The position numbers and the translations under genes are program-made. Below, one piece after another: positions 1-64,000 of a DNA stretch of 64,000 nt. The notes under the pieces are model-generated. The model was not told the origin of the DNA. It did not search any database and was given only the letters and a program-made list of their open reading frames with translations. The stretch covers positions 1 to 64,000 of IMG/VR virus record IMGVR_UViG_3300024520_000055; one strand, 5' to 3'. Source of the stretch: a virus. Position 1 is the first letter of the stretch. Each line of letters opens with the position of its first letter.

Positions 1-1948
1 CACTTACAGTAGTGTTCGGAAGAGTGGAAGCCAGATTCTCTCCGTTGTCTTCCTCTTCCTCCAGGATCTCATCCTCAGTGTCGGTCTCGTCCTCAGTGTC
101 GGTCTCGTCCTCGTCTTCTGCCTCGGGCTCTTCTTCCGCGTCCTGCCCGTGGTCGTAGAAGTCGCACGTCTCGCTGCACCCGGGGCGGTCACGCAGGGGG
201 CAAGCCTCCTCTTCAGCGGAGACCCCCACCACGCTTTCGTAGGCCTCCATGCAACTGTCGTAACGGTGGCAACAGATGCTCGAAACGGAGCATTCTACGC
301 AGTCGTCCCACGTGCCGGAATGCGCGCGACAGCGATCCATGGCAGCGGTCCGGTTGTAGCAGGTGTGGTGCGGACAATCGAGACACGCCTCTTCGGAGTC
401 AGCGTCGTCCCGCCACTCGGCACAATTCGAGAATCGATCGTCCCAGTAGGTGCAGTCCGACTCGCTACAGTCAGGACACTCCCCGCTCCCACGTTCCTCG
501 TAGCAGTCATCCCAGTGCTCGGGGCCGCGCTCGTACGCCGCCTCGCGGCCCGGGTAATTGGAGTCCCAGGAGCGCAAGGAAGCGTAGGGGACGCCCGTGT
601 CGTTGTAGGCTTGAAGGAACTGAACCATCAAGGTGATGAGCGACGCGTACTCCCCATCGTAGAGGAGCGCGAACGCCGAGTCTTTCTCATTCCTGTCCCC
701 GCTCAGGTTGCCCAGGCACGGGGCACCGGCCTTGGAAACGTGGGGATGCGCGACTTCCCCGCCGTCACGCGAGGAGTGGACGAGCTTGTTGTTTCCAATT
801 GGGAAGATCAGGATGTTGGGCCGGACAAGATCCAGCTCGATCCTGAACTTTCCCACCATCACGCGGAAGTTGTGTTCCTGGTCGTGGATCTCCATGTCTT
901 TTGTCCAGGCCTTGATGGTGTGATCCTCGATGAACTCGAGTTTCGTGAGGGGACCCATGCCGAGCATCTTTTGCATGATGCGCGCCTGCCGATCCATTGC
1001 CGTGCGCACGGAGACGGATTTGGAAGACGGGGCTTGGTTGAGCTTTTGCTCGGCCGTCCGGATGGCGCGCAGGTTCACTGCAACGTCCTGCTGGAGTGCT
1101 GTCCTGCGCCGCTCCAGTTGGTGCAGCTGGTCCTTCTTCTTGTCTTCGTCTTTCTTCACGCGTCCCAGCAGGAACTTTCGCGCGACCAGCATCTGAGGAT
1201 GGTCTGGGTTTTGCCGCAGGCTCTTCATCACCTCCTGCCGAATGTACAACGAGAGGTGGCCGTAGAACTGCTTGAGCATCTGGTCCAGGGTGTACCTCCA
1301 GTCCCTGAACATCTGCTCGCGCTGGGAAACCGTGTGGAGGAGTCCTTGCCATAGGCCGCTCCCACGCGGAGCGCCCCCTCCGGAGTATGCTCCGAACACA
1401 GCGTCGCCTTCCCAGTGTGCCTGAGAAATCCATTCGGGAGGGAACAGCAGCATCACGTGGTTGCGAGCGACCTCGAAAAGCCGCGAATTGAGATCCAGCT
1501 CCTGCATTTCCCAGAAGGAATTCTTCGGTGCGTAGTAGGGGTCTAGCCAAGGGCGCCGCGTGTGCGTTCGCTTCCACACGAGGCTCTTCCATGCGGGGGG
1601 AGAAGTGCGCTCCATGCCATGCGACGCTTGGAGGTGGAACGCGTAGGATCCGTTCTGAATGCGGACATTGAGGGCCGGAATGCGCAGCCCCTCACGCAGG
1701 CGCAGGAAGGGGACAAGATTGCGCTCGTAGTTGAGGTCATCTTTCTGGGCAACACAGAAGTGAACGAAGAGGGCGTCATCCACGTGAGGGGCAGACAGGA
1801 AGAAATCCCGAATTCCCCCAATTCCCCCGAATGTGTAGTCTGAGTGTTCGAAGTAAACGATCTTCCCGTCACTCCAGCCCTGGCGGACCAGGTTGGAGTG
1901 CAGGAGCGCCAGACGGCTGTCGCCGTACGGTGAAGCTACTCTTTCCAT
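1..1948 (-). CDS. E2-like (UBC-fold) protein with Cys-rich acidic tail, partial
   Basis: The frame is open for 649 codons from the ATG at 1948 (preceded by GAGGAGG) to the window edge, so the C-terminus is missing. Residues 1 to about 230 match no family I know. About 235-330 is rich in Lys, Gln and Arg and looks like coiled coil. Residues about 350-460 contain HPHVxxxGxPCLGN followed by a hydrophobic helix ending FLQAYN, a signature I associate with bacterial E2 ubiquitin-conjugating-like domains (as in PRTRC-type loci); Cys411 would be the thioester cysteine. After this comes a stretch with 17 cysteines in about 130 residues, possibly metal binding, then an acidic tail with a duplicated DETDTE unit. 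The ubiquitin-like gene just upstream supports the E2 reading. The family call rests on motif recognition only. Confidence 0.7.
   Translation of the reverse strand, partial: MERVASPYGDSRLALLHSNLVRQGWSDGKIVYFEHSDYTFGGIGGIRDFFLSAPHVDDALFVHFCVAQKDDLNYERNLVPFLRLREGLRIPALNVRIQNGSYAFHLQASHGMERTSPPAWKSLVWKRTHTRRPWLDPYYAPKNSFWEMQELDLNSRLFEVARNHVMLLFPPEWISQAHWEGDAVFGAYSGGGAPRGSGLWQGLLHTVSQREQMFRDWRYTLDQMLKQFYGHLSLYIRQEVMKSLRQNPDHPQMLVARKFLLGRVKKDEDKKKDQLHQLERRRTALQQDVAVNLRAIRTAEQKLNQAPSSKSVSVRTAMDRQARIMQKMLGMGPLTKLEFIEDHTIKAWTKDMEIHDQEHNFRVMVGKFRIELDLVRPNILIFPIGNNKLVHSSRDGGEVAHPHVSKAGAPCLGNLSGDRNEKDSAFALLYDGEYASLITLMVQFLQAYNDTGVPYASLRSWDSNYPGREAAYERGPEHWDDCYEERGSGECPDCSESDCTYWDDRFSNCAEWRDDADSEEACLDCPHHTCYNRTAAMDRCRAHSGTWDDCVECSVSSICCHRYDSCMEAYESVVGVSAEEEACPLRDRPGCSETCDFYDHGQDAEEEPEAEDEDETDTEDETDTEDEILEEEEDNGENLASTLPNTTVS
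72..107. repeat. Two tandem 18-bp copies inside the acidic tail
   Basis: TCCTCAGTGTCGGTCTCG occurs twice head to tail. On the minus strand it encodes two copies of a six-residue acidic unit (ETDTED), so the tail of the E2-like protein has grown by in-frame duplication. Confidence 0.85.
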
Positions 1949-1958
1949 ATCCTCCTCT

Positions 1959-2102
1959 TCAAGAGACCCGCATGGGCCACAGCAAAAGAAAGGCAGGATG
2001 AACGCCGCCCTGCGCGCAGCAGTTGCCGCGATGGGCCCAGGGGGCAGCGTTCATCCACACCTTAACGTCTCGAATTTCCGGGAGCTTCTTCAGTTGACGG
2101 TA
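1959..2102 (-). other. Open frame continuing past the TAG of the ubiquitin-like gene
   Basis: After the TAG stop of the ubiquitin-like gene the same frame stays open for 47 codons, to a TGA that overlaps the ribosome-binding region of the E2-like gene. The encoded stretch has a Trp/Cys/Pro-rich C-terminal half. It could be a readthrough extension, a small independent peptide (an ATG is present in frame), or chance. TAG serves as a normal stop elsewhere in the window. I see no other feature in this 154-base gap. Confidence 0.2.
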
Positions 2103-2324
2103 CTAGAGATTACCGCCGTCGATCTTGGGGCTCAGGAACACGGTGTCTCCGTTCTGGAGACCTGTCTGGACGGTCGCACCGATGCCGTTCACGGTCATCT
2201 GGTGACCCGCGGGGTTGAGCTCGGCCTCCCGAATGGCGCACTCCACGGTGCTGCCGAACGGGACTTCGACCTCTACGCGGGGGGTACCCGCACGAACCAC
2301 GTCGATCTTGATCTTGTCCGCCAT
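2103..2324 (-). CDS. Ubiquitin-like beta-grasp protein ending in GG-NL
   Basis: A 73-residue protein starting MADKIKIDVVRAG. The pattern of beta-strands, a central helix following PFGSTVECAIREA, and a C-terminal strand ending KIDGGNL fits the beta-grasp fold of ThiS, MoaD and bacterial ubiquitin-like proteins. A diglycine sits two residues from the end; in related systems a C-terminal glycine is adenylated by an E1-like enzyme, sometimes after the extra residues are removed. The next gene downstream encodes an E2-like domain, so the pair probably belongs to a conjugation or sulfur-transfer system. No E1 or JAB peptidase is visible in the window. Upstream ATGs exist in frame, but this start gives the compact domain. 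Confidence 0.7.
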   Translation of the reverse strand: MADKIKIDVVRAGTPRVEVEVPFGSTVECAIREAELNPAGHQMTVNGIGATVQTGLQNGDTVFLSPKIDGGNL

Positions 2325-2403
2325 CTTTCTTGGGACTCCTTCCGTTCTTTGGACAAACCAAACCCTTGTTTCAACGATTTCTTTTACCAGGGAAAGGGGG
2401 GAA

Positions 2404-2652
2404 TTAACGTTCGAAGATCCAGGTGGGGACACTGACGTCGGCACTGCGCTCGAGGCCCATCTTTTCGAAGGGCTTGGTGGGTCCGCGGAACCAGTCCTTC
2501 ATCGTCTCGACGAAAGTGTTGATCGCCGGACTATCTACGTCGGGGACGAGAAGAGTCGCTTTGGCATAGGGCTCATCCTCGCCTTCCAACGCCCGAAGGA
2601 AGGGGAGAAGTTCTGGGTCTTCGACGTTGAATTCAACTCTGTTCGGTGCCAT
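2404..2652 (-). CDS. Hypothetical 82-residue protein
   Basis: An acidic small protein starting MAPNRVEFN, with an excellent AGGAGGAG ribosome-binding site. It overlaps the end of the upstream gene by 20 bases and lies 79 bases ahead of the ubiquitin-like gene, so it belongs to the same transcription unit. No cysteines, membrane segments or known motif are visible. Its position makes it a candidate partner or substrate of the ubiquitin-like/E2-like pair, but that is inference from context only. Confidence 0.65.
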   Translation of the reverse strand: MAPNRVEFNVEDPELLPFLRALEGEDEPYAKATLLVPDVDSPAINTFVETMKDWFRGPTKPFEKMGLERSADVSVPTWIFER

Positions 2653-2977
2653 CGGGCTCCTCCTCTTTCTTTTCCTCGGGGGCAGGTTCCTTGACGCCGA
2701 CCATGCCCATCGAGTGCGTCGCACGAGACGCGGGAGCGTCAGGCATGAGGTCTTCCGTGACGCGGAACTCCCACTCCGGGTCGACATCGGGGACGGCCAG
2801 CTCGATGCGCTGTCCGGAGTTGCACTCGATCAGTACCAGCACTTGCACATCGCTCAGGGACAGAGAAAGATCCTTGATGGTTTCTCCCACCAAGGCCCTT
2901 TTCAGTTGGGCAGTGTACTGGGAACCTACTTCGCTGTTGACGAAGCGTCCCAATGCTTCCAGGTCAGCTTTCGACAC
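2633..2977 (-). CDS. Hypothetical protein with acidic Lys/Glu C-terminus
   Basis: A 114-residue protein starting MSKADLEALGRFV. The first two thirds alternate predicted helix and strands; the last 20 residues are a Pro/Glu/Lys-rich, probably disordered tail. It overlaps the ribbon-helix-helix gene upstream by 14 bases and the next gene downstream by 20, typical of translational coupling. The family is not recognised. Confidence 0.65.
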   Translation of the reverse strand: MSKADLEALGRFVNSEVGSQYTAQLKRALVGETIKDLSLSLSDVQVLVLIECNSGQRIELAVPDVDPEWEFRVTEDLMPDAPASRATHSMGMVGVKEPAPEEKKEEEPDGTEQS

Positions 2978-3188
2978 GTGGCTCTCCTTTCAATCCGCGC
3001 TGGATACGTCGGAAGAGCGACACAGGAGCAAAGTCACGGTCCTGCCAGGCGCGAACAGCAGCAGCGAGAAGGATGCGAGCCATGTCCGCACCCTTTCGCT
3101 GCTCCTCTTCCGCGATGGCGAAGATCTGCTCGTACTCGGCTTCAGTGAGACGGATGGTGATTCGCTCGGTGAGGCGTTGTTCTGCCAT
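2964..3188 (-). CDS. Ribbon-helix-helix DNA-binding protein
   Basis: A 74-residue protein. A short strand (ERITIRLTEAEYEQI) followed by two helices (residues about 17-32 and 35-49) is the arrangement of CopG/Arc/MobC-type ribbon-helix-helix regulators, which dimerise and insert the beta-ribbon into the DNA major groove. It could be a transcriptional regulator of this operon or bind phage DNA in another role; no operator is identifiable. A basic C-terminal tail follows the fold. Confidence 0.65.
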   Translation of the reverse strand: MAEQRLTERITIRLTEAEYEQIFAIAEEEQRKGADMARILLAAAVRAWQDRDFAPVSLFRRIQRGLKGEPRVES

Positions 3189-3227
3189 GGAGGCAGAGTG
3201 TCATGGGCAGCCATTGGCTGTCAAGAA

Positions 3228-3524
3228 CTAGGCGATCTCGGCGATCTCCCAGTCCTCAGCCAGCATGTCGGTCTGCGAGGCCAGCCACGGGACGACTTGC
3301 CCTGTGACTGTGCGCATATAGATGAAGGGAAGATCGACAGCGTCGTCAGTGCGGAACGTCTTGTAGCCCTCCCAGTCCTGCCAGATGCCTGGAGGCTCGT
3401 TGGTCCGTGGCGACGGGGCCGCGATGCCCAGCCACATCCCCTTGCCGTTCCAGCCGGAGCGACAGACCTTCTCCCCCGCGCGCATTTGCTCCAGGGCCCA
3501 TCCGAAATCAGTGAAATCTCCCAC
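3228..3524 (-). CDS. tad2: DUF2829 / Tad2-like anti-Thoeris protein
   Basis: A 98-residue protein from a GTG start; GGGAG lies six bases ahead, and TGACCGTG couples it to the thymidylate-synthase-like gene. It has the features of DUF2829: an FGWALEQMRAGEKV helix, SGWNGKGMW, and a C-terminal PWLASQTDMLAEDWEI. Characterised DUF2829 members (Thoeris anti-defence 2) sequester the cyclic ADP-ribose-type messenger of the bacterial Thoeris system and so block abortive infection. The molecule bound by this homologue cannot be read from sequence. It lies among nucleotide-metabolism genes of the left operon. Confidence 0.85.
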   Translation of the reverse strand: MGDFTDFGWALEQMRAGEKVCRSGWNGKGMWLGIAAPSPRTNEPPGIWQDWEGYKTFRTDDAVDLPFIYMRTVTGQVVPWLASQTDMLAEDWEIAEIA

Positions 3525-3526
3525 GG

Positions 3527-4264
3527 TCAGCTCCCTTCCTCTTCTGGTTGTGGCATCCACCCCTCCCCCAACTCAGCTTCCTCCTGAGTGAGGTTGGAGT
3601 CTTCAGGAATCTTGCCGCCGATGCGCGCCAACGCAACCGGCCATGAGTAGTCCCACAGGTGCAGGCCCTTGGACATGGCAATGAGCTCTCCATCCTCGAC
3701 GCCTATGTCACTGGCCATGACTTCCTTGAGCAGCTGGAGGCCCCCCAGATTTTCGGGCAGGCCTCCCCAGAGATCCCAGCTACGGAAGTACACGACGAAG
3801 TGCAGCTTGCCGTGCATCACGCGGCAGTCGATGAGACGAAGACATGGGGGATGCTTCTGATCGATGCTCTCAGCTCCCCCGATGTTCATCGTGGCCTGGT
3901 TCGTATCACCTCCACTTTCCCTGAGCATCTCAACGACCTTCGCGATCTGCGGCTTGATATATTGCCCATAGGTGTAAATCTCGTTCTCGTGTGCCTTGTC
4001 GTCCATGATGTACTTGCCGCAGTAATTGACGATCGTGTCCTCGTCGGTCACAGGAGGAACTCCCACAGGCATCACGGGCGCCAGAGGACGGGTACCAGGG
4101 TTAGTGACCTGAAGCATGACCACGTCGAACTCGAGGCGCTTATGCCCCTCGTAGCTTCCCTTGCGGACGATCCAGGAACGGCCTTCTTGGAATACTCGGC
4201 GCACGAGTTCGTAGTGGATCGCATCGAGGTTGTGGGCCTTGATGACAACGGGGTTGAGGTGCAT
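3527..4264 (-). CDS. Thymidylate synthase family protein, archaeal-like type
   Basis: A 245-residue protein, shorter than bacterial ThyA. Recognisable elements: HPPC with the candidate nucleophile Cys141; FRSWDLWGGLPENL with Arg161, Ser162, Asp164 and Asn172; and LHLWDY near 202-206, matching the HxY motif. An Asn at the position of Asn172 is usual in enzymes acting on dUMP rather than dCMP, so methylation or hydroxymethylation of dUMP is expected. The RSxD and PxN arrangement resembles archaeal thymidylate synthases. It starts at the ATG that overlaps the upstream stop (TGATG). It may serve dTMP supply or synthesis of a modified base. Confidence 0.75.
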   Translation of the reverse strand: MHLNPVVIKAHNLDAIHYELVRRVFQEGRSWIVRKGSYEGHKRLEFDVVMLQVTNPGTRPLAPVMPVGVPPVTDEDTIVNYCGKYIMDDKAHENEIYTYGQYIKPQIAKVVEMLRESGGDTNQATMNIGGAESIDQKHPPCLRLIDCRVMHGKLHFVVYFRSWDLWGGLPENLGGLQLLKEVMASDIGVEDGELIAMSKGLHLWDYSWPVALARIGGKIPEDSNLTQEEAELGEGWMPQPEEEGS

Positions 4265-4812
4265 CAGGTCCTCTCGCTCATCATCATGGCCGCGGTGTCG
4301 GAGTACCCGGCGTTGCTGGAGAGCCACTGGTTGGTCCAGTGCCACTCATCCATGATGTAGTTCGCCGCCTGCTGCTCGTTGAGATCGAACTCCGTGTCCG
4401 AAGAGAGTTCGATCATCTCGATCAGGCGATCGTAGTCCTTGGTGTGATCCACGGGGACAGGCAGGTGAAGCGCGATGGCGGCGGGGACCTTGCGCTTGAG
4501 CAGCGCTTCCTTCGTCTCCTCGAGCATCTTGAGGCAGGCATCATGGAAGCCCGCAACGGCCTCCTCGTAGACCTTGGCGTGCTTCTCACGGTTCGTCTTG
4601 AGCCTCGTGAGCAGCTTCTCCTTCGTGATCGTGATTTCCAGAAGTGCACCGTGCATGAAGAAGTCCTCCTTGATTGAGTTGTCTTCCAGGATTGTAGAAA
4701 TCGGCACATCGTACCCGAGAAGAGGAGCGGGCGTCCTGACGACGTTCCAGCCTATCCCCTCCACCTCGGTGTAATCGAACGCGGGCACTACTATTTCGGT
4801 CCGGGCGCTCAC
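4264..4812 (-). CDS. Hypothetical coiled-coil protein
   Basis: A 182-residue protein. A beta-rich first 60 residues is followed by a long charged helix (about 70-115, rich in Lys, Glu and Arg) that probably forms coiled coil. It overlaps the HU-like gene upstream by four bases and couples to the thymidylate-synthase-like gene downstream. Many phages carry similar unassigned proteins in nucleotide-metabolism operons; I do not recognise the family. Confidence 0.65.
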   Translation of the reverse strand: MSARTEIVVPAFDYTEVEGIGWNVVRTPAPLLGYDVPISTILEDNSIKEDFFMHGALLEITITKEKLLTRLKTNREKHAKVYEEAVAGFHDACLKMLEETKEALLKRKVPAAIALHLPVPVDHTKDYDRLIEMIELSSDTEFDLNEQQAANYIMDEWHWTNQWLSSNAGYSDTAAMMMSERT

Positions 4813-5129
4813 CTGTTGAGGCGATTCATCGTGATATTCAGCCGTGCCTTGAAGCCTGAGGACGGCCGGAAGCGGACGACCCAGGTCTCCACCACCTTGG
4901 TCTCCCCGCGGCCATCCGGCATCTTGCGGCTCTCCTTCTTGGTGTGGAACGTCCCGAGGGTCGGGAACGAGACCTCGCGTCCCTCGGAGAAGTGGTGCAG
5001 CATCCAGGAGCTCAGCTCCTTGAGGAGCTTGGTCGGGGTGGTCCTCCCTTCCTTCGAGGCGAACTCGTTGTAGATCTTCACTACAACGTTGAAAGCCGAC
5101 GAGTGAGAGAGATCGATTCGTTCTGCCAT
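4809..5129 (-). CDS. HU/IHF-family DNA-binding protein
   Basis: A 106-residue protein. The helical N-terminal half (VVVKIYNEFASKEG, then LLKELSSWML) is followed by FPTLGTFHTKK and a C-terminal VRFRPSSGFKARLN. These match the HU/IHF helix-turn-helix body, the phiGxF turn before the DNA-clasping arms, and the VxFxPSxxLK end. HU-like proteins bend and compact DNA; here the role may be replication, recombination or packaging. Of two adjacent ATGs, the second is spaced better from GGAGG and overlaps the previous stop. A second HU-like gene lies at 51164-51439. Confidence 0.8.
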   Translation of the reverse strand: MAERIDLSHSSAFNVVVKIYNEFASKEGRTTPTKLLKELSSWMLHHFSEGREVSFPTLGTFHTKKESRKMPDGRGETKVVETWVVRFRPSSGFKARLNITMNRLNR

Positions 5130-5680
5130 CATGCCTCCGGTTTGAGCACAGGGCTCTCGGTTCCTTCGGGAACCTGCATGGGGTTGGAATCCGTCCATTC
5201 TCCCGCCGTGTGGGAGTTGGCCTTGACGGTCTCGAGGGTATCCAGAAGGCCCTTCCACCGGGCGGCGGTCATCGGAATTTCCGCCTCCCAGCGAACGAGT
5301 GCCATGAGCTTCTCCGCCAGCGCGTCAGCGTCCTCGTCCTTCTCCTCGACAAGCGTGAGGTACCTGTCGAGGTCCTCTCCCTTGGCTGCGGTTGTCCCGA
5401 CAGAGAACAGTTCGTACTCGTCGGTGAAGAGCATACCGAAAACACGGCCATTGCCGAAGGGAAGCATGGAGGGCTGGTGGTCAACGATGGCCTGGTAGAG
5501 GTTCTCGAAGTCGATGACCGACAACGCTGTCCAGAACTGTTCGTGGCGCTCGGTGACACGCCTGTTCTTCCCCTCACCTTCCTCGAACTTGTCCTCGCCG
5601 ACGTTGATGTAGAGCTTGTAGGGCGTGACGGACGCGTCGGCGTGATGCACACGCTCTGCTTTGAATGACACTGGTTTCAT
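5129..5680 (-). CDS. Hypothetical protein
   Basis: A 183-residue acidic protein with a very strong ribosome-binding site (AGGAGG) right after the stop of the helicase gene. It has a beta-rich N-terminal half and a helical, Glu/Asp-rich C-terminal half. There are no cysteines, membrane segments or catalytic motifs that I can name. Operon context suggests a role in DNA metabolism. Confidence 0.65.
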   Translation of the reverse strand: MKPVSFKAERVHHADASVTPYKLYINVGEDKFEEGEGKNRRVTERHEQFWTALSVIDFENLYQAIVDHQPSMLPFGNGRVFGMLFTDEYELFSVGTTAAKGEDLDRYLTLVEEKDEDADALAEKLMALVRWEAEIPMTAARWKGLLDTLETVKANSHTAGEWTDSNPMQVPEGTESPVLKPEA

Positions 5681-5688
5681 GGTTCCTC

Positions 5689-7683
5689 CTAGAACCGGGT
5701 TGCGAAGAAAGCGGCCACGTCCTCGACGCTCCGCGCCGGGAACTTGAATGGCAAGGAGGCCTTCACCTCGATGCCGTAACGCTTGGTGTGAATCCTTCTA
5801 TCGAGGATCGAAACGACACCCCTGTCAGTGCGCGTTCGAATCAGGCGTCCGGTGCCCTGCTTCACATCCGCGACCATTCCGGGGATCATGATCTTGGCGA
5901 ACCAGTTCTCCCCTGCCTTGTCGACCTTCTCCTTGCGTGCTTCCAGCAGAGGGTCAGGGGCCGGGAACGGGAGCTTGGGCAGGATAACGTGTCGCAGGGC
6001 ATCACCCTCGATCGACACGCCGGTCCAGAAGCGCTTGAGCCCGAAAATCACTCGGTCGTGCTCCTCTTGGAACCAGCGCAGGGCGGACTCGGCATCCTGT
6101 CCTCCGGCACCTCTCTCCTGGATCCAGTAGGGGTGGTCTCCGATGAAGCCGGTGTGTCCGACATCCAGAATGGCCGCGATCTTCTCCATGTCTCTTCGGG
6201 AAGAGCACAGGACGAACGTTCCTCCCTTGGACGCATGGATGAGATCGTGAATACGCAGGGCAAGCTCGCCAGCCCAGGTGTCGTACTTCTCACCCTGGTA
6301 GAAGTACTCCGGCAGATCCGATGGGAGGTAGATGCGGGCTTGCTCGTCGAAATCGAAAGAGCTGGGACAGATATCCATGATGGTGTTGGGGTGCCAGGCC
6401 CCAATCTGGTCGCGGAAGTAGGAGAAACCTTCGCCCCTCTTCCCTACCTTGTCTCCCTGTGCGATCGTCCCCGAGGTGCAGACTGTGACGTCGTTGCTCT
6501 TGAAGAGTAGCTCGTGGACGAGGGCGCCGATCTCGATCTGCTCAACGCACAGCTTGCGCCTGTCGTCGGATCCCTCGACGTAAGCGACCTCCAGATCCTT
6601 GTCGAACTTCGTCAGGTGCATCAGGGCGTCCCGCTGGTTGGTGACGCGCCGCAACGCACCAACGGCCTCCAGGAACGCGTTGTGATCGACGCCCTCGTGA
6701 TTGTCGCGCTCCTCCCGGAGGGCAGCACAGATCTGTGCCAGGGAATTGACAAGAGGAGCAATGGGCACTCCCTCGAGATCCTTGATTGCCCACGCCAGTC
6801 CCCGTTTGACTCCCTCTTCCTTGTTGACCTCTTCGAGCTTGTCGAAGATGGCAATGAGCTCTCCTCCAAGGATGTCGCGGTCGCTCTTGGAGACGATGCT
6901 GGTGTCGATGTGCTGTGCCCGGGCCAGAGCTGAGTCCAGTCCCTTGAGCGTGAGTTCGTCCTTGAACGAGTTGCGGAAGTAGGATTCAGCTTCGTGCGCC
7001 TCGTCGAGGATGACCAGGGAATAGTTGCCGAGCAGTGTCTGGAACTTGAGGTCCATGGCCAGGAGGGCGTGATTGACAACCAGAACGGGTACCAGCTTCC
7101 GCCCCGCCTTCCGCGCGGCGAACACGCAGTCGGGGGCCATCGGGCAGCCCTTGCGCACACAGTTCTCGGCGTTGGCTCCGTACAGGATCTCAGGGGGGAG
7201 GGGTTGAGGGGCTTCGGACAGATCCCCAGTTTCAGTACTCGACAGCCACTTCTGGAAGTCGATGGACAGGGTCTTCTTGTGCGCTTTGACGGGGCAAACG
7301 TAGTTGGCATTGCCCTTGGTGATCATGAAGAACGGGCCCTTGTAGATCCCCTCGTCCTCGTTGACCGTCACCTGTTCGGGAATGCCGAGCTTCTCGCAGA
7401 GGAAGGGGAGGTCGCGCTCCAATTGGTTCTGGAGCATCTTGGAGGCAGAGGAGATGATCACACGGCCGTTGCCCTCGTGTGCGTACTTCAGAGCAGGGAG
7501 GGCGTAGGCGTAGGTCTTGCCGACACCAGGAGGTGCCTCGAAGATGCCGAGGCCTTTCTCCTTGATGACCAGTTCGATGTCGGCAGCTAGGCGTTCTTGT
7601 CCTTCTCGGTATTCTTTTCCGAGTCGGTCTGGGGAGGTTTCCCCGAAGAATCGGGAAGTAAGTGTTGCAGGTTTTCTGGACAT
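5689..7683 (-). CDS. DinG/XPD-like Fe-S superfamily 2 helicase
   Basis: A 664-residue protein. Walker A is EAPPGVGKT (49-57), Walker B is VILDEAHE (DEAH at 227-230), and motif VI is QGTGRLIRTRTDRG near the C-terminus. Four cysteines between motifs Ia and II (130, 175, 180, 186) match the Fe-S cluster ligands of the XPD/DinG/Rad3 group. These enzymes unwind DNA 5' to 3' and resolve R-loops or damaged templates. The ATG at 7683 has GGAG upstream and keeps the Q-motif-like GKEYREGQ segment, although this overlaps the preceding gene by 97 bases. Probably a replication or repair helicase. Confidence 0.9.
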   Translation of the reverse strand: MSRKPATLTSRFFGETSPDRLGKEYREGQERLAADIELVIKEKGLGIFEAPPGVGKTYAYALPALKYAHEGNGRVIISSASKMLQNQLERDLPFLCEKLGIPEQVTVNEDEGIYKGPFFMITKGNANYVCPVKAHKKTLSIDFQKWLSSTETGDLSEAPQPLPPEILYGANAENCVRKGCPMAPDCVFAARKAGRKLVPVLVVNHALLAMDLKFQTLLGNYSLVILDEAHEAESYFRNSFKDELTLKGLDSALARAQHIDTSIVSKSDRDILGGELIAIFDKLEEVNKEEGVKRGLAWAIKDLEGVPIAPLVNSLAQICAALREERDNHEGVDHNAFLEAVGALRRVTNQRDALMHLTKFDKDLEVAYVEGSDDRRKLCVEQIEIGALVHELLFKSNDVTVCTSGTIAQGDKVGKRGEGFSYFRDQIGAWHPNTIMDICPSSFDFDEQARIYLPSDLPEYFYQGEKYDTWAGELALRIHDLIHASKGGTFVLCSSRRDMEKIAAILDVGHTGFIGDHPYWIQERGAGGQDAESALRWFQEEHDRVIFGLKRFWTGVSIEGDALRHVILPKLPFPAPDPLLEARKEKVDKAGENWFAKIMIPGMVADVKQGTGRLIRTRTDRGVVSILDRRIHTKRYGIEVKASLPFKFPARSVEDVAAFFATRF

Positions 7684-8000
7684 GCGAACTCCGTTTCACC
7701 TTTGAGGAACAGGATGTAGTCGTGGATCCAACGCAGAACGTGGATCTTCAAAGTCAACTCGGGCACGAGTTCCTCGCGCGCCAGAGCGACGTGGACGTCT
7801 GCGGCAAGGTCCGTCTCTTTTTCCCCCGCGGCGTAGCGTGTTGCCATGTCCGTCAGGAACGCCTTGAACATGGCAAAGTGGAACTTCGGTGTGATGGCTC
7901 CGATCTGAGAGAGCCGTTTGAACTGGTTGAATGCCGACCCGTGATACGAGCCGATACGTCCTCCCGGCTGCCGGAAACGCGGGTCGTCCTTATCATCCAT
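7587..8000 (-). CDS. Hypothetical protein between helicase and glycosylase genes
   Basis: A 137-residue protein starting MDDKDDPRFRQPGG. It is mostly helical, with a hydrophilic Ser/Lys/Asp-rich C-terminal tail that lies in the region overlapping the helicase start. It overlaps the glycosylase gene by eight bases. The first 110 residues look like a compact helical domain. The family is not recognised. Confidence 0.6.
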   Translation of the reverse strand: MDDKDDPRFRQPGGRIGSYHGSAFNQFKRLSQIGAITPKFHFAMFKAFLTDMATRYAAGEKETDLAADVHVALAREELVPELTLKIHVLRWIHDYILFLKGETEFACPENLQHLLPDSSGKPPQTDSEKNTEKDKNA

Positions 8001-8574
8001 CGATCTTCCCTCCAAGGCGTTTGTAGTGCCCCAGCGCGATTCTGAAATGGCCAATGAACGACAGCCCCAGGTCTTTGTCTCCCCTTCGCCGGTTGACATA
8101 GGCCGGGTGCATCGTGGCCAGACAATTCCACGGCCCTGCTTTGTAGGTCTGTCCGGCGATACGCAGGATGGGAATGGCCGCAGGCGATTTCTCCTGCATG
8201 GCCCCCGTGCTCACCTTTCCGACGGTGATGATTAACAAGGGGTCCAGGGCGTTCAGTTGCTTCAGCAACCAGGGCTTGCAGTTTCCCGTTTCCGCGGGAC
8301 TGGGATCTCTGTTCCCCGGGGGGCGGCACTTGACGATGTTGGTGATGTAGACGAGGTCAGTCAGCCCTGCGGTATCAAGGGCGCTGCGCAGGGTTTGCCC
8401 GGCCCTGCCGATGAACGGGCGCAGCTCCTTGGCCTCGTCTTTTCCGAGGCCCTCCCCCAGGACAACAATGCCCCCGGGCTTGATGCGGCCTTCACCGGGA
8501 ACGGGGTGCTCTTGTTGCGGAACGAGCTCAGGGCACTTGCGGCACTTGATGATTTGCTCGTCGAGCCGGTTCAC
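7993..8574 (-). CDS. Family 4 uracil-DNA glycosylase (Fe-S)
   Basis: A 193-residue protein from GTG with GGAGG upstream. It has the four Fe-S cysteines of family 4 enzymes (Cys11, Cys14, then the pair in NIVKCRPPGNRDPSPAETGNC), the active-site GEGLGKDEA loop, the GRAGQ segment and a C-terminal HPAY. Family 4 enzymes remove uracil from DNA by hydrolysis. A phage glycosylase next to a thymidylate-synthase-like gene fits control of uracil in the phage genome. A second, divergent domain of this fold is fused to the DNA polymerase at 57450-60188. Confidence 0.9.
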   Translation of the reverse strand: MNRLDEQIIKCRKCPELVPQQEHPVPGEGRIKPGGIVVLGEGLGKDEAKELRPFIGRAGQTLRSALDTAGLTDLVYITNIVKCRPPGNRDPSPAETGNCKPWLLKQLNALDPLLIITVGKVSTGAMQEKSPAAIPILRIAGQTYKAGPWNCLATMHPAYVNRRRGDKDLGLSFIGHFRIALGHYKRLGGKIDG

Positions 8575-8710
8575 GAGGATGTTCCTCCGTCGAGAAGCGG
8601 TGCTTGCACCGCGGATTCATGCACTTGCGGTAACGAACGACGCTGCCTTCAGTGCTTTGTATTGTCCGCTGGACTCGGGTCCTTTTCTTGCGGCACTTGG
8701 GACACTTCAT
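8528..8710 (-). CDS. Small zinc-ribbon protein (NrdR-like ribbon)
   Basis: A 60-residue protein with CPKC near the N-terminus and CMNPRCKHRFSTEE about 25 residues later. Two CxxC-type pairs around a basic beta-hairpin form a zinc ribbon. The ending resembles the NrdR ribbon (CxxCxxRFtTxE), but the ATP-cone domain of NrdR is absent. It may bind nucleic acid or regulate transcription. I chose the ATG with GGAAG just upstream rather than a TTG five codons earlier. It overlaps both neighbours. Confidence 0.65.
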   Translation of the reverse strand: MKCPKCRKKRTRVQRTIQSTEGSVVRYRKCMNPRCKHRFSTEEHPREPARRANHQVPQVP

Positions 8711-9218
8711 TTTCTTCCTTGGCAAGAAAACCTACGACCAAGGCGGCGGTCTTCAGAAAGAAGTCGAGATACATGCCCTCGCCTTTGTCATCCAGAGTAG
8801 CCACGCGAACCATGGTCACCTGGTGCCCAGTCAATGCGTCTTTGAACACGGCGAGGACCTGTTGGGCGTTTTCGAGTTGGGCAACTCCAACGTCGACTTG
8901 GAAAGTGCTTCCTGTTGGGTCGTGGAGGCACTCGGAAAGCAGAGCACGGCTGCGAGAACAAAGCAGCGTGACGTTGCCGTGTCCCACCACGGTGTGGGCC
9001 AGGACGTTCTTGCTGGTCGGAACCCAGAGAGGCGCGGACAGGGCGAAGCGCAGGAACGCCAGGGTGCCAAGAGGGTCCTCGCCGGGCTTCTCGGCAAGAT
9101 CCTTGGTGTCCTTCTCCAGCATCCAGCACTGGTGGGGGTCCGAAACGTGGCGTTTTACTGTCCATCCGTACTGGGCGAGATCGTCGACTTCCTCCTGGGC
9201 AAAAGCAATGTGGTCCAT
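8649..9218 (-). CDS. Hypothetical protein
   Basis: A 189-residue protein with alternating strands and helices and a disordered acidic C-terminal tail. The start overlaps the upstream stop (TGATG), and the tail overlaps the zinc-ribbon gene. No catalytic motif is recognised. Confidence 0.6.
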   Translation of the reverse strand: MDHIAFAQEEVDDLAQYGWTVKRHVSDPHQCWMLEKDTKDLAEKPGEDPLGTLAFLRFALSAPLWVPTSKNVLAHTVVGHGNVTLLCSRSRALLSECLHDPTGSTFQVDVGVAQLENAQQVLAVFKDALTGHQVTMVRVATLDDKGEGMYLDFFLKTAALVVGFLAKEENEVSQVPQEKDPSPADNTKH

Positions 9219-9652
9219 CAGGAGATCCCGAAGGAGTGAGTCTTACGTCGTTGTCCCGGCTTGCGCGGGAGCGGAGAAGACTCACCCTGGCTGTGAAAGT
9301 ATTCCCTCACTTTTACCATGAACGGGTTGACGATTTCGTGCGGCTCGACCGACCACGGGATGCTCGGTTCGGGGCGGAAATGCTCGTGCACCGCCGTGGC
9401 TTCCAGCAGGTCGACGAAGGCCCTGCGGATGTGGCGCAGAGCTGGGCGGTAGGCCTCGATCGTCGGTTTCCCCGGAGGGGGCACCTTCTCGGGCCACGGC
9501 GCAGCATTGATGCGCGCGGCGAATCCTTCGGCCAGCGTCCTGGCGTCGCCATTTGAGCGGCTGATGATCTTGGTCATGATCTGCGCGGCGACGTTTTTGA
9601 AACTGGCAATGAGCTTGGGGTCTTCGACCCTGTAGAGGTCATCCATGAACAT
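9218..9652 (-). CDS. Hypothetical protein, first gene of the left operon
   Basis: A 144-residue, mostly helical protein with a basic, Arg/Lys/Pro-rich C-terminus that might touch nucleic acid. The ATG chosen has AAGGAG nine bases ahead. It is the promoter-proximal gene of the minus-strand operon and is divergent from the tail operon. The family is not recognised. Confidence 0.6.
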   Translation of the reverse strand: MFMDDLYRVEDPKLIASFKNVAAQIMTKIISRSNGDARTLAEGFAARINAAPWPEKVPPPGKPTIEAYRPALRHIRRAFVDLLEATAVHEHFRPEPSIPWSVEPHEIVNPFMVKVREYFHSQGESSPLPRKPGQRRKTHSFGIS

Positions 9653-9778
9653 GGCAGTTGTCTCCTTATCTCCCTCGGTCGGTCACGTCTTGCTCCCCTG
9701 AAACCTTGCTTTTCTATATATAGCAAGCTAGATGTAGAAACAAGAGTTCTTTTACGCAGTAAAAACGAGGGAGAGAAC
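9653..9778. promoter_or_regulatory. Divergent control region with AT-rich dyad
   Basis: This 126-base gap separates the minus-strand metabolic operon from the plus-strand tail operon. It holds an inverted repeat CTTGCT (9705-9710) and AGCAAG (9722-9727) around a TATA-rich core. The core TTCTATATATAG (9712-9723) matches 11 of 12 positions of a sequence in the only other sizeable plus-strand control region (33465-33476). Both could be promoter or operator elements. No classical -35 box is evident. Confidence 0.55.
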
Positions 9779-10414
9779 ATGGTCGACAAAGATGGCACTC
9801 AGGCGGGAGCAGAAGAACTGATTCCACAAGCACCGGGGGGTATCCGCGCGCCCCGTCCTCCCGAGAAGCGTCCGCACGCAGCGAAGTCCGAGGAGGAGAG
9901 GAAGCTCGAGGACGAGGCCGCGGAACTCGAGAAGCAGGCCAAGGAACTCGAGAACGATCCGATGAAGCGCTACCAGAAAGCGCTGAAAATGGTGAATCTG
10001 ACCGAGGAGCATGCGGCCGAAATCGTCGACGAGGTGTTGTTCGGGGAGAACGGCTACGTCGAAGAGTTTGTCCTCAAGGGCGCCAAGCGAGAGATCATCG
10101 GGTCATTCCGGACACGGCAAGCGCCCGACAGCGAGCGTCTCTTCGGCGCGTTGGCCAAGGAGAGCCTGTCGCCGAACCAGCGCGACCACATCACGGCCCA
10201 GATCAACCTGGCCGACTCTCTCCATCGCTACGGGGACGAGGAGTTTCCGCACGGGACCGACGACGAGCACAAGCAGAACCTGGAGTGGGTGCGCTCGCTG
10301 CGTGCCCCCGTGTTCACGATGCTTTCGCAAATGCTGGCCCAGTTCGACCAGCGTGTCCTCATTGCGTGCCAGAAGGGCGCCATCGAAAATTTCTTCATTC
10401 CCCGTGGGGACTAG
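9779..10414 (+). CDS. Tail assembly chaperone, short form
   Basis: A 211-residue protein directly ahead of the tape-measure gene, the position of gpG-type tail assembly chaperones. The N-terminal 75 residues are acidic/basic and Pro-rich, with a short coiled coil, followed by a helical domain. Ribosomes that slip back one base at 10387-10393 continue into the overlapping frame to make a longer form, as in lambda G/GT. Both forms are expected to coat the tape measure during tail assembly. The TAG stop at the end makes the short form. Confidence 0.75.
   Translation: MVDKDGTQAGAEELIPQAPGGIRAPRPPEKRPHAAKSEEERKLEDEAAELEKQAKELENDPMKRYQKALKMVNLTEEHAAEIVDEVLFGENGYVEEFVLKGAKREIIGSFRTRQAPDSERLFGALAKESLSPNQRDHITAQINLADSLHRYGDEEFPHGTDDEHKQNLEWVRSLRAPVFTMLSQMLAQFDQRVLIACQKGAIENFFIPRGD
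10387..10393 (+). promoter_or_regulatory. -1 ribosomal frameshift site A AAT TTC
   Basis: In the frame of the chaperone gene the bases read A AAT TTC, a perfect X XXY YYZ slippery heptamer. It lies 18 bases before the TAG stop. A shift of -1 here leads into the 163-residue downstream frame, matching the tail chaperone arrangement known from many phages. Confidence 0.75.
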
Positions 10415-10884
10415 CCCGGGCCAAGCTCTACCTTAGAGGGGTAGAGGTCCCCCCACGGGACAGCTTGAAAGATCGTCTCGCCCGGGAAATGATGGAGCGG
10501 GATGTGGTGCTGGAAGTTCGAAATGCCGAGCTCCAGGGCCTACTTGTCGCTGCCTGGATGTCCAATGCAAAGGAGGATACAAAGAAAGATGTACTCAAGG
10601 ATGTGCGCCAGTCTTTAATCGAGGGACACACGCATGCTATATTCACGGCGGACCATTTGAAGAAGCAGGTCAAGGCGATGCTCAGGGGTACCCAGCAATC
10701 ACTGCACAAGGAACGCACGATACGGATGATTGACACGTTGCCCACCAAGGACGCCGTGCGTTACTACTTCGACGGACTCTCGCCCGAAGAGATCGAGGGA
10801 GAGGGCACTTCGCAGGAAGCACTGATCGCGGCCAAGGCGAGCATCGAAGAGGCCCTTGCAATGCTGGGAGAGCAAAGTGGCTGA
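10393..10884 (+). CDS. Frameshift extension of the tail assembly chaperone
   Basis: This frame lacks a good start near its coding-like portion but reads on cleanly after a -1 shift, giving a fusion of 205 plus 163 residues. The extension is helical and charged and ends eight bases into the tape-measure gene. Position, order and direction of shift match gpGT-type proteins, whose T part binds the tail tube while the G part holds the tape measure. Confidence 0.7.
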   Translation, partial: LHSPWGLARAKLYLRGVEVPPRDSLKDRLAREMMERDVVLEVRNAELQGLLVAAWMSNAKEDTKKDVLKDVRQSLIEGHTHAIFTADHLKKQVKAMLRGTQQSLHKERTIRMIDTLPTKDAVRYYFDGLSPEEIEGEGTSQEALIAAKASIEEALAMLGEQSG

Positions 10885-13800
10885 CGCTGAACTTCTCGGA
10901 GCCATTCGAGATCTGCTCGACGGTTTTGAGCGCATGGGCGAGAAGCTGGGGATGCTCACCCAGCCCGTTTCTGGATTCCAGCCCACACCATTCGGGGCAG
11001 GAGGAATGGCGGCCACACCATTCGATCTTCCGATGATGACAACGGCGCCTCCAATGGCGCCCGTGATGAGCACACCGATAATCATGGACGCACCGCTTAC
11101 GCCCCCCATGCCAACGATGATCAGCACGGCACCGCCGTCCCGGATGTCGGCGGTTTCACCATCCATGTTCCCTGTGATGTCCCCGCTCCCTCCTCCGCCT
11201 ATTTTCATGACGGCACCGACGGTGGGGAGACCCACGCCGATGGCACCCCCGGCGGTTACTCCGAACATTCGGATGGGACGCGCCTTCCCCGATCCGTTCG
11301 AGGCATTCCTGGAGAACCGGCAGGCACAGAACTACAACGACCTCGACTGGGAGCGGCAGAAGGGATCGTTCTGGAGTGGCGAGGCGGGATTCGCCGGGGC
11401 CAACCTGGGCCTCGCGGCGTTGGGGATTACGGGGGGACTCCTGGGCGGCGCGGTCGGCATGGCAGGATACTTCGCAGGGAGCGCAGCCTACGATGCTTAT
11501 CACGAGGCCGAGTATGGTGGAGCGATCAACCTGCGGCAGGAGGCCACCGCAGTCAACCGCCTAATGAAACCTCTCATCACCTCAGGTCCCGAGCTGGGAA
11601 TGTCGGGACGTGGACTGAACGTCGGCGGCGCGACGCGGATGGCTGGGGGCATGGCGGGAATGGCCAAACAGCGGGGCCTTTCCAACGAGGACATGCGCGC
11701 CGTCCTTTCTGCGTCTGTCGACGAGGGCCTGCTGAACGATGTCAACACGTCAGGCATGGCTCTCGACAAACTAGAAAAGGTCATGGGGCTCATGGGGCAG
11801 GTTGCCAAGCTGACGGGCAGTCCCGACTTCCAGCGCAACCTGCAATATATCGGACAGCTCTCCCGAATGGGTGCCGGGGTAGACGAGATCTCTCCCATGC
11901 TGTCGAACATGGCGCCATTTGCCCGCATGGCGGGTGTCGACGTGGGCTCCGCAATGCAGCAGGGCGGCGCGATGGGCGCGATGTCCTTCGCGCAAGCAGG
12001 ATTCGCTCCGACCATGGGAATCCAAACCGGCGTGATGGCCCAGGGCGTTGCGCGTGCCGCAGTTGCTTCGGGGCAAATCAGTCCAGGAGACCTTGCCCGC
12101 ATGGGCGGCGAAGAGGGAGTGGCGGGAGGAGTCCAGGGAGGCATCACGACGTTCTACAACAAGATGCGTGACTACGCTGGCTACTTCGCGATGCGGGGAG
12201 AGGGCGGCAACTTCGAACTCGACAAGACCAAGGTCGCCCGCTTCCTGAGCGACAACACCTCAATCGAAGAGGTGCGCCAGCAGAGCTTGCAGTTCGTTGC
12301 CAACATGTCCCGAGCGGAGCGTGAGCAATTCGCCCGGAGCCGGGAAGGTCTGATGACCGGGCTGCAAGAGACGATGGGTGCCGAGAACGCGTTGGCGGGA
12401 GTGTGGGCCTTTTCCAGAAAGATGGGGCGCCAGTACGAAACCCCGCTCATGTCTTCAGAGTCCGTCCTGCTCGGAGAGGGTTTCGGTGCGCTCGAAGCCA
12501 AGGCGCTCGATGCTGCATTCAGCAACACGGGAGTCCAAGGCGCGATGCTCCAACAGCGGCGTGCGGGGCAGATGCGAACCCAGGCAAGCGCCATTGTCGA
12601 TCGACAGTCGCAGATGCTGGGGTCCACATTCACAGAACGCCTGGGGCGCCAGTGGGATCGCATGGACATGACCGCCTGGGCGTCATTCCAGTTCGGACAG
12701 ACGGAGTTCGAGACGCTCTCCGAGCTACAAGGGAAGGACATCCAAGCAGAGCTGGCTGCCGTCGGAATGGGGGGTACAGCTGTCAACACGCTGCTGACTG
12801 GTAGCATGGATGAAATGACCAGGAGCGCCATCACGCAAATCTCGGAGGGTGGAGAGGATCTCATCCCGCGGAGCAGGAGGGGCGCGCTAAGACGGATGGA
12901 TGCGGTAAGCGGGATGCAGGGCATGGGAAGAGTAGGCGCAACGCGCGCAGCCCTCGGAGGCGGCATCCAGGACGTGCCCGCGCGCAACGCTTTTATTCGG
13001 GCCACGGGAGGCGAAACAGGCGTATTCACGAACACCGCCATGGAACAGATGCTGGGCGGGGATTACCAACCATTCGTTGGAGAAGAAGAGATCGCCGGGG
13101 CCACGGGACGGATTAGAAGGGGAGTCACTGCGGGAACGTCTCTGGAAGCAATGCGAGACGAGGCGCGTGCGTTTGCTGGTTTTGGGCAGTGGATGGAGGG
13201 GAAGACGGACTCGGGACAGAGCCGCCTGAGCCTGATGACTGGCCAGTACAACATGATGCTCCGCGGCATCAAGGGCAACGACTACACCGGGGCACCGGAG
13301 AAACTGGAGAGAGGCCTGAAACGCGTTCTGATGGACGAAGGCTACACGGACACAGAGGCCACACGGGGGGCCCGCGCGTTCATCGGCACCAAGATGCAAG
13401 AAGAAGCGGGCTCCGGCGCGACCAGGCAGCTCCAGGCCCTGATGCGTGGGGGCGTTACCTTGGATGAGCCGGGGACACCGCACAGTCTTTCTGAGGCCCA
13501 GCGCATGGCTTCGGAAAAGACGACCGAGCTTCACAAGGCCCTTGGCGTCGAAACGACAGAAGATATCGCATCGATCAACGAGATCGTGCGCAAGAGTGGC
13601 AAGGCGGGCATTCAGTATATGTCCCTCCTCGCCGCCAAGGACTATATGAACAAGGAGGGGGCGGATACCAAGGCCGCCGCGGACACGAGCACCTACATCG
13701 AAGATGAAATGCTTGCGATGAGGGAAAAGCTCTCGCCAGGACAACGGGCCACAATCGAGAAGGCTGTAGCCCGGGGTGTCGGGGGGCGCCTCTTCGAGGG

Positions 13801-14737
13801 AGAGGGGCAGTTCCGCCAGGCGACTGACTCGACCGACACTCTTAACTGGCAACAGTTCCGACAGACCCTTGGGAAAGCCGGGGGGCTCGCAGGCGAAGCT
13901 GCGCCCATGATGCAGCGGCTCCAAGCCATGCAGCTCGAATCCACTCTGGAAGAGTACTACGATGTGGACGTCCAAGAGCTTTCGGGACTATTGACCGGCC
14001 GCGTCGGAGGAGCTGGTGACGAACGGCTGAAGCGTCTCAGGGAAATGCGCGAGACCATGCGCCGCGCCACCCCCGCGGGGGCCAACCAGCGTATGGTGTT
14101 GCAGCGTTTCGACGAGATCGTCGAGATGATGCCCAAGCTCCCGTCGGGCGAACTTGCCAGCTTCCGCACCTCGGAGAAACTCCTCACCTCTGGACAAGTC
14201 ACGCGCGAGTCGCTGAAGTCCCTGGATCCGGACACGCGAGCGAAGGTAGAGGGCGCGCTGGGAGTCGAAGGGGGACTCAACACCGAGGCACGGAAGACAC
14301 TCCAGCGACAGCTGGGAACCGACTACGAGAAGACAATGAGGCAGCTGGCCGTGCGCGACCAAGCTGGTGAGCTCACAGGTAAAGAAGGTGTTTCGGCGTG
14401 GCAACTCTCGCAACAGCTGGAGGGGGGCAAGACTTCCGAAATGGTGTTGGGAGCAATGGCCAGCGGCCTCCAGGCAGGCGGACTACAGCTCCTGGGAGGC
14501 GGCAAGAATATCGGCACCGCAACCAAGGAGGAACTCGATGCCGCAATGGCGCAGGGGGGCGGAGGCGCGGGGGGCATGGCAGCAGCGGGAGGAGGTGCGT
14601 CAGCCACGGCCCTGACGCATGCTGCTGCACAGCTCAACATTGCAGCGAACAACCTGCGCAAGGCAACGGGAGGAATGGGGCGCAGTCGTCCTCCTCGCCG
14701 CGGGATGGGAACTCTTCCAGGTGGGAGGGGATGGTAA
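10877..14737 (+). CDS. Tail tape-measure protein
   Basis: A 1,286-residue protein following the frameshifted chaperone pair, as tape measures do. Start GTG with GGGAG eight bases ahead. Residues about 30-125 form an extraordinary Met/Pro-rich segment, followed by a Gly/Ala-rich hydrophobic stretch near 155-195 that could insert into a membrane during DNA ejection. The remainder is long, helical, Gly-, Met- and Arg-rich. At about 1.5 angstrom per residue the length predicts a tail near 190 nm. There is no peptidase or lysozyme motif that I can see. It is followed without a gap by the next tail gene. Confidence 0.85.
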   Translation: MADAELLGAIRDLLDGFERMGEKLGMLTQPVSGFQPTPFGAGGMAATPFDLPMMTTAPPMAPVMSTPIIMDAPLTPPMPTMISTAPPSRMSAVSPSMFPVMSPLPPPPIFMTAPTVGRPTPMAPPAVTPNIRMGRAFPDPFEAFLENRQAQNYNDLDWERQKGSFWSGEAGFAGANLGLAALGITGGLLGGAVGMAGYFAGSAAYDAYHEAEYGGAINLRQEATAVNRLMKPLITSGPELGMSGRGLNVGGATRMAGGMAGMAKQRGLSNEDMRAVLSASVDEGLLNDVNTSGMALDKLEKVMGLMGQVAKLTGSPDFQRNLQYIGQLSRMGAGVDEISPMLSNMAPFARMAGVDVGSAMQQGGAMGAMSFAQAGFAPTMGIQTGVMAQGVARAAVASGQISPGDLARMGGEEGVAGGVQGGITTFYNKMRDYAGYFAMRGEGGNFELDKTKVARFLSDNTSIEEVRQQSLQFVANMSRAEREQFARSREGLMTGLQETMGAENALAGVWAFSRKMGRQYETPLMSSESVLLGEGFGALEAKALDAAFSNTGVQGAMLQQRRAGQMRTQASAIVDRQSQMLGSTFTERLGRQWDRMDMTAWASFQFGQTEFETLSELQGKDIQAELAAVGMGGTAVNTLLTGSMDEMTRSAITQISEGGEDLIPRSRRGALRRMDAVSGMQGMGRVGATRAALGGGIQDVPARNAFIRATGGETGVFTNTAMEQMLGGDYQPFVGEEEIAGATGRIRRGVTAGTSLEAMRDEARAFAGFGQWMEGKTDSGQSRLSLMTGQYNMMLRGIKGNDYTGAPEKLERGLKRVLMDEGYTDTEATRGARAFIGTKMQEEAGSGATRQLQALMRGGVTLDEPGTPHSLSEAQRMASEKTTELHKALGVETTEDIASINEIVRKSGKAGIQYMSLLAAKDYMNKEGADTKAAADTSTYIEDEMLAMREKLSPGQRATIEKAVARGVGGRLFEGEGQFRQATDSTDTLNWQQFRQTLGKAGGLAGEAAPMMQRLQAMQLESTLEEYYDVDVQELSGLLTGRVGGAGDERLKRLREMRETMRRATPAGANQRMVLQRFDEIVEMMPKLPSGELASFRTSEKLLTSGQVTRESLKSLDPDTRAKVEGALGVEGGLNTEARKTLQRQLGTDYEKTMRQLAVRDQAGELTGKEGVSAWQLSQQLEGGKTSEMVLGAMASGLQAGGLQLLGGGKNIGTATKEELDAAMAQGGGGAGGMAAAGGGASATALTHAAAQLNIAANNLRKATGGMGRSRPPRRGMGTLPGGRGW

Positions 14738-14968
14738 ATGGCACGTGTAAAACTCACGCTCGAGTCGGGCGAGGTTGTCCTGGCAGACGAGGTCATTCTG
14801 CGGGCACGCCCGGTGGACTACCTCAACATCGTCGGGCAGAAGATCGCAACGGCGTTCAGGCGTAATGAGCCCTACGCCGTCGAAGTGCTCACCTTGCGCG
14901 AACGAGCAGACCTTGCGTTCAGCGAGAGCGGGTCAGTGAAGGTGAGGTTCTACGATGGCAGTGCCTGA
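14738..14968 (+). CDS. Small tail-operon protein
   Basis: A 76-residue, beta-rich protein starting right at the tape-measure stop and overlapping the next gene by 14 bases. The family is not recognised; the position after the tape measure suggests a tail or baseplate component. Confidence 0.6.
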   Translation: MARVKLTLESGEVVLADEVILRARPVDYLNIVGQKIATAFRRNEPYAVEVLTLRERADLAFSESGSVKVRFYDGSA

Positions 14969-15773
14969 GGTCCTGACGCCGCAGTCCTTTGAGGACATGA
15001 TCACGGAGCAGAAGCTAGGCCTCCAGGAGGGAGACTACGCTGGCGCGCTTCAGGGCCGCTGGGGAATCGCCACGCCGTTCCACAAGCGGAACATCGGCTT
15101 CACGGATCTGTCCAGCAAGGACCTGGTCACGATGGCCAGATTCTACATCGACTTCCCGAGCATGACGCGCGCCCAGATCGAGGCGTTGCCGGTCAGTGAT
15201 GTCACCAAGAAGTTCTTGCCGGGCTTCGCCGGAGGCCAGCCCTACGTCCTGATGTTCGTCAACGAGCTGTCCTACCAGCGTCCCGAAAAGCTCCAGCCAC
15301 AACCAGTACACGAAGACTACGCGGTCTTCAACACCACGGGTGAGGCGCTGAAACCGCTTTCCATTATGGGCACGCTCTACAACACGCCGACTGACCCGTG
15401 GGCACGCTACATGGACGCGCTCTGGCAGGATTTGTATAGGGCCAGCAAGCTGGCACGCCACAAGGCCCGGCTCCGCCTTCACTTGTTCGACAAGGTCTAC
15501 TACGTGATGCCTGGTTCCATCGGATTCGCGTTTCGCTCCAACGCGCAGGACATTGCCTCGGTGCAGATCCAGGGCTTTGCATGGAAGGTGCTCAGTGTTG
15601 CCCCGGTTCTCCAAACACGAGCGGCAGCGCTGACACCCGCGATTCCGACACGACCGGTGCTAAATGATCTTGCAGATTCCGCACGGTCCGCGGACGCCGA
15701 CATTCTGTTCAACGTGGGAGAAACAACTCAACTCCAGCACCGCGTCCTCTCCGCAGTTAGCACAAGGGAATAA
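14955..15773 (+). CDS. Predicted tail/baseplate protein
   Basis: A 272-residue protein between the tape measure and a giant tail protein. Mixed alpha/beta, with hydrophobic and aromatic stretches but no membrane segment. The position suggests a distal tail or baseplate-hub adaptor. I see no diagnostic motif, and the function is inferred from synteny only. Confidence 0.6.
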   Translation: MAVPEVLTPQSFEDMITEQKLGLQEGDYAGALQGRWGIATPFHKRNIGFTDLSSKDLVTMARFYIDFPSMTRAQIEALPVSDVTKKFLPGFAGGQPYVLMFVNELSYQRPEKLQPQPVHEDYAVFNTTGEALKPLSIMGTLYNTPTDPWARYMDALWQDLYRASKLARHKARLRLHLFDKVYYVMPGSIGFAFRSNAQDIASVQIQGFAWKVLSVAPVLQTRAAALTPAIPTRPVLNDLADSARSADADILFNVGETTQLQHRVLSAVSTRE

Positions 15774-15776
15774 GCC

Positions 15777-18700
15777 ATGCCGGTAAAGATCGACGGCGCG
15801 TTTTACGACATCGACAGTGCCTCGGGGGATGTCCTGAACCAACTGAAGGCTGCCCTCCGTTTGGACGACATTACCTACCACGGGTTCACCAAGCAATCAG
15901 GGGCGCGCGTCGGAAGAGACCCCAGGGCCTACGATGATTACCAGCAACCGCCGTACTCACGGATCGTGTCCAATCCTGAGCATCTTTACTACGACGCCAC
16001 GGGGCTCCTGTGGACAGAAGAGGGTGACGTCCCAGTACCGTACGATCCCCACAACTACGACGACATCCCCCACGGGATCGGTCCCGATCCCGCGCTCAAC
16101 CGCCACGGGTGGGTCTACAACTTCAGTTGCCGCGCCGACTACATCGACGTCTCCAACGACGCAGGGCGTCTGCGCTTCGAACGAGAAGCGGCAGCGCCGA
16201 CGACTCTCGACATCAGGGGGTACTTCTGGAGCAAACGCTGGTTGCGCGCGGACAGAGGTTTCGATCTGACCTGGCAATTCCGAGAACTCCCGGACAGCGT
16301 GGAGGAGTTCCAACAGCTGCCCCTCCTCGGCAGCGCAGAAGGATTCGCAGCTGTGCTCATCACGAAGGAATCCGGTTCTTCCAACATTCTCGCTCTCTCC
16401 GATACGGGGGTCATCGGAGGCCCAGCGGCCATTCCCGACGCGACCTCCGAAATCGACGTACACTTCTCGTGGGATCCACAGACCGCCACCGCGACCCTCT
16501 CCTACACGATCGGCGGAGTACATACACAACTGGCAACCCGGACGTTCACAGCGGAGCTGCCCCTCCGCTTTGTCAATCTTGTTTTCAGCGACTTCCCCAA
16601 CTACGATGCAGGGATTCCCGGAAACCTGGTTGCCAATTTCGGCCTGAACGAGCCTGTCTACCATCCCGAGAGGAATGACGCTTCCGGCAGATACGCACCC
16701 GGGCTTGAGGGCGTGGGGGCAGTCGAGCGCAGCGCCGGACCTTATGCAGGAATTTTCGCAGGATGGTGGCGTCCTCTTTTCATCACAACAACAGGCTGGG
16801 AGGATCTGTCCTCCGTTTCACCCCTCCTGACGCCCCCGGCGGGTGTGACAGAAAACGCGCTGGTGGACGTAGAGGCAGATATCCAAGTGGGGGCCGGGGT
16901 CTACGCCGACTCAGGGGGGCGCCGCGTCCTGACCTGGAGCATCATCGACGACCGCAGCCGGATGGAGTGGCAAGAGGATATCGTTCCTGGGCTTTCCAAG
17001 TACCGCTGTGGCCTGCGCACCTACAGCATTCCACTCCCCACAGGCCTGGATGAGGACGACATTTTCATGGGGGACCCCGCCGTCATCAACGGAGCTGTCT
17101 GTCTCGTGTTCGGAGTGAAGTACGCGTCCGGAGATGGACAAGAAGGAATCTACATTCTCGACTTCCATGCCGATGCACTGCTTCACATCACCAAGGACAA
17201 CGCGTACTACGAGATGACGGGACTTGGCAGCGGGATGTTGCATGGATTTTTTACAGCGATTTCGTCGCAGCACCTGGGCGATGAGTTCCGGGCTCCCGCT
17301 CTGGTACGCGATCATACTCCTGCGAATAACAAGCCTGCTGCCGTGCACAATGCCGTCCCGACGGCGGATCTCTCGGATTTCGGAGACGCGTTCCTTTTGG
17401 GGCGGAGGGAATTCCTCTCCGCAAGCCAAGCAGCGGTCGCGCCACATCAATGTTTCGCATTCAAGGTTGCCTATGCCGATATGGGGACTCTCCTGATCAC
17501 CGGATATGAGGATGTCCAGGTCTTCGCGCCTCCCATAGGGCTCCAAAGCGACGCACGTCGATGGAACTTTTCTGGGTTTCTTGCTGGCCCCATACAGGAC
17601 AACGCGTACTCGGAGGGACAGGGACCGACGCCGAACAAGAACAACCTGACCGGGATCGGAATGGCTCCGCTGGGAGTTCCTTCTCTGTGGTATCCGACGG
17701 CCCGTTTTGGGGGAAGCCCAACACAAAACGGCTACCCGAGGATGACACCGTTCCACCAGATTCCAGGGTGGTTTTTCCTCACGCAGGGCAACATGTCGGG
17801 CAACCTGTTCAAGTATCTTTCGGCACAAGGGTATGCCCGCTACACCAATATTCCCACGGGAATGGGACTGGACGAGTTTCTGGAGCAACAAAAGAATGCT
17901 CTCGGAGCGGCCAACGTGGGCGATGCTCCGGCAACTCTGGGCCTCGGACTTTCAAAAACTATCGGAAGATATCTTGCCCAAGGGCGTGTGCCGGTACTGA
18001 CAGATGCGGTTCAGCAGTACGACACCGTGCTCGTAGGTCCCGAGACCGACGGTGACATCATCGCGTTGGATACATTCAATGCTGCTTCTGCGCTGTTCGA
18101 CCCAGAGATCTCGGTGGGGCAGGTGGTCGAGGTCACAGCCGCAGGCGACGCGCTCAACATAAAGGAAGTCACCATTACCGAGGTGTTGGACACTTACACC
18201 GTGAAGGTCACACCAGACTTCAATAGCACCGAATCGGGGGTGACCTGGAACCACCTCAGCAGCCCGTTCGAGCTCACGCTTGAGGGGACAGGGGACGAGG
18301 GAAACGAGATCGAAGCGGCAGACGTGCGCAAGCACCTCGGAGTCATTGCTGTCGTCGTTTGCTCCTCCATCCGTAATTTTTACCGAGTAAAGAACGCCTA
18401 TCCGCATCCGACCGCGGATGACCAGATTGTCATTGCCCTCGCCCCCCTCCTCCTGGATGGTGAGAGCGCGAGCTCATTTGCGTTGCCGAGAAACGACGCG
18501 GCATACTTGTCGTTCATGCCCATGCCGTGGAATGTGGACATCGACGGCCTTGCGGTGCAGGCGGTCCCCGTTGCGTTCCAGCGGGCCACTGACCTGACGG
18601 ATCCCGAGACCATTCGGTACTGGATCCTCCTCCGCTCTGTGGACGGATCGGTAGCGGAACTGCGGCGGTACCAGTTCAACTACGACTACGATGCCCAAAA

Positions 18701-21700
18701 GCTCAAGGCCATCTTCGACCGACGCTTCATCCAGACCGCCGCTGACCAAGCCTGGGTTGGTGACGAGGACTTCCTGTCACGCTCCGCGACACAGGACTTC
18801 TTCATGCTAGGTAGCGAGAACCTCACCGAAGCATCGGCAACGCTGTATGGAGCAATCACGGGGCGTGAGGTCGAAGTTACTAGCGGTTCCGAGGAGAAGG
18901 ACCGGCCGTACTACTTCCTCAAGGGAACGTGTTGGAATTGGCGCGACACCATCGGGCTCACGTGGACCATGCGCTTGACCACAGCGTCACCAACAACGGA
19001 TGGGACAGTCATTCCCTCTCCTCCCAGCGCGGACAACACGACTGTCCTCCCGTTGGGAGCAGGGACGGAAATCCGCCTTGGAGCCCAGCCCCAGGACAAC
19101 ATGAAGGGCCCTGTTGCTCACGTTTCGCTGCTCCAACAGACAGCGCCCTACACCATGCCGCGGCAAGGGGAAACGGGGGACAGTGCTGCGGGGTTCATGC
19201 CGGGGTTGGAGGGAGAAGGGGAGTGGGTGGACGCCACCACCTTCCGCGCCATTGACGATGAGAGCGGACCCCCGGTCTTCTCCTCTTTCCTGGAGGACAC
19301 CGATCCCAGCGTGGCCGAGAGACTCCTGGTGGTCTACGACCAGACGGACTCCCGCAAGCGCCTCCTGCTGCGGGTCGAAGAGATCCTTGACGGTAACACG
19401 GCGACGGTTTCGACTGACCTCAACGAGGCGTTCAAGTCCTTCGCTGACCTCCTCACCTGGACGTCAGACATCCCCGTGTCCGAGCGGGTCGAAGGGACAC
19501 GGTTCTCCTGGTTCTTCTTCATCTGGCGTGGTGCGGTGTCGGGAGGCAAGCTGACCTTCCCGAACGTGTTCCAGGCAACGCGCAAGCCCTTCGGGGGAAG
19601 ACTCGCATTCGCCGACGCTCACGTAGGAGACTTCATTGAGGTCGCGCTGGTCATGAACCCGGCCCACTTCTTCCCCGACAAGATCCCGGACACGGGATAC
19701 ACGACTGCCTACTGGGCGTCCGGCGACGACACAGTCTACCTTCGCGAGGACTTGGGGGAAGTGTTCACGAGGGGGATGCTCGGACACGCGCTCTACTTGG
19801 GAGGTACGGAGGACGAGGTCTACTCCATCGTGGACCTGATCGAGGAGCTCGACGACGGCACGTTCCGTGGTGCCGTGTTGGAAGAGGGTGGAGGCGCGGC
19901 CTCGTTCACAGACGATCAGACAGCACAGGTAGCCCGATTCGATTCGAACGTGGTTGAGAACGGAGTGAAAGGAAAAATCGACGCAACGGCGACGCCGGAC
20001 GAGTTCCTCATTGAGCCCTACACCAGTGGCGCGGAGATAGCGGGGACAGAGGACGTCACCTACGGAACTTACTGGGCGTTCGCTGCTGCCGAGGCCACAG
20101 AAATCACGGGGATCGCTGCGGGCATGAAAGTCTTGCTGGCGGTTTCGGGATGGTTCCTGGTTGAAGAGATTGAATTTGACACCACGACAGGAGAGCCCCT
20201 TGGGTTGCACCTGGTCGAGATCGACACTGGCGCTGCGTGGACCGGAGGAGGCCCGCAAGGCTGGACGGTCTACGAAGTCGCCGAGATGCGCAACTATTTT
20301 TCCAAGTTGATCGCAGAGGCATCCGGCGTGATTACCGTGCTGGACAGGGCAGCGCACGGGACTGACAACGACGGAGAACACACCATTGACGACATCGCAG
20401 CGGGCACCGAAATCCTTGCCCCCGCGTACCCCACGCATCGGCCCGAAGCGTATGCCGGGGTTGAACTCGATACAGCCACGCGCGTAGACCAGTCCGATCT
20501 GTCGTGGAAAATGAAGGGCCTCTACCAGCGCTGGGAAATCGCTGCGGTCCTGTCAGAAACTTCGGTCGAACTGGATGTTCCGACGCAGGCCGACTTCGAC
20601 ACGCTGGCGGCGTTTTCATTCAATGGTAGGTATGCGTGGAAGCATGTCACCAAGCGTCTCCAGTGCCCCGGGGCCAACTTCGTCGCACTGGACGCCGACC
20701 AGAAGAAGCTGACGCTCGACAAGAGCGGAGATCCCAACCTCGACGGCTTCGAGTTCGACATCGAAGAAGTTGAGTCAGCCACACAGGTAAAGGTCGACCA
20801 CTACTTCGACGCGCCGCTGTTGAACAGCGGAGCAATGCGTTGGGGGGTGGGGGACGTCCCCTACGCCACGGTCGCGTATCTTCCGGCGTCCACGACGATC
20901 ACCACGGCCATCAATGGTGGCGTTGGGGGAGTCTACGTTCTCTTCCCGCGCGGGGGCACGCTGCCAACGCTCTTGGCGGGCAAGTACCTCTATTTGAACT
21001 TCCCCTACCTGGATGCAGAAAGCGTCTATGACGAGGGCCTCTTCGGAGACTATTCCGACGCGTACCTCACGCTCTCTCCGGCGTTGAACAGCATCGCAGT
21101 CGAAGTGACGACACGCGGGAACGACGGGACCTACGGTGACTGGGCTCTCCTTGATCTCGATACGGATTCACCCCTCCTCGAACCACTGAACGATGCGGCC
21201 GAGGCGCAAGTCTACGCGTGGCCGGTCAACGCGGGTTACACCCAGGCCGAGTATGTCCCCGCGCTCTACACGGGCGAAGCGAAGCACGTCTACGCTGACA
21301 CGTTGGCCGCCAACTGGTTCATTTTCCAGAACCCGGCCTACATGCGTGCCGCGGGTCTTGGGACCCCCGACATGTGTCCCCTGTGCTACATGGAGCTCTC
21401 CACCACCAGGGAGAACGAGCAGACTAAGGTCACTGTGACGCGGCACGTGGTCGGCAAGGAACGCACCGAGGAAGAGGGCTTCTACGACGGAGGTGTGGCC
21501 GAGGCATTCACACAGGTTCTGGACGCACTGCCCCGCTACGAGTCTCCGGCGGCGCCCGGGGCGACCTTCGGCCACCGCGGAGACAAGTTCCCTGTGAGCG
21601 AGGGCTACTTCCTCCGCGTCTCATTCGCACTGATCACGTTTTCCACCACCTCGCAGCATCGGGCCGAGGAACAACTGGAGGATTTGGTTGGGGTTCCTGA

Positions 21701-22013
21701 GTTGCTGGAAGCCAGCCCTGCTCCTGGATATGCAAAGACGACCCTGTGGATTGGTTCCAACGCCGACCAGCAGGGCGAGATCGTCGCAGGGGACCAAGAT
21801 AGAATTCTGGAACTGCGACTGCGCACTGATGAGGTGCGGGCCAAGACGGCATACCAGCTGGACAGCGCGGAGGTCCTGGGAAGCCTGGTTGAGCACACCC
21901 GCCACGGACACGGGACGATGGTCTCCGCACACCTCCAGACAGACGCCCCTCTCTTCTTCAGCGAGGACCTCACGCTCGAGGATCTTCAGGAGTGGTACTC
22001 ACTATGGGTCTGA
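15777..22013 (+). CDS. Giant 2,078-residue virion protein
   Basis: The largest gene of the window. It is rich in beta-strand-type sequence, Asp, Gly, Thr and aromatic residues, with no coiled coil, as in large baseplate or fibre proteins built from repeated beta-domains. Residues about 125-280 look like a jelly-roll (laminin-G/ConA-like) module, judged from the alternating strands in this stretch; this is tentative. There is no protease or hydrolase motif that I recognise. It lies between tape measure and baseplate genes and overlaps the next start by ten bases. Probably a tail-tip or baseplate component, perhaps with receptor-binding capacity. Confidence 0.6.
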   Translation: MPVKIDGAFYDIDSASGDVLNQLKAALRLDDITYHGFTKQSGARVGRDPRAYDDYQQPPYSRIVSNPEHLYYDATGLLWTEEGDVPVPYDPHNYDDIPHGIGPDPALNRHGWVYNFSCRADYIDVSNDAGRLRFEREAAAPTTLDIRGYFWSKRWLRADRGFDLTWQFRELPDSVEEFQQLPLLGSAEGFAAVLITKESGSSNILALSDTGVIGGPAAIPDATSEIDVHFSWDPQTATATLSYTIGGVHTQLATRTFTAELPLRFVNLVFSDFPNYDAGIPGNLVANFGLNEPVYHPERNDASGRYAPGLEGVGAVERSAGPYAGIFAGWWRPLFITTTGWEDLSSVSPLLTPPAGVTENALVDVEADIQVGAGVYADSGGRRVLTWSIIDDRSRMEWQEDIVPGLSKYRCGLRTYSIPLPTGLDEDDIFMGDPAVINGAVCLVFGVKYASGDGQEGIYILDFHADALLHITKDNAYYEMTGLGSGMLHGFFTAISSQHLGDEFRAPALVRDHTPANNKPAAVHNAVPTADLSDFGDAFLLGRREFLSASQAAVAPHQCFAFKVAYADMGTLLITGYEDVQVFAPPIGLQSDARRWNFSGFLAGPIQDNAYSEGQGPTPNKNNLTGIGMAPLGVPSLWYPTARFGGSPTQNGYPRMTPFHQIPGWFFLTQGNMSGNLFKYLSAQGYARYTNIPTGMGLDEFLEQQKNALGAANVGDAPATLGLGLSKTIGRYLAQGRVPVLTDAVQQYDTVLVGPETDGDIIALDTFNAASALFDPEISVGQVVEVTAAGDALNIKEVTITEVLDTYTVKVTPDFNSTESGVTWNHLSSPFELTLEGTGDEGNEIEAADVRKHLGVIAVVVCSSIRNFYRVKNAYPHPTADDQIVIALAPLLLDGESASSFALPRNDAAYLSFMPMPWNVDIDGLAVQAVPVAFQRATDLTDPETIRYWILLRSVDGSVAELRRYQFNYDYDAQKLKAIFDRRFIQTAADQAWVGDEDFLSRSATQDFFMLGSENLTEASATLYGAITGREVEVTSGSEEKDRPYYFLKGTCWNWRDTIGLTWTMRLTTASPTTDGTVIPSPPSADNTTVLPLGAGTEIRLGAQPQDNMKGPVAHVSLLQQTAPYTMPRQGETGDSAAGFMPGLEGEGEWVDATTFRAIDDESGPPVFSSFLEDTDPSVAERLLVVYDQTDSRKRLLLRVEEILDGNTATVSTDLNEAFKSFADLLTWTSDIPVSERVEGTRFSWFFFIWRGAVSGGKLTFPNVFQATRKPFGGRLAFADAHVGDFIEVALVMNPAHFFPDKIPDTGYTTAYWASGDDTVYLREDLGEVFTRGMLGHALYLGGTEDEVYSIVDLIEELDDGTFRGAVLEEGGGAASFTDDQTAQVARFDSNVVENGVKGKIDATATPDEFLIEPYTSGAEIAGTEDVTYGTYWAFAAAEATEITGIAAGMKVLLAVSGWFLVEEIEFDTTTGEPLGLHLVEIDTGAAWTGGGPQGWTVYEVAEMRNYFSKLIAEASGVITVLDRAAHGTDNDGEHTIDDIAAGTEILAPAYPTHRPEAYAGVELDTATRVDQSDLSWKMKGLYQRWEIAAVLSETSVELDVPTQADFDTLAAFSFNGRYAWKHVTKRLQCPGANFVALDADQKKLTLDKSGDPNLDGFEFDIEEVESATQVKVDHYFDAPLLNSGAMRWGVGDVPYATVAYLPASTTITTAINGGVGGVYVLFPRGGTLPTLLAGKYLYLNFPYLDAESVYDEGLFGDYSDAYLTLSPALNSIAVEVTTRGNDGTYGDWALLDLDTDSPLLEPLNDAAEAQVYAWPVNAGYTQAEYVPALYTGEAKHVYADTLAANWFIFQNPAYMRAAGLGTPDMCPLCYMELSTTRENEQTKVTVTRHVVGKERTEEEGFYDGGVAEAFTQVLDALPRYESPAAPGATFGHRGDKFPVSEGYFLRVSFALITFSTTSQHRAEEQLEDLVGVPELLEASPAPGYAKTTLWIGSNADQQGEIVAGDQDRILELRLRTDEVRAKTAYQLDSAEVLGSLVEHTRHGHGTMVSAHLQTDAPLFFSEDLTLEDLQEWYSLWV

Positions 22014-22615
22014 TTTACGGCATCTCTGCGCTCCACCGGGGAACGGGAACGACGTTCGCCACCGAGACGACCTTCACGGCGCTGGAAGACCTCCCGGACC
22101 TCCAGGCGCCCGTGGCAGCGTTTCCCCTGCGAGACCTCATTAACAACACGCGACTGGGGGAGGCGTATCTCGACAACATTCGCAGTGTGCTCCTCGGAGT
22201 GTTCCGTGAGGTGTCAACGGGGTGGGAAATCAACCCGGTGTGGGAGGACAACGCGGCCCTTCGGGAACACGGGCACGACACGGCGGCACGCATTTTCATC
22301 CAGTTCGCCCTGGAGTCGTTCTTCGGATCTTACCTCCGCTCCAAGGTGGACTTGACAGGGATCCCCAATTCAGTGTTATACTACGACGTAGACCGGCAGA
22401 ACGCCGGACTCCACTTCTCCGTCCGACTGCCTTCCCTCGACCTGGGGGAGGCGCTCCGCGCGTTCCAACGCTCCCTACCAGACGCCTCGCTCCTGGAGCT
22501 GGCGAAGCGCGTCTGTGACGAGACCAAGTTTCCTCCAGACACAGACCTCAACGCGCGACTCTCCATTTGCTGCGGACTCATCCTGCTGACCTACTACGTG
22601 GAGGGACGGACATGA
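22004..22615 (+). CDS. Predicted baseplate protein
   Basis: A 203-residue protein; the ATG at 22004 overlaps the stop of the giant protein and has AGGAG about 12 bases ahead. The sequence has an N-terminal PLRDLINNTRLGEAYLDNIRS helix and a beta-rich centre, loosely similar in layout to gp25/W-type baseplate wedge proteins, but without a clear motif. It is followed by a four-base overlap (ATGA). Confidence 0.5.
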   Translation: MGLIYGISALHRGTGTTFATETTFTALEDLPDLQAPVAAFPLRDLINNTRLGEAYLDNIRSVLLGVFREVSTGWEINPVWEDNAALREHGHDTAARIFIQFALESFFGSYLRSKVDLTGIPNSVLYYDVDRQNAGLHFSVRLPSLDLGEALRAFQRSLPDASLLELAKRVCDETKFPPDTDLNARLSICCGLILLTYYVEGRT

Positions 22616-25600
22616 CCGAGGAGCAGCAGCTCTACCGGAGCGATCTTCTGCTCTACATCGACGGCGTGCACATTCCGTGTGTCGGCGCCATCGTCCGCAG
22701 CGGGCGCTTCACGATCCCCGAGGCAGCCATTGACCTGGTGCCTCACCCCCAGCTTGCAGGAATGGGTCGGGACGACCACGTCCCCGTTGTACTCTTCGAG
22801 TACGATGGACAGTCTCCCTACGGTCCGATGGGAACGACCTCGTTCCGCGATGACTTCCCTCCCTTCTACGAGGCCGACCCCAAGTTCCCCGTACTCGGTG
22901 AATGGAAGTACGCATTCGAGGGCAACATCATCGGCTGGGAGTACGCAGTCACGCCGGAAGGCGTCAAGGTCATGCGCTTCAACTGCCTCCACGACATTGG
23001 TTGTCTCGTGACCTACCTGTTGAAGTACGCCGTTGGATACGACGATGCTTACAAAGTGATCGGACAGCGCACGCGCAGCGCAAGCCGGGGCGAGGTGCGG
23101 CGCTTGGCAAAGAACTGGGACCTGTACTATCCTATCTCGCTCTTCTACAAGAACGGATTGCCTCCCGCGATCAAGAAAAAGAAGAAGCCCAAGGAAGAAG
23201 AGAAGACACGGTCGGCTGTCTTGAAAGATGTTCTCAAAAACAATGAAGCACGTGGGAAGACGGCACTGATCGAGGGAAAGTCTGTTGCTTTCCTCTCCAT
23301 GGAAATTGTAGGAGACGAAATCTTCTACGAACTTCCGGACGAACGCATCGTGCTCAAGCGCGGCTCCTCTGCAATCGTTCGACGCGAACGCAAGACTCGC
23401 TTCAAGGCGGAGAACTATGCGGACGGACAGGTTGCAACGCGGCAGACCAGGGCTGGGCGTCGGCGCTCCAGCGCTGCCGACTACGTCAACCGTCCCTTCG
23501 ACGTCCTCTGGAACATTTTCAACGCGTGTGACAAGCAGCACCAGGAGCAATTTCGCTCCATCATCGTCGGCCGTTACTTCTGGCCTCGCATCTCACGCAC
23601 GCGGTTGCTCTACCGATTCCTTCCGGCCCCCCTCTTCGAACAGCCCATCGATCCCACCGAGCGCACTACCAAGTACGTCGGTGTCTTCGATTGCATCAAG
23701 GCTGTGGGGCACAGGTTCAAGTCAGGAGGCGCCCTCTACACACGCCTGAAAGCGTTCGAGGCGCTGCTCAAGCAGATGGCACAGATGGGGGGCGCGGGCC
23801 CGGCATGGGCGTTCTATCAGACGTTGTTCTCCCAGATGCTTTACGACCTGCTGTGCATCCCGAACCCCGCACTCTACGAAGTGGAGGCTTTGTCTACATA
23901 CAAACATGTGATCGGGGAGGGAGACCCCAACTTGGAGAACGACAATCATGTGTTGGCCAACTACACCACAATTCCCACGTCGTTCATGGGCGTGCCTCCG
24001 CGCTGCAATGTGATCTTCCCCAGCGAGAAGATCGAGTTCCAGTATCAGGAGAACTTCCAGTCACAACCGACGCGTGTCTACGTCGGAGACCTCTTTGCCA
24101 CCAAAGCAGGGCTTATCCGGCACAAGGGAATCCCGTTCACCGTGGGCTACCCCGAAGAGGCATTCGATCACCTGCGGGCTGGCAGGGTTCCTGGGAAGGC
24201 ATACCTGAACAACTACGCGTTCCTGATCTATCCCGAGGAGTACTTCTGTGGCCCACGCACATTCACCACAGGCATGCCTCAGTGGTGGCACATGATGCAG
24301 GACAAGGTCACGGGCAAGAAGAAGACTCCGCGCAAGGATGTGGTCACCACTTCTTCTGATGCAGTGACCGCACTGCAACAGGCGCAGTCCGAAGACCTCC
24401 TCAAGACACGCAACCAGACACACGCATACAAATTGGAACAGTGGGAGAAAAGAAAACAACAGGCCATCACCGACGCGCGCGAAAAAGCAGCCAGGGAGGG
24501 ACGCGACTACGTCCCAGGCGAGGAAGACTTCACCGAGGAGGCACCGAAGAAGGCGGCCGTGCACAAGGCCGTCACCCGTGAGACGGTGCAGAACTTTGTC
24601 ACAGGGCAGGTTGCGCCATCGGGGAAGAAGAAAGTCAAGAAGGGCGTCCCCTACAAGCTCGACATGGACCCCTTCTTCTTTGCCTACGCGCGATACATCT
24701 ATTACATCGAGCGCTACGGCGCACGCGTTGCCAACATCTCTGTGTCTGACAACCGCAACCACGTTGCTGGCTTGCCGTGCCTGGTTCTCGATCGCGAGAA
24801 GCCGGGGATGCACTTCTTTGGTTTCATCGAGAAGATCCAGCGAGAGTTCCGGCAGGATGGGCGCGGGATGCAACTCCAGATCACCTACGTAAGGGACATG
24901 TTGGAGTTCGTTGAGTCCCTCTCGGAATTGCAAGACAACAAGTTGCGCAAGCGCCTGGGTAGCGCGGAAAACAAGAATCCGGACGAGTTTTGGTACGTTT
25001 ACGACAAGCACCCGGGTCTCGTTGCGTTCAATGAAATCAACAAGGCGTTTAACACCACCACCGAGTGGGAAGATGACCAGACGTTCGTGGAACACATGGA
25101 GACGGGGCAACCAGATCCCGTGCCTACCGTTGCATTTATCACTGCGATCCCCGAACACGCTTCGGAGTACTACGGGCGCCTATTGTGGGGAGGAACATCC
25201 TACGAAGAAATCTTGTTGGGCGTTGCACCGGAATCGAATCCACGTTTCTCTGTTCCCTTGGACCAGATTTTCAAGATCGTCAAGGTGGACCGCAACGACA
25301 GGGAACTCGAGGACGGCGTAGCTTTCGACCCCAAACAGTTCGAGAACCAGGCCAAGTATGTGGGAGAGAATGCGCAAACGCTTCCCCTCACCTCGGAGGA
25401 AACGCACTACCGCCTGAAGTTCCTGGACCACCTCCGAAGCGAGGGGTTCGATCCCGTTGCGCGCTACGACGACGCGGTGAAGTACACGTGGCGGCCTATC
25501 TGCAACCTGCACCAGTACGTGCGATTCTTCGCGGCCACCTGGGAAGCAGTCCTCGGCGCCGAGCTGTTCGACAATGACTTCTACTCTCAGTTCATGGAGA

Positions 25601-25884
25601 GTGTCACCGATCCGTCGAAGAATGTTGCAGCCAGCTATCCGCGCTACCTGTACCTCCATCCCTACATGTTCCCCGCGAATACCGCGGGCGTGACCAGCGG
25701 TGACCTGAGTCACATTCCTCCGGGACCGCCAGTTGACATCGAAGAGAACACAGAGAGAGGAAGAAAGAAGCAGACCTACGGGGTGCCCGCGTTGGACGAA
25801 GTTCCTCACACGAGAAAAGCGTGGCAGTATATACTGACTTTCTATCGGAGGACTCTCCTTGATCTGGTGCCGGAGGAGTGGTGA
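22612..25884 (+). CDS. Large baseplate hub-like protein
   Basis: A 1,090-residue protein starting MTEEQQLYRSDLLLYIDG. The C-terminal half contains VAGLPCLVLDREKPGMHFFGFIEK and a following RGMQLQITYVRDM. This pattern (smooth strand, then a GxI or GfV turn, then a T-terminated strand) is typical of the gp27/gpD-type hub domains. A Lys-rich, presumably disordered insertion lies around residues 185-215 and another around 590-690. The start overlaps the previous stop (ATGA). A hub or tail-tip role is inferred. Confidence 0.55.
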   Translation: MTEEQQLYRSDLLLYIDGVHIPCVGAIVRSGRFTIPEAAIDLVPHPQLAGMGRDDHVPVVLFEYDGQSPYGPMGTTSFRDDFPPFYEADPKFPVLGEWKYAFEGNIIGWEYAVTPEGVKVMRFNCLHDIGCLVTYLLKYAVGYDDAYKVIGQRTRSASRGEVRRLAKNWDLYYPISLFYKNGLPPAIKKKKKPKEEEKTRSAVLKDVLKNNEARGKTALIEGKSVAFLSMEIVGDEIFYELPDERIVLKRGSSAIVRRERKTRFKAENYADGQVATRQTRAGRRRSSAADYVNRPFDVLWNIFNACDKQHQEQFRSIIVGRYFWPRISRTRLLYRFLPAPLFEQPIDPTERTTKYVGVFDCIKAVGHRFKSGGALYTRLKAFEALLKQMAQMGGAGPAWAFYQTLFSQMLYDLLCIPNPALYEVEALSTYKHVIGEGDPNLENDNHVLANYTTIPTSFMGVPPRCNVIFPSEKIEFQYQENFQSQPTRVYVGDLFATKAGLIRHKGIPFTVGYPEEAFDHLRAGRVPGKAYLNNYAFLIYPEEYFCGPRTFTTGMPQWWHMMQDKVTGKKKTPRKDVVTTSSDAVTALQQAQSEDLLKTRNQTHAYKLEQWEKRKQQAITDAREKAAREGRDYVPGEEDFTEEAPKKAAVHKAVTRETVQNFVTGQVAPSGKKKVKKGVPYKLDMDPFFFAYARYIYYIERYGARVANISVSDNRNHVAGLPCLVLDREKPGMHFFGFIEKIQREFRQDGRGMQLQITYVRDMLEFVESLSELQDNKLRKRLGSAENKNPDEFWYVYDKHPGLVAFNEINKAFNTTTEWEDDQTFVEHMETGQPDPVPTVAFITAIPEHASEYYGRLLWGGTSYEEILLGVAPESNPRFSVPLDQIFKIVKVDRNDRELEDGVAFDPKQFENQAKYVGENAQTLPLTSEETHYRLKFLDHLRSEGFDPVARYDDAVKYTWRPICNLHQYVRFFAATWEAVLGAELFDNDFYSQFMESVTDPSKNVAASYPRYLYLHPYMFPANTAGVTSGDLSHIPPGPPVDIEENTERGRKKQTYGVPALDEVPHTRKAWQYILTFYRRTLLDLVPEEW

Positions 25885-26585
25885 TGGCAGTCGCGAGCAA
25901 CAGGGACCTTCGCAAACGCGACGTTGATCTTTACAACGCATGGCGGAAGAATCCCAGCGCCCCCACGCTGTCCCCTTTACTCCGTAATCTGGACCCGCTC
26001 ATTCACCGCGAGGTCAACCGCTGGCAAGGCACGCTGGCCCGTCCGTTTCTGGAGACGCAGGCCAAGAAGCTGGCGGTCGAGGCCATCGGGACGTTCGACC
26101 CCACGCGCGGGGTACAACTGTCCACGCACGTCGGCAACCGTCTTCAGAAACTGTCCCGGCCGAACTATACCTACCAAAACCTTGCGCGCATCCCCGAGCA
26201 CCGGATGATGAAGTTCTACACGTTCAATGCTTCGCGAGGGCGTCTCATTGAGCAGCTGGGGCGCGAGCCGACGGCAGATGAGATGGCGCGGGAGCTGGTC
26301 TGGAGTCTTCCCGCAGTGCGAAGGTTCCAGAGTGAACAGCGGAGGGAACTGCTGACTTCGCAAGAGGGCCCCGAGGAAGACTCGAGCGCGACAGACAACA
26401 TGGTTCACTACGTCTACCACGATCTCCCCCCGATGCAGCAGCGCATCTTCGAAATGAAAACAGGGTACCTGGGACACCCCGTGACGAAGCCCGCGACCAT
26501 TCGAAAGGAGCTGGGCCTCACGCAGGGACAGCTCTCGTATCAGCAGGCCCAGATCCTGAAGCGGTTCAAGGAGGCGCAAGAGTAA
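25884..26585 (+). CDS. Sigma-70-like protein encoded in the tail operon
   Basis: A 233-residue protein with GGAGGAG five bases before an ATG that overlaps the previous stop. It resembles sigma factors in order: a region-2-like FDPTRGVQLSTHVGNRLQKL (compare FDxxRGxxFSTYAxxxI), IPEHR (compare LPEH), a region-3-like LGREPTADEMARELVWS, and a C-terminal ATIRKELGLTQGQLSYQQAQILKRFKE that resembles a region-4 helix-turn-helix. It may direct late transcription, or be a virion protein derived from a sigma factor, since it sits between baseplate genes. Confidence 0.65.
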   Translation: MAVASNRDLRKRDVDLYNAWRKNPSAPTLSPLLRNLDPLIHREVNRWQGTLARPFLETQAKKLAVEAIGTFDPTRGVQLSTHVGNRLQKLSRPNYTYQNLARIPEHRMMKFYTFNASRGRLIEQLGREPTADEMARELVWSLPAVRRFQSEQRRELLTSQEGPEEDSSATDNMVHYVYHDLPPMQQRIFEMKTGYLGHPVTKPATIRKELGLTQGQLSYQQAQILKRFKEAQE

Positions 26586-26587
26586 CA

Positions 26588-27598
26588 ATGCAGTCCGTTC
26601 CCCTGCGCCCCCCCGCGACCGAAGAAGTCGAGGCTCCCAGCACTGGGACAGAGGAGATCCTGGGGAGCATTGTGCGTGTGCTGCTCAATCGTGCGTTGGC
26701 TCTGATCGGAGAGAGCACCGAGGCCCCCGAAGCCATCACGCGCGTGCGGCGCAAGTACACCAAGGCCCTCTGGATTGGAGCCGCAACAGCATTCAATCGG
26801 AAACAGACCAACGCAGCCCCCACCTACGAGAAGTTTGTCATCTACCGTCCGTTCACGCCCGACCTGCGGCGAAGCCAGGCAACGTCGGACAAGATTGCAC
26901 GGTGGGTTGCTGACCCGACAATCCAATGGTCCCCACACTTCACAGTGACCGAGAGCGGCACGTACATGCAACACGTGGACCTGTTGGACGAAGCACGCCA
27001 CACGCAGAATGCGGGAGGCGCCACCGACGCGAATGCAATTGGCATCGCAATCCCCGGGCGCGTCAACGACGAGATCCCCGAGACCGTTTACGCAGGGCTA
27101 GCAACAATTCTTCGGGAAATGGCTCACGCCTATGACATCCCGATGACCCTCAACACATTCGGGGAAGTAGTGCTCCCCGACTCAGAGGTGAGTTCTTTCA
27201 TCGATCCCGGTGCCAACTTCGACTTCGTGAAGCTCGCCCGCCTCACCAATGTCGTTCCTGTTTCAGCTGTTTCGACCTCGATCTTCGAGGAGTACGAGGC
27301 GACCGACGAGGACATGATTCTCGCAGCGGTCGAGAAGTTCTCCGAGGATGCCGTGGGAGCCGGGGTCGAAGCGATGACGGATCGCGCCAAGCGCCAGGTT
27401 CTCGGGTATCTTTCTGCCCGGCGACTGACTTCCCTGAATGAGAAAGCAGTTCGTGATTACGCCGCCGACGGAGAGCAAAAGCTGGCACGCGGGCTCGGAC
27501 GGGAATGGACTGGGCTCAGTGCCGCGCTGGAACTCGGAAGCGACGGCGACGACATTCCAGGGATGGATGTCAGCAACCTTCCGGAGGAGATCGTCTGA
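26588..27598 (+). CDS. Predicted virion protein
   Basis: A 336-residue protein in the baseplate gene cluster. Helical N-terminus, then mixed alpha/beta, with an acidic C-terminus. The family is not recognised. It follows the sigma-like gene by two bases and overlaps the next start by one base. Confidence 0.55.
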   Translation: MQSVPLRPPATEEVEAPSTGTEEILGSIVRVLLNRALALIGESTEAPEAITRVRRKYTKALWIGAATAFNRKQTNAAPTYEKFVIYRPFTPDLRRSQATSDKIARWVADPTIQWSPHFTVTESGTYMQHVDLLDEARHTQNAGGATDANAIGIAIPGRVNDEIPETVYAGLATILREMAHAYDIPMTLNTFGEVVLPDSEVSSFIDPGANFDFVKLARLTNVVPVSAVSTSIFEEYEATDEDMILAAVEKFSEDAVGAGVEAMTDRAKRQVLGYLSARRLTSLNEKAVRDYAADGEQKLARGLGREWTGLSAALELGSDGDDIPGMDVSNLPEEIV

Positions 27599-28116
27599 TG
27601 TACTACGTGAGCCAAGGGGATCTTGCGATCATTCCCAGCGCAGCGCTGGTTGAAGCAGGGAAGAAAAAGATCTTCACCTTGGCTGAGATTCCCTCGGACT
27701 ACGCAACAAGCCCCATCATCGGGGAGATCCTGCGCCCAGGAGAAGAGGGCTACTTGTCTGTAACAGGCATCCAATACCTGTTCTGCAAGGTGTGCCGTGT
27801 TCTCCTCACCGATCCCGAAAGTGACCCCCTCGATCCGAGCGGCACGCTTCTCGGGTCATTGTCAGGCCAGGTCAATCTGTCCGAAGGAGCGCGGGACGCT
27901 ATCTCCACAGCGGTTCTCCAGGCCAAGGAGAAGATCCAGAGGGATGAGCTCGCGGAAAGAAACCTGCTCCCCTCCGAGCGCTTGGCCGAGATGGCAGTCG
28001 ACCGCTATGAAGAGGACTCCTCGACAGGAGGGGCTACTGTGTATATCAACGTCACCAATGCTGAAGGAACGACGTTCACGCTGTTCCTCGACGGCGTTTC
28101 TGTGGGAGTGGAGTGA
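27598..28116 (+). CDS. Predicted small baseplate protein
   Basis: A 172-residue protein; the ATG overlaps the previous stop. A CKVC pair near residue 63 sits in a beta-rich N-terminal half, followed by a helical section and a C-terminal beta-hairpin. It lies immediately before the J-like baseplate gene, where T4-like gp25 or gp53 analogues often occur, but no motif confirms this. Confidence 0.5.
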   Translation: MYYVSQGDLAIIPSAALVEAGKKKIFTLAEIPSDYATSPIIGEILRPGEEGYLSVTGIQYLFCKVCRVLLTDPESDPLDPSGTLLGSLSGQVNLSEGARDAISTAVLQAKEKIQRDELAERNLLPSERLAEMAVDRYEEDSSTGGATVYINVTNAEGTTFTLFLDGVSVGVE

Positions 28117-30104
28117 TGCCGACAGTCACCCTGGCCGAAGTTCGCGACAAGGAAGAGGCACTCGCCCAGTTCCTTGCTGACCATCTGCCCTCCGGAAAGT
28201 GGGGAAGGAACGATGCCCTGCGACAGCTCGCCGCACGCGCGCTGGCCTACATCCTCAAAGCCCTGGATAAGGACAGGGACACCATCCTGACCCTCATCAC
28301 ACGGGACGGCTTGCTGGCCAATGATCTGGACGGCGACCAGAATGCCATCGACGCTGCGACAGCGTTCCTCCGAGATCTTGCAATCGACACGGGCGACGGG
28401 GCATTCGCGCAGGGAAGTGTCGTCTTCTACACCACGCGGGAAGGAAACATCACAGTTCCACAGGGAACCAAGGCAACCATCGGCACGGTGGATTTCACTA
28501 CAACGTACATCGAAGACCACTCGATCGCATCCGAAGACCTCGTCGCCGTCCGCGATAGCAGAGGTGTGACTGTGGGCTACTCGTTCTCGCTCTCGTTCGT
28601 CGCTGACGAGCCCGGAGAGGACGGAAACGTGGATGTGGGCCCGGTTACCTCGTTCGATCCTTTTGACCCCTACGTTTATGCAGGGCAGGTCGTCCGGCAG
28701 TTCGAGGGAGGCCTCCCCAGTACGACACAGGAGGAAGTGCTCACCAACCTCCCGGATTACGTGGGCGCTGAGATCCTGGACAACGAGAGCAACATCACGA
28801 CGCTCTTACGCAGGGACGCGCCCTACATTGAGACCATCGACGTGATCAAGTCGGGGGCGGCACTGATGAGCCGCGACCGTATCTTCGATGAGAATCCCGC
28901 GCTGCGGTTCCACACGACGGGAATGGCCGACGTTTACATCACATCGGCTATCGTGGAAGGCATCCTTGCGGAGGGGTCCAAGGTTGGAGGCGTATTCGAC
29001 CTGGCCGCGCTGGACCCCGCGCCGCAGCACGACGTGCGCTTCTTCCGCGACCTCGAAACAGACTTCATTCTTCAGGGAGTGTTGGAGGGGGACATCCTCT
29101 ACCTTCGCGACAACTGGAGCGGCACGCAAAACCAGTACGTCATCGAGAAAGTCTGGAAGAACTACCTGATGGCCCGCGCTGAGACTCCGTTTCCCGAGGA
29201 AGCCTCCGGCGTGACGTACTCCGTGGGACGCAGAGGAACAGCCTACCAAGATGTGATTCCGGGTATCGGGAGTAGTGCTTACCCGGAGACGGGAGAAACG
29301 ACCTCGGAACTACAGGTTCCTGGGGCTGTGTTGCTTCCGTCCATTCCCTTTGTGTTTCTCGCAGATGTCTCGTTCCGCGATCCTACGAATACATACGCTG
29401 ACCCCAGCACCGGACGTGTCCACTTCACACGGCGAGTGAACGGCACTCCGGCTGATCCGGCAACCGTCGACCAATTGGAGTACCGGATTGAGCGCCTGCG
29501 CCCCCATTACGCGGGGTCGAGGGAAGCCCTGGTTCTCCTCCACGTCGGTGACTATACTGACTTTGCAGGCCAGGCGCTCTCCCTCCAAGCGGCAACGATT
29601 TACGGATACGCCACGGCCCAAGGGCAGTTCTTCGGGGAGGATATCCAGGAGCGCACAGTCAAGGGCGACATCTTGTTGCGCCAGAAGCACGGGACACAGA
29701 TTCCAATGACGGTGCGCTACGTCCGCGATAAGAACGCCAGCGCCGAGAACGTTTTCGAGGAAGAGGCCCTGCTCACCTATCTCGCCAGGACGTTGACCCA
29801 GGCAACCGACAATGAGCAGTTCGGCCTGGATGATCTGTCCCCCAGTGCACGGGAGGCATTCCCGGGCCTCCGCAGCCTCTATATTGACGCTGCCAAGAGC
29901 ATCGTGGACATGCCTGACGGCACGGTCCTCCAGTTCGACGGGCTGATCTACGACTTTGACACGGCGACTCCGGAGTCCCGGTTTGTAGGTGACGTGCTCC
30001 CGTCGCCCCCGCTTCTCCCTTCCGAGTGGGGAGTCGGACGCAAGACCGTCCAGTTCTACTGCACGGAGGACCTGATCACGGCCTCGGAGGAGACGACAGA
30101 ATGA
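28116..30104 (+). CDS. Baseplate J-like (gp6-like) wedge protein
   Basis: A 662-residue protein. Residues about 85-130 read VVFYTTREGNITVPQGTKATIG with VDFTTTY, the entry of the Baseplate_J domain (a strand, VPxGT, then F-T strand). A helical N-terminus and a long beta-rich C-terminus follow the usual domain order. Such proteins form the wedge ring of contractile-tail baseplates. The ATG at 28116 is preferred over the GTG one codon earlier because of its better spacing from GGAG. It overlaps the next gene by four bases. Confidence 0.75.
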   Translation: MPTVTLAEVRDKEEALAQFLADHLPSGKWGRNDALRQLAARALAYILKALDKDRDTILTLITRDGLLANDLDGDQNAIDAATAFLRDLAIDTGDGAFAQGSVVFYTTREGNITVPQGTKATIGTVDFTTTYIEDHSIASEDLVAVRDSRGVTVGYSFSLSFVADEPGEDGNVDVGPVTSFDPFDPYVYAGQVVRQFEGGLPSTTQEEVLTNLPDYVGAEILDNESNITTLLRRDAPYIETIDVIKSGAALMSRDRIFDENPALRFHTTGMADVYITSAIVEGILAEGSKVGGVFDLAALDPAPQHDVRFFRDLETDFILQGVLEGDILYLRDNWSGTQNQYVIEKVWKNYLMARAETPFPEEASGVTYSVGRRGTAYQDVIPGIGSSAYPETGETTSELQVPGAVLLPSIPFVFLADVSFRDPTNTYADPSTGRVHFTRRVNGTPADPATVDQLEYRIERLRPHYAGSREALVLLHVGDYTDFAGQALSLQAATIYGYATAQGQFFGEDIQERTVKGDILLRQKHGTQIPMTVRYVRDKNASAENVFEEEALLTYLARTLTQATDNEQFGLDDLSPSAREAFPGLRSLYIDAAKSIVDMPDGTVLQFDGLIYDFDTATPESRFVGDVLPSPPLLPSEWGVGRKTVQFYCTEDLITASEETTE

Positions 30105-33100
30105 TCCTCTCCGGAACCACTCTCCAGTCCTACCTCAGTAACCTGGGGTCGTTCTACCAGCGTTACTTCGCGAACCAGGGAGTCTACGATACTCTCCTCC
30201 ACGGGGCTGAAGAGCTTCTCCAAGAGGCCTACTACACCCTGATGGAGACGGTCTATCAGAATGACCGTCTCAACATGCGCCTCTTTCACAGGAGGCTCTG
30301 GCTTCCGATAGACCTGGACTTGCTCAACGTCACAGCGATGGAACAGCCCGACCAGGTCAAGCCTGCGTACCGCATTCCCTTGGTCGACACGACCTTCGCC
30401 GAGATCCCTTACCTGTCCGACCGAATCGGGCATCCGCGCTTGCTCCTTCGTTCAGGAAAGGACTACTGGGTTGAAGACGGAGCGCTCCTCGTCACAGCAG
30501 AAACGTATGCCCTCCTCTCAGTAGACCCTCGTGTCTCTCGGACGGAGGGTGTCGAAACCATCCCGGAGTTCCTGGAACGCCCCAATCCATCTCGCACACC
30601 ACAGGCGTTGCCGATTCCCCCGACGGGAGACGAGTACCCGTACAACATCAATGCCGCAGAACAAATCTGGCCCAGCATTGGCCCCTTCATCGACGCAGGA
30701 AAGCCTGCTGTCTTGTCCGTGCGTCTGTGGGCCCCGCGTGTCGAGGTAGACGAAGCAGCCCTCGAACGTTTTTGGGGGGCGCTCATTGATGTTGAGCTCG
30801 ACTCGGACGAGTTGCACCGGCTATTCGTGGACTCCCTGCTCTGGCTCTTCTTCCAAGGTCCGTCGCAACGGGTGTTCTCCCAGTGCCTCAACATGGCAGC
30901 GGGGCTCCCCCTAGTAAGCGAGGACGCTGTCCTCGTTGGCGCTGTGCTGTCGGGCACAGATTACGTGGTGTCCGTTAAGGCGTGGCGCGCTGCGGGTTGG
31001 GAAGACCAGACCTACACCTTCGACGCAGACTACAACATCGATCCGCGTCTCCTGGACTCCAACAATTTCGGGGCACTCATTCTTCGTAAAGGCGACGTGC
31101 TGACAGGCTTCTTTGACTACAGGGACAACCTCAACGATCCTGACTGGTGGCACAACGCCGTCATCCCTGCGGACCTTTTCAATGCAGAGGCTTACCGGCG
31201 TGCGGCTACGCCAGAGCGGGAAGAGTTCCTCATCACAGACGCCGACCCCGACTACATCGGGGACCCCCAGCTCTACATCGGAGCGGACGAAGACGGCACT
31301 ATCAATCCTGCCGTGCGCATCAAGGACACGGACGTCGAGGCTTACGCAGGGCACCCCGACGCCACTGAGGACTACAACGACTTCTACCTCAAGGGCGACG
31401 AAGGACAGCTCTCAATCCTTCCCGCGGTGGGCCCCGGTACCCCTGGCGCACGCATCCTGGGACCGCACACGATCGTACTTGAAGTGGACGAGCCCATTGG
31501 CGCCGGAGGCCTGGCAGTCGCCAGTGCCGCACCGCGCACCATTCGCCTAAAGCACACAGCCAAGATTGTGAACATGGCGCTGGGTTCCGAGACGCGTCCG
31601 TCCGGATACGACGGAGAGGTGCCGGGGGACGACAGTAAGCCATTCAGATTTGACGTGGGTGCAGCAGCGTTCGGAACCTCCGAGGAGCTGGTCGGAGGCT
31701 TTCTCAAGATCACCGGACGGCGTGTGCAGGGGGTCACCGTCCCGTCGCTTCTCGGCGTCGAGGGGAGCTACCCCATCGTACGCATCGCGTCCACTACAGA
31801 GATTGACGTGGTCCCCTCCAACATCACAGAGCACGTCGACGGCGGCGGCCTCTTTGATTCCTATCCCTTTCCGTTTGGACGCACCTACGGCGCCCCGAAC
31901 AACGGGGAAATCAGAGGGCACCTGTCGGGCACAGGGACAGCAGAAGTGGGGGGTTCCGGAGACCCTGATGTGGGGACGTTGGTCGACAGCGGGGGAACAG
32001 CGGCCACGACAGGAGGTCCCGCTCCTACCCAGGTGCAGATCCCCGGTGCAGACCTGGATGACTATGCCAGCACTTCCGTCAACCACGGGTACTACCTGGA
32101 GATCTATGCTGACATTGCAGGAACTCCGGCATGGTTCACCGCGCGGTTCCTCCTCAATGCAGGAGACCCAACCAAGCTCGACGTGACGTGGGTCGGCGGC
32201 ACGAGTCCCGCCTCTACAGGAGAGACCGGGCTCGCGTGGCGCATCAAGAAGCTCGGGAGCATCATTGAGATCACCAGCGGCCTCTTCCTGGAACGAAATG
32301 TCAACGACGTGATCACGCTTTCAGGAAGTAGCACTTGGGGCAATGACGTCGCCTCAACGATTTACGACGTAAACACGGGAGTTACACCGCAGGAACTGAC
32401 GGTTGAAACTCCCAAGTTCCTCCCCGAGTCCGGACTCGACTACGCACATACCCTGCAAGCAGGAAAGAATGCGCTCTTCCTCTTCCCTGTGTCGGAGACA
32501 TTCAGGTTCCAACCTGAGCATGTTGGATTCAACGTCCGTGTCAGTGCTGCGGACAAACCCATCCTCGCTGTGCAGGACGGGCTGACGGCCGAGATCGCAC
32601 AGGAGGCCTCCGCCGCGGGGGCGCCCTGGGGAGTACTGTTGAACGAGACCGACCTCGTATGGGAGTTCATTCCCTCCTTGGCCAACGAACTCGTTGAGCG
32701 GCGCGTGCGCAGTGCGGTACAGGATCCTGCCAACGAGTTCCGCGTGATTGTCGAGTTGTACGGCGAGCCCCTGGTGTTTCCTTTCCCTGATGCGGTGGAA
32801 GAGTGGCCCACTGATGACTTTCCGACGCCCGACGCCACCGGGCAATGGGACAAGCGCACACTGGGAGGCTACGAGGTAGAGGTACTGTCCGCGGCATCAA
32901 TCAAGGACGAATCCATCGCGGGGACCCTCGCGGCATGGGGAGACTACCTCGTTGCCGCGGGTGAGGATTACAACGCGGGAAAGACAAAACGGTATCTCGG
33001 GCTTGTCAATCAAGGAGAACTAACGGACGTCTACGAGGTACTCGGGGCACACCAACTCCCGGTTACCGCTGTCACACCGGACGGGGTGTGGTGGGTCGTG

Positions 33101-33424
33101 GGCCCTGCGGAAGACACATACTCTCTCGAGCCCCCCGAGTGGCCTCCGCCTGGCTGGGCCAATCGCACACACAACGGCGTGAGTGTGGACGCACGGTGGG
33201 AAGTCTCCACCAACGGGCGCGTTCCGGGCAACCGATTCAAGATCGGCTACCGACTATTCCAGAACTACCTGAAGCGGGGGGTGTGGGGCTACGACCTCAC
33301 CAACCCGAACCTGGGGACAGGGGACACCGATATCTTCGTTCTCCAGGTCTTGGAAAAGATCCTAGAGCAGCGGTCGGCGTACACCTTCCCGATGCTCCTC
33401 CCGGGCAGTGTGTTAGGCTCGTAA
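30101..33424 (+). CDS. Large virion protein downstream of baseplate J
   Basis: A 1,107-residue protein; the ATG overlaps the previous stop and GGAGGAG lies eight bases ahead. The N-terminal 110 residues are helical and resemble the docking part of baseplate wedge or fibre-connector proteins. The rest is beta-rich with repeated Gly/Thr/Asp strands, as in multidomain fibres. It ends the first tail operon. The function is inferred from position and composition. Confidence 0.55.
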   Translation: MILSGTTLQSYLSNLGSFYQRYFANQGVYDTLLHGAEELLQEAYYTLMETVYQNDRLNMRLFHRRLWLPIDLDLLNVTAMEQPDQVKPAYRIPLVDTTFAEIPYLSDRIGHPRLLLRSGKDYWVEDGALLVTAETYALLSVDPRVSRTEGVETIPEFLERPNPSRTPQALPIPPTGDEYPYNINAAEQIWPSIGPFIDAGKPAVLSVRLWAPRVEVDEAALERFWGALIDVELDSDELHRLFVDSLLWLFFQGPSQRVFSQCLNMAAGLPLVSEDAVLVGAVLSGTDYVVSVKAWRAAGWEDQTYTFDADYNIDPRLLDSNNFGALILRKGDVLTGFFDYRDNLNDPDWWHNAVIPADLFNAEAYRRAATPEREEFLITDADPDYIGDPQLYIGADEDGTINPAVRIKDTDVEAYAGHPDATEDYNDFYLKGDEGQLSILPAVGPGTPGARILGPHTIVLEVDEPIGAGGLAVASAAPRTIRLKHTAKIVNMALGSETRPSGYDGEVPGDDSKPFRFDVGAAAFGTSEELVGGFLKITGRRVQGVTVPSLLGVEGSYPIVRIASTTEIDVVPSNITEHVDGGGLFDSYPFPFGRTYGAPNNGEIRGHLSGTGTAEVGGSGDPDVGTLVDSGGTAATTGGPAPTQVQIPGADLDDYASTSVNHGYYLEIYADIAGTPAWFTARFLLNAGDPTKLDVTWVGGTSPASTGETGLAWRIKKLGSIIEITSGLFLERNVNDVITLSGSSTWGNDVASTIYDVNTGVTPQELTVETPKFLPESGLDYAHTLQAGKNALFLFPVSETFRFQPEHVGFNVRVSAADKPILAVQDGLTAEIAQEASAAGAPWGVLLNETDLVWEFIPSLANELVERRVRSAVQDPANEFRVIVELYGEPLVFPFPDAVEEWPTDDFPTPDATGQWDKRTLGGYEVEVLSAASIKDESIAGTLAAWGDYLVAAGEDYNAGKTKRYLGLVNQGELTDVYEVLGAHQLPVTAVTPDGVWWVVGPAEDTYSLEPPEWPPPGWANRTHNGVSVDARWEVSTNGRVPGNRFKIGYRLFQNYLKRGVWGYDLTNPNLGTGDTDIFVLQVLEKILEQRSAYTFPMLLPGSVLGS

Positions 33425-33515
33425 AAAGGTTTGCAATGGGACTCTGATGCGCGCGATCCTGGTGTTCTACATATAGAACGGGTAAAATCCTGTCCCAACG
33501 AACAGAGAGGGCACA
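33425..33515 (+). promoter_or_regulatory. Control region ahead of the tailspike with a perfect palindrome
   Basis: GTTCTA-CATA-TAGAAC (33464-33479) is a perfect 16-base dyad. Its core TTCTACATATAG matches the core in the 9653-9778 region at 11 of 12 positions, and both precede major plus-strand operons. GAGAGGG before the tailspike ATG is the ribosome-binding site. No intrinsic terminator for the upstream operon is evident. Confidence 0.55.
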
Positions 33516-36500
33516 ATGACCCGGGATTTCATCAAGTTCGAAGAAGGAAATGACACTGGCGACAACCTCTCGGAGAGCATCGCGCCTGTAGAGGCGGGGG
33601 ATGCGGCCAGTCCACAGGATCAGAACCGGCCTCTCGACGTGCTGCGCGCAAGGACTGAGGTTCTTCGCGCTGCCTGCGATAACGCCCTCTTCCTCGCCGC
33701 AGAGGACAGAGCGCTGGCGATCACCTGCCCAGGCGCCCTGCACTGGGGAGGTCCGTTCGATCCAACACTGGCTCCCGTTGCAGACGAGGACGCCCTCGAT
33801 GGCTATACGGGACGCATCGGAATCGGAGGAGACTTGCACGTCGTCTCGCTGACGACTCCGAACAGCACGATCTTCTCGAGTCTCCAACATACGGACATCA
33901 AGTTCACCACACGGAAGACTGCGGCGGACGGAGGACGTCAGGTTTCGATCGAGATCGAGGACACCACGGACGTTTCTGTCCTGACCCTTACCGTGACGGG
34001 TACCCCCAAGAGACATCTCCTGATCCAGTTTGACTCCGGGACCTCAACTCCCACGGTACAAGAAGTCTTTGACGCCCTGACCGACACGGCAGACAGTGCG
34101 TTCAATGCCGAGGCCTCGGCCCTCATCCTCCCTGAGATCACGGGCACAGCAGGGAATCCCATCCTCGAGCTGTCCAAGATCTACCTGGTCCCGGGGTGGG
34201 ACTTCGAGTACCACGTCATCCACAAGGGAGTCCTCGACGCGTTCTTCAACATCGATGACAACCGTCTGGCCGAGGGGGACAACCTCTGTCTGCGCTTCAA
34301 CACCCTCTTGGATCGGCGACAGTCCCTCAAGGACGGAACCCCATCCGATGGTATCTCGGTCAGCCCCGTAACCGAGCCCACCGTCACCGAGACTGCCCTG
34401 GTTGTTGGGCGCAATGACACCAGCCACCTGGAAAACGCGATCCCCCTGGCCAAGGTGGACGGCGGCAACCTGGTTCTCATGAATGGTGTCCCGCTGCGTC
34501 CCGGGCACTTCTGGGCTCCCGAGGGCGCACAGTTCTCGGATTCCGTATCGCATACGGCCCGCGAGATCCACGTCCGCACAGTAACACTGGCGACCTTCGA
34601 GATTTCCGGGGGAACGATTCCCAAGCGGCATCTCCTGCGGACCTATCTCAACACCCCGCGGAAGCGCGCGCTCAAGGGTAACGTAGTCATCATTGCAGGA
34701 GGGGCGTACTACGTCGAGGGGCAGCACTTCGTCGTCGACTCCTACCGTGACAGCATCCTTCAGCTCGTCGAGTTCGCCTCGGCCATGGGCAACGTGTACT
34801 TCCGCGAGATGCCGGACATCGCTGAGAACCTGGGAGCGTCCGCGGCAACCATGGGACCGCCTGCGGCTCTCATCGGATTGGACACCCGGTTCTTCGAGCG
34901 CCATCCAGACCGCGACCGCATGATCGATGTCCAAAGTGCGCTGGAACGTCTGGTCATCACAGCGGTCACGGTCGCCGAAGCTGCGGCACTCTCGTCGCGA
35001 CTCGAGGAAGTCCTTGGAGTCTACTACTCCCCTATTGCCGGAGGACGCACGGTCCTCAACATGGGAAGCCTGACAGGCGTCCGGAGGATGCAGGCTCCTA
35101 CGGAAATGCAGACCCAGTACTGGCAGGAGTACAGCGGAACGCGCCCCAACCTGTGGGAGCTCGGGGGCAGGGTCCTGTCACCAAAGCAGTATGGCATCGT
35201 TGCTGATGGAGAAGCACTCACGGACGTGGGCACTCTCGTTCCCTCTGGGGCATTCCCAATCCCGAGTGACCTCTCTGCCACCGAACAGGACTTCGGGGCA
35301 AACTGGGCGACGCAGGGGAAACCAGGGACAGTAGACCTCGCGACCCAGATCGCAGCCATCCAGTTCGGCGAGGCCATCAGCGGCAATGCTCTCGCGGACA
35401 AGTGGCGTGCCTTGGTCACCAGCGGCAGCAAGGCGTTGGCGCTGACCGAGCTTCGTGATTACCCGATGCCTGTCACAGTCTCTCCGACGGGCTCTCGCTC
35501 CTTCGGACTTCACAACGCTACACACTACGGAGACAGTGCTACCGTCATCAACGCTGCGGTAGCAACAGCACGCTCGCGCGGGCTTCATCAGGTGTTCCTG
35601 ATGCCTGGTGAGTACACCATTGACGCCGCAGTCGACGCGCCCGACATCGATTTCATCGGAATTGGTTCCGAAGACAACCGCCCCATCGTAGTTTTCGACA
35701 GTAGCAACATGCTCTCGGCGTCATTCACAGGGGCGTTCGCGGCGCTGCGCCTCAACAACGCGCGAAACCTCAACTTTGCGTTCAAGTCCAATGGAACGTC
35801 CAGCCCGAATTTGCACGGGATCTTCGAGACCGATGCAAACCTCATCTCCTGTATCGGTGTCCGCAACTGGGTCAAGGAATGCTCGTTCACGTCTTACGAT
35901 TTGCGCACCAACCAGACCGATTTGTTGAACGGAGGCGTCAGCAACGGGGAAACGGTCATCTTCCGCCAGATCTCAGCGATCATCGGAGATCGCTACAAGA
36001 GCACCGCGGCACCGTCGGGCTTCATGCGAGCGGACACCGTCTTCGGACTGTTCTTCCCCAAGGTCCAGGATTGCTTCTTCTTGGGAATGTTCATGGGAAT
36101 CCCGACCTACTCAGGGACCCACGCGTCGCGAGCGTTCATCGACCTGGGAGCCGAAGAGGGGGATTCGTACATCGCGGGGTGGGAGTGCAGCTGGTACCAC
36201 CAGGCCATGATCGGAGGCTTTTGGGACCTGGACTGGTTGTCGTCCGGAACCGAATCCGACATGCGCTGCTTCCCGCTGGATCTCGTTAACTGTGGCTTCG
36301 TTACCTGCGGGGTTGTCATCGACTCCGATGAGCCTCCCGCGGCTGGCTCCCCGACCAACCCGTTCGAAGTCGATCTTGATGCAGGCCCTGCGGTTGCGAT
36401 TCAAGGCATGTCCATCATGGCCATGGCGCGGCGCGTGCACCAGTGCACGTTCCGTGATGTCCTCATCAATAACAGATGCGAACAGATTCCGGGCAACCCA

Positions 36501-38204
36501 GCGACAGACCAGGAGTACGATATCGCGTTCCACTCGGCACTTGGGCTGATGGCGGCCGAGATCGTCGGGTGCGAGGGAGGAAGAGAACTCACCCCGGTAG
36601 GCGGCTTCGGCGTGCACAACGGAATCAACTTCGTCGCCAAAACCGTGCATCACGCAGGGCCGCTGACCTTTATTATCCCCGCGGGAGGCCCCTTCGGGGA
36701 AATGTGGGCGTTCGCTGCTTGCATGCGTGACAATCACTTCGACATCATCCAGCAGTTCGAAGACGAAACGGCCTCAACGAACGTGACCATTGGTGCCTTC
36801 TTGCCCTCGTTCTCTGCTGTGTGGCTGGACCCCGCTTTCAGAGCGCTCGCGCTCGAAGAGCCGGTCTCCACCATTGACGGGGCACCGTATGTCTATGGGA
36901 TGCACTCGTCGGGAATGGTGTACGAGAACAACCAGCTTTCCCTTGCGGGCGTGACGACTTCGGGCCTCTACATCTCGGCAAACTACGTTGTCCTCGGAGC
37001 CAATTGGCTGCGCCGCATGGGACTCGACAACCTTCCCGGAGGGCCTCCGGCTATCGGAGACTCCCCGGTCAACTACATCTCGGTGCGCGACAACTTTGTT
37101 CGCGGCATCCGAACTGACGACTACAACGGCGCATCCAATGCCTCTGCGCATTACACGGTAGCAGCAAGTGCTGGAGGTGGCCTCAACAAGTGGGCCGATC
37201 CGGGCGGGGACAGCCTTTATTGGATGTGCGTAGGAGTCATCTCTCATAACTACGGGTTCCCGCTGCTTTCCCCGGGACCTTTCGACTCACACACCCCGAG
37301 TGGGTATTCCCAAAGGATCATTCGCGATAGCGACATTGCGGCGCTGACATTGGACGACGACTTCTGGGATGACAGCCGAATGAAATCTGTCAGCCTCGAC
37401 TACGAACTCGAACCGGAAGTAGCAGGACGAAGGAACACGGTCCTCATTGGAGGAGGAACGGGCAGGACGCTGGATCTTCCGCCGGATGCCCCCGACGGGA
37501 CGTCATTCATCATCAAGGCTATTTCGGCAGGCCCACACACAATCGACTGCGACCCGCTCTCAGGTGGAACCATCAAGTTCGAGGATGGGGTGACCACCAC
37601 TCTGGCAAACGACGCGGTCAACGACATCATCGAGGTCATCCGGGAAGGTGACCGTTGGTACGTCTTGAACGTCGTCGGATGGGGATTGACCGCCTTCGAT
37701 ATCACGGTGCAGGAAGATGGCAGCAACATCCCGAACACGCCACACTCCACGCTAAACTTCACACAAGGAGTCCTTGCGGAGGACGGGGGCGCCGGGGTGG
37801 CGACCATTCTCGGCAGTCTGATCAAACAGGGTTCGAGTGTCTTGGCCTCCGACACGACGACTACTTCGGGTACTCCGGTTACGCTGCACTCATTTAGCTA
37901 CACGAAGCTGAGGGCCGATTCACTTCTCATGGTCATTGCCATCGTTTCGGCCAGCAATGACAACAATGACAAGTGGATTCGTTTTCGGCTGCTCATCGGG
38001 GCTAGTGTTGAGTGCGGTGCGGCCATTGTGGGCAAGGCTAACGAGGGCAATTGCGCAACGCTGATCACAGTAGCGTCAGGTCTTGCTGCTGGGTCGCACA
38101 CGCTTCTGGTTGATTGGGCAACAGAGGCCAATACTGCACAGTGTCAGCCTGCTACAACGGACTACGAGGAGTGCAAAATCTTTGCACTGGAAATTTTGAT
38201 CTGA
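33516..38204 (+). CDS. Tailspike/tail fibre with beta-helix
   Basis: A 1,562-residue protein. The first 650 residues are probably a virion-attachment and neck part. From about residue 665 the pattern YGDSATVINAAVATARSRG, VFLMPGEYTI, then VDAPDIDFIGIGSEDN is the entry of a pectate-lyase-type right-handed beta-helix as in phage tailspikes, continuing with short Asn/Gly/Asp-rich rungs to about 1,250. The C-terminal 300 residues form a separate beta-rich unit, perhaps receptor binding or trimerisation. Depolymerase activity is possible; catalytic residues cannot be assigned. It has its own control region. Confidence 0.75.
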   Translation: MTRDFIKFEEGNDTGDNLSESIAPVEAGDAASPQDQNRPLDVLRARTEVLRAACDNALFLAAEDRALAITCPGALHWGGPFDPTLAPVADEDALDGYTGRIGIGGDLHVVSLTTPNSTIFSSLQHTDIKFTTRKTAADGGRQVSIEIEDTTDVSVLTLTVTGTPKRHLLIQFDSGTSTPTVQEVFDALTDTADSAFNAEASALILPEITGTAGNPILELSKIYLVPGWDFEYHVIHKGVLDAFFNIDDNRLAEGDNLCLRFNTLLDRRQSLKDGTPSDGISVSPVTEPTVTETALVVGRNDTSHLENAIPLAKVDGGNLVLMNGVPLRPGHFWAPEGAQFSDSVSHTAREIHVRTVTLATFEISGGTIPKRHLLRTYLNTPRKRALKGNVVIIAGGAYYVEGQHFVVDSYRDSILQLVEFASAMGNVYFREMPDIAENLGASAATMGPPAALIGLDTRFFERHPDRDRMIDVQSALERLVITAVTVAEAAALSSRLEEVLGVYYSPIAGGRTVLNMGSLTGVRRMQAPTEMQTQYWQEYSGTRPNLWELGGRVLSPKQYGIVADGEALTDVGTLVPSGAFPIPSDLSATEQDFGANWATQGKPGTVDLATQIAAIQFGEAISGNALADKWRALVTSGSKALALTELRDYPMPVTVSPTGSRSFGLHNATHYGDSATVINAAVATARSRGLHQVFLMPGEYTIDAAVDAPDIDFIGIGSEDNRPIVVFDSSNMLSASFTGAFAALRLNNARNLNFAFKSNGTSSPNLHGIFETDANLISCIGVRNWVKECSFTSYDLRTNQTDLLNGGVSNGETVIFRQISAIIGDRYKSTAAPSGFMRADTVFGLFFPKVQDCFFLGMFMGIPTYSGTHASRAFIDLGAEEGDSYIAGWECSWYHQAMIGGFWDLDWLSSGTESDMRCFPLDLVNCGFVTCGVVIDSDEPPAAGSPTNPFEVDLDAGPAVAIQGMSIMAMARRVHQCTFRDVLINNRCEQIPGNPATDQEYDIAFHSALGLMAAEIVGCEGGRELTPVGGFGVHNGINFVAKTVHHAGPLTFIIPAGGPFGEMWAFAACMRDNHFDIIQQFEDETASTNVTIGAFLPSFSAVWLDPAFRALALEEPVSTIDGAPYVYGMHSSGMVYENNQLSLAGVTTSGLYISANYVVLGANWLRRMGLDNLPGGPPAIGDSPVNYISVRDNFVRGIRTDDYNGASNASAHYTVAASAGGGLNKWADPGGDSLYWMCVGVISHNYGFPLLSPGPFDSHTPSGYSQRIIRDSDIAALTLDDDFWDDSRMKSVSLDYELEPEVAGRRNTVLIGGGTGRTLDLPPDAPDGTSFIIKAISAGPHTIDCDPLSGGTIKFEDGVTTTLANDAVNDIIEVIREGDRWYVLNVVGWGLTAFDITVQEDGSNIPNTPHSTLNFTQGVLAEDGGAGVATILGSLIKQGSSVLASDTTTTSGTPVTLHSFSYTKLRADSLLMVIAIVSASNDNNDKWIRFRLLIGASVECGAAIVGKANEGNCATLITVASGLAAGSHTLLVDWATEANTAQCQPATTDYEECKIFALEILI

Positions 38205-38217
38205 GCTGGAGGTAGAG

Positions 38218-38787
38218 ATGCCGCCTACCAATTATCAGTATTCCATCGCGGATGACACGCCGGATGGATCGGTGGATTCCTCTCGAATGTTGGTCGAGAT
38301 CGGTAATGCCGACATCGATACAGATTTTCAGCGGATTGACACCGTTGGAGATGTGCTCGACATCTGGTTTGTGGATGCGTTGTCCGGGGCCGAAGAGACG
38401 ACGCTGAACGGCTTGGTAGCTGCCCACAACTTCTTGGCTGCTGTGAAGGCCAAGAAGTTCGCAGCGATTGACGTGCGGACTGTGGAGCTGATCGAGACGG
38501 GTTACACATTCAACGGCAAGAAGTTCAGCCTTTCGCTCCCAGCGCAGATCAGGACAATGGGAATCCATCAGGTGCGCGACAACCCGGCGGTCGTCTACCC
38601 GATCAAGTGGAACACACGGGACGACGACGAGGCGGTCGATGTTCCTGACAGCGCTACAGTCGACGGAATGTATCTGACTGGACTCGGTACCTACCGTGCA
38701 CACGTTGACGGGGGGACAACGCTAAAGGATCTGGTACGTGCGGCAACAACGATCGCCGAGGTCGAAGCCGTCGTGGATCCAAGATGA
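38218..38787 (+). CDS. DUF4376-like accessory tail protein
   Basis: A 189-residue protein. The C-terminal half has the layout of the DUF4376-type phage domain: AAIDVRTVELIETGYTFNGKKFSLS, aromatic-poor strands, then TLKDLVRAATTIAEVEAV. Such proteins follow tail fibre genes and may act in fibre assembly or be minor virion parts. It lies 13 bases after the tailspike gene. Confidence 0.55.
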   Translation: MPPTNYQYSIADDTPDGSVDSSRMLVEIGNADIDTDFQRIDTVGDVLDIWFVDALSGAEETTLNGLVAAHNFLAAVKAKKFAAIDVRTVELIETGYTFNGKKFSLSLPAQIRTMGIHQVRDNPAVVYPIKWNTRDDDEAVDVPDSATVDGMYLTGLGTYRAHVDGGTTLKDLVRAATTIAEVEAVVDPR

Positions 38788-39305
38788 CCGACATCCGCAT
38801 CGTCTTCACGACCGATAACGCCTGGTACTCCAGGCTGATACGCTCCATCACACGGAGCAAGGTCAGCCACGTCCTGGTCTCGTTTTACTCTCCCTGCCTG
38901 GGCAAGGTTGTGGCAATGCACGCGACGCCGACAGGGTATGTGGTCGAGCCCTGGAAACGCATCGTGGCGACGCGGCGTGTCGTGGCCATGTATCGCTGTA
39001 CTATCCCGCTGGATGACGCGGTCAAGGATCTGGCTGAGTGGCTCGGCACGCGCTACAACTACGCGGGTGTTTTTGGGGCAGCCATTCAGGCTATTGCGGC
39101 TCTCTTCGGACGCCGTATCCGCAATCCACTCAACGATGCGCGTAAGTTGTACTGTAGCGAAGCAATCGTCAGGCTGGTCCAGTTTCCCCCTGTGCCGCGA
39201 AGCGTGGTGCTCGTTCCGGAAAGCACGAGTCCGGAGAGGCTCCTCAGCAAATACATCAACGTAGAAAGGAAGCTCTTTCCCAAGGTCCCCAGAGAGGCTG
39301 CGTAA
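38784..39305 (+). CDS. YiiX-like permuted NlpC/P60 papain-fold protein
   Basis: A 173-residue protein. SHVLVSFYSP, then AMHATPTGYVVEPW, and later LYCSEAIVRLVQ match the order of permuted NlpC/P60 (YiiX/YebB-like) domains, in which the catalytic His precedes the Cys; here His29 and the Cys of the YCSE motif are the candidates. Members cleave amide or ester bonds in peptidoglycan or lipids. Next to two membrane proteins, it could be part of a lysis group. A membrane-hugging stretch GVFGAAIQAIAALFG lies in between. Confidence 0.6.
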   Translation: MTDIRIVFTTDNAWYSRLIRSITRSKVSHVLVSFYSPCLGKVVAMHATPTGYVVEPWKRIVATRRVVAMYRCTIPLDDAVKDLAEWLGTRYNYAGVFGAAIQAIAALFGRRIRNPLNDARKLYCSEAIVRLVQFPPVPRSVVLVPESTSPERLLSKYINVERKLFPKVPREAA

Positions 39306-39670
39306 TGCCCACACTCTTGGCCAAACTTGCCGCTGCGACCAAGAACGCCAAACCCTACTGGCGTTGGTTTCTGGCAGCGCTTCTCTTTGTCCTGGTTCTT
39401 TTGGCTGCGTACGTTATCTGGCGCAAGCTAGAACGTCTCCGGCAGCTCGAGAACGAGCACGCGGTGCTCAAGGAGAAGCTGAAGCACGACCAGATCAAGT
39501 CCAAGCTCGTAACCAATGCCGAAGAGCGCAAGAAACTCCAGGGCCAAATCGAAGCCCTGGAGAAAAAAGAAGAGAGCATCACGAAGAAGATAGAGATCGA
39601 GAAGGAAACGTCCAAGGCGCTCCAAGATAGCATTGCCAAGGCCAAGTCCTGGAAGGACCTGGAAGCATGA
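39305..39670 (+). CDS. N-terminal anchor plus coiled coil, i-spanin-like
   Basis: A 121-residue protein. A single transmembrane helix (about 20-40, FLAALLFVLVLLAAYVIW) is followed by a Lys/Glu-rich helix to the end, with the heptad pattern of a coiled coil. This is the layout of inner-membrane spanins (Rz), though also of other phage membrane proteins. It overlaps the next membrane protein by four bases. No o-spanin lipobox is visible nearby. Confidence 0.5.
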   Translation: MPTLLAKLAAATKNAKPYWRWFLAALLFVLVLLAAYVIWRKLERLRQLENEHAVLKEKLKHDQIKSKLVTNAEERKKLQGQIEALEKKEESITKKIEIEKETSKALQDSIAKAKSWKDLEA

Positions 39671-40167
39671 AATACGTGACGCCTCTCCTGATTGCCTACC
39701 TGGTTCCGTTCCTGGCATTGGCCGCGGACAAACCGCTGTCCCTCGAGAAGTTCTCACTCATCCCGAAGTGGGTGGAGTGTCCCGTCACGGAACGCGACCC
39801 TGACAGCGATAAAGGCTACGTTTGTTACGATTTCAACGCAGCACAGTCCCTCCTCACAATCGAGGCCGAGGCAATCGGTTGGCACAACATCAACCTGCAA
39901 CTCAACCTGAAGGTGAAGAACCTAGACGAGCAGATTGTCCACTACAGGGGCATGTCAGTTAGTCTGGAAGGTGACGTCAAACGCCTGACCGAAGGTTACA
40001 GCGGGGCGATGAAGATCATTACGGAGACCGCGGACCGGGCTCGTCGGGCGGAGAAGCGAGACGCTCTTGGGGGAGCCCTGCCTTGGCTTGTCGCCGCAGC
40101 TGCATTGCTGCTCGTAGGGGGTTTCCTTGCTGGGTGGTTTGGGAACCAGGAGGCAGCCAAACCCTGA
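39667..40167 (+). CDS. Exported protein with C-terminal membrane anchor
   Basis: A 166-residue protein. The N-terminal MKYVTPLLIAYLVPFLALAA is a good signal peptide with an AxA-like cleavage site. Two cysteines in the first 60 mature residues could form a disulfide. A long amphipathic helix follows, then a transmembrane segment at about 136-158. Coupled to the preceding coiled-coil protein, the two may form an envelope complex in lysis or superinfection exclusion. No known family is assigned. Confidence 0.55.
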   Translation: MKYVTPLLIAYLVPFLALAADKPLSLEKFSLIPKWVECPVTERDPDSDKGYVCYDFNAAQSLLTIEAEAIGWHNINLQLNLKVKNLDEQIVHYRGMSVSLEGDVKRLTEGYSGAMKIITETADRARRAEKRDALGGALPWLVAAAALLLVGGFLAGWFGNQEAAKP

Positions 40168-40549
40168 TCCCCTTGACCTCCATGGTCTGGTGTCCGTGCT
40201 TCGCGTTGAACTTCCGAAGCCCCGTTACGCAGACCTCCTGCTTTCTCACTTTCCCGCGTAAATAGGTCACGTAGCCCTTGCCCCAGCATTGCTTACAGTT
40301 GGAGCCACAACACGCGCCGATGTCCGCAAATACTACAGGGCGCAGGGTGTCGTCGGGAGCGGCATCGAGGAGGTCCGGGATCTCCGGAACCTCTGCCAGA
40401 CAGGTACTCTTCTCGGTGGCGCGGCCAGTGGTGATAGGAACAGTAGGAGCGTCCGCAGGATAGACGTTCCCTACATGTTGAACGGCTTTTTGGAACGGGG
40501 TTTCTTCGGATTTGGCTTCAGGATCTTCCGTATCACTTCCGCTTCGCAT
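40019..40549 (-). CDS. Putative zinc protein with DnaJ-like CxxCWGKG knuckle
   Basis: A 176-residue protein with GGAG five bases before its ATG. The centre has CCGSNCKQCWGKGYVT, resembling the CxxCxGxG repeats of DnaJ zinc knuckles, and a further Cys follows. The N-terminal half is acidic and disordered. The last 50 codons overlap the end of the plus-strand exported-protein gene on the other strand, and the start overlaps the RuvC gene, to which it is probably coupled. Function unknown. Confidence 0.55.
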   Translation of the reverse strand: MRSGSDTEDPEAKSEETPFQKAVQHVGNVYPADAPTVPITTGRATEKSTCLAEVPEIPDLLDAAPDDTLRPVVFADIGACCGSNCKQCWGKGYVTYLRGKVRKQEVCVTGLRKFNAKHGHQTMEVKGIRVWLPPGSQTTQQGNPLRAAMQLRRQAKAGLPQERLASPPDEPGPRSP

Positions 40550-41058
40550 CTCTTCTCCCTCGTTGATCTCCCCAGATCACATCCTTCTGCTATCAGAGCT
40601 AGCGCAAAAGCATCGGAGGTGTCAAGCGAGGTTGGGACGGTTCCCGTGATCTCCACCACCGCATCCCGCACATGCTCCTTTTTAGCCCCGCCGTTCCCCG
40701 CGGCAAACAGCTTCAACTGGGAAGGGGCCACGTCAACGTAGGGCACCTCTGCAACCGCGCAGGCTAGCCTCACGGCGCCCCCAACTTCGCCCGCAGCGAA
40801 CGGACGGTAGGCTGCCTCGGTCGCATAGCTCTCGATGGCAACAAGCACGGGGCGTTCTGCGCGCAGGAGGGCCAGCAGGCCCGCATAGATTTTACGCAGG
40901 CGGTCTCCGTCGCTTCCCCCAGGAACGGGCGTGGCTCGGACCTCCATCTGAAGCCGGATCTCCCCGTTCTTCCAGACCGCTAGTCCCGTGCAAGTGTACG
41001 AGGGATCCACGCCCACATAAGCCTGCCCACGATTGGTTGCCCGCGCTCCCTCGTTCAT
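40471..41058 (-). CDS. RuvC-like Holliday-junction resolvase
   Basis: A 195-residue protein with RNase H-fold resolvase motifs: VGVDPSYTCTGLAVW (first acidic residue), VAIESYAT (second), and a C-terminal LDTSDAFALALIAEG holding the last acidic pair. The segment VAPSQLKLFAAGNGGAKKEHV matches the RuvC loop and helix that ends in a basic patch. It would cleave branched replication intermediates before packaging. The ATG at 41058 is favoured over an upstream ATG that lies inside the divergent gene's start. It is divergent from the neighbouring virion gene. Confidence 0.85.
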   Translation of the reverse strand: MNEGARATNRGQAYVGVDPSYTCTGLAVWKNGEIRLQMEVRATPVPGGSDGDRLRKIYAGLLALLRAERPVLVAIESYATEAAYRPFAAGEVGGAVRLACAVAEVPYVDVAPSQLKLFAAGNGGAKKEHVRDAVVEITGTVPTSLDTSDAFALALIAEGCDLGRSTREKRCEAEVIRKILKPNPKKPRSKKPFNM

Positions 41059-41104
41059 AGTATTCTTTCTACCCGAGACCTCTGCGAAAGGCAAAGGGAA
41101 CGCC

Positions 41105-44100
41105 ATGAGCTTAGACTTCAGTCCCGGTGTCTTCCTCTCGATCTACGGGGACATCGTTCCAGACGGCCCGCGACTTGTGCTCTCGACGCGGGTGACCTAC
41201 CCGCGCAAGATCGGAGAGCTCTTTCTGTTCAGGTTCCCGTTCACAATGCCTTCCGTGCGTCCCACTGCACAGAATGTGCAGTACTACTACAAGGATATTC
41301 TGGCACGCATTACACGCGCAGAAGAGATGCGCAGGTACCCCACCAACCAGGCCCTCACGCTACGATCGGAAACCCTGCGAGCATCCGGCTACGGGCCCGA
41401 CGGAACTACGGTTCCGGAGTGGGGTGACTTCATCCGGATCCTGATGCCTGCCCCGTTCTCCCCAGAACCTTTCGTGCCGCAACAAGCAGGTCCCAATGCA
41501 ATCCCGTATGAGTCCGACACAATGCGCGTCATGGGACAGGAGCTCGATGACGACAGCTTGCAGCGCATCTACTCAGGAAACTTCTTCCGCCGTTCGCGCG
41601 CTCCCCGAGAATGGGAACGTGGCTATCAGCGAATCGATCAGGTGTCGTTCGTAGGAGACAAGTTCGGATTTCCTGGGGGCTATTCCGTGGTCTCCCTTAT
41701 CGATCTTCGAGAGTCTGCCCAGGTGCCTCAGTGGGTTGCAGACAACCAGAAGATGGCCCTCCTCGGTACGGTTGCCATCGGTGCTCTGGGATCGGGTTTC
41801 GCAGCAAAGATGCACGCCAATACTCCTTGGCGTCTCACAACGTCAACGCAGCCCGAATTGGGGACGACATTCCACGACGGAATGGAGCCAGGGTTCCTGG
41901 AATTATATCCTCCCGACGAAGATGGATTTCCCGTCGAGGTTCGGGGGGTGCACGGCACCGCCAATGGCGGAGAGGGAGCTGACCGTTTCAGCATCAATCT
42001 CGACCTCACACGTTCAGACGGAGTGACCATTCCTGGTGGAGAGTTCTTCGAGCTCAGCGACAAAAACAATTTGCGCACCCTTCGCCTCACTTCCGGTGGG
42101 GGGATTCAGGGTGACTACACCATCATCGATGTCGACGATCAGATCGGCGCAACCGGGAAGTACCAGACGGCGGTCCTCGATGTCCCCTCCCCCGACAGCG
42201 GGGCATGCGACACAATCGTTGCGTCCAACCAGATCAATAACTTGTCAGGCACCATCGGAAACATCAGTGTTGGGAACACGATCACAGTCACTTCAGGTGC
42301 GGACGCAGGGTCCTACCGCGTTATCGCAGTGGGAGTTTCAACAGTCTACGTCGAAGAGTTGAATGGAATTGCTACGTCGTTTGCGACGGGTTCTGTGGGA
42401 CAAACCTACATCGTGCACGACGGAGGCCTCGACCAAAATGTCCCCTCGGTTTCCTGGGAAGTCCTTGCAGCAGATGGAGAGGTCCTCGAAGAGCTTCTTG
42501 TCAATCCGGAAAGCACGCTGACCGTATGCCGCTACATCTCGGACGCGGAGGTGTGGGTGAACGGCTTCGTGCCTCTTTCACCGTGGCGGGGAGAACTGCG
42601 TGCCATTTGGGTGGCACGTGCCTGGGTCCAAACCAACCCCACCTACAACCAACTCTCCGAAATCGACGCAACGCGCAAGAACGTCATCGAACTCGAAAAC
42701 GATCGCACCAAGACCATGTTCTTCCGCGAGTCGATGCTGGCCAGGTCAATCTTCGTCGAAGGCCCCGACTCAGAAGTAGGCGACCCAGCTCCCCTTTCTG
42801 ACTCAGCCAACGGGAGGTACCGGTTCTCGGGGTTCCAGGGAGAGGCGTCAGGCGTAGATTACTCCGGTGCCGAGGGGACGATTCAGGATACGAATCTCTA
42901 CGAGTACACGAGCCAGACAGAAAACTTTCAACAGTCGGACATCGGGACGAAGCTCACCATCCTCGGGACGGAGTACTACATCGCTGATTTTCTCTTCCTC
43001 GGAGGGCACGGGCAGGTCGCATTCATGACCAATCTGGATGGGAGTCTTCCCTCTTTCAGCTCAACCGGCGCGACCCCGTCGGCGCACACCGTCGAAGACC
43101 GTTACTACGAGGCCACACTCGAAGTTGACTTCTCCCAGAAGGTCATCAACAACCTGGGCGATCCAGACGTACTGACCGATGTCCCTTGGCGCTTCATTCC
43201 CACTGTTCCCGTCGAGTGGACTATTCATGCTCCACTTTTCGACTGGAATGCTCGTGCGATCCCAACAAGCCTAGGCGGTCTGGAGGACGGAAATCCGAAC
43301 CTTATCCCCATCGACCCCGACACGGAGGCACATCTTCTGCAAGAAGTTCCCATCATCGAGGGCAACTACTACGCGGTGGATTTCCAAATCGACGTCGAGT
43401 CTTTTTCCGAGGAGGACTTCACCAACACGGGACGCTTCCGGATAGTAGCCCCCCCGAACGGACAGCTCCTGCCAGGGACATTTCGTGACGCACACGCGAT
43501 CATCTGTCGGGGCGATCCGAATGCGCCACAGATCGTCTACGCCTACCCGGTGAACTACGATGACCCGGCATGGCAGAACAATGCGTATTCACAAGGAACC
43601 CTGGGGCAAATCGGCCTCAGTGGCAGCGTCTACGTTTTCACTAAGGACAACGGGACACAGCCAGACTTCGTGGCGGGCATGGAGGATGACTTCATCTTGC
43701 AAATTCGCACGGAGGGGCCCGCCAAGGGCATCTTCACCATTGACAACGTGTCCACGCCTCCCGACACCATCGACCTTCTCACGCTCAATGGGGAAACGTT
43801 GAATCTGTCCGGTCAGATCTGGACAGAGTTGGAGTGGGCGCTCTTCCCAGTAACCGACCCAGTGTCTGGGATCATCTCACAATCCGTCCGGTGCAGCGAC
43901 CTCCGCTGCGTGCGCCAACCTGAACCTACAGCGCCCGGCTACGTTGGGGATACCTACTTCCGTCAGGACTTCTACATTGACATCTTCCCCAGCGTCGAGG
44001 AAGCCATCAACGCTCGTGAGGCCATCAAGCGGGAGATCTCCGCACTGATGACCTCCTTCGGCGGAGAACTATCCGAGTTCGTCGTCGTCCAGGTCGAGGC

Positions 44101-44149
44101 CTACGGCCAGGTTGGAGAGGGCCTCCAGGAAGCCTTCTTCACTCCGTGA
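41105..44149 (+). CDS. Large virion protein
   Basis: A 1,014-residue protein with AAGGGAA ahead of the ATG. Predominantly beta, with Gly/Thr/Asp-rich strands (for example NLSGTIGNISVGNTITVTSG near 400-420) that look like Ig-like or fibre domains. It is followed by two coupled genes, all probably structural. The family is not recognised. Confidence 0.55.
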   Translation: MSLDFSPGVFLSIYGDIVPDGPRLVLSTRVTYPRKIGELFLFRFPFTMPSVRPTAQNVQYYYKDILARITRAEEMRRYPTNQALTLRSETLRASGYGPDGTTVPEWGDFIRILMPAPFSPEPFVPQQAGPNAIPYESDTMRVMGQELDDDSLQRIYSGNFFRRSRAPREWERGYQRIDQVSFVGDKFGFPGGYSVVSLIDLRESAQVPQWVADNQKMALLGTVAIGALGSGFAAKMHANTPWRLTTSTQPELGTTFHDGMEPGFLELYPPDEDGFPVEVRGVHGTANGGEGADRFSINLDLTRSDGVTIPGGEFFELSDKNNLRTLRLTSGGGIQGDYTIIDVDDQIGATGKYQTAVLDVPSPDSGACDTIVASNQINNLSGTIGNISVGNTITVTSGADAGSYRVIAVGVSTVYVEELNGIATSFATGSVGQTYIVHDGGLDQNVPSVSWEVLAADGEVLEELLVNPESTLTVCRYISDAEVWVNGFVPLSPWRGELRAIWVARAWVQTNPTYNQLSEIDATRKNVIELENDRTKTMFFRESMLARSIFVEGPDSEVGDPAPLSDSANGRYRFSGFQGEASGVDYSGAEGTIQDTNLYEYTSQTENFQQSDIGTKLTILGTEYYIADFLFLGGHGQVAFMTNLDGSLPSFSSTGATPSAHTVEDRYYEATLEVDFSQKVINNLGDPDVLTDVPWRFIPTVPVEWTIHAPLFDWNARAIPTSLGGLEDGNPNLIPIDPDTEAHLLQEVPIIEGNYYAVDFQIDVESFSEEDFTNTGRFRIVAPPNGQLLPGTFRDAHAIICRGDPNAPQIVYAYPVNYDDPAWQNNAYSQGTLGQIGLSGSVYVFTKDNGTQPDFVAGMEDDFILQIRTEGPAKGIFTIDNVSTPPDTIDLLTLNGETLNLSGQIWTELEWALFPVTDPVSGIISQSVRCSDLRCVRQPEPTAPGYVGDTYFRQDFYIDIFPSVEEAINAREAIKREISALMTSFGGELSEFVVVQVEAYGQVGEGLQEAFFTP

Positions 44150-44157
44150 GGTAGAGC

Positions 44158-44517
44158 ATGAGAGTTCGCATCATCTACACCCTGACCAAGACGCTCCTGG
44201 CGGACGGGACCTACAGGGTCGCTGTCCAGGTGGACTCGACCGAGGGCATTACACCCAAGATCTTCGTCCACCGGGACGGCGTGTTCGTCTCCACCGCACG
44301 GCCGGTTGACATCGAGCTCTATCCCGAAGACGCCCCCGAACAAGAGGGGGGCCTCTATCGCCGGGCGACAGGCGAAGTCATCGTGGACGATGTGTCCTCG
44401 GCCCTCTCGTCGGCCAGCGCAATAGGAGAACGCATCGACGCACTGGCCGAGCAGTACCAGGCGCAGGCAGGCGACTACGATGGTACGGAGCAGGTAGAGG
44501 TCGAGTATGGCAACTGA
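44158..44517 (+). CDS. Small predicted virion protein
   Basis: A 119-residue protein with a beta-rich first two thirds and a helical, Ala/Ser-rich C-terminus. GAGGTAGAG lies ahead of the ATG. It overlaps the next gene by 11 bases. Family unknown. Confidence 0.55.
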   Translation: MRVRIIYTLTKTLLADGTYRVAVQVDSTEGITPKIFVHRDGVFVSTARPVDIELYPEDAPEQEGGLYRRATGEVIVDDVSSALSSASAIGERIDALAEQYQAQAGDYDGTEQVEVEYGN

Positions 44518-45466
44518 AGAAGCGCGCCTTGTTCAGGACCGCAGCTCACAAATCGCGGCAGATGGGTCCCCCATTTACCAGATCATCAACACCCTGACAC
44601 ACAACGGTCCGCTGCCTGACCACGGTGTCTTCGTGTTCCTGATCGTCGACGAGGCAGATCCTTCCCAGGATACGTTCTTCCGCATTGCCGAGGTGCCCGA
44701 CCTGTCGGCATTCCTGTTCGGCCGCGACAATGCCCTCGCTGTGGGCGGCTCCTACTACAGGATCTCCAGCCTGACCGCGACCTCGTCGAGTTTCTCCGAG
44801 GCAGATGCTCTGGCAACCACGATCAAGGAGCGCGTTGACACACTGGTCGTGAGCTGGACCGCGGCATCCGAGGATTGGCTGGGCTCCGAGGCATACCTTC
44901 TTCCCACGGGAGACCCGACCCGAGAAGATACTTACAGGGACGCGTACACGGTGGCCTACAGCGCATACGTGTCGGCACTCATCTCGCGAGATGAGATCCA
45001 GGAAGACCTCGACGCCAAGAAGGCAGAGATCGAGCGCTACCGCACCCTGGCGGTCCTCGTGGAAGACATCAAGACGCGGATGGACTTCATCCTGAAAGCA
45101 GAGACCACCTACTCAACGCGGGTCTCCAGCGTGAGTTCGGCTGACTGCACGGTCCTCTCGACCATCCAGGCCTACTACATCCCCTTGGAGGAATCGATCA
45201 CGGGAGCACGCACTCCGGTTGATGAGGCGGCGCAAATCGCCGACACCGAGCAGACCACGCTCGAAGATGACCTGGCAACGCTTCTTGAGTCCTACACGAG
45301 CGCACAGAACAACGTCGAGAACACCAAGAGAACCTCGGATGCTGCCGAGGAAGCACTGGTCACCTTCTGCCCCAACATCGATGTGGTCGAGATCCAGAAC
45401 GAGGCCATCCAGGCGGTAGCGGTGGCCAGCACCCCCACCGTTTCCACGCTCGAAGTATCCTCGTAG
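44507..45466 (+). CDS. Coiled-coil virion protein
   Basis: A 319-residue protein. A beta-rich N-terminal domain of about 90 residues resembles the start of the preceding small protein, which hints at duplication. From about 90 on, it is almost entirely helical with heptads, typical of fibrous or shaft-like structures. It is the last gene of the plus-strand block and converges with the reverse-transcriptase operon. Confidence 0.55.
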   Translation: MATEEARLVQDRSSQIAADGSPIYQIINTLTHNGPLPDHGVFVFLIVDEADPSQDTFFRIAEVPDLSAFLFGRDNALAVGGSYYRISSLTATSSSFSEADALATTIKERVDTLVVSWTAASEDWLGSEAYLLPTGDPTREDTYRDAYTVAYSAYVSALISRDEIQEDLDAKKAEIERYRTLAVLVEDIKTRMDFILKAETTYSTRVSSVSSADCTVLSTIQAYYIPLEESITGARTPVDEAAQIADTEQTTLEDDLATLLESYTSAQNNVENTKRTSDAAEEALVTFCPNIDVVEIQNEAIQAVAVASTPTVSTLEVSS

Positions 45467-45468
45467 GC

Positions 45469-45499
45469 AAAAAAGGGGACCGACACGAAGTCGGCCCCC
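45469..45499 (-). terminator. Intrinsic terminator of the reverse-transcriptase operon
   Basis: Read on the minus strand, a ten-position stem with one mismatch (GGGGGCCGAC with GTCGGTCCCC) around a TTCGT loop is followed by six T. On the plus strand no T run follows, so it serves the minus-strand operon. Confidence 0.85.
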
Positions 45500-45521
45500 G
45501 GGCATTCACTGTCACCGCCTA

Positions 45522-45638
45522 TCAGACGGCGGCCAGCAATGGTCGTGCTCGGACTAGCAGGGACAGAAGGGTCACCAGCTTCGCCGCAGCGAAAGCCAGC
45601 TTGACTCCTGCCCAGAGTCCCCGCAGGAACTGGAACAT
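45522..45638 (-). CDS. 38-residue amphipathic peptide
   Basis: A short gene with a strong GAAAGGAG ribosome-binding site five bases ahead of ATG. The peptide MFQFLRGLWAGVKLAF continues with alternating hydrophobic and basic residues and ends LLAAV, so it may associate with a membrane. It is the last gene of the reverse-transcriptase operon, between that gene and the terminator. It could be a toxin, a small regulator or a membrane peptide; nothing decides between these. Confidence 0.55.
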   Translation of the reverse strand: MFQFLRGLWAGVKLAFAAAKLVTLLSLLVRARPLLAAV

Positions 45639-45671
45639 GCGCACTCCTTTCAATAGCAGCGCGGCACTTCC

Positions 45672-46763
45672 TTACTGACTTGCTTCCTGGACCGCAGCCT
45701 CGACGGGAGATACCTCCACGTCTGCATACACCCCAGCCGCCCAGGCCACGACAGCCTCGTGCAGCTTCTCTTGCAGGGGTGCAATCTTCTCCGGTGACAC
45801 CTGCGCCCAATAGCGGAGCTTACCCTCCAGCACAGTGAGCAGATGCTCGGCATCACGGCACTTGGCTCTTGCGAACTGGCTGTCCGGCCCGAGGGTCAGA
45901 CAGTTGGTGACGATCGCTCGCAGACGCCGATAAACATCAGACGGGATATTGGGATGCTCCGCGGTGGAGATGCCCAACACCCGTTGCGGTTTGCCCGGGC
46001 GCTGGAAGCGCGTCTTCTTGGCGTTGATGCGATAGCCCGCCTTCTTGTACCTCTTTCGAACCAGCCTTTCCATTGCGTCGGCGTCTTCACGCGAGATGTC
46101 GTGCGGCGTCGAGAGGTAGACGTTGTCCGAATACCTGGAGTACGTCCACTCACCTTCAGAGAACTCATCGCGCAGCGTCTTCAGAAGAGGTTGGTCGATC
46201 TTCCAATCCACCACCGCGTTGCACACCGCACCCGAGGCCGGGGAGCCCTGGGGGACGATGTAGCGACTGCCCCAGGAGAACGTGTGTGGGACGGTAACGA
46301 GGCTGGAAAGCAGGGACGCCACGTCCGACGAGTATCCCAGGTAATCACGGAACATGTCCTTGACGGGCCCCTGCCGCGTCGAGGTGAAGAAGTCCTTGAT
46401 GTCCAGGTGCAGAATGAGCTTCTTCTTGACGTGATCAGGCGGCGTTTCCAGCACACCCCGACCAGGAACGTAGGCAGCAACGTGCGTCCCGAACGGGATC
46501 GGTTTCAGGAAGCGCGCATAGAGCACTTTCTGAATGCGTTTGAGACGCATGTCCGGGGCGTGGATCAGGCGCTTCCCTCCCGAGAACTTCGGGATGGTGA
46601 AGACCTTGTAGAGCTTGCCGCGATCGACAATCAGCCACCACATGGTCTTTGCCTTGATCCCCAGTGCGCAGGACAGGTCGAAGTCATTGAGGATCGGGGG
46701 CAACCCGAACGCGGGGGCTTTGGGGAGGAAGAATCCTTCGACGCTTGTATTGCGGAATGGCAT
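45672..46763 (-). CDS. Retron-like reverse transcriptase with YSDN active site
   Basis: A 363-residue protein with motifs in order: IPKFSGGKRLIHAPDMRLKRIQ (RT1/2, about 58-79); LILHLDIKDFF (motif A, Asp121); IVPQGSPASGAVCN (motif B); YSRYSDNVYLS (motif C); GYRINAKKTRF and VLGI (motifs D/E). The PQGSPxS form and the segment before motif A (VPGRGVLETPPDHVKKK) resemble retron enzymes, in which NAxxH occupies the latter place. Motif C has Asn214 where nearly all active enzymes have a second Asp. No C-terminal endonuclease is present, so it is not a group II intron enzyme, and no IGxxxSQ motif, so it is not a diversity-generating type. It is coupled to the upstream gene; no msr/msd-like RNA lies immediately upstream. 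Confidence 0.85.
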   Translation of the reverse strand: MPFRNTSVEGFFLPKAPAFGLPPILNDFDLSCALGIKAKTMWWLIVDRGKLYKVFTIPKFSGGKRLIHAPDMRLKRIQKVLYARFLKPIPFGTHVAAYVPGRGVLETPPDHVKKKLILHLDIKDFFTSTRQGPVKDMFRDYLGYSSDVASLLSSLVTVPHTFSWGSRYIVPQGSPASGAVCNAVVDWKIDQPLLKTLRDEFSEGEWTYSRYSDNVYLSTPHDISREDADAMERLVRKRYKKAGYRINAKKTRFQRPGKPQRVLGISTAEHPNIPSDVYRRLRAIVTNCLTLGPDSQFARAKCRDAEHLLTVLEGKLRYWAQVSPEKIAPLQEKLHEAVVAWAAGVYADVEVSPVEAAVQEASQ

Positions 46764-47563
46764 TAGATGTCCTCCACGTTGACGATCTTGCGCTCGCCCC
46801 CGCCTGTCTCGATAACGATTTCACCGAGGTCTTCCAGGTCTTCCGTCCCCGCCTCTTTCTGCCGTGCGGCTGCGTCTGCCTCGAATTCGTCGGCACCCTT
46901 CTTGTAGTCACCGTCGGTATCCGGCTTCGTGCAGAGGAACTCGTAGCAGTCGATGTCCCCAAAGACGCACTGCTTCATCAGACGTTGGAGCTGTCGAGGA
47001 CAGATGGAACACGGAGACCCAATGGGTCCTTCCAACTGACCAAGCAGGAAAACATCTTCAGTCAGGTCGGCGTAGCGCGGCGCGTCCTTGTCATTTGAGA
47101 TCTTGCGGTCGCTACTGTTGGACCAGAAGCGACTGACCAGATACTGAAGGACACCCCGGTTCTTCTGAACGCGAGGACGATACTCGGTAGGCTCGTCGTC
47201 CACCCGGTCCTGGGACTTCCGCTGCTCCTTCATCCAGAAGCTCGTATCCCAGGTGGAGTTTGGGCGGTTACGAACGGCGATGGGGACCATGATCATCCAT
47301 GGGCCGTTCTTCTGCATGTAGGCACAGATGGCAGCGAACTCTTCCTTGATCCCCGAGAGGGCAGTGAGCATTACTTGGGCGTTTCGGCATGAGGCACTGA
47401 GGCACAAGGCGTATCGCCAGTACCTCATCATGTCGTCACGGAGGTCTTCCGGAACAACATAGAAACGTTCGAACGGGATCTTGTGGACGTGCTTGCGCCC
47501 AACCTTGATCTCCGCTACGCCCCCACGATGGAGGGCGTCCAGGGCGGTTAGTGCCTTACTCAT
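46763..47563 (-). CDS. Hypothetical protein coupled to the reverse transcriptase
   Basis: A 266-residue protein joined to both neighbours by one-base stop/start overlaps (TGATG), so it is translated together with them. Helical, with a CSIC pair and two further cysteines near residues 190-220 that might bind metal. The acidic C-terminus may be disordered. The family is not recognised. The coupling suggests a shared function of metallopeptidase, this protein and reverse transcriptase. Confidence 0.6.
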   Translation of the reverse strand: MSKALTALDALHRGGVAEIKVGRKHVHKIPFERFYVVPEDLRDDMMRYWRYALCLSASCRNAQVMLTALSGIKEEFAAICAYMQKNGPWMIMVPIAVRNRPNSTWDTSFWMKEQRKSQDRVDDEPTEYRPRVQKNRGVLQYLVSRFWSNSSDRKISNDKDAPRYADLTEDVFLLGQLEGPIGSPCSICPRQLQRLMKQCVFGDIDCYEFLCTKPDTDGDYKKGADEFEADAAARQKEAGTEDLEDLGEIVIETGGGERKIVNVEDI

Positions 47564-49143
47564 CAGATGTACTTCCCCATGTGCAAAACGGTCCCGGGGA
47601 GTCCGGGATCACTTCCGTTAGGTGAAATGAGCCAGAACAACGGGACCTCTAGCGGGTTGGTGGGCACAGAAGCCCCTCCGTCTGTATAGTACACGACCAC
47701 ATCGGGTTTGAGCTCGACAGCCTTCCGCAGTGCCGGGAGGAATGCCGTCCCGCCGCGTCCGTGGATGCGGAAAGAGTCGGTAAACTGGGGTTCGATCTTG
47801 TCGTCTTTTACCAGGTAAACTCCGTCCTCGCGCACGTCCGCATCGCACTCGATGACCCAAAGCTGCACGTCAATGTCGTGGCGCTTGCACAATGCGATGA
47901 TCTCGGCGATGGCCTCCTCGAGTTCGGGCGTCGACATTGACCCGCTCGTGTCAATGATGAACACGAGCTTGTATCGAAGCGCGCGCTCCGTGCCCGGGTA
48001 GGGCAAGATCCGATACCGCCAGAACATAGGCCACCTGCGAACCTTGGGACGGATCATCGACTCGTTGATCTTGTTGCTCATCATCGAGCTGATGGCGGGG
48101 GACAGGATATCCTGCCACGGCACTCTCGTGTCGCGGAGCCAGATCTCGAGGTCCTCCTCCATGCCGCCCATCCCGGATCCGCACGCCCGGAGGTGGTCCT
48201 TGACGGCCCTTCGGAAGAGCTTCCGCATCTGTCGCCGTATTTCGTGGGCTGCGCCTTCCCTCTCGCCTCCCGTCATTGCCCCCGCGTCGTCAACGAAGAA
48301 GTGATACGAGAGGACGTACTTCCGCATACGGAAAGCAAGGTCGCGGTAGACCTGGGGGACGCCGTCGGGGATTTTCTCTCCGTCTTGTGTCAGGAACTCT
48401 ACCTTGTCCGGGGGCGCACCCTTTTGTGGGGTGCTCATGTTCACGGTGCCGATCAAAGGAGTGATGTTGGGCGGTGCGATGCCTCCCTCGGGCGGTTCTG
48501 CGGACCAGTCCACAGGACCCCCAAAGCGCTTCAGCAACTTCTCTGCGATTTGCTCGTCGAGAAGCATCTCCTGGTAGTACTCGTAGTCCTTCAGGTCGTC
48601 GAGGTCGGCATGCTCCGGGAGCACTGTCTCGATTCGGTGCGCACCAGTTCCCAGAATTCCGTCCGCTGACAGGAAGCCCTTACTACGCAAATACGAATTG
48701 TCGGCCATGTCCATGGCCAGGTTGGCGGTCAGATTGAAAATGTAGCGCATAGAATCGTCGATCGCGGCCATCTTGCGCATGTCCAGGAACCGGGGGATGT
48801 GGTCGTGCAGCAGGTGGACGAACTCGTGGTGCACCACGAAGAGGACTTCGGAGAGCGTGAGGTGCGCGAGTCTCTCGGGGTCGAGAAGAAGGCACACACG
48901 GCTCTCCTGCACCGCAATCGCGCCTGCGTACCCGAGACCGGGCACCATTCTCTTGTTGATCTGACTGAGCACCCGAGCGACGAAGCTGCGTGCTGCGTCC
49001 ACGTGGCTCTGCACGAAGAAGCCGAGGATGTCATCCAGCCCATACCGATCCCCAATGGGATCGTCGGGATTTATCCCCCGGCCCAGTGTGGGGTCGAAGA
49101 CTTGCTGCTTGGCACCAGTATTTGCTACCATGGTGTCTGCCAT
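47563..49143 (-). CDS. vWA protein with metallopeptidase-like domain (DUF2201-like)
   Basis: A 526-residue protein. The N-terminal part has HHEFVHLLHDH (HExxH at 106-110, third His115), the zinc motif of DUF2201-type putative peptidases. The C-terminal 135 residues form a von Willebrand A domain: FIIDTSGSMS (MIDAS DxSGS), then GRGGTAF and VVYYTDGG. Such proteins pair with MoxR-type AAA+ ATPases, and one is encoded at 52254-53510. Together they probably form a chaperone or remodelling complex. Starts at 49131 or further upstream are possible; none has a clear ribosome-binding site. Confidence 0.8.
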   Translation of the reverse strand: MADTMVANTGAKQQVFDPTLGRGINPDDPIGDRYGLDDILGFFVQSHVDAARSFVARVLSQINKRMVPGLGYAGAIAVQESRVCLLLDPERLAHLTLSEVLFVVHHEFVHLLHDHIPRFLDMRKMAAIDDSMRYIFNLTANLAMDMADNSYLRSKGFLSADGILGTGAHRIETVLPEHADLDDLKDYEYYQEMLLDEQIAEKLLKRFGGPVDWSAEPPEGGIAPPNITPLIGTVNMSTPQKGAPPDKVEFLTQDGEKIPDGVPQVYRDLAFRMRKYVLSYHFFVDDAGAMTGGEREGAAHEIRRQMRKLFRRAVKDHLRACGSGMGGMEEDLEIWLRDTRVPWQDILSPAISSMMSNKINESMIRPKVRRWPMFWRYRILPYPGTERALRYKLVFIIDTSGSMSTPELEEAIAEIIALCKRHDIDVQLWVIECDADVREDGVYLVKDDKIEPQFTDSFRIHGRGGTAFLPALRKAVELKPDVVVYYTDGGASVPTNPLEVPLFWLISPNGSDPGLPGTVLHMGKYI

Positions 49144-49158
49144 TGCAGGAGGACTGAC

Positions 49159-50160
49159 ATGATCGTCCATGACCAGTTTCACGATCCTTCCTTCCGGGTT
49201 CTGAAGCGCCTCGCGCAAGAGTACCCGGATGCAGTTGGGTTTACCAAAACGGCCGAGGTGGACACCACCAATGGCGGAGACCTCCCCGACCGGGCATTCG
49301 CGTGGCCCGAGGAGCGCCGCTATCCAATTCACACCAAGGAGCACGCAGCACTGTCGGTCCTGTACCGGACCAAGTGTGCTTCCGTCCCGAGCCACGTTGA
49401 GGAGAACCTCAAGAAGGCGCAGGACATCTACGATCTCGACGCGATGCCGATGGAGAAGGTGGCCGCGGCTCCAAGGGACGACTCGGAGGAATACCTGATC
49501 CCGAGCCTCAAGAGGTTCAGGGTCAAGACCGCGGCCGAAGTTCTGCCTGCGGCATACGCGCTTCAGCGCCATTACCGCAAGATGGACATCCCGACACGGG
49601 CCCTCGCCTGCACCCGCCTGCTCAAGATCGCACAGGCGAATGGCATCGAGCTTCCCCCCACCCTCCAGAAGATGGCGGGGGTCACCGTCTCTTCCGCGCC
49701 GCGCCTCCTCGAAGCGCTGGAGGTTCGGAAAGAAGCGTCGGCACAGAATCCCATCGTCCAAGCCGGGTTCCAGAAGATGGCGGCGCTCGTGGCTTCGTTG
49801 CCTCCCGACGAATTCCAGAACCCAGAGGTCCTGCGAAAGATCGCGGGGGGCCTGACCGAACTGGACGGGCGCGCAGGGCTGGCACAGCACTACGACAAGA
49901 CGATCCCCGACCCGCTCCAGTCGGTGTACAACACCGAGAAGACCGCAGAGCCCATGCTCCCTCTGGCTGGACACCAGGTGCCCGTGACGCGCCTGATGGG
50001 CATCGACAAGGAGGCCTACGCCGATGCGTTCGGCCCCGACTTCGTGGGAGAGGTCTTCAAGGAAGCAGAAGCTGACCCGAGCGCACTGGCCCAGGTTCTC
50101 CCCACGATGCCTCGCGACCTCCAGTCCGTTCTCTACCGCAACGTCTTCGGTGTTCGTTAG
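49159..50160 (+). CDS. Predicted virion or packaging-related protein ahead of RNA array 1
   Basis: A 333-residue protein with GCAGGAGGACTGAC before its ATG. Largely helical; two copies of a QKMA-type pattern within a Leu/Ala-rich repeat-like centre (about 150-240). No family is recognised. It is divergent from the vWA gene with only 15 bases between starts, and its stop is followed directly by the first RNA module, so any transcript of it would run into array 1. Confidence 0.55.
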   Translation: MIVHDQFHDPSFRVLKRLAQEYPDAVGFTKTAEVDTTNGGDLPDRAFAWPEERRYPIHTKEHAALSVLYRTKCASVPSHVEENLKKAQDIYDLDAMPMEKVAAAPRDDSEEYLIPSLKRFRVKTAAEVLPAAYALQRHYRKMDIPTRALACTRLLKIAQANGIELPPTLQKMAGVTVSSAPRLLEALEVRKEASAQNPIVQAGFQKMAALVASLPPDEFQNPEVLRKIAGGLTELDGRAGLAQHYDKTIPDPLQSVYNTEKTAEPMLPLAGHQVPVTRLMGIDKEAYADAFGPDFVGEVFKEAEADPSALAQVLPTMPRDLQSVLYRNVFGVR

Positions 50161-50161
50161 T

Positions 50162-50380
50162 CCTGCTTTCTAAGCGCTTTTCACCTTGAACGGGCCTGGA
50201 GCCTGCTTTCTTAGAGAGGCCATGATCGTAGTGGCGTAGCCAAGCGCAGCGCCTACGATCATGGATTCCTGTCCCGCTTTCTCGGGGTCCACTCCTCCGC
50301 CGACGGCTACGTCGACGGCTGCCTCGTAGAGGGAAGGCATTGCCAACGTATCGCTGGCTACCACTAAGGTACAAAGCAGG
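50162..50380 (+). ncRNA. Structured RNA unit 1A (three 5' modules)
   Basis: CCTGCTTT at 50162 and 50202 each pair perfectly with AAAGCAGG (50373-50380); the third module, CCCGCTTT, has one mismatch. A 12-bp perfect hairpin occupies 50220-50231/50253-50264. The 3' module is GCCAACG-TAT-CGCTGGC (one A.C mismatch) then TACC/GGTA. Family unknown. Confidence 0.75.
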
Positions 50381-50390
50381 AAAAGGAAAA

Positions 50391-50741
50391 CCTGTTTTCT
50401 TGGAGACCCGCGAGGCAAGAGGCGCAGCCTGTGCCGTGTCGGGGTATTTGGCCGTTGCTTTCTAGGGAGGCGTGTTATTCCCAGAGACGACGCAGGAGGG
50501 TCGGGAATGACACGTTCTTGGACCTTGCTTTCTACGGGGCTTGGGATCCGCAGTGCTGTGTGGACCGAAGGGAACTCACAGCGGCGAGGATCCGAGCCTC
50601 TGGCGCGTTGCTTTCTGCGAGGTGATACGGGACGTACGGACTCCTGTCCCGCCTGCTTTCTCAGGGGCCTCCCAGTCGGCGACAAGGTGTCGAGAGTCAA
50701 TGCTCGCGTATCGCGAGCTACCCGTCAGGGTACAAAGCAAG
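50391..50741 (+). ncRNA. Structured RNA unit 1B (five 5' modules)
   Basis: The closing strand AAAGCAAG (50734-50741) is exactly complementary to CTTGCTTT at 50524-50531 and to seven bases of the modules at 50455 and 50608. Internal hairpins include a 12-bp one (50471-50482/50503-50514). The 3' module is GCTCGCG-TAT-CGCGAGC, then TACCC-GTCA-GGGTA, then C. Confidence 0.75.
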
Positions 50742-50751
50742 CGAATATGGA

Positions 50752-50864
50752 AACGTCTCCTTAGGGAGGGTCCGCCGAGGCGGCCAGCCCCAGTTCGAGC
50801 TGAGTACGTAGTCTCAGGGTACTGCGTCCGCGTAACGCGGACTTCCCAAACGGGACGAGACGTT
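50752..50864 (+). ncRNA. Structured RNA unit 1C
   Basis: A single complete unit. P1 is AACGTCTC (50752) with GAGACGTT (50857). After P1 comes CTTAGGGAGG. The 3' module is GTCCGCG-TAA-CGCGGAC, then TCCC-AAAC-GGGA, then C, P1 and GAAAAC. Confidence 0.8.
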
Positions 50865-50876
50865 GAAAACTGGAGT

Positions 50877-51000
50877 CCACTTCCTCAGGGTTAGTGCTCG
50901 AGCTCGTCGACACGGTCTCGAGGAGTACAGCTCCTCAGACCGGAACGAAGTCCCGAACTCTGTGTTGGCGTATCACCAACTGCCAAGTGGCACGAAGTGG
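50877..51000 (+). ncRNA. Structured RNA unit 1D
   Basis: P1 is CCACTTC (50877) with GAAGTGG (50994). CTCAGGG follows the 5' strand. The 3' module is GTTGGCG-TAT-CACCAAC (one C.A mismatch), then TGCC-AAGT-GGCA, C, P1 and AAAAG. Confidence 0.8.
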
Positions 51001-51009
51001 AAAAGCGAT

Positions 51010-51153
51010 GTCTATCTTCTCGGGGTTGGCGCCGGCCGGCGCCGGGCGAGCTCGAGCTGAGCGCACCTCTTCCGAGCCGCAAGGCGAGGAAGAGGTTCTC
51101 TCAAGGGGCAACGTCCGCGTAGCGCGGACATCCCTTACGGGATCAAGATAGAC
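51010..51153 (+). ncRNA. Structured RNA unit 1E
   Basis: P1 is nine pairs, GTCTATCTT (51010) with AAGATAGAC (51145). An internal hairpin ACCTCTTCC/GGAAGAGGT encloses GCC-GCAA-GGC, a GNRA tetraloop on the plus strand only. The 3' module is GTCCGCG-TAG-CGCGGAC, then ATCCC-TTAC-GGGAT, then C. GTAAAAAC follows. Confidence 0.8.
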
Positions 51154-51163
51154 GTAAAAACTT

Positions 51164-51439
51164 TCAGGCACGGATTTGTGCTTTCAATCGAGACGAGGCA
51201 CTGAACGCGACCTGGGGGGTTGGTCGCAGGCGTCTCACTGCACCACTCTGGACGTCCCGAATCTTTCTCGCCTTGCGCGTGAAGATAGAGAACGATCCGA
51301 AAGACGGAATGCGAACACCTTTCTCTTTTACCAAACCGAGGGTCAGAACCCTGAAGACGGCATCGACGGCAGCATTGGCCATGCTGATAGGGCAGTCCAA
51401 TTCTTGAGCTACCATCCGGGCGACATCGGACTTGGTCAT
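51164..51439 (-). CDS. HU/IHF-family DNA-binding protein, second copy
   Basis: A 91-residue protein, the standard HU length. It starts MTKSDVARMVAQEL with a strong AGGAGG upstream, has IPSFGSFSIFTRKARKIRD (turn and beta-arm) and ends VAFSASSRLKAQI, the VxFxPSxxLK element with Pro replaced by Ala. It converges on RNA array 1; its stop lies 11 bases past the end of unit 1E. HU proteins can bind structured RNA as well as DNA, so a link to the array is possible but unproven. Confidence 0.85.
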   Translation of the reverse strand: MTKSDVARMVAQELDCPISMANAAVDAVFRVLTLGLVKEKGVRIPSFGSFSIFTRKARKIRDVQSGAVRRLRPTPQVAFSASSRLKAQIRA

Positions 51440-51460
51440 CGCGCCCTCCTCCGGTATAAT
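51432..51460 (+). promoter_or_regulatory. Sigma-70-type promoter
   Basis: TTGGTC, 17 bases, then a perfect TATAAT (51455-51460), 49 bases before the ATG of the next plus-strand gene. The -35 half lies inside the start of the divergent HU-like gene. Confidence 0.6.
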
Positions 51461-51508
51461 CTGGACGCATTTTACGGGAACACCGCCCCGCGCGCAACCG
51501 GAGAAACC

Positions 51509-52276
51509 ATGATCGAGCACGTTGGATACGCCAAACAGATGTCGTTCCTGGCGCAGGGGGCAAAGGCAGCGCGCGACGCACCTGAAGAAGAGTGGAACAA
51601 GCGCGCGGCCAAAGAGTTGCTAGCGAAAGAAGACGCGCAACTGCTCCCCGTCGTCGTTGCGTCCCTGACCCTTCTCGGGACCGAGATCGCAACGTGGGAA
51701 CCCGAAAGCATCTGGCTGGAGTACAAAGACAAAGCCGGAGGCGAGTTGCCCCCGATCAATCGGGAGAAGATTCTGGCTTCCCTCGCCATGACGCTGAACC
51801 CCGTCTTCTTCTGGGACCACCGCGCATTCCAGAACATCGTTTCGGTGGCCAACGGTGAGCCCAGCCAGCCGGACACATTGCAGGAGCCGACGCCTGCGGA
51901 GCTTTTGTGGGGCGCTGCGATCGGCGAGGCTGTCTGGAAAAGCGTTCACTCCGAAGCACCCCCGTGGGGCGATGAGATCCAACGGTTCGCCGCCGTTGTC
52001 CTTTTCCGCGGGGGTCTCCAGGTGGCCCCAACACCGTTAGCGTGGTGCCAGGACCACCTGGACATGCTCTTTCGGAACTCACAGGGGCCCAGCCAGGACA
52101 AGCTGGAGGCGGAGTGGAGCAAACTTGACCAGAGCAGGCTCCCCGACCACAAGTTCGAGGAGACTCCGGTTGATGTCCAACTCCATACTCTCGCGACCAT
52201 GTTCCTGTACGCGCAATCGCAAGCCACGCAGACAGCCAACCAGCTCCTGAAACTCAGGAATGATCATTCGCGTTGA
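51509..52276 (+). CDS. Hypothetical protein under its own promoter
   Basis: A 255-residue, mostly helical protein with CCGGAGA before the ATG. Rich in Leu, Ala and Glu, with conserved-looking Trp residues. No membrane segment or catalytic motif. It ends inside the last codons of the convergent MoxR gene (23-base overlap). Function unknown; context is packaging or host takeover. Confidence 0.6.
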   Translation: MIEHVGYAKQMSFLAQGAKAARDAPEEEWNKRAAKELLAKEDAQLLPVVVASLTLLGTEIATWEPESIWLEYKDKAGGELPPINREKILASLAMTLNPVFFWDHRAFQNIVSVANGEPSQPDTLQEPTPAELLWGAAIGEAVWKSVHSEAPPWGDEIQRFAAVVLFRGGLQVAPTPLAWCQDHLDMLFRNSQGPSQDKLEAEWSKLDQSRLPDHKFEETPVDVQLHTLATMFLYAQSQATQTANQLLKLRNDHSR

Positions 52277-53510
52277 AGTCGTCCCGCATCCGAGAGAGCC
52301 CGGAAAGCAGGGACCGCGACGCGTTCTTGAAGCTCGGGTTCGAGAACATCGCCTGCCCGACCTTTTCCATGTAGGTCTTGTACTCTTCCTCCTCGCCCGG
52401 TTCGGCGCGGAGCTTGCGAAAGAACACCTGCATCAAGTCTCGCATCCCTGCGTTGCTCAGGTCGTCCATCAGCCGCGCGAGGGAAGGGACGATTTTCTGT
52501 GGGTCCGGGTAGGACCTCATTTGCAAGGCCACAGCGTGTAGAAGTTCAGAGATGACCGTGTGGTTCCCCTGCTCCATGTGGTACACGACCTTCCGGTGCA
52601 CCTGGCTGCGGTCGTTTTCGTATTTGGCCAGAACCTCGGCGGGATCGATGGAGCCCGAGTCCTTTTGGAGGTCCTCGACAACCTTCTCGGCGACGCCCAT
52701 TCCCACCATTGACCCGAGAGTGGGTTCCAGGAGGGCCAGTTGTCTCCGCGAGAGGCCGCCAATGTTGTCCGTGTTCGCCTGCGCGATCAACGCCTTGAGA
52801 ACATCGTCCACATCGTCCCACACGGCAGGACACCCATACGGGCCCTCGTGGTTGTCTCGCATTTTGACGTCGTGGATCACGGAGGGGTTGGACCGCAGGT
52901 GCTTCAGCAACGGGGGAAACATCTTCTTCCGTTTGGTCGCGTATTTGATGTAGTCGTCTCCCGTCGGCTCGACCCAGAAGAAGCGCAGCCTGCGCCGCAC
53001 TGCGGGATCTCGGAACTTGGGGCTGGCATCGTATAGCCCCGAAGCCGGGTTCATGGTCAGCGCAACGCACCAGTTGTCCGGAAGGACGAACTGCATGAAC
53101 TTGCGCATCCGCGTATCCACGAGGCTGAAAATGTGCTTGAGGACACGGTCGTCACAACGACCAACGTCGTCCATGACCATGACGCCGGGCTCGGTGCTGT
53201 TCTGGATACTTTGGAGGAAGTCCGCGAGCACGGGGTGGAGTTGCGTCATCTCCTGATCGGGAATCATCGTTCCCCATTCGGCCCCTTCGGTGAAGTTGGC
53301 CATGGGAACAACCTCGGCCCGCCACTTGAGTTCTTCCTCAATGTAGCGAACGGTTTCTGTTGTCTTCCCCACTCCCGAGTCCCCGATGAACAGCGGCACC
53401 TTCTTCTGTGGGCCGCACCACGAGGTCTCACAGTGGAAACCTATCTGACCAACTGATATGATGGGGCACTGTAGACGGTCAACGAACTTGGCCTTGGGAT
53501 CTCTGGCCAT
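52254..53510 (-). CDS. MoxR/CbbQ-type AAA+ ATPase
   Basis: A 418-residue protein. Walker A is FIGDSGVGKT (41-50); Walker B is MVMDDVGR (Asp114, Asp115); sensor 1 is LTMNPASG (151-158); an arginine-finger-like RDPAVRRRL follows. This is the MoxR family, which works with vWA-domain partners, matching the vWA/metallopeptidase protein at 47563-49143 even though the genes are 3 kb apart. A role in assembly or remodelling of a metal-dependent or virion complex is plausible. Its ribosome-binding region GGAGCCTCC is a palindrome shared with the divergent terminase gene. Confidence 0.85.
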   Translation of the reverse strand: MARDPKAKFVDRLQCPIISVGQIGFHCETSWCGPQKKVPLFIGDSGVGKTTETVRYIEEELKWRAEVVPMANFTEGAEWGTMIPDQEMTQLHPVLADFLQSIQNSTEPGVMVMDDVGRCDDRVLKHIFSLVDTRMRKFMQFVLPDNWCVALTMNPASGLYDASPKFRDPAVRRRLRFFWVEPTGDDYIKYATKRKKMFPPLLKHLRSNPSVIHDVKMRDNHEGPYGCPAVWDDVDDVLKALIAQANTDNIGGLSRRQLALLEPTLGSMVGMGVAEKVVEDLQKDSGSIDPAEVLAKYENDRSQVHRKVVYHMEQGNHTVISELLHAVALQMRSYPDPQKIVPSLARLMDDLSNAGMRDLMQVFFRKLRAEPGEEEEYKTYMEKVGQAMFSNPSFKNASRSLLSGLSRMRDDFNANDHS

Positions 53511-53524
53511 GTTGGAGGCTCCTT

Positions 53525-55192
53525 TTGGGTGCTCCCAGTAAAAACCCGATCGAAGTTCGGCGCTCCGAGTTTACCGAGAAAGCCCTGCGCCTTGAAGGGC
53601 GCCCGTTCAGTTTTAAGGGGTACGAACTCTTCATCCCTATCTACGATTCCCACGCTGATGAAACTCATCTGATGACGGGGCGCCAAGTCGCGAAATCCAC
53701 AACGTGCGCCAACTTCAGTCTCGCCGAAACCGCGATCATTCCTTTCTTCAAGATCCTTTACACCTCACCGACCCGCGAGCAGACTCGCAAGTTCTCCACC
53801 ACCAGGGTGGGGAAGACCATGGCGCACTCTCCGGAGTATCGCAACCTGTACGTCCATCCTGAGCTGTCGCAAAACGTGCTCCAGAAAATCATGCGTAACG
53901 GATCGGAGTTGCACTTCACCTACGCCGCCGACGACCCCGACCGGGCCCGCGGAATCTCTGCCGACAGGCTCCTCGCAGACGAGACCCAGGATGTGCATTA
54001 CGACGCAGTCATCCCGGTCCTCCGTGAGTGTCTGTCCGCCTCGAAGTACGCTTACATCACCACTGCTGGGACTCCGAAGACCATGGAGAACTCAATGGAG
54101 TTCCTGTGGCGGAGGTCAACGCAGCACGAGTGGGGTCTGCGCTGCCCCGGGTGTTCGAAGATCAACTTCATTATCGATGAGAAGTCGATCGGCCTGAAAG
54201 GTCCTATCTGCAAATACTGTGGGCACCTGCTCGACGTGGTTCCGAACTACCACCCGCGCTTCGACAAGCGGAATGGCTTCTGGGTACCTGCCAACCCAGA
54301 CAAGGATAGACAGGGCTTCCATATCCCGCAGCCGGTGCTGTCTCTCCACGCCAACGACCCGAAAAAGTGGAGGATGCTCCTTTCCAAAATGCCCGACGGG
54401 GACGCGGGATACTCCCTTTCGCGGTTCAAGAACGAGGTCCTGGGCGTCTCCGACGCTTTGGGCAAGCGTATGATCACGCGCGATCATCTCATCTCACTGT
54501 GCGACGCCAATGAGACGTTCGCGTCACCTCCAAATAAGGGGTGGAACAAGGGAATCAGCAACATCGCCGCAGGGATCGACTGGGGAGGTGGTAGCGTTAT
54601 CAAGAAGGGCACCTTGTCCGACATGGACGTCGTCTCCCGTACGGTGCTGTGGATCTGGGGGATGTGGAAGGGGCGTGCGTACAAATGTCTCTTCTACAAA
54701 GTGTTCCCCGCGGACCACCCCATCCACGACATCGCGGAGATCATCCACTACCTGAAAGAGTTCAACGTTGAGATGGTTTATGGCGACGCGGGCGAAGGAC
54801 ACGTTGCCAACAGCATGATCCAGGAAGCCCTCGGACCGGGGCGTCTCTACCAATGCCAGTATGGTTTCCACAAGAAACCGCTCACCTGGAATGCACACGA
54901 TCGCTACCTGTTGGACCGCACCACCATCATCGACTGCTTCTTCCTCCAGCGCGTTCTAAAAAAGAGGGTGGTCTTCGCCAACAAACAGCAGATGACTGCG
55001 GCGTTTGATGACTTCCTCGCCGAGTATGAGGAGGTCACCATGGACGGAACGGGGCGCCGCGTGTGGCGGCATGCCCCGGCCGAGCCCGATGACGCGTTGC
55101 ATGCAGCTATCTTTGGCTGGCTCGCAATGATGAGCCTGACCACAGACTACAACGACATCGCCGCTTTCGACACGTCCCTGATTACGCAGTAA
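53525..55192 (+). CDS. terL: Terminase large subunit
   Basis: A 555-residue protein. The ATPase domain has a Walker A-like GRQVAKST (52-59) and Walker B RLLADETQD (Asp152, Glu153). A zinc knuckle CPGC...CKYC (206, 209, 228, 231) lies between domains. The nuclease domain starts AAGIDWGGG (Asp351), and DDALHA near the C-terminus fits the last metal ligand. It cuts and translocates DNA into the capsid. The start is TTG with GGAGG six bases ahead; no ATG is suitable. The first RNA module of array 2 begins four bases after its TAA. Confidence 0.88.
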   Translation: MGAPSKNPIEVRRSEFTEKALRLEGRPFSFKGYELFIPIYDSHADETHLMTGRQVAKSTTCANFSLAETAIIPFFKILYTSPTREQTRKFSTTRVGKTMAHSPEYRNLYVHPELSQNVLQKIMRNGSELHFTYAADDPDRARGISADRLLADETQDVHYDAVIPVLRECLSASKYAYITTAGTPKTMENSMEFLWRRSTQHEWGLRCPGCSKINFIIDEKSIGLKGPICKYCGHLLDVVPNYHPRFDKRNGFWVPANPDKDRQGFHIPQPVLSLHANDPKKWRMLLSKMPDGDAGYSLSRFKNEVLGVSDALGKRMITRDHLISLCDANETFASPPNKGWNKGISNIAAGIDWGGGSVIKKGTLSDMDVVSRTVLWIWGMWKGRAYKCLFYKVFPADHPIHDIAEIIHYLKEFNVEMVYGDAGEGHVANSMIQEALGPGRLYQCQYGFHKKPLTWNAHDRYLLDRTTIIDCFFLQRVLKKRVVFANKQQMTAAFDDFLAEYEEVTMDGTGRRVWRHAPAEPDDALHAAIFGWLAMMSLTTDYNDIAAFDTSLITQ

Positions 55193-55194
55193 AT

Positions 55195-55997
55195 CGCCTT
55201 CTCTTGGAGTCCCAGCGGAGTCGCGTGGACCTCCCGTCAGGGACGGTGGACGCGGCTCCGCTGGGATCTTGTCGCCTTCTCTTCGCGTCAGCCGGACTGA
55301 CGTCCCAACGGGCGCAGCCTCGTTGGGACAGATGGTCCGGGGGACCTTGTCGCCTTCTCTCAATGTCCACGACGTGCTCGGCGTGCCGTGAGCTCGTCGT
55401 AGGAATCTGTCGCCCTTTTCGAAGTGTGCGCCGTGGGCGTCGCTCTCGAGCGACGCACGCGTTTGCATCCTGGCCCTTTTCTTGGTGTGCCAGAAGAACC
55501 AGGTCCGGGTGCAGCCCGGAACCAGGTCTTCGGATACCTGTGCCCTTTTCTACGTGGTAGCAAGGCTGGCCGACCGTAGGGAGCTCTTCTTGCTGACACC
55601 TGTCGCCCTTTTCTACGGCGGCAGTCCGAGAGGAGCTCGAAGCCCTGCTTCCTTGGTACAAGGAAGAGGGGAAGCTGAGCTCCTCCAGGACGGCGGTCTG
55701 GCCCTTTTCTGGGCGCTCTGGATCGGGCCGCCACGAGCTGGTCGGGCGTTTCCGCCCAGCGTGGTGGCGGCCGGATACAGGGGTGCGGCCCTTTTCTACG
55801 AAGGCAAGGTCTCTCACTGTGTGAGACCTGGCGTTCTGGCCCCTTTCTTGAAGGCCTCGTCTCGTGAGCTCGTGGAACGAAGTGTAAGGAGCTGCGGGAG
55901 ACGGGGACATTCTGGAACCCCTTTCTGGGCGTGTAGAGCCTGAGCACAGTCGTTGCTTGCGTATCGCAAGCTGCCTCGGGTCAAGGCGCAAAAGGGC
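55195..55997 (+). ncRNA. Structured RNA unit 2A, large composite
   Basis: Three CGCCTTCTC modules, then six identical GCCCTTTTC and two near-copies, closed by a single AAAAGGGC (55990-55997) that is exactly complementary to all six. The 3' module is GCTTGCG-TAT-CGCAAGC, then GCCT/AGGC, then GC. Large hairpins occupy each interval, such as 9 bp at 55726-55734/55764-55772. Confidence 0.75.
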
Positions 55998-56000
55998 AAA

Positions 56001-56417
56001 CTTTTCTCGGTGGCGCGGAAACGAGTCGTGAGTCGAAGACGAAACGAATCGTCACCGGCACGAGGACCTTCTCTCAACGTCGCCAGGCGTCCCCTCCGTC
56101 CCAGGATGGGACAAGGAGGGGTCCAGTGGGGAGGTTGGACAATCACCTTCTCTTGGCGAACTCACGGCGGCGTTCGAGCGCGCCAGGGTACGCAGTACCC
56201 AGCGAGACGACGCCGGATCCGGCTTTCTTACTGCACACGACCGAAGCAGGGGCGACCCTGGCAGGGAGTGGGCTGTCAGAAAGACGGGTGTTGCCTGACG
56301 AGGTATGCCTTCTCTCAGGGGACGCATCCGCGACCAGGCTGTCGAAGACTAAGAACAACGATTCTGGCGATCCATGTGCGCGTAACGCGCACTACCACAA
56401 CAGTGGTACAGAAGGCG
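56001..56417 (+). ncRNA. Structured RNA unit 2B, composite
   Basis: Five 5' modules, closed by AGAAGGCG (56410-56417). This strand pairs with seven bases of its nearest module (56307) but with eight bases of the three CGCCTTCT modules at the start of unit 2A, so it could close the whole 1.2 kb. The 3' module is GTGCGCG-TAA-CGCGCAC, then TACCAC-AACA-GTGGTA, then C. Confidence 0.75.
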
Positions 56418-56431
56418 AAAGTATCTGGGTT

Positions 56432-56694
56432 AACCTTTTTCTCAGGGGAGGGAGCACGTGATCCGGATAAACCATACGCTCGAGGTCCTCCGGCGGAAGG
56501 GCGCCAGGTCGAGGTGACGGGATCGGAGCTCCCGGACCCCGCGGCACGTCGACCTGCCGAAACCAGCCCCACGCGGGCTGGGGCGCAACACGACGCTCGT
56601 ATCACGAGGCAGGTCGACGGTGCCCAGCGGCAATGTCCGCGTAACGCGGACGGCTCGCACGCATGCTGCAAATGCTTGCAAGCGCAAAAAGGTT
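56432..56694 (+). ncRNA. Structured RNA unit 2C
   Basis: P1 is AACCTTTTT (56432) with AAAAAGGTT (56686), nine pairs. CTCAGGGG follows the 5' strand. A perfect 11-bp stem GTCGACCTGCC (56548-56558/56608-56618) encloses a 7-bp CCAGCCC/GGGCTGG hairpin. The 3' module is GTCCGCG-TAA-CGCGGAC with an enlarged second hairpin (56653-56683), then GC. AAAC follows P1. Confidence 0.8.
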
Positions 56695-56716
56695 AAACTG
56701 TATTTATATCGGTCTG

Positions 56717-56835
56717 GCTCTTTCTCGGGGGACCTCCCCGTGGCCATCAAGCTGCTCGTCTTGATGGCCGCGCGGTTGTAGCTACCGCACCTCGTTGCGT
56801 GCGTAGCGCACGCTCGCAGTATTGCGACAAAGAGC
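56717..56835 (+). ncRNA. Structured RNA unit 2D, overlaps the Hfq-like stop codon
   Basis: P1 is GCTCTTT (56717) with AAAGAGC (56829). CTCGGGGG follows. A perfect 10-bp hairpin GGCCATCAAG/CTTGATGGCC lies at 56742-56769. The 3' module is GCGTGCG-TAG-CGCACGC, then TCGCA-GTAT-TGCGA, then C; TAAAC follows. The last P1 base lies in the stop codon of the convergent gene. Confidence 0.8.
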
Positions 56836-57026
56836 TAAACTGGGTCGATTGTACTAATGTCCTTGATGTAGATCAGAGTCCCGTCCAGCACGAGGCTGTA
56901 CTTATCGAACTCATCGATCTTTCCCGTGAGCACTGCGGGGTGTGGGCTGATGCGGCGCACCTCGATCCTGGTGCCGCTTTTCTCCCACGTTGCAAGTCTC
57001 TTCTGGTCAACTCGGGGTTTGGGCAT
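56835..57026 (-). CDS. Hfq/Sm-like RNA-binding protein
   Basis: A 63-residue protein, close to the Hfq core length. SGTRIEVRRI, then AVLTGKIDEFDKYSLVLDG (Sm1: LxGxIxxFDxYxVxL) and LIYIKDISTIDP (Sm2: compare YKHAISTIxP) follow the Sm fold in order. The KH pair of Hfq is KD here, so U-binding in the proximal pore may differ. Hfq-type hexamers bind small RNAs and A- or U-rich tracts. It is the last gene of the replication operon and directly abuts array 2, whose units carry U-rich and A-rich flanks. Its start overlaps the upstream gene by 20 bases. Confidence 0.7.
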   Translation of the reverse strand: MPKPRVDQKRLATWEKSGTRIEVRRISPHPAVLTGKIDEFDKYSLVLDGTLIYIKDISTIDPV

Positions 57027-57453
57027 TCGCAGCTGCCCCCAATTGAGAGACCCGGAAACCCTGCAAGTACTTGAGGTACATCGGGCGCAAGATTGCCGGG
57101 CCGACTGTGGTGTAGATAACATGTCTCTTTCGAACTTCCATCCAGTTGACGGCGAACTCCGCAACGGAGTAGCGAGCCTGTACTTCCCCCGGGGTCGTGG
57201 GGCTGGGCTCAAGGTGTGCCTGAATGGGCCATTCGAGACACAAACAAGAGGCATCCTCTTTTACCGGAATCCCGTAGATATTTCCGAGCTCCACCACCCG
57301 GTACATGTGAACAGGGAATGTTGCTTTCCCCCGCTCTAGTGCGTGAATGTGTTGTTCAAGAAGTTTCTGTCGGTTTTTCACGTCCAGGAGTTCTCGGGTG
57401 TCGTCGATGAGCAGATCCCTCGGGGAATCTACCAAGTAACCAGATTGGTTCAT
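57007..57453 (-). CDS. Hypothetical protein between polymerase and Hfq-like genes
   Basis: A 148-residue protein; its ATG overlaps the polymerase stop. The N-terminal 45 residues are helical and charged; the remainder is beta-rich with several Tyr and Trp. No family is recognised. Coupling to the polymerase and to the Hfq-like gene puts it in the replication operon. Confidence 0.65.
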   Translation of the reverse strand: MNQSGYLVDSPRDLLIDDTRELLDVKNRQKLLEQHIHALERGKATFPVHMYRVVELGNIYGIPVKEDASCLCLEWPIQAHLEPSPTTPGEVQARYSVAEFAVNWMEVRKRHVIYTTVGPAILRPMYLKYLQGFRVSQLGAAANAQTPS

Positions 57454-60188
57454 GCCGCCTCCTTCATCTTGTCGAGTTCCCCGTAGCTGGGCCCCACTTC
57501 CAGTTCGTAGTCAAACGGGACCGGCAACCAGGGGTAGCGCTCTGCTACGCGCTCCTTCGCCCACTTCCGGAAGAACGGGTGCAACTGGGACACGGCTTCG
57601 GCCTCGATCTCGCCGAAGACAGAGTCGTGTACAGTTCCCAGTACCTGGCCCCCGAGCTTGGGAAGCTCACGGTGGATCTCAAGGAGCTGTCCGAATGTGA
57701 TGTCGGACGAGGTGGACTGAATCTTGAAGTTGGAGGCCTCCCTGAAGCACTTCCGCATGTGGTTACGATCCTGTTGTGCCAAACGGAAGTGTCGCCTGCG
57801 ACCAAAGAACGTTTCGACCCACCCTTGCCTAATGACTTCACCCTCGGTCAGGGAAATGTACTCGGGCAACGACGGGAGAACGCCGAAGATCGCATCGACG
57901 ATCTCCTGTGCCTCTTCGACATCGATCTTCAGAATCGCTGCCATTGTGTGCACAGAACCGCCGTAGAGCGTCCCGAAGACAACGCGCTTCACCTTGTCTC
58001 GCAGCTTGTCGTACTTCTCTGGGCGCTTTCCTCCGGGCTCGACGGTTTCGTAGGAAACCTTGGCCACGAGACTCGTGATGTAGGAGTGAACATCGAGGCC
58101 CTCGTGGATGGCCTTGATCAGATCCTCGTCATGGGTGTAGGCACAGAACACTCGGATCTCGGCGCCCGAGTAGTCCATGTTGAAGAACACGCGTGAAGGG
58201 CTCGACGGAATCAGGAGCTTCTTCAGGTTGTACCCAGCGTGGATGAGGTTTCCGTCCTTTTTCACGCGCCCGATGAACTTGGCCCAGTTCTGCATGTTCG
58301 GAGAGGAGGAAGAAAGCCTTCCTGTCTCTGTCCCGTTCAGGTGGTAGGAGCCGTGCAGGAAACCGTTCATGTCCACCAGGGCACGGATGGACTTCAAGAA
58401 GCCTGTGCGCCCCTTGTGGATGGACTTGTAGCGTTCCAAGGCGACCATGAACTGGTGCCCCGCGGTGTTCTCGGGGACCTCCGCGATGTAGCGTTTGATG
58501 ATCTCCTTGTCGACCTTCAGTTGCCCCGTGTCCGTGTAACCCAAGGGTGGGAGCGCCAGGTTGGTGAGCACAACCGCCTGCAAGTCCTTCTTGGCATTGG
58601 GATTGAATTCCCGCCCGGCAAGCGCGTACATCGAGTGCAACAGGCCTCCCAGTTCGGAGTCCATGTCGCGTTCCATTATGGACATGTAGTCAAGATCGAC
58701 CTTCACGCCCCGGTGTTGGATGTCAGCGATGGCCCGCGCCCCTGGCAGGTAGTGTCTGCGCATAATGGGGTAGAGCTTGGGAGACTCTCGATTCATCAAC
58801 GTGTTTTGCTTCACGAAGATCTGCCAGGTAATGTCCGCGTCCAGTCCTGCGTAACAACACAACAGGTCCACGTCGACGTCCTCAAACGTCACTGTGCCTG
58901 CTTTCATCTCCTTGCGAAGCTGGCGCTTCTTCACAGCGTCCGAAGCGTCCTTCTTCTTTTTCCCCTTTTTCTTTCCGTCTTCTTTGCTCTCCGCGGCGAG
59001 GCGAACACCGCGCATCTGGGACAGAGATGAAAGCTCATCGTCGAGCACGGCCACGCGCGCCGCGTTCTTGGCCATTGCTGCCTCGATGAGTTGGTCCCAG
59101 AGCTTATCCTCATACCCCGAATACTGTGGACAGTACGTCGGGGTCAGGGTCTTCAGTCCATAGTGGCCCTTTTTGTCCTCGTCGAGCAGGTGCTCTCCCA
59201 TCAAGGTGTCCCACGCGATGTTGCGCACAGGACAGCCCACCGCGAGTTCGAGGCCCGCGAGGTCAAATGGCAAGTTGTGCCCCATCTTGGGCTTGGCGCA
59301 CTCCAACACCCGTCGAACGTGCTTCCACGCTCGCTGCTTGTTGTAGGGTGTCTTCTTGTGGTCGAGCATGATGGTTGTCGCTTTGCCCTTGTCCCAGCCA
59401 AAGGCAATCGCGATCACCTTGAACGCGGGCGACCAGGTCTCCAAAGAGTTGGTCTCAATATCGAAGACAATGGGCCACGTCTCGGGCTTCTGTTTGGCTT
59501 TCCCCGTGTAGGCGATGATCTCGTCACAGACGTGCTTGACTTCCTTGAGCGTTTTGGGAACAGGGTAGTCCTTGGTCAGTTTCTCGATCGAGGGAAGCTC
59601 GATACTGTGTCCGCGCCGGGCCTTTCCTGCAAAACGTCCGAGCGTGTAAATGTCCTGCCGGAATACACGGAACAATCCTGGATTGGAGTGCACCTGGTAG
59701 GGCTCGAAAGTGGGGACCACCAGACAACGGTGTCCCCCAACTTCCACCTCAACCGGCTTTCCTCGTACGTCGGAAAACTTTTGCACCTTGATGCCGAGCA
59801 TCTTGGTTGCCGTCACCCCCAGAGCCAAGATGGTCTTGGGGCGCCACTTCTCGACGCGGCGTAACAGGTGCGCCTTGCACTGGCCGTCTGTCCCCTTTGG
59901 GATGCGTCCTACGAAACCACAGGGGATCGCGTATTCCATCCTCCAGTTGAGGCCCTCCATCTCTTTCTGGTGGTCCCGCGCGTCCTTCAGGAGCGTCTCC
60001 ACCAAGTGCTCGGCACTCGAGTAGAACGCATAGTCCTTCCCAATGGACGCCGTATCTGGGCTGGAGAAAAGAACGAGCAACGGCACCCCCTCGGGGGGCA
60101 CCTTCATGAGTTCCGGGAAGTTTCTCCCGCTTAGGGAAGGGGCATGTTCAAGGGCGCACCCTCCGCACGTCTCGTTCTTCGGAAACAT
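57450..60188 (-). CDS. Family A DNA polymerase with N-terminal glycosylase-like domain
   Basis: A 912-residue protein. Residues 1-190 look like a family 4 uracil-DNA glycosylase fold: Cys8, Cys11, Cys90 and Cys104 match its Fe-S ligands and WRPKTILALGVTATKML its core, but the usual GExPG active-site loop is missing. The 3'-5' exonuclease follows with FDIETNS (Asp243, Glu245), GHNLPFD and YAGLDAD, interrupted by a Lys-rich insertion (about 405-425). The polymerase part has motif A MDYSGAEIRVF, motif B RDKVKRVVFGTLYGGS and motif C GTVHDSVFGE. It is the replicative polymerase. GAGGTGG lies ahead of the ATG. Confidence 0.9.
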   Translation of the reverse strand: MFPKNETCGGCALEHAPSLSGRNFPELMKVPPEGVPLLVLFSSPDTASIGKDYAFYSSAEHLVETLLKDARDHQKEMEGLNWRMEYAIPCGFVGRIPKGTDGQCKAHLLRRVEKWRPKTILALGVTATKMLGIKVQKFSDVRGKPVEVEVGGHRCLVVPTFEPYQVHSNPGLFRVFRQDIYTLGRFAGKARRGHSIELPSIEKLTKDYPVPKTLKEVKHVCDEIIAYTGKAKQKPETWPIVFDIETNSLETWSPAFKVIAIAFGWDKGKATTIMLDHKKTPYNKQRAWKHVRRVLECAKPKMGHNLPFDLAGLELAVGCPVRNIAWDTLMGEHLLDEDKKGHYGLKTLTPTYCPQYSGYEDKLWDQLIEAAMAKNAARVAVLDDELSSLSQMRGVRLAAESKEDGKKKGKKKKDASDAVKKRQLRKEMKAGTVTFEDVDVDLLCCYAGLDADITWQIFVKQNTLMNRESPKLYPIMRRHYLPGARAIADIQHRGVKVDLDYMSIMERDMDSELGGLLHSMYALAGREFNPNAKKDLQAVVLTNLALPPLGYTDTGQLKVDKEIIKRYIAEVPENTAGHQFMVALERYKSIHKGRTGFLKSIRALVDMNGFLHGSYHLNGTETGRLSSSSPNMQNWAKFIGRVKKDGNLIHAGYNLKKLLIPSSPSRVFFNMDYSGAEIRVFCAYTHDEDLIKAIHEGLDVHSYITSLVAKVSYETVEPGGKRPEKYDKLRDKVKRVVFGTLYGGSVHTMAAILKIDVEEAQEIVDAIFGVLPSLPEYISLTEGEVIRQGWVETFFGRRRHFRLAQQDRNHMRKCFREASNFKIQSTSSDITFGQLLEIHRELPKLGGQVLGTVHDSVFGEIEAEAVSQLHPFFRKWAKERVAERYPWLPVPFDYELEVGPSYGELDKMKEAA

Positions 60189-60233
60189 AAACCACCTCGT
60201 TGCCGATATTGAACATGTAGGGCATCGGCGTCC

Positions 60234-63200
60234 CTACTCAGTCTCGTGTTCGGGCTCGGATGTAGGAATGTCGGTCTTCTCGTCATCGTCACGCTGCTTT
60301 TTCGCGTCGTCAATTTTGGTAACGTTTTCCAGGTCGGCGGAGGACGTGAAGTCTCCCAGTGCCTTGGACAGGTTGAACACAGTCACACCTTTGGGGGAGT
60401 AACCGGGACCTCCGAACAGCTTCTCGATATGAGGCCACGCTTTTTTGACTGGAACAGCGAACTCACTCACGTCGCACAGAGCCTTGAGCTGTCCTGCTGT
60501 CCGGTTGCCCTCCAGAATGGAACGGTGTCCTTTCAGAATGGCTGACTCGGCATGCGTCCAGTGAACCACGAGCCAGTTCTTGTGCTGTTGGTAGTAGACC
60601 CCAAGGTTGGCGTTGTTCACGGTGTTGATGCGCAGCTTGGGGTCATTCAACAGCCCGCGCAACGTGGTGCTGCCAGAGAACGTGGCAACGTCCAACATCA
60701 GCACGCTGTCCAACAGAGCGTCGAGGATAACCTCGCCTTCGGAACGCACGCCGACGTACTCGTTTTCGTTGATGCGCTTGGCCTCTGCCAAATCCTTGGC
60801 GAACTTCTTCCACGGCATCTTGAGAAACCGATAGAGCGTGATGAGTGGGATGACCGTCTCTTTGAAACGGCTGTCCGTTTCCCGGGGCATGATCTCCTTG
60901 GTCATCAGCTCTTTCTTGGTGCTCCAGTAGAGCCTGTAGATCTCCGGGACGTGTGGCAGCAGCCCAAGCGTGACTTGCTGACGCAGTTCCTTGAGGTCTT
61001 TCTCACCGTACTTCTGCCCGATGGCCTGGTCCGGCGGAATGCGGTTCTTCCGTTGGTCCATTACGAGCATCACAACCCGCGACAAGTCGGCCAGTTCCCT
61101 CGGGGGGTGGGCCGCCGCCATGAGGATCGGGAAGTTCAGAGTGTATTCTCTCACCTTACCCGATACGGTTCCCTGGGTTCGGTGGGCCTCGTCAGCGATC
61201 ATTGAACGGAACTCGAGCAGCAACTCTCGGACCACCCGGGAGCGCGAACTTCCGTCCGCCTTGTCCTCGAACTCGTCCATGACGAGACCCCAAGCACTGT
61301 TGTTCATCGCCTGTCTGATGCCCGCAACGGTGTAGTTCTCGGTGGCGTAAACGGGCTCGACGATACCGAACAACTTGTCGGACGAGATGGAGAAGAACTG
61401 CCGGAGCAATTTGGTTTTACCAGATGAATAGGCCCCCGAGATGAATGTCATCAGGGTGCCCGGAAAAAGTGACATGTATGGGAAAACCATGGCCAGCAGG
61501 GCACAGTAGGTTGTGTCGATATCGTGGTGAATGAACGCCCAGCCAGTGCCTACGATGTCCTTCAGCTTACGAAACACCTCGGACAGCATGATGGCCGAGG
61601 CGTCTTCCAGAATTCCGTCACCATTGAGAGCTTCGGTCCACTTGGCTCGTACATCAGGGAGGAACAGGTTGTTGCGATAGAGCGGGTTCTCCAGCTTGGT
61701 GACTTCTGTTCCATCCTTCTCGTAGCGCACCAGGTGTGTGTTCTTTCCGTTGTGGACCGCCGCCTCGATGACGCCGTCGGCAGCGCCGAGGAGGTGAATG
61801 CCCTGGGTTCTTTCCCGGATACCTCGAAGGTCCTGGCTACGTCCCGCGATGATCTGGAGGGCTTCCTCCAACGCCGTGCGCATGTTGCGCTTCTGTTGTT
61901 CCAGGCTCAGAGGGATCGGGTTGGCCTCTCCGTCATCGCCCCGCATGTACTTGTGCGTCATGCAGAGGGGGATGCCGATCTCCCGTTGGCCCCAGTCGAG
62001 GAGGGACCCGGTGTCCATGGCCAGTTGTGCGACACAGTCCGTTGACTTCGCCAGCATGAGGTGCCGGGTGTCGCTCTTCTCCTTGTGCCAGAGCAGGATC
62101 TCGACGGAACTGCCATGTATCCCTCCGTCGTTCCGAGTACCGATCACGGTGTAGTAGTCTTCGAGCTTCTCGGCCAGTCTCCTAGCAAAGCCTTGGGAGG
62201 TGTCGTCAGACACCATGGACTCGCGCAACAGGTCAGCAGAGCCCAGGCCGTATGCCTGTTCGATTAACTGGAAGAACGCTTTCTTCTGGCTCTCGTCGCA
62301 GAGGTAGTTCTTGGCGTGATCCAGGGCAATTTCTTCCCGCCGCTTGACGTCGGCTTCCGACGTTTGGCGCAGAAGATGGTCGGCACGTTGGTACGCTACC
62401 TGGTAGGTGAAGATGTAGCGCGTATTATCCAGAAAGGCCTCGTAAGAGTCCTCAAAGCCCCGCAGGTTCACGGCGTCCGAAGGGTCGAACTTGTGTGGAT
62501 CACCAGACTCCCACTGGAAGTGCCGGAACGACTTGATTGAATCCGGGATACTTTTGGCCAGCATCAGTCCCTGGTCACGTCCGGCGTTGTCGTTGTCTCC
62601 GACCCAGAAGACTTGTTCGACGCCGACATGGACAAGATCGCTGATGTCCGTGTTGGTCTTGCCTCCCTTGGAGACGCAGATGCGGTCCAATTTCCCGGTT
62701 TGAATTTGGGAGGCGGCGATGGCGAGCTGGTCAAATTCACCTTCTACGACCAGGGCGTTCTTGCTGACCGGGTGCCCCATGAGAGACGAGTAAACGTTGA
62801 GCCCGAAGAGTCCGACGTTGTGTTCGAACTCGTCTTCCAAGGCGACGACGCCCTTGGCGTCAGGATCGGGATTGCGTAAGCGAATCCTGCCAATCTCCCT
62901 GGCGCTCCGGGTGTTGAAGAACGTCATCCACCCAGCCCAGCCCTTCTCGTAGGCTTGCGCCAGGTAGGACATGATCGCCTTGTAGAGCTCCATGTCCTTC
63001 TCGGCGTACTGGTCGTAGAAGACCTGGAGCACAGGCATCGCCCCGATGGGCAGCAGATGCCACGCATCGGGGTCGATCTTCTTGTGGTCCTTGAAGAACT
63101 TCACCGCGGCCTGGACGTAGGAGTGTGCAGGCTCCTCTGGCTTGTTGTAGGCGTCGATGAGAAGGTTGCGTGAAGTCTCGAAGATGGCCTGCTTGGCACG

Positions 63201-63599
63201 CTGAACGAGATCGAAGCCCTCCAGCTCCGCGAGGATCTTCTTGGTGAACCGCTTGAGGCCGAAGCGCTCCTTCATCTTGGTGACGGCCTCGACCGACGAG
63301 CACTTGGCCACCTTCTTTACGAAGTAAACCGGGTTGCGCTCGAAGTATTCGCAGGCCGAGGACCAGCACTTGGCGTGGCCGCGTTGGAGATCCACCGTGA
63401 ATGAGGGAGTGCTATCCGAGTGAGTCCCCACCGGGCAGCGTCCCTTGAGGGCGCGGCCGTGGATGACCCACCGACTGTCGGGAGAGATATCCCCCAGGAA
63501 CGCGCGCCAGTCCTCTGGCGAACCAGAGTCCCAGAGTTCAACGAGGCGCTTCGATGTCAGATCAAATGTTGACCTCTGTTGTTGCTGCTGCCTTGCCAT
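60234..63599 (-). CDS. Primase-helicase fusion (CHC2 zinc, TOPRIM, P-loop)
   Basis: A 1,121-residue protein from the ATG at 63599. A CHC2-type zinc finger (Cys55, His60, Cys78, Cys83) is followed by a TOPRIM domain: ALVVEGEFD with Glu287, and VGDNDNAGRDQG with Asp335 and Asp337. After a long linker comes a P-loop ATPase with SGAYSSGKTKLL (721-732) and a VMDEFED Walker B. The order primase then ATPase resembles phage primase-helicases, but the P-loop segment looks closer to the DUF927/superfamily 3 type than to DnaB. It would prime and unwind at the phage fork. It overlaps the nuclease gene by 38 bases. Confidence 0.8.
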   Translation of the reverse strand: MARQQQQQRSTFDLTSKRLVELWDSGSPEDWRAFLGDISPDSRWVIHGRALKGRCPVGTHSDSTPSFTVDLQRGHAKCWSSACEYFERNPVYFVKKVAKCSSVEAVTKMKERFGLKRFTKKILAELEGFDLVQRAKQAIFETSRNLLIDAYNKPEEPAHSYVQAAVKFFKDHKKIDPDAWHLLPIGAMPVLQVFYDQYAEKDMELYKAIMSYLAQAYEKGWAGWMTFFNTRSAREIGRIRLRNPDPDAKGVVALEDEFEHNVGLFGLNVYSSLMGHPVSKNALVVEGEFDQLAIAASQIQTGKLDRICVSKGGKTNTDISDLVHVGVEQVFWVGDNDNAGRDQGLMLAKSIPDSIKSFRHFQWESGDPHKFDPSDAVNLRGFEDSYEAFLDNTRYIFTYQVAYQRADHLLRQTSEADVKRREEIALDHAKNYLCDESQKKAFFQLIEQAYGLGSADLLRESMVSDDTSQGFARRLAEKLEDYYTVIGTRNDGGIHGSSVEILLWHKEKSDTRHLMLAKSTDCVAQLAMDTGSLLDWGQREIGIPLCMTHKYMRGDDGEANPIPLSLEQQKRNMRTALEEALQIIAGRSQDLRGIRERTQGIHLLGAADGVIEAAVHNGKNTHLVRYEKDGTEVTKLENPLYRNNLFLPDVRAKWTEALNGDGILEDASAIMLSEVFRKLKDIVGTGWAFIHHDIDTTYCALLAMVFPYMSLFPGTLMTFISGAYSSGKTKLLRQFFSISSDKLFGIVEPVYATENYTVAGIRQAMNNSAWGLVMDEFEDKADGSSRSRVVRELLLEFRSMIADEAHRTQGTVSGKVREYTLNFPILMAAAHPPRELADLSRVVMLVMDQRKNRIPPDQAIGQKYGEKDLKELRQQVTLGLLPHVPEIYRLYWSTKKELMTKEIMPRETDSRFKETVIPLITLYRFLKMPWKKFAKDLAEAKRINENEYVGVRSEGEVILDALLDSVLMLDVATFSGSTTLRGLLNDPKLRINTVNNANLGVYYQQHKNWLVVHWTHAESAILKGHRSILEGNRTAGQLKALCDVSEFAVPVKKAWPHIEKLFGGPGYSPKGVTVFNLSKALGDFTSSADLENVTKIDDAKKQRDDDEKTDIPTSEPEHETE

Positions 63600-64000
63600 C
63601 ACTACCACCACTGCTCGTTTGCATCGCCGTGAAAGCCTCGCAGGCCTCCGTGTATCCACACCAGTCGCAGTGCTTTCCGGTCCACTGGTCATTCTTGTTC
63701 CCGAAGGCGCCCGCCTTGTTGAGGAACTCGATGAGCCAGTTGCGCATGCGAATGGAAATCTCACGGCGCATCATTACAGGAATCCAGTCGATCGTGCCGT
63801 CCAGAATGTAGTGGACGGCGGGCTGCACGGCCAGAATGTTGAAGTCCGGAACCTTGAGGCCATAGACACCAAGGATTTGGTATCCCCGAAGCTGCTCCAG
63901 GTACCATTCCATGCGTCCCTTGGCGCGTGCCTTGTGGTCAATGACCACGAGGTTTCCCCCGTGCGTGGGAATGCCAAGGTCGATGACGCCGCGGAAAAGG
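63562..64000 (-). CDS. RecB/Cas4-type PD-(D/E)XK nuclease, partial
   Basis: The frame is open to the right edge, so the N-terminus is missing. The visible part reads FRGVIDLGIPTHGG, then VVIDHKAR, the DxxxxxxxxDxK core of PDDEXK nucleases with the catalytic Asp and Lys, then a QLRGYQ-like motif. A C-terminal CDWC and a further Cys may be Fe-S ligands, as in Cas4 and AddB. The role is recombination or exonuclease activity next to the primase and polymerase. Confidence 0.75.
   Translation of the reverse strand, partial: LFRGVIDLGIPTHGGNLVVIDHKARAKGRMEWYLEQLRGYQILGVYGLKVPDFNILAVQPAVHYILDGTIDWIPVMMRREISIRMRNWLIEFLNKAGAFGNKNDQWTGKHCDWCGYTEACEAFTAMQTSSGGSDGKAAATTEVNI

What the first reader, a model, noticed from the sequence alone, without database searches (positions are those of the whole stretch)
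50161..56840. Two arrays of an apparently undescribed structured RNA with a covarying closing stem
Nine 3' modules (hairpin N4GCG-UAN-CGCN4 or near, second hairpin, C, then closing strand, then A-rich) each end in a strand with an exact partner in a 5' module that is followed by C-U-N-N-G-G. The closing helices all differ: CCTGCTTT/AAAGCAGG, CTTGCTTT/AAAGCAAG, AACGTCTC/GAGACGTT, CCACTTC/GAAGTGG, GTCTATCTT/AAGATAGAC, GCCCTTTT/AAAAGGGC, CGCCTTCT/AGAAGGCG, AACCTTTTT/AAAAAGGTT, GCTCTTT/AAAGAGC. The first hairpins covary too (GTC/GAC, GCT/AGC, GTT/AAC, GTG/CAC, GCG/CGC outside a conserved CG-UAN-CG or near). Structure is thus conserved while sequence drifts, which argues for selection on RNA. I know no ribozyme, riboswitch, retron RNA, tRNA-like or packaging RNA with this plan.
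Basis: partly seen in the sequence, partly recalled or inferred. Interest (0 to 1): 0.95.

Follow-up and report, generated by a model that had tools for sequence, protein, structure and literature searches.

The report
Phage retron with many DNA templates

Summary
There, each of the nine "3' modules" reads a1 - invariant G - small hairpin - 7-bp triloop hairpin (retron msr), followed by one to several variable hairpin arms, each ending in a copy of a2 complementary to that a1 (msd - a2). I count 9 msr and 29 msd-like units. The same strand carries a retron-type reverse transcriptase (45672-46763): PADLOC retron profile E=1.5e-58, and the top 18 PDB fold matches of its model are retron RTs. About 35 syntenic loci carry this RT, and many carry one-msr/one-msd RNAs of the same plan, antisense, just past terL. 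A structural finder gave 27 hits on the RT strand versus 1 on the other. One-msr/many-msd arrays recur in two other lineages (L225: five msds; L029: four).

This is a retron-like system, new in three ways: near-core in a phage family, RNA unlinked from the RT gene, and a multi-template layout. It lacks the retron VTG motif and the contiguous cassette, and msDNA has not been shown. The window RT has YSDN, not YxDD, so its activity needs proof. Function is inferred: a diversified msDNA library for phage-host or phage-phage conflict.

The parts
45672..46763 (-). retron-type reverse transcriptase, 363 aa; catalytic motif YSDN (family: mostly YxDD), LLG in place of retron VTG
   Evidence: Pfam RVT_1 2.3e-14; PADLOC RT_XIII 1.5e-58; PDB sequence hits all retron RTs; AF2 fold top 18 PDB hits retron RTs; family alignment
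46763..47563 (-). 266-aa protein overlapping the RT start; four invariant Cys (zinc-binding-like) across 22 relatives; possible partner of unknown function
   Evidence: no Pfam match; model too weak for fold search
56797..56836 (-). block 2D msr: a1 + G + h1 + 7-bp triloop h2
56716..56796 (-). block 2D msd + a2 (unit 29)
56635..56693 (-). block 2C msr
56433..56634 (-). block 2C msd + a2 (unit 28, 194-nt complex arm)
56376..56417 (-). block 2B msr
56000..56375 (-). block 2B: msd + a2 units 27-24, plus doubtful unit 23
55955..55997 (-). block 2A msr (a1 GCCCTTTT)
55412..55954 (-). block 2A: eight successive msd + a2 units (22-15) whose a2 match this one a1
55195..55411 (-). three further msd + a2 units (14-12) whose a2 (AGAAGGCG) match the a1 of block 2B, not 2A
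51113..51152 (-). block 1E msr
51011..51112 (-). block 1E msd + a2 (unit 11)
50964..51001 (-). block 1D msr
50876..50963 (-). block 1D msd + a2 (unit 10)
50826..50864 (-). block 1C msr
50752..50825 (-). block 1C msd + a2 (unit 9)
50702..50741 (-). block 1B msr
50391..50701 (-). block 1B: five msd + a2 units (8-4)
50342..50381 (-). block 1A msr
50162..50341 (-). block 1A: three msd + a2 units (3-1)

Best explanation
The arrays are template/primer RNAs of a phage-encoded retron-like system, transcribed from the minus strand, the same strand as the reverse transcriptase gene. In each block, a1 pairs with an a2 copy. That places the invariant G right after a1 next to the 3' end of an msd arm. The RT recognises the msr hairpins (probably the 7-bp triloop hairpin), primes from the 2'-OH of that G, and copies the arm into a short hairpin cDNA (msDNA). 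In the window, L090, L029 and L225, one msr is followed by four or more arms (up to eight, or eleven counting three with a neighbour's a2), each with its own a2, so one primer can pair with one of several templates at a time and the locus yields a set of different msDNAs. Shown: the anatomy, covariation, strand, RT family and fold, synteny and recurrence. Inferred: priming, cDNA synthesis and one-primer/many-template use. Most likely role, inferred and weaker: a fast-changing set of DNA-RNA hairpins made during infection as decoys or sensors in phage-host or phage-phage conflict.
For: RT: profile and fold matches to retron RTs; the phage RTs form one clade, support 99. RNA: msr covariation; 29 a2 versus 9 a1; plan on minus strand only. 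Relatives: gene order PolA-[RNA]-TerL-AAA-P255-cpl453-VWA-P266-RT conserved. Finder for a1|G-h1-h2-msd-G|a2 gave 16 hits on the RT strand versus 1 opposite in non-window RT loci, one on each strand looking like chance, and 27 versus 1 downstream of TerL in the TerL loci. Single-msd units fold as classic retron RNAs. One-msr/many-msd arrays in L225 (five msds ending CCAAG|TGAACTG) and L029 (four). Bacterial relatives show a similar triloop hairpin between a1 and a2 just upstream of the RT. Review PMC6868368: a1/a2 of about 8-30 nt, with the priming G in or immediately 3' of a1.
Against: No transcript or msDNA data. The window RT has YSDN where most relatives have YxDD (L030 also YSDN). The family has LLG instead of the retron VTG motif. 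The RNA is about 3.4-10 kb from the RT gene. Wobble bias of the extra arms towards the cDNA sense (28:3 in the window) was a post hoc split and did not replicate in L225/L029 (6:6). More than half of RT-bearing relatives gave no unit with the strict finder. No effector gene was identified. Complementarity to several a2 copies could be duplication debris rather than use.
Confidence: 0.85

Rival explanations
1. The RNAs are retron-derived but only the arm next to each msr is used; the extra arms are duplication debris or spacers.
For: Classic one-msr/one-msd units dominate in relatives; some extra a2 copies have mismatches (units 4, 23, 24, 26); several arms could not be aligned between window and L090.
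Against: Eight a2 copies in block 2A stay perfectly or wobble-complementary to one a1; multi-arm arrays also persist in L090 and occur in L029 and L225 with exact a2 copies. Debris would decay.
Confidence: 0.25
2. A structured RNA with no reverse transcription, for example a protein-binding or packaging RNA beside terL, transcribed from either strand.
For: It sits next to terL in most relatives; the arms of the window fold slightly better on the plus strand.
Against: Retron a1-G-msr-msd-a2 order, strand and conserved co-occurrence with a retron RT; the msr hairpin resembles the triloop hairpin of bacterial retron relatives; array 1 is not beside terL.
Confidence: 0.08
3. DNA-level elements (attC-like or origin hairpins) or a diversity-generating template.
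For: Many hairpins; palindromes such as GAGCTC enriched (8 against 0.9 expected).
Against: No significant match of arms to the rest of the genome, so no template/variable-repeat pair; structure strongly strand-specific; G.U pairs in msr on one strand only.
Confidence: 0.03

Closest known systems
Bacterial retrons, nearest RT profiles type XIII and III-A (PADLOC); NCBIfam retron St85 and Ec67 models hit below their cut-offs
   Same: RT family and fold; a1/a2 helix, G right after a1, msr hairpins with a triloop, msd hairpin
   Different: Phage near-core gene rather than a cargo or defence cassette; LLG not VTG; RNA unlinked from RT; several msds behind one msr; no known effector
Retron-Nex1 (Ne160) of Nannocystis exedens, cited in PMC6868368 (Lampson and Rice 1997)
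   Different: Described as duplicated msr-msd copies; not, as far as I found, one msr followed by many msd-a2 units, nor a phage system
Retrons in prophages (Ec73 in phiR73; Ec86 and Ec67 beside the cos site and packaging gene of 186-like prophages; PMC6868368)
   Same: Retron carried by phage DNA; Ec86/Ec67 lie next to a packaging gene
   Different: Those are cargo cassettes; here RT and RNA are at fixed places in a family of phages
Diversity-generating retroelements of phages
   Same: Phage-encoded RT with a template RNA
   Different: No template/variable-repeat pair found; RT groups with retrons by profile and fold

Membership tests
Retron | Reverse transcriptase of the retron clade | tested here: met
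   PADLOC RT_XIII 1.5e-58, 26/26 family members; PDB fold hits 1-18 are retron RTs; NCBIfam retron models hit but below curated cut-offs
Retron | Retron RT signature motifs NAxxH and VTG | tested here: not met
   H conserved but xAxxH variants; LLG or VLG in all members where it could be read
Retron | Catalytic YxDD | tested here: inconclusive
   Met in nearly all relatives; window and L030 have YSDN
Retron | Complementary a1/a2 ends with the priming G immediately after a1 | tested here: met
   9 of 9 window blocks; relatives were selected by a finder that requires it, so judged by strand control
Retron | Structured msr recognised by the RT | tested here: met
   Two hairpins, second 7-bp with triloop, covarying; recognition itself not tested
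Retron | msd hairpin directly 5' of a2 | tested here: met
Retron | msr-msd and RT in one contiguous cassette | tested here: not met
   RNA about 3.4-10 kb from RT with other genes between, in window and relatives
Retron | 2'-5' branched msDNA product | not testable with these tools
   needs experiment
Retron (defence) | Associated effector | tested here: inconclusive
   Only a conserved Cys4 protein (46763-47563) is coupled to RT; no family or fold match
Known Rfam RNA family | Match at gathering score | tested here: not met
Diversity-generating retroelement | Template repeat matching a variable repeat in a gene | tested here: not met
   No significant match of arrays to rest of genome

The most novel reading that the evidence does not exclude
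A family of phages uses a retron as near-core machinery, and some members have turned it into a multi-template system: one msr primer serves up to eight to eleven interchangeable msds (29 in this genome), making a rapidly diversifying library of msDNAs that acts against host defences or competing phages.
Probability: 0.5. Interest if true: 0.92.

Novelty: new variant of a known kind. Interest (0 to 1): 0.85.

Why it matters
Retrons are known as bacterial anti-phage systems that make one kind of msDNA from an RNA next to the RT. Here the RT and its RNA sit at fixed genome positions across a large phage family, and in some members the RNA has been multiplied into arrays with one primer and many templates. 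If the arms are copied, it shows a natural way to make many short DNAs from one priming RNA, makes the question of what phages do with msDNA testable, and could inform multiplexed retron tools.

Tried and rejected
Rfam search at gathering and permissive thresholds: nothing. RT as a single-protein query in viral contigs: nothing, solved by an alignment query. The window-built msr model R1 did not find the divergent relatives (L029's unit missed), so a structure-based finder with an opposite-strand control was used. DGR and DNA-hairpin readings: no matching repeats elsewhere in the genome. Wobble asymmetry as proof of cDNA-level selection: strong in the window's extra arms (28:3) and in its near relative L090 (14:3), but the split was made after seeing the data and it did not replicate in L225/L029, so it is not relied on. 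RT absence versus RNA absence: RT-lacking L096, L270/L274 and L279/L281 also lack detectable units, but finder sensitivity is too low for a test. P266 structure: pLDDT 63, no fold match. Promoter scan uninformative.

Full report
Setting. The window is part of an 83,447-bp virus record: a tailed-phage genome with terminase large subunit (53525-55192 +), family A DNA polymerase, primase, a MoxR-type AAA ATPase, a VWA/DUF2201 protein and an HU-like protein. The reported arrays lie in two convergent intergenic gaps: array 1 between the end of a plus-strand ORF (50160) and the HU-like gene, array 2 between the end of terL and small minus-strand genes.

Check of the observation. A strand test shows that the RNA is the minus strand. 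The pattern 'a1 followed by G, later AG followed by the complement of a1' occurs 8 and 15 times on the minus strand of arrays 1 and 2. It occurs 0 and 1 times on the plus strand, and shuffles give means 0.68 and 2.38. Wobbles in the triloop hairpin are G.U only on the minus strand (CCAGCGATACGTTGG, GTTGGTGATACGCCAAC). Read this way, nine msr-like elements (a1, G, small hairpin, 7-bp hairpin with NUA triloop) precede 29 arm units, each ending in an a2. Of 232 a1/a2 positions, 212 are Watson-Crick and 10 G.U. The msr alignment covaries well above shuffled and slid controls.

The reverse transcriptase. ORF 45672-46763 on the same strand is a reverse transcriptase. Its best defence-library profile is retron RT type XIII, E=1.5e-58. 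All PDB sequence matches are retron RTs, and its AlphaFold model (pLDDT 92) has retron RTs as its first 18 fold matches. In a tree with bacterial and plasmid retron RTs, the 26 phage RTs form one clade with support 99. Departures: LLG where retrons have VTG, xAxxH, and in this window YSDN instead of YxDD.

Relatives. Viral contigs hold about 35 loci (some near-duplicates) with the gene order PolA - TerL - AAA - P255 - cpl453 - VWA - P266 - RT. Searching with TerL finds 320 relatives, of which the best 80 were kept. By my count of the table, among kept loci with at least 9.7 kb upstream of TerL, 30 have the RT and 5 do not. In many, the gap between PolA and TerL holds RNAs that fold as a textbook retron: 8-13-bp a1/a2, G after a1, hairpin, triloop hairpin, msd hairpin. 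Because the finder requires pairing, I judged it by strand. In the RT loci other than the window it gave 16 hits on the RT strand and 1 on the other, with one of the 16 (L019, just upstream of its RT) looking like chance. Downstream of TerL it gave 27 versus 1. Bacterial relatives show similar triloop hairpins directly upstream of their RT genes, for example GGGCGGCGTTTCGCCGTCC and GTGCGGCGTTACGCCGCGC; there the relaxed finder gave 53 versus 30 by strand, so this is supportive only.

What is unusual. In block 2A of the window, one msr is followed by eight arms whose a2 match its a1, then three arms whose a2 match the a1 of the neighbouring block 2B. The near relative L090 (TerL 89%) keeps this layout, while several arms can no longer be aligned. 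Further cases in distant relatives are L225, with one msr (a1 CAGTTCA) and five arms each ending CCAAG|TGAACTG, and L029, with one msr and four arms ending in G|CAGTACC; L091 may have two arms on one block. One primer with interchangeable templates is the simplest reading. Whether pairing is in cis or in trans is unknown.

Mechanism and function. By homology, the RT would prime at the G after a1 and copy the arm next to the paired a2 (general retron scheme in PMC6868368). This is inferred, since no msDNA was observed. Fast arm turnover and repeated copy-number expansion suggest selection for diversity, as in a conflict. Fixed position beside terL and near-core retention would also fit a role in replication or packaging. 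I favour a decoy or sensor library, at perhaps 40% among functions. No effector was identified; a conserved four-cysteine protein overlaps or abuts the RT start.

Membership. It works like a retron, and the RT belongs to the retron RT clade. It is not a canonical retron: the contiguous cassette and the VTG motif were tested and not met. I therefore file it as a new variant of a known kind, not as an ordinary member.

Literature. Searches of the held open-access library found no phage-core retron family and no one-msr/many-msd arrays. The closest precedent is Retron-Nex1, with duplicated msr and msd repeats away from an RT (PMC6868368). Subscription papers and preprints may be missing, so novelty is limited to what was searched.

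Weak points. The YSDN motif in this genome, absence of expression data, incomplete detection in RT-bearing relatives (the strict finder is positive in a minority of loci), and an arm-wobble signal that was post hoc and did not replicate.

Noticed in passing
window 45672-46763: RT catalytic motif YSDN instead of YxDD, shared only with L030 among the aligned relatives.
   Followed up: partly
window 46763-47563: 266-aa protein with four invariant cysteines, overlapping the RT start; a counterpart sits before the RT in most relatives; no family or fold match.
   Followed up: partly
window 55195-55411: Three arms of block 2A carry a2 copies matching the a1 of the neighbouring block 2B; L090 has four arms with similar a2.
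   Followed up: partly
window arrays 50155-51165 and 55185-56845: GAGCTC occurs 8 times in the arrays against 0.9 expected from the rest of the genome; reason unknown.
   Followed up: no
L096, L270/L274, L279/L281: Relatives by TerL with no RT found in the fetched stretch, and no retron-like RNA detected after TerL.
   Followed up: partly
L224 (G006, 165-kb phage record of L098): A more distant phage (TerL 30%) also carries a related RT (E=2.6e-65).
   Followed up: no
window 47563-48900 and 52254-53510: MoxR-type AAA ATPase and DUF2201/VWA protein pair conserved between TerL and RT across the family.
   Followed up: no
window 15777-22013: Very long ORF of 2078 aa, not examined.
   Followed up: no
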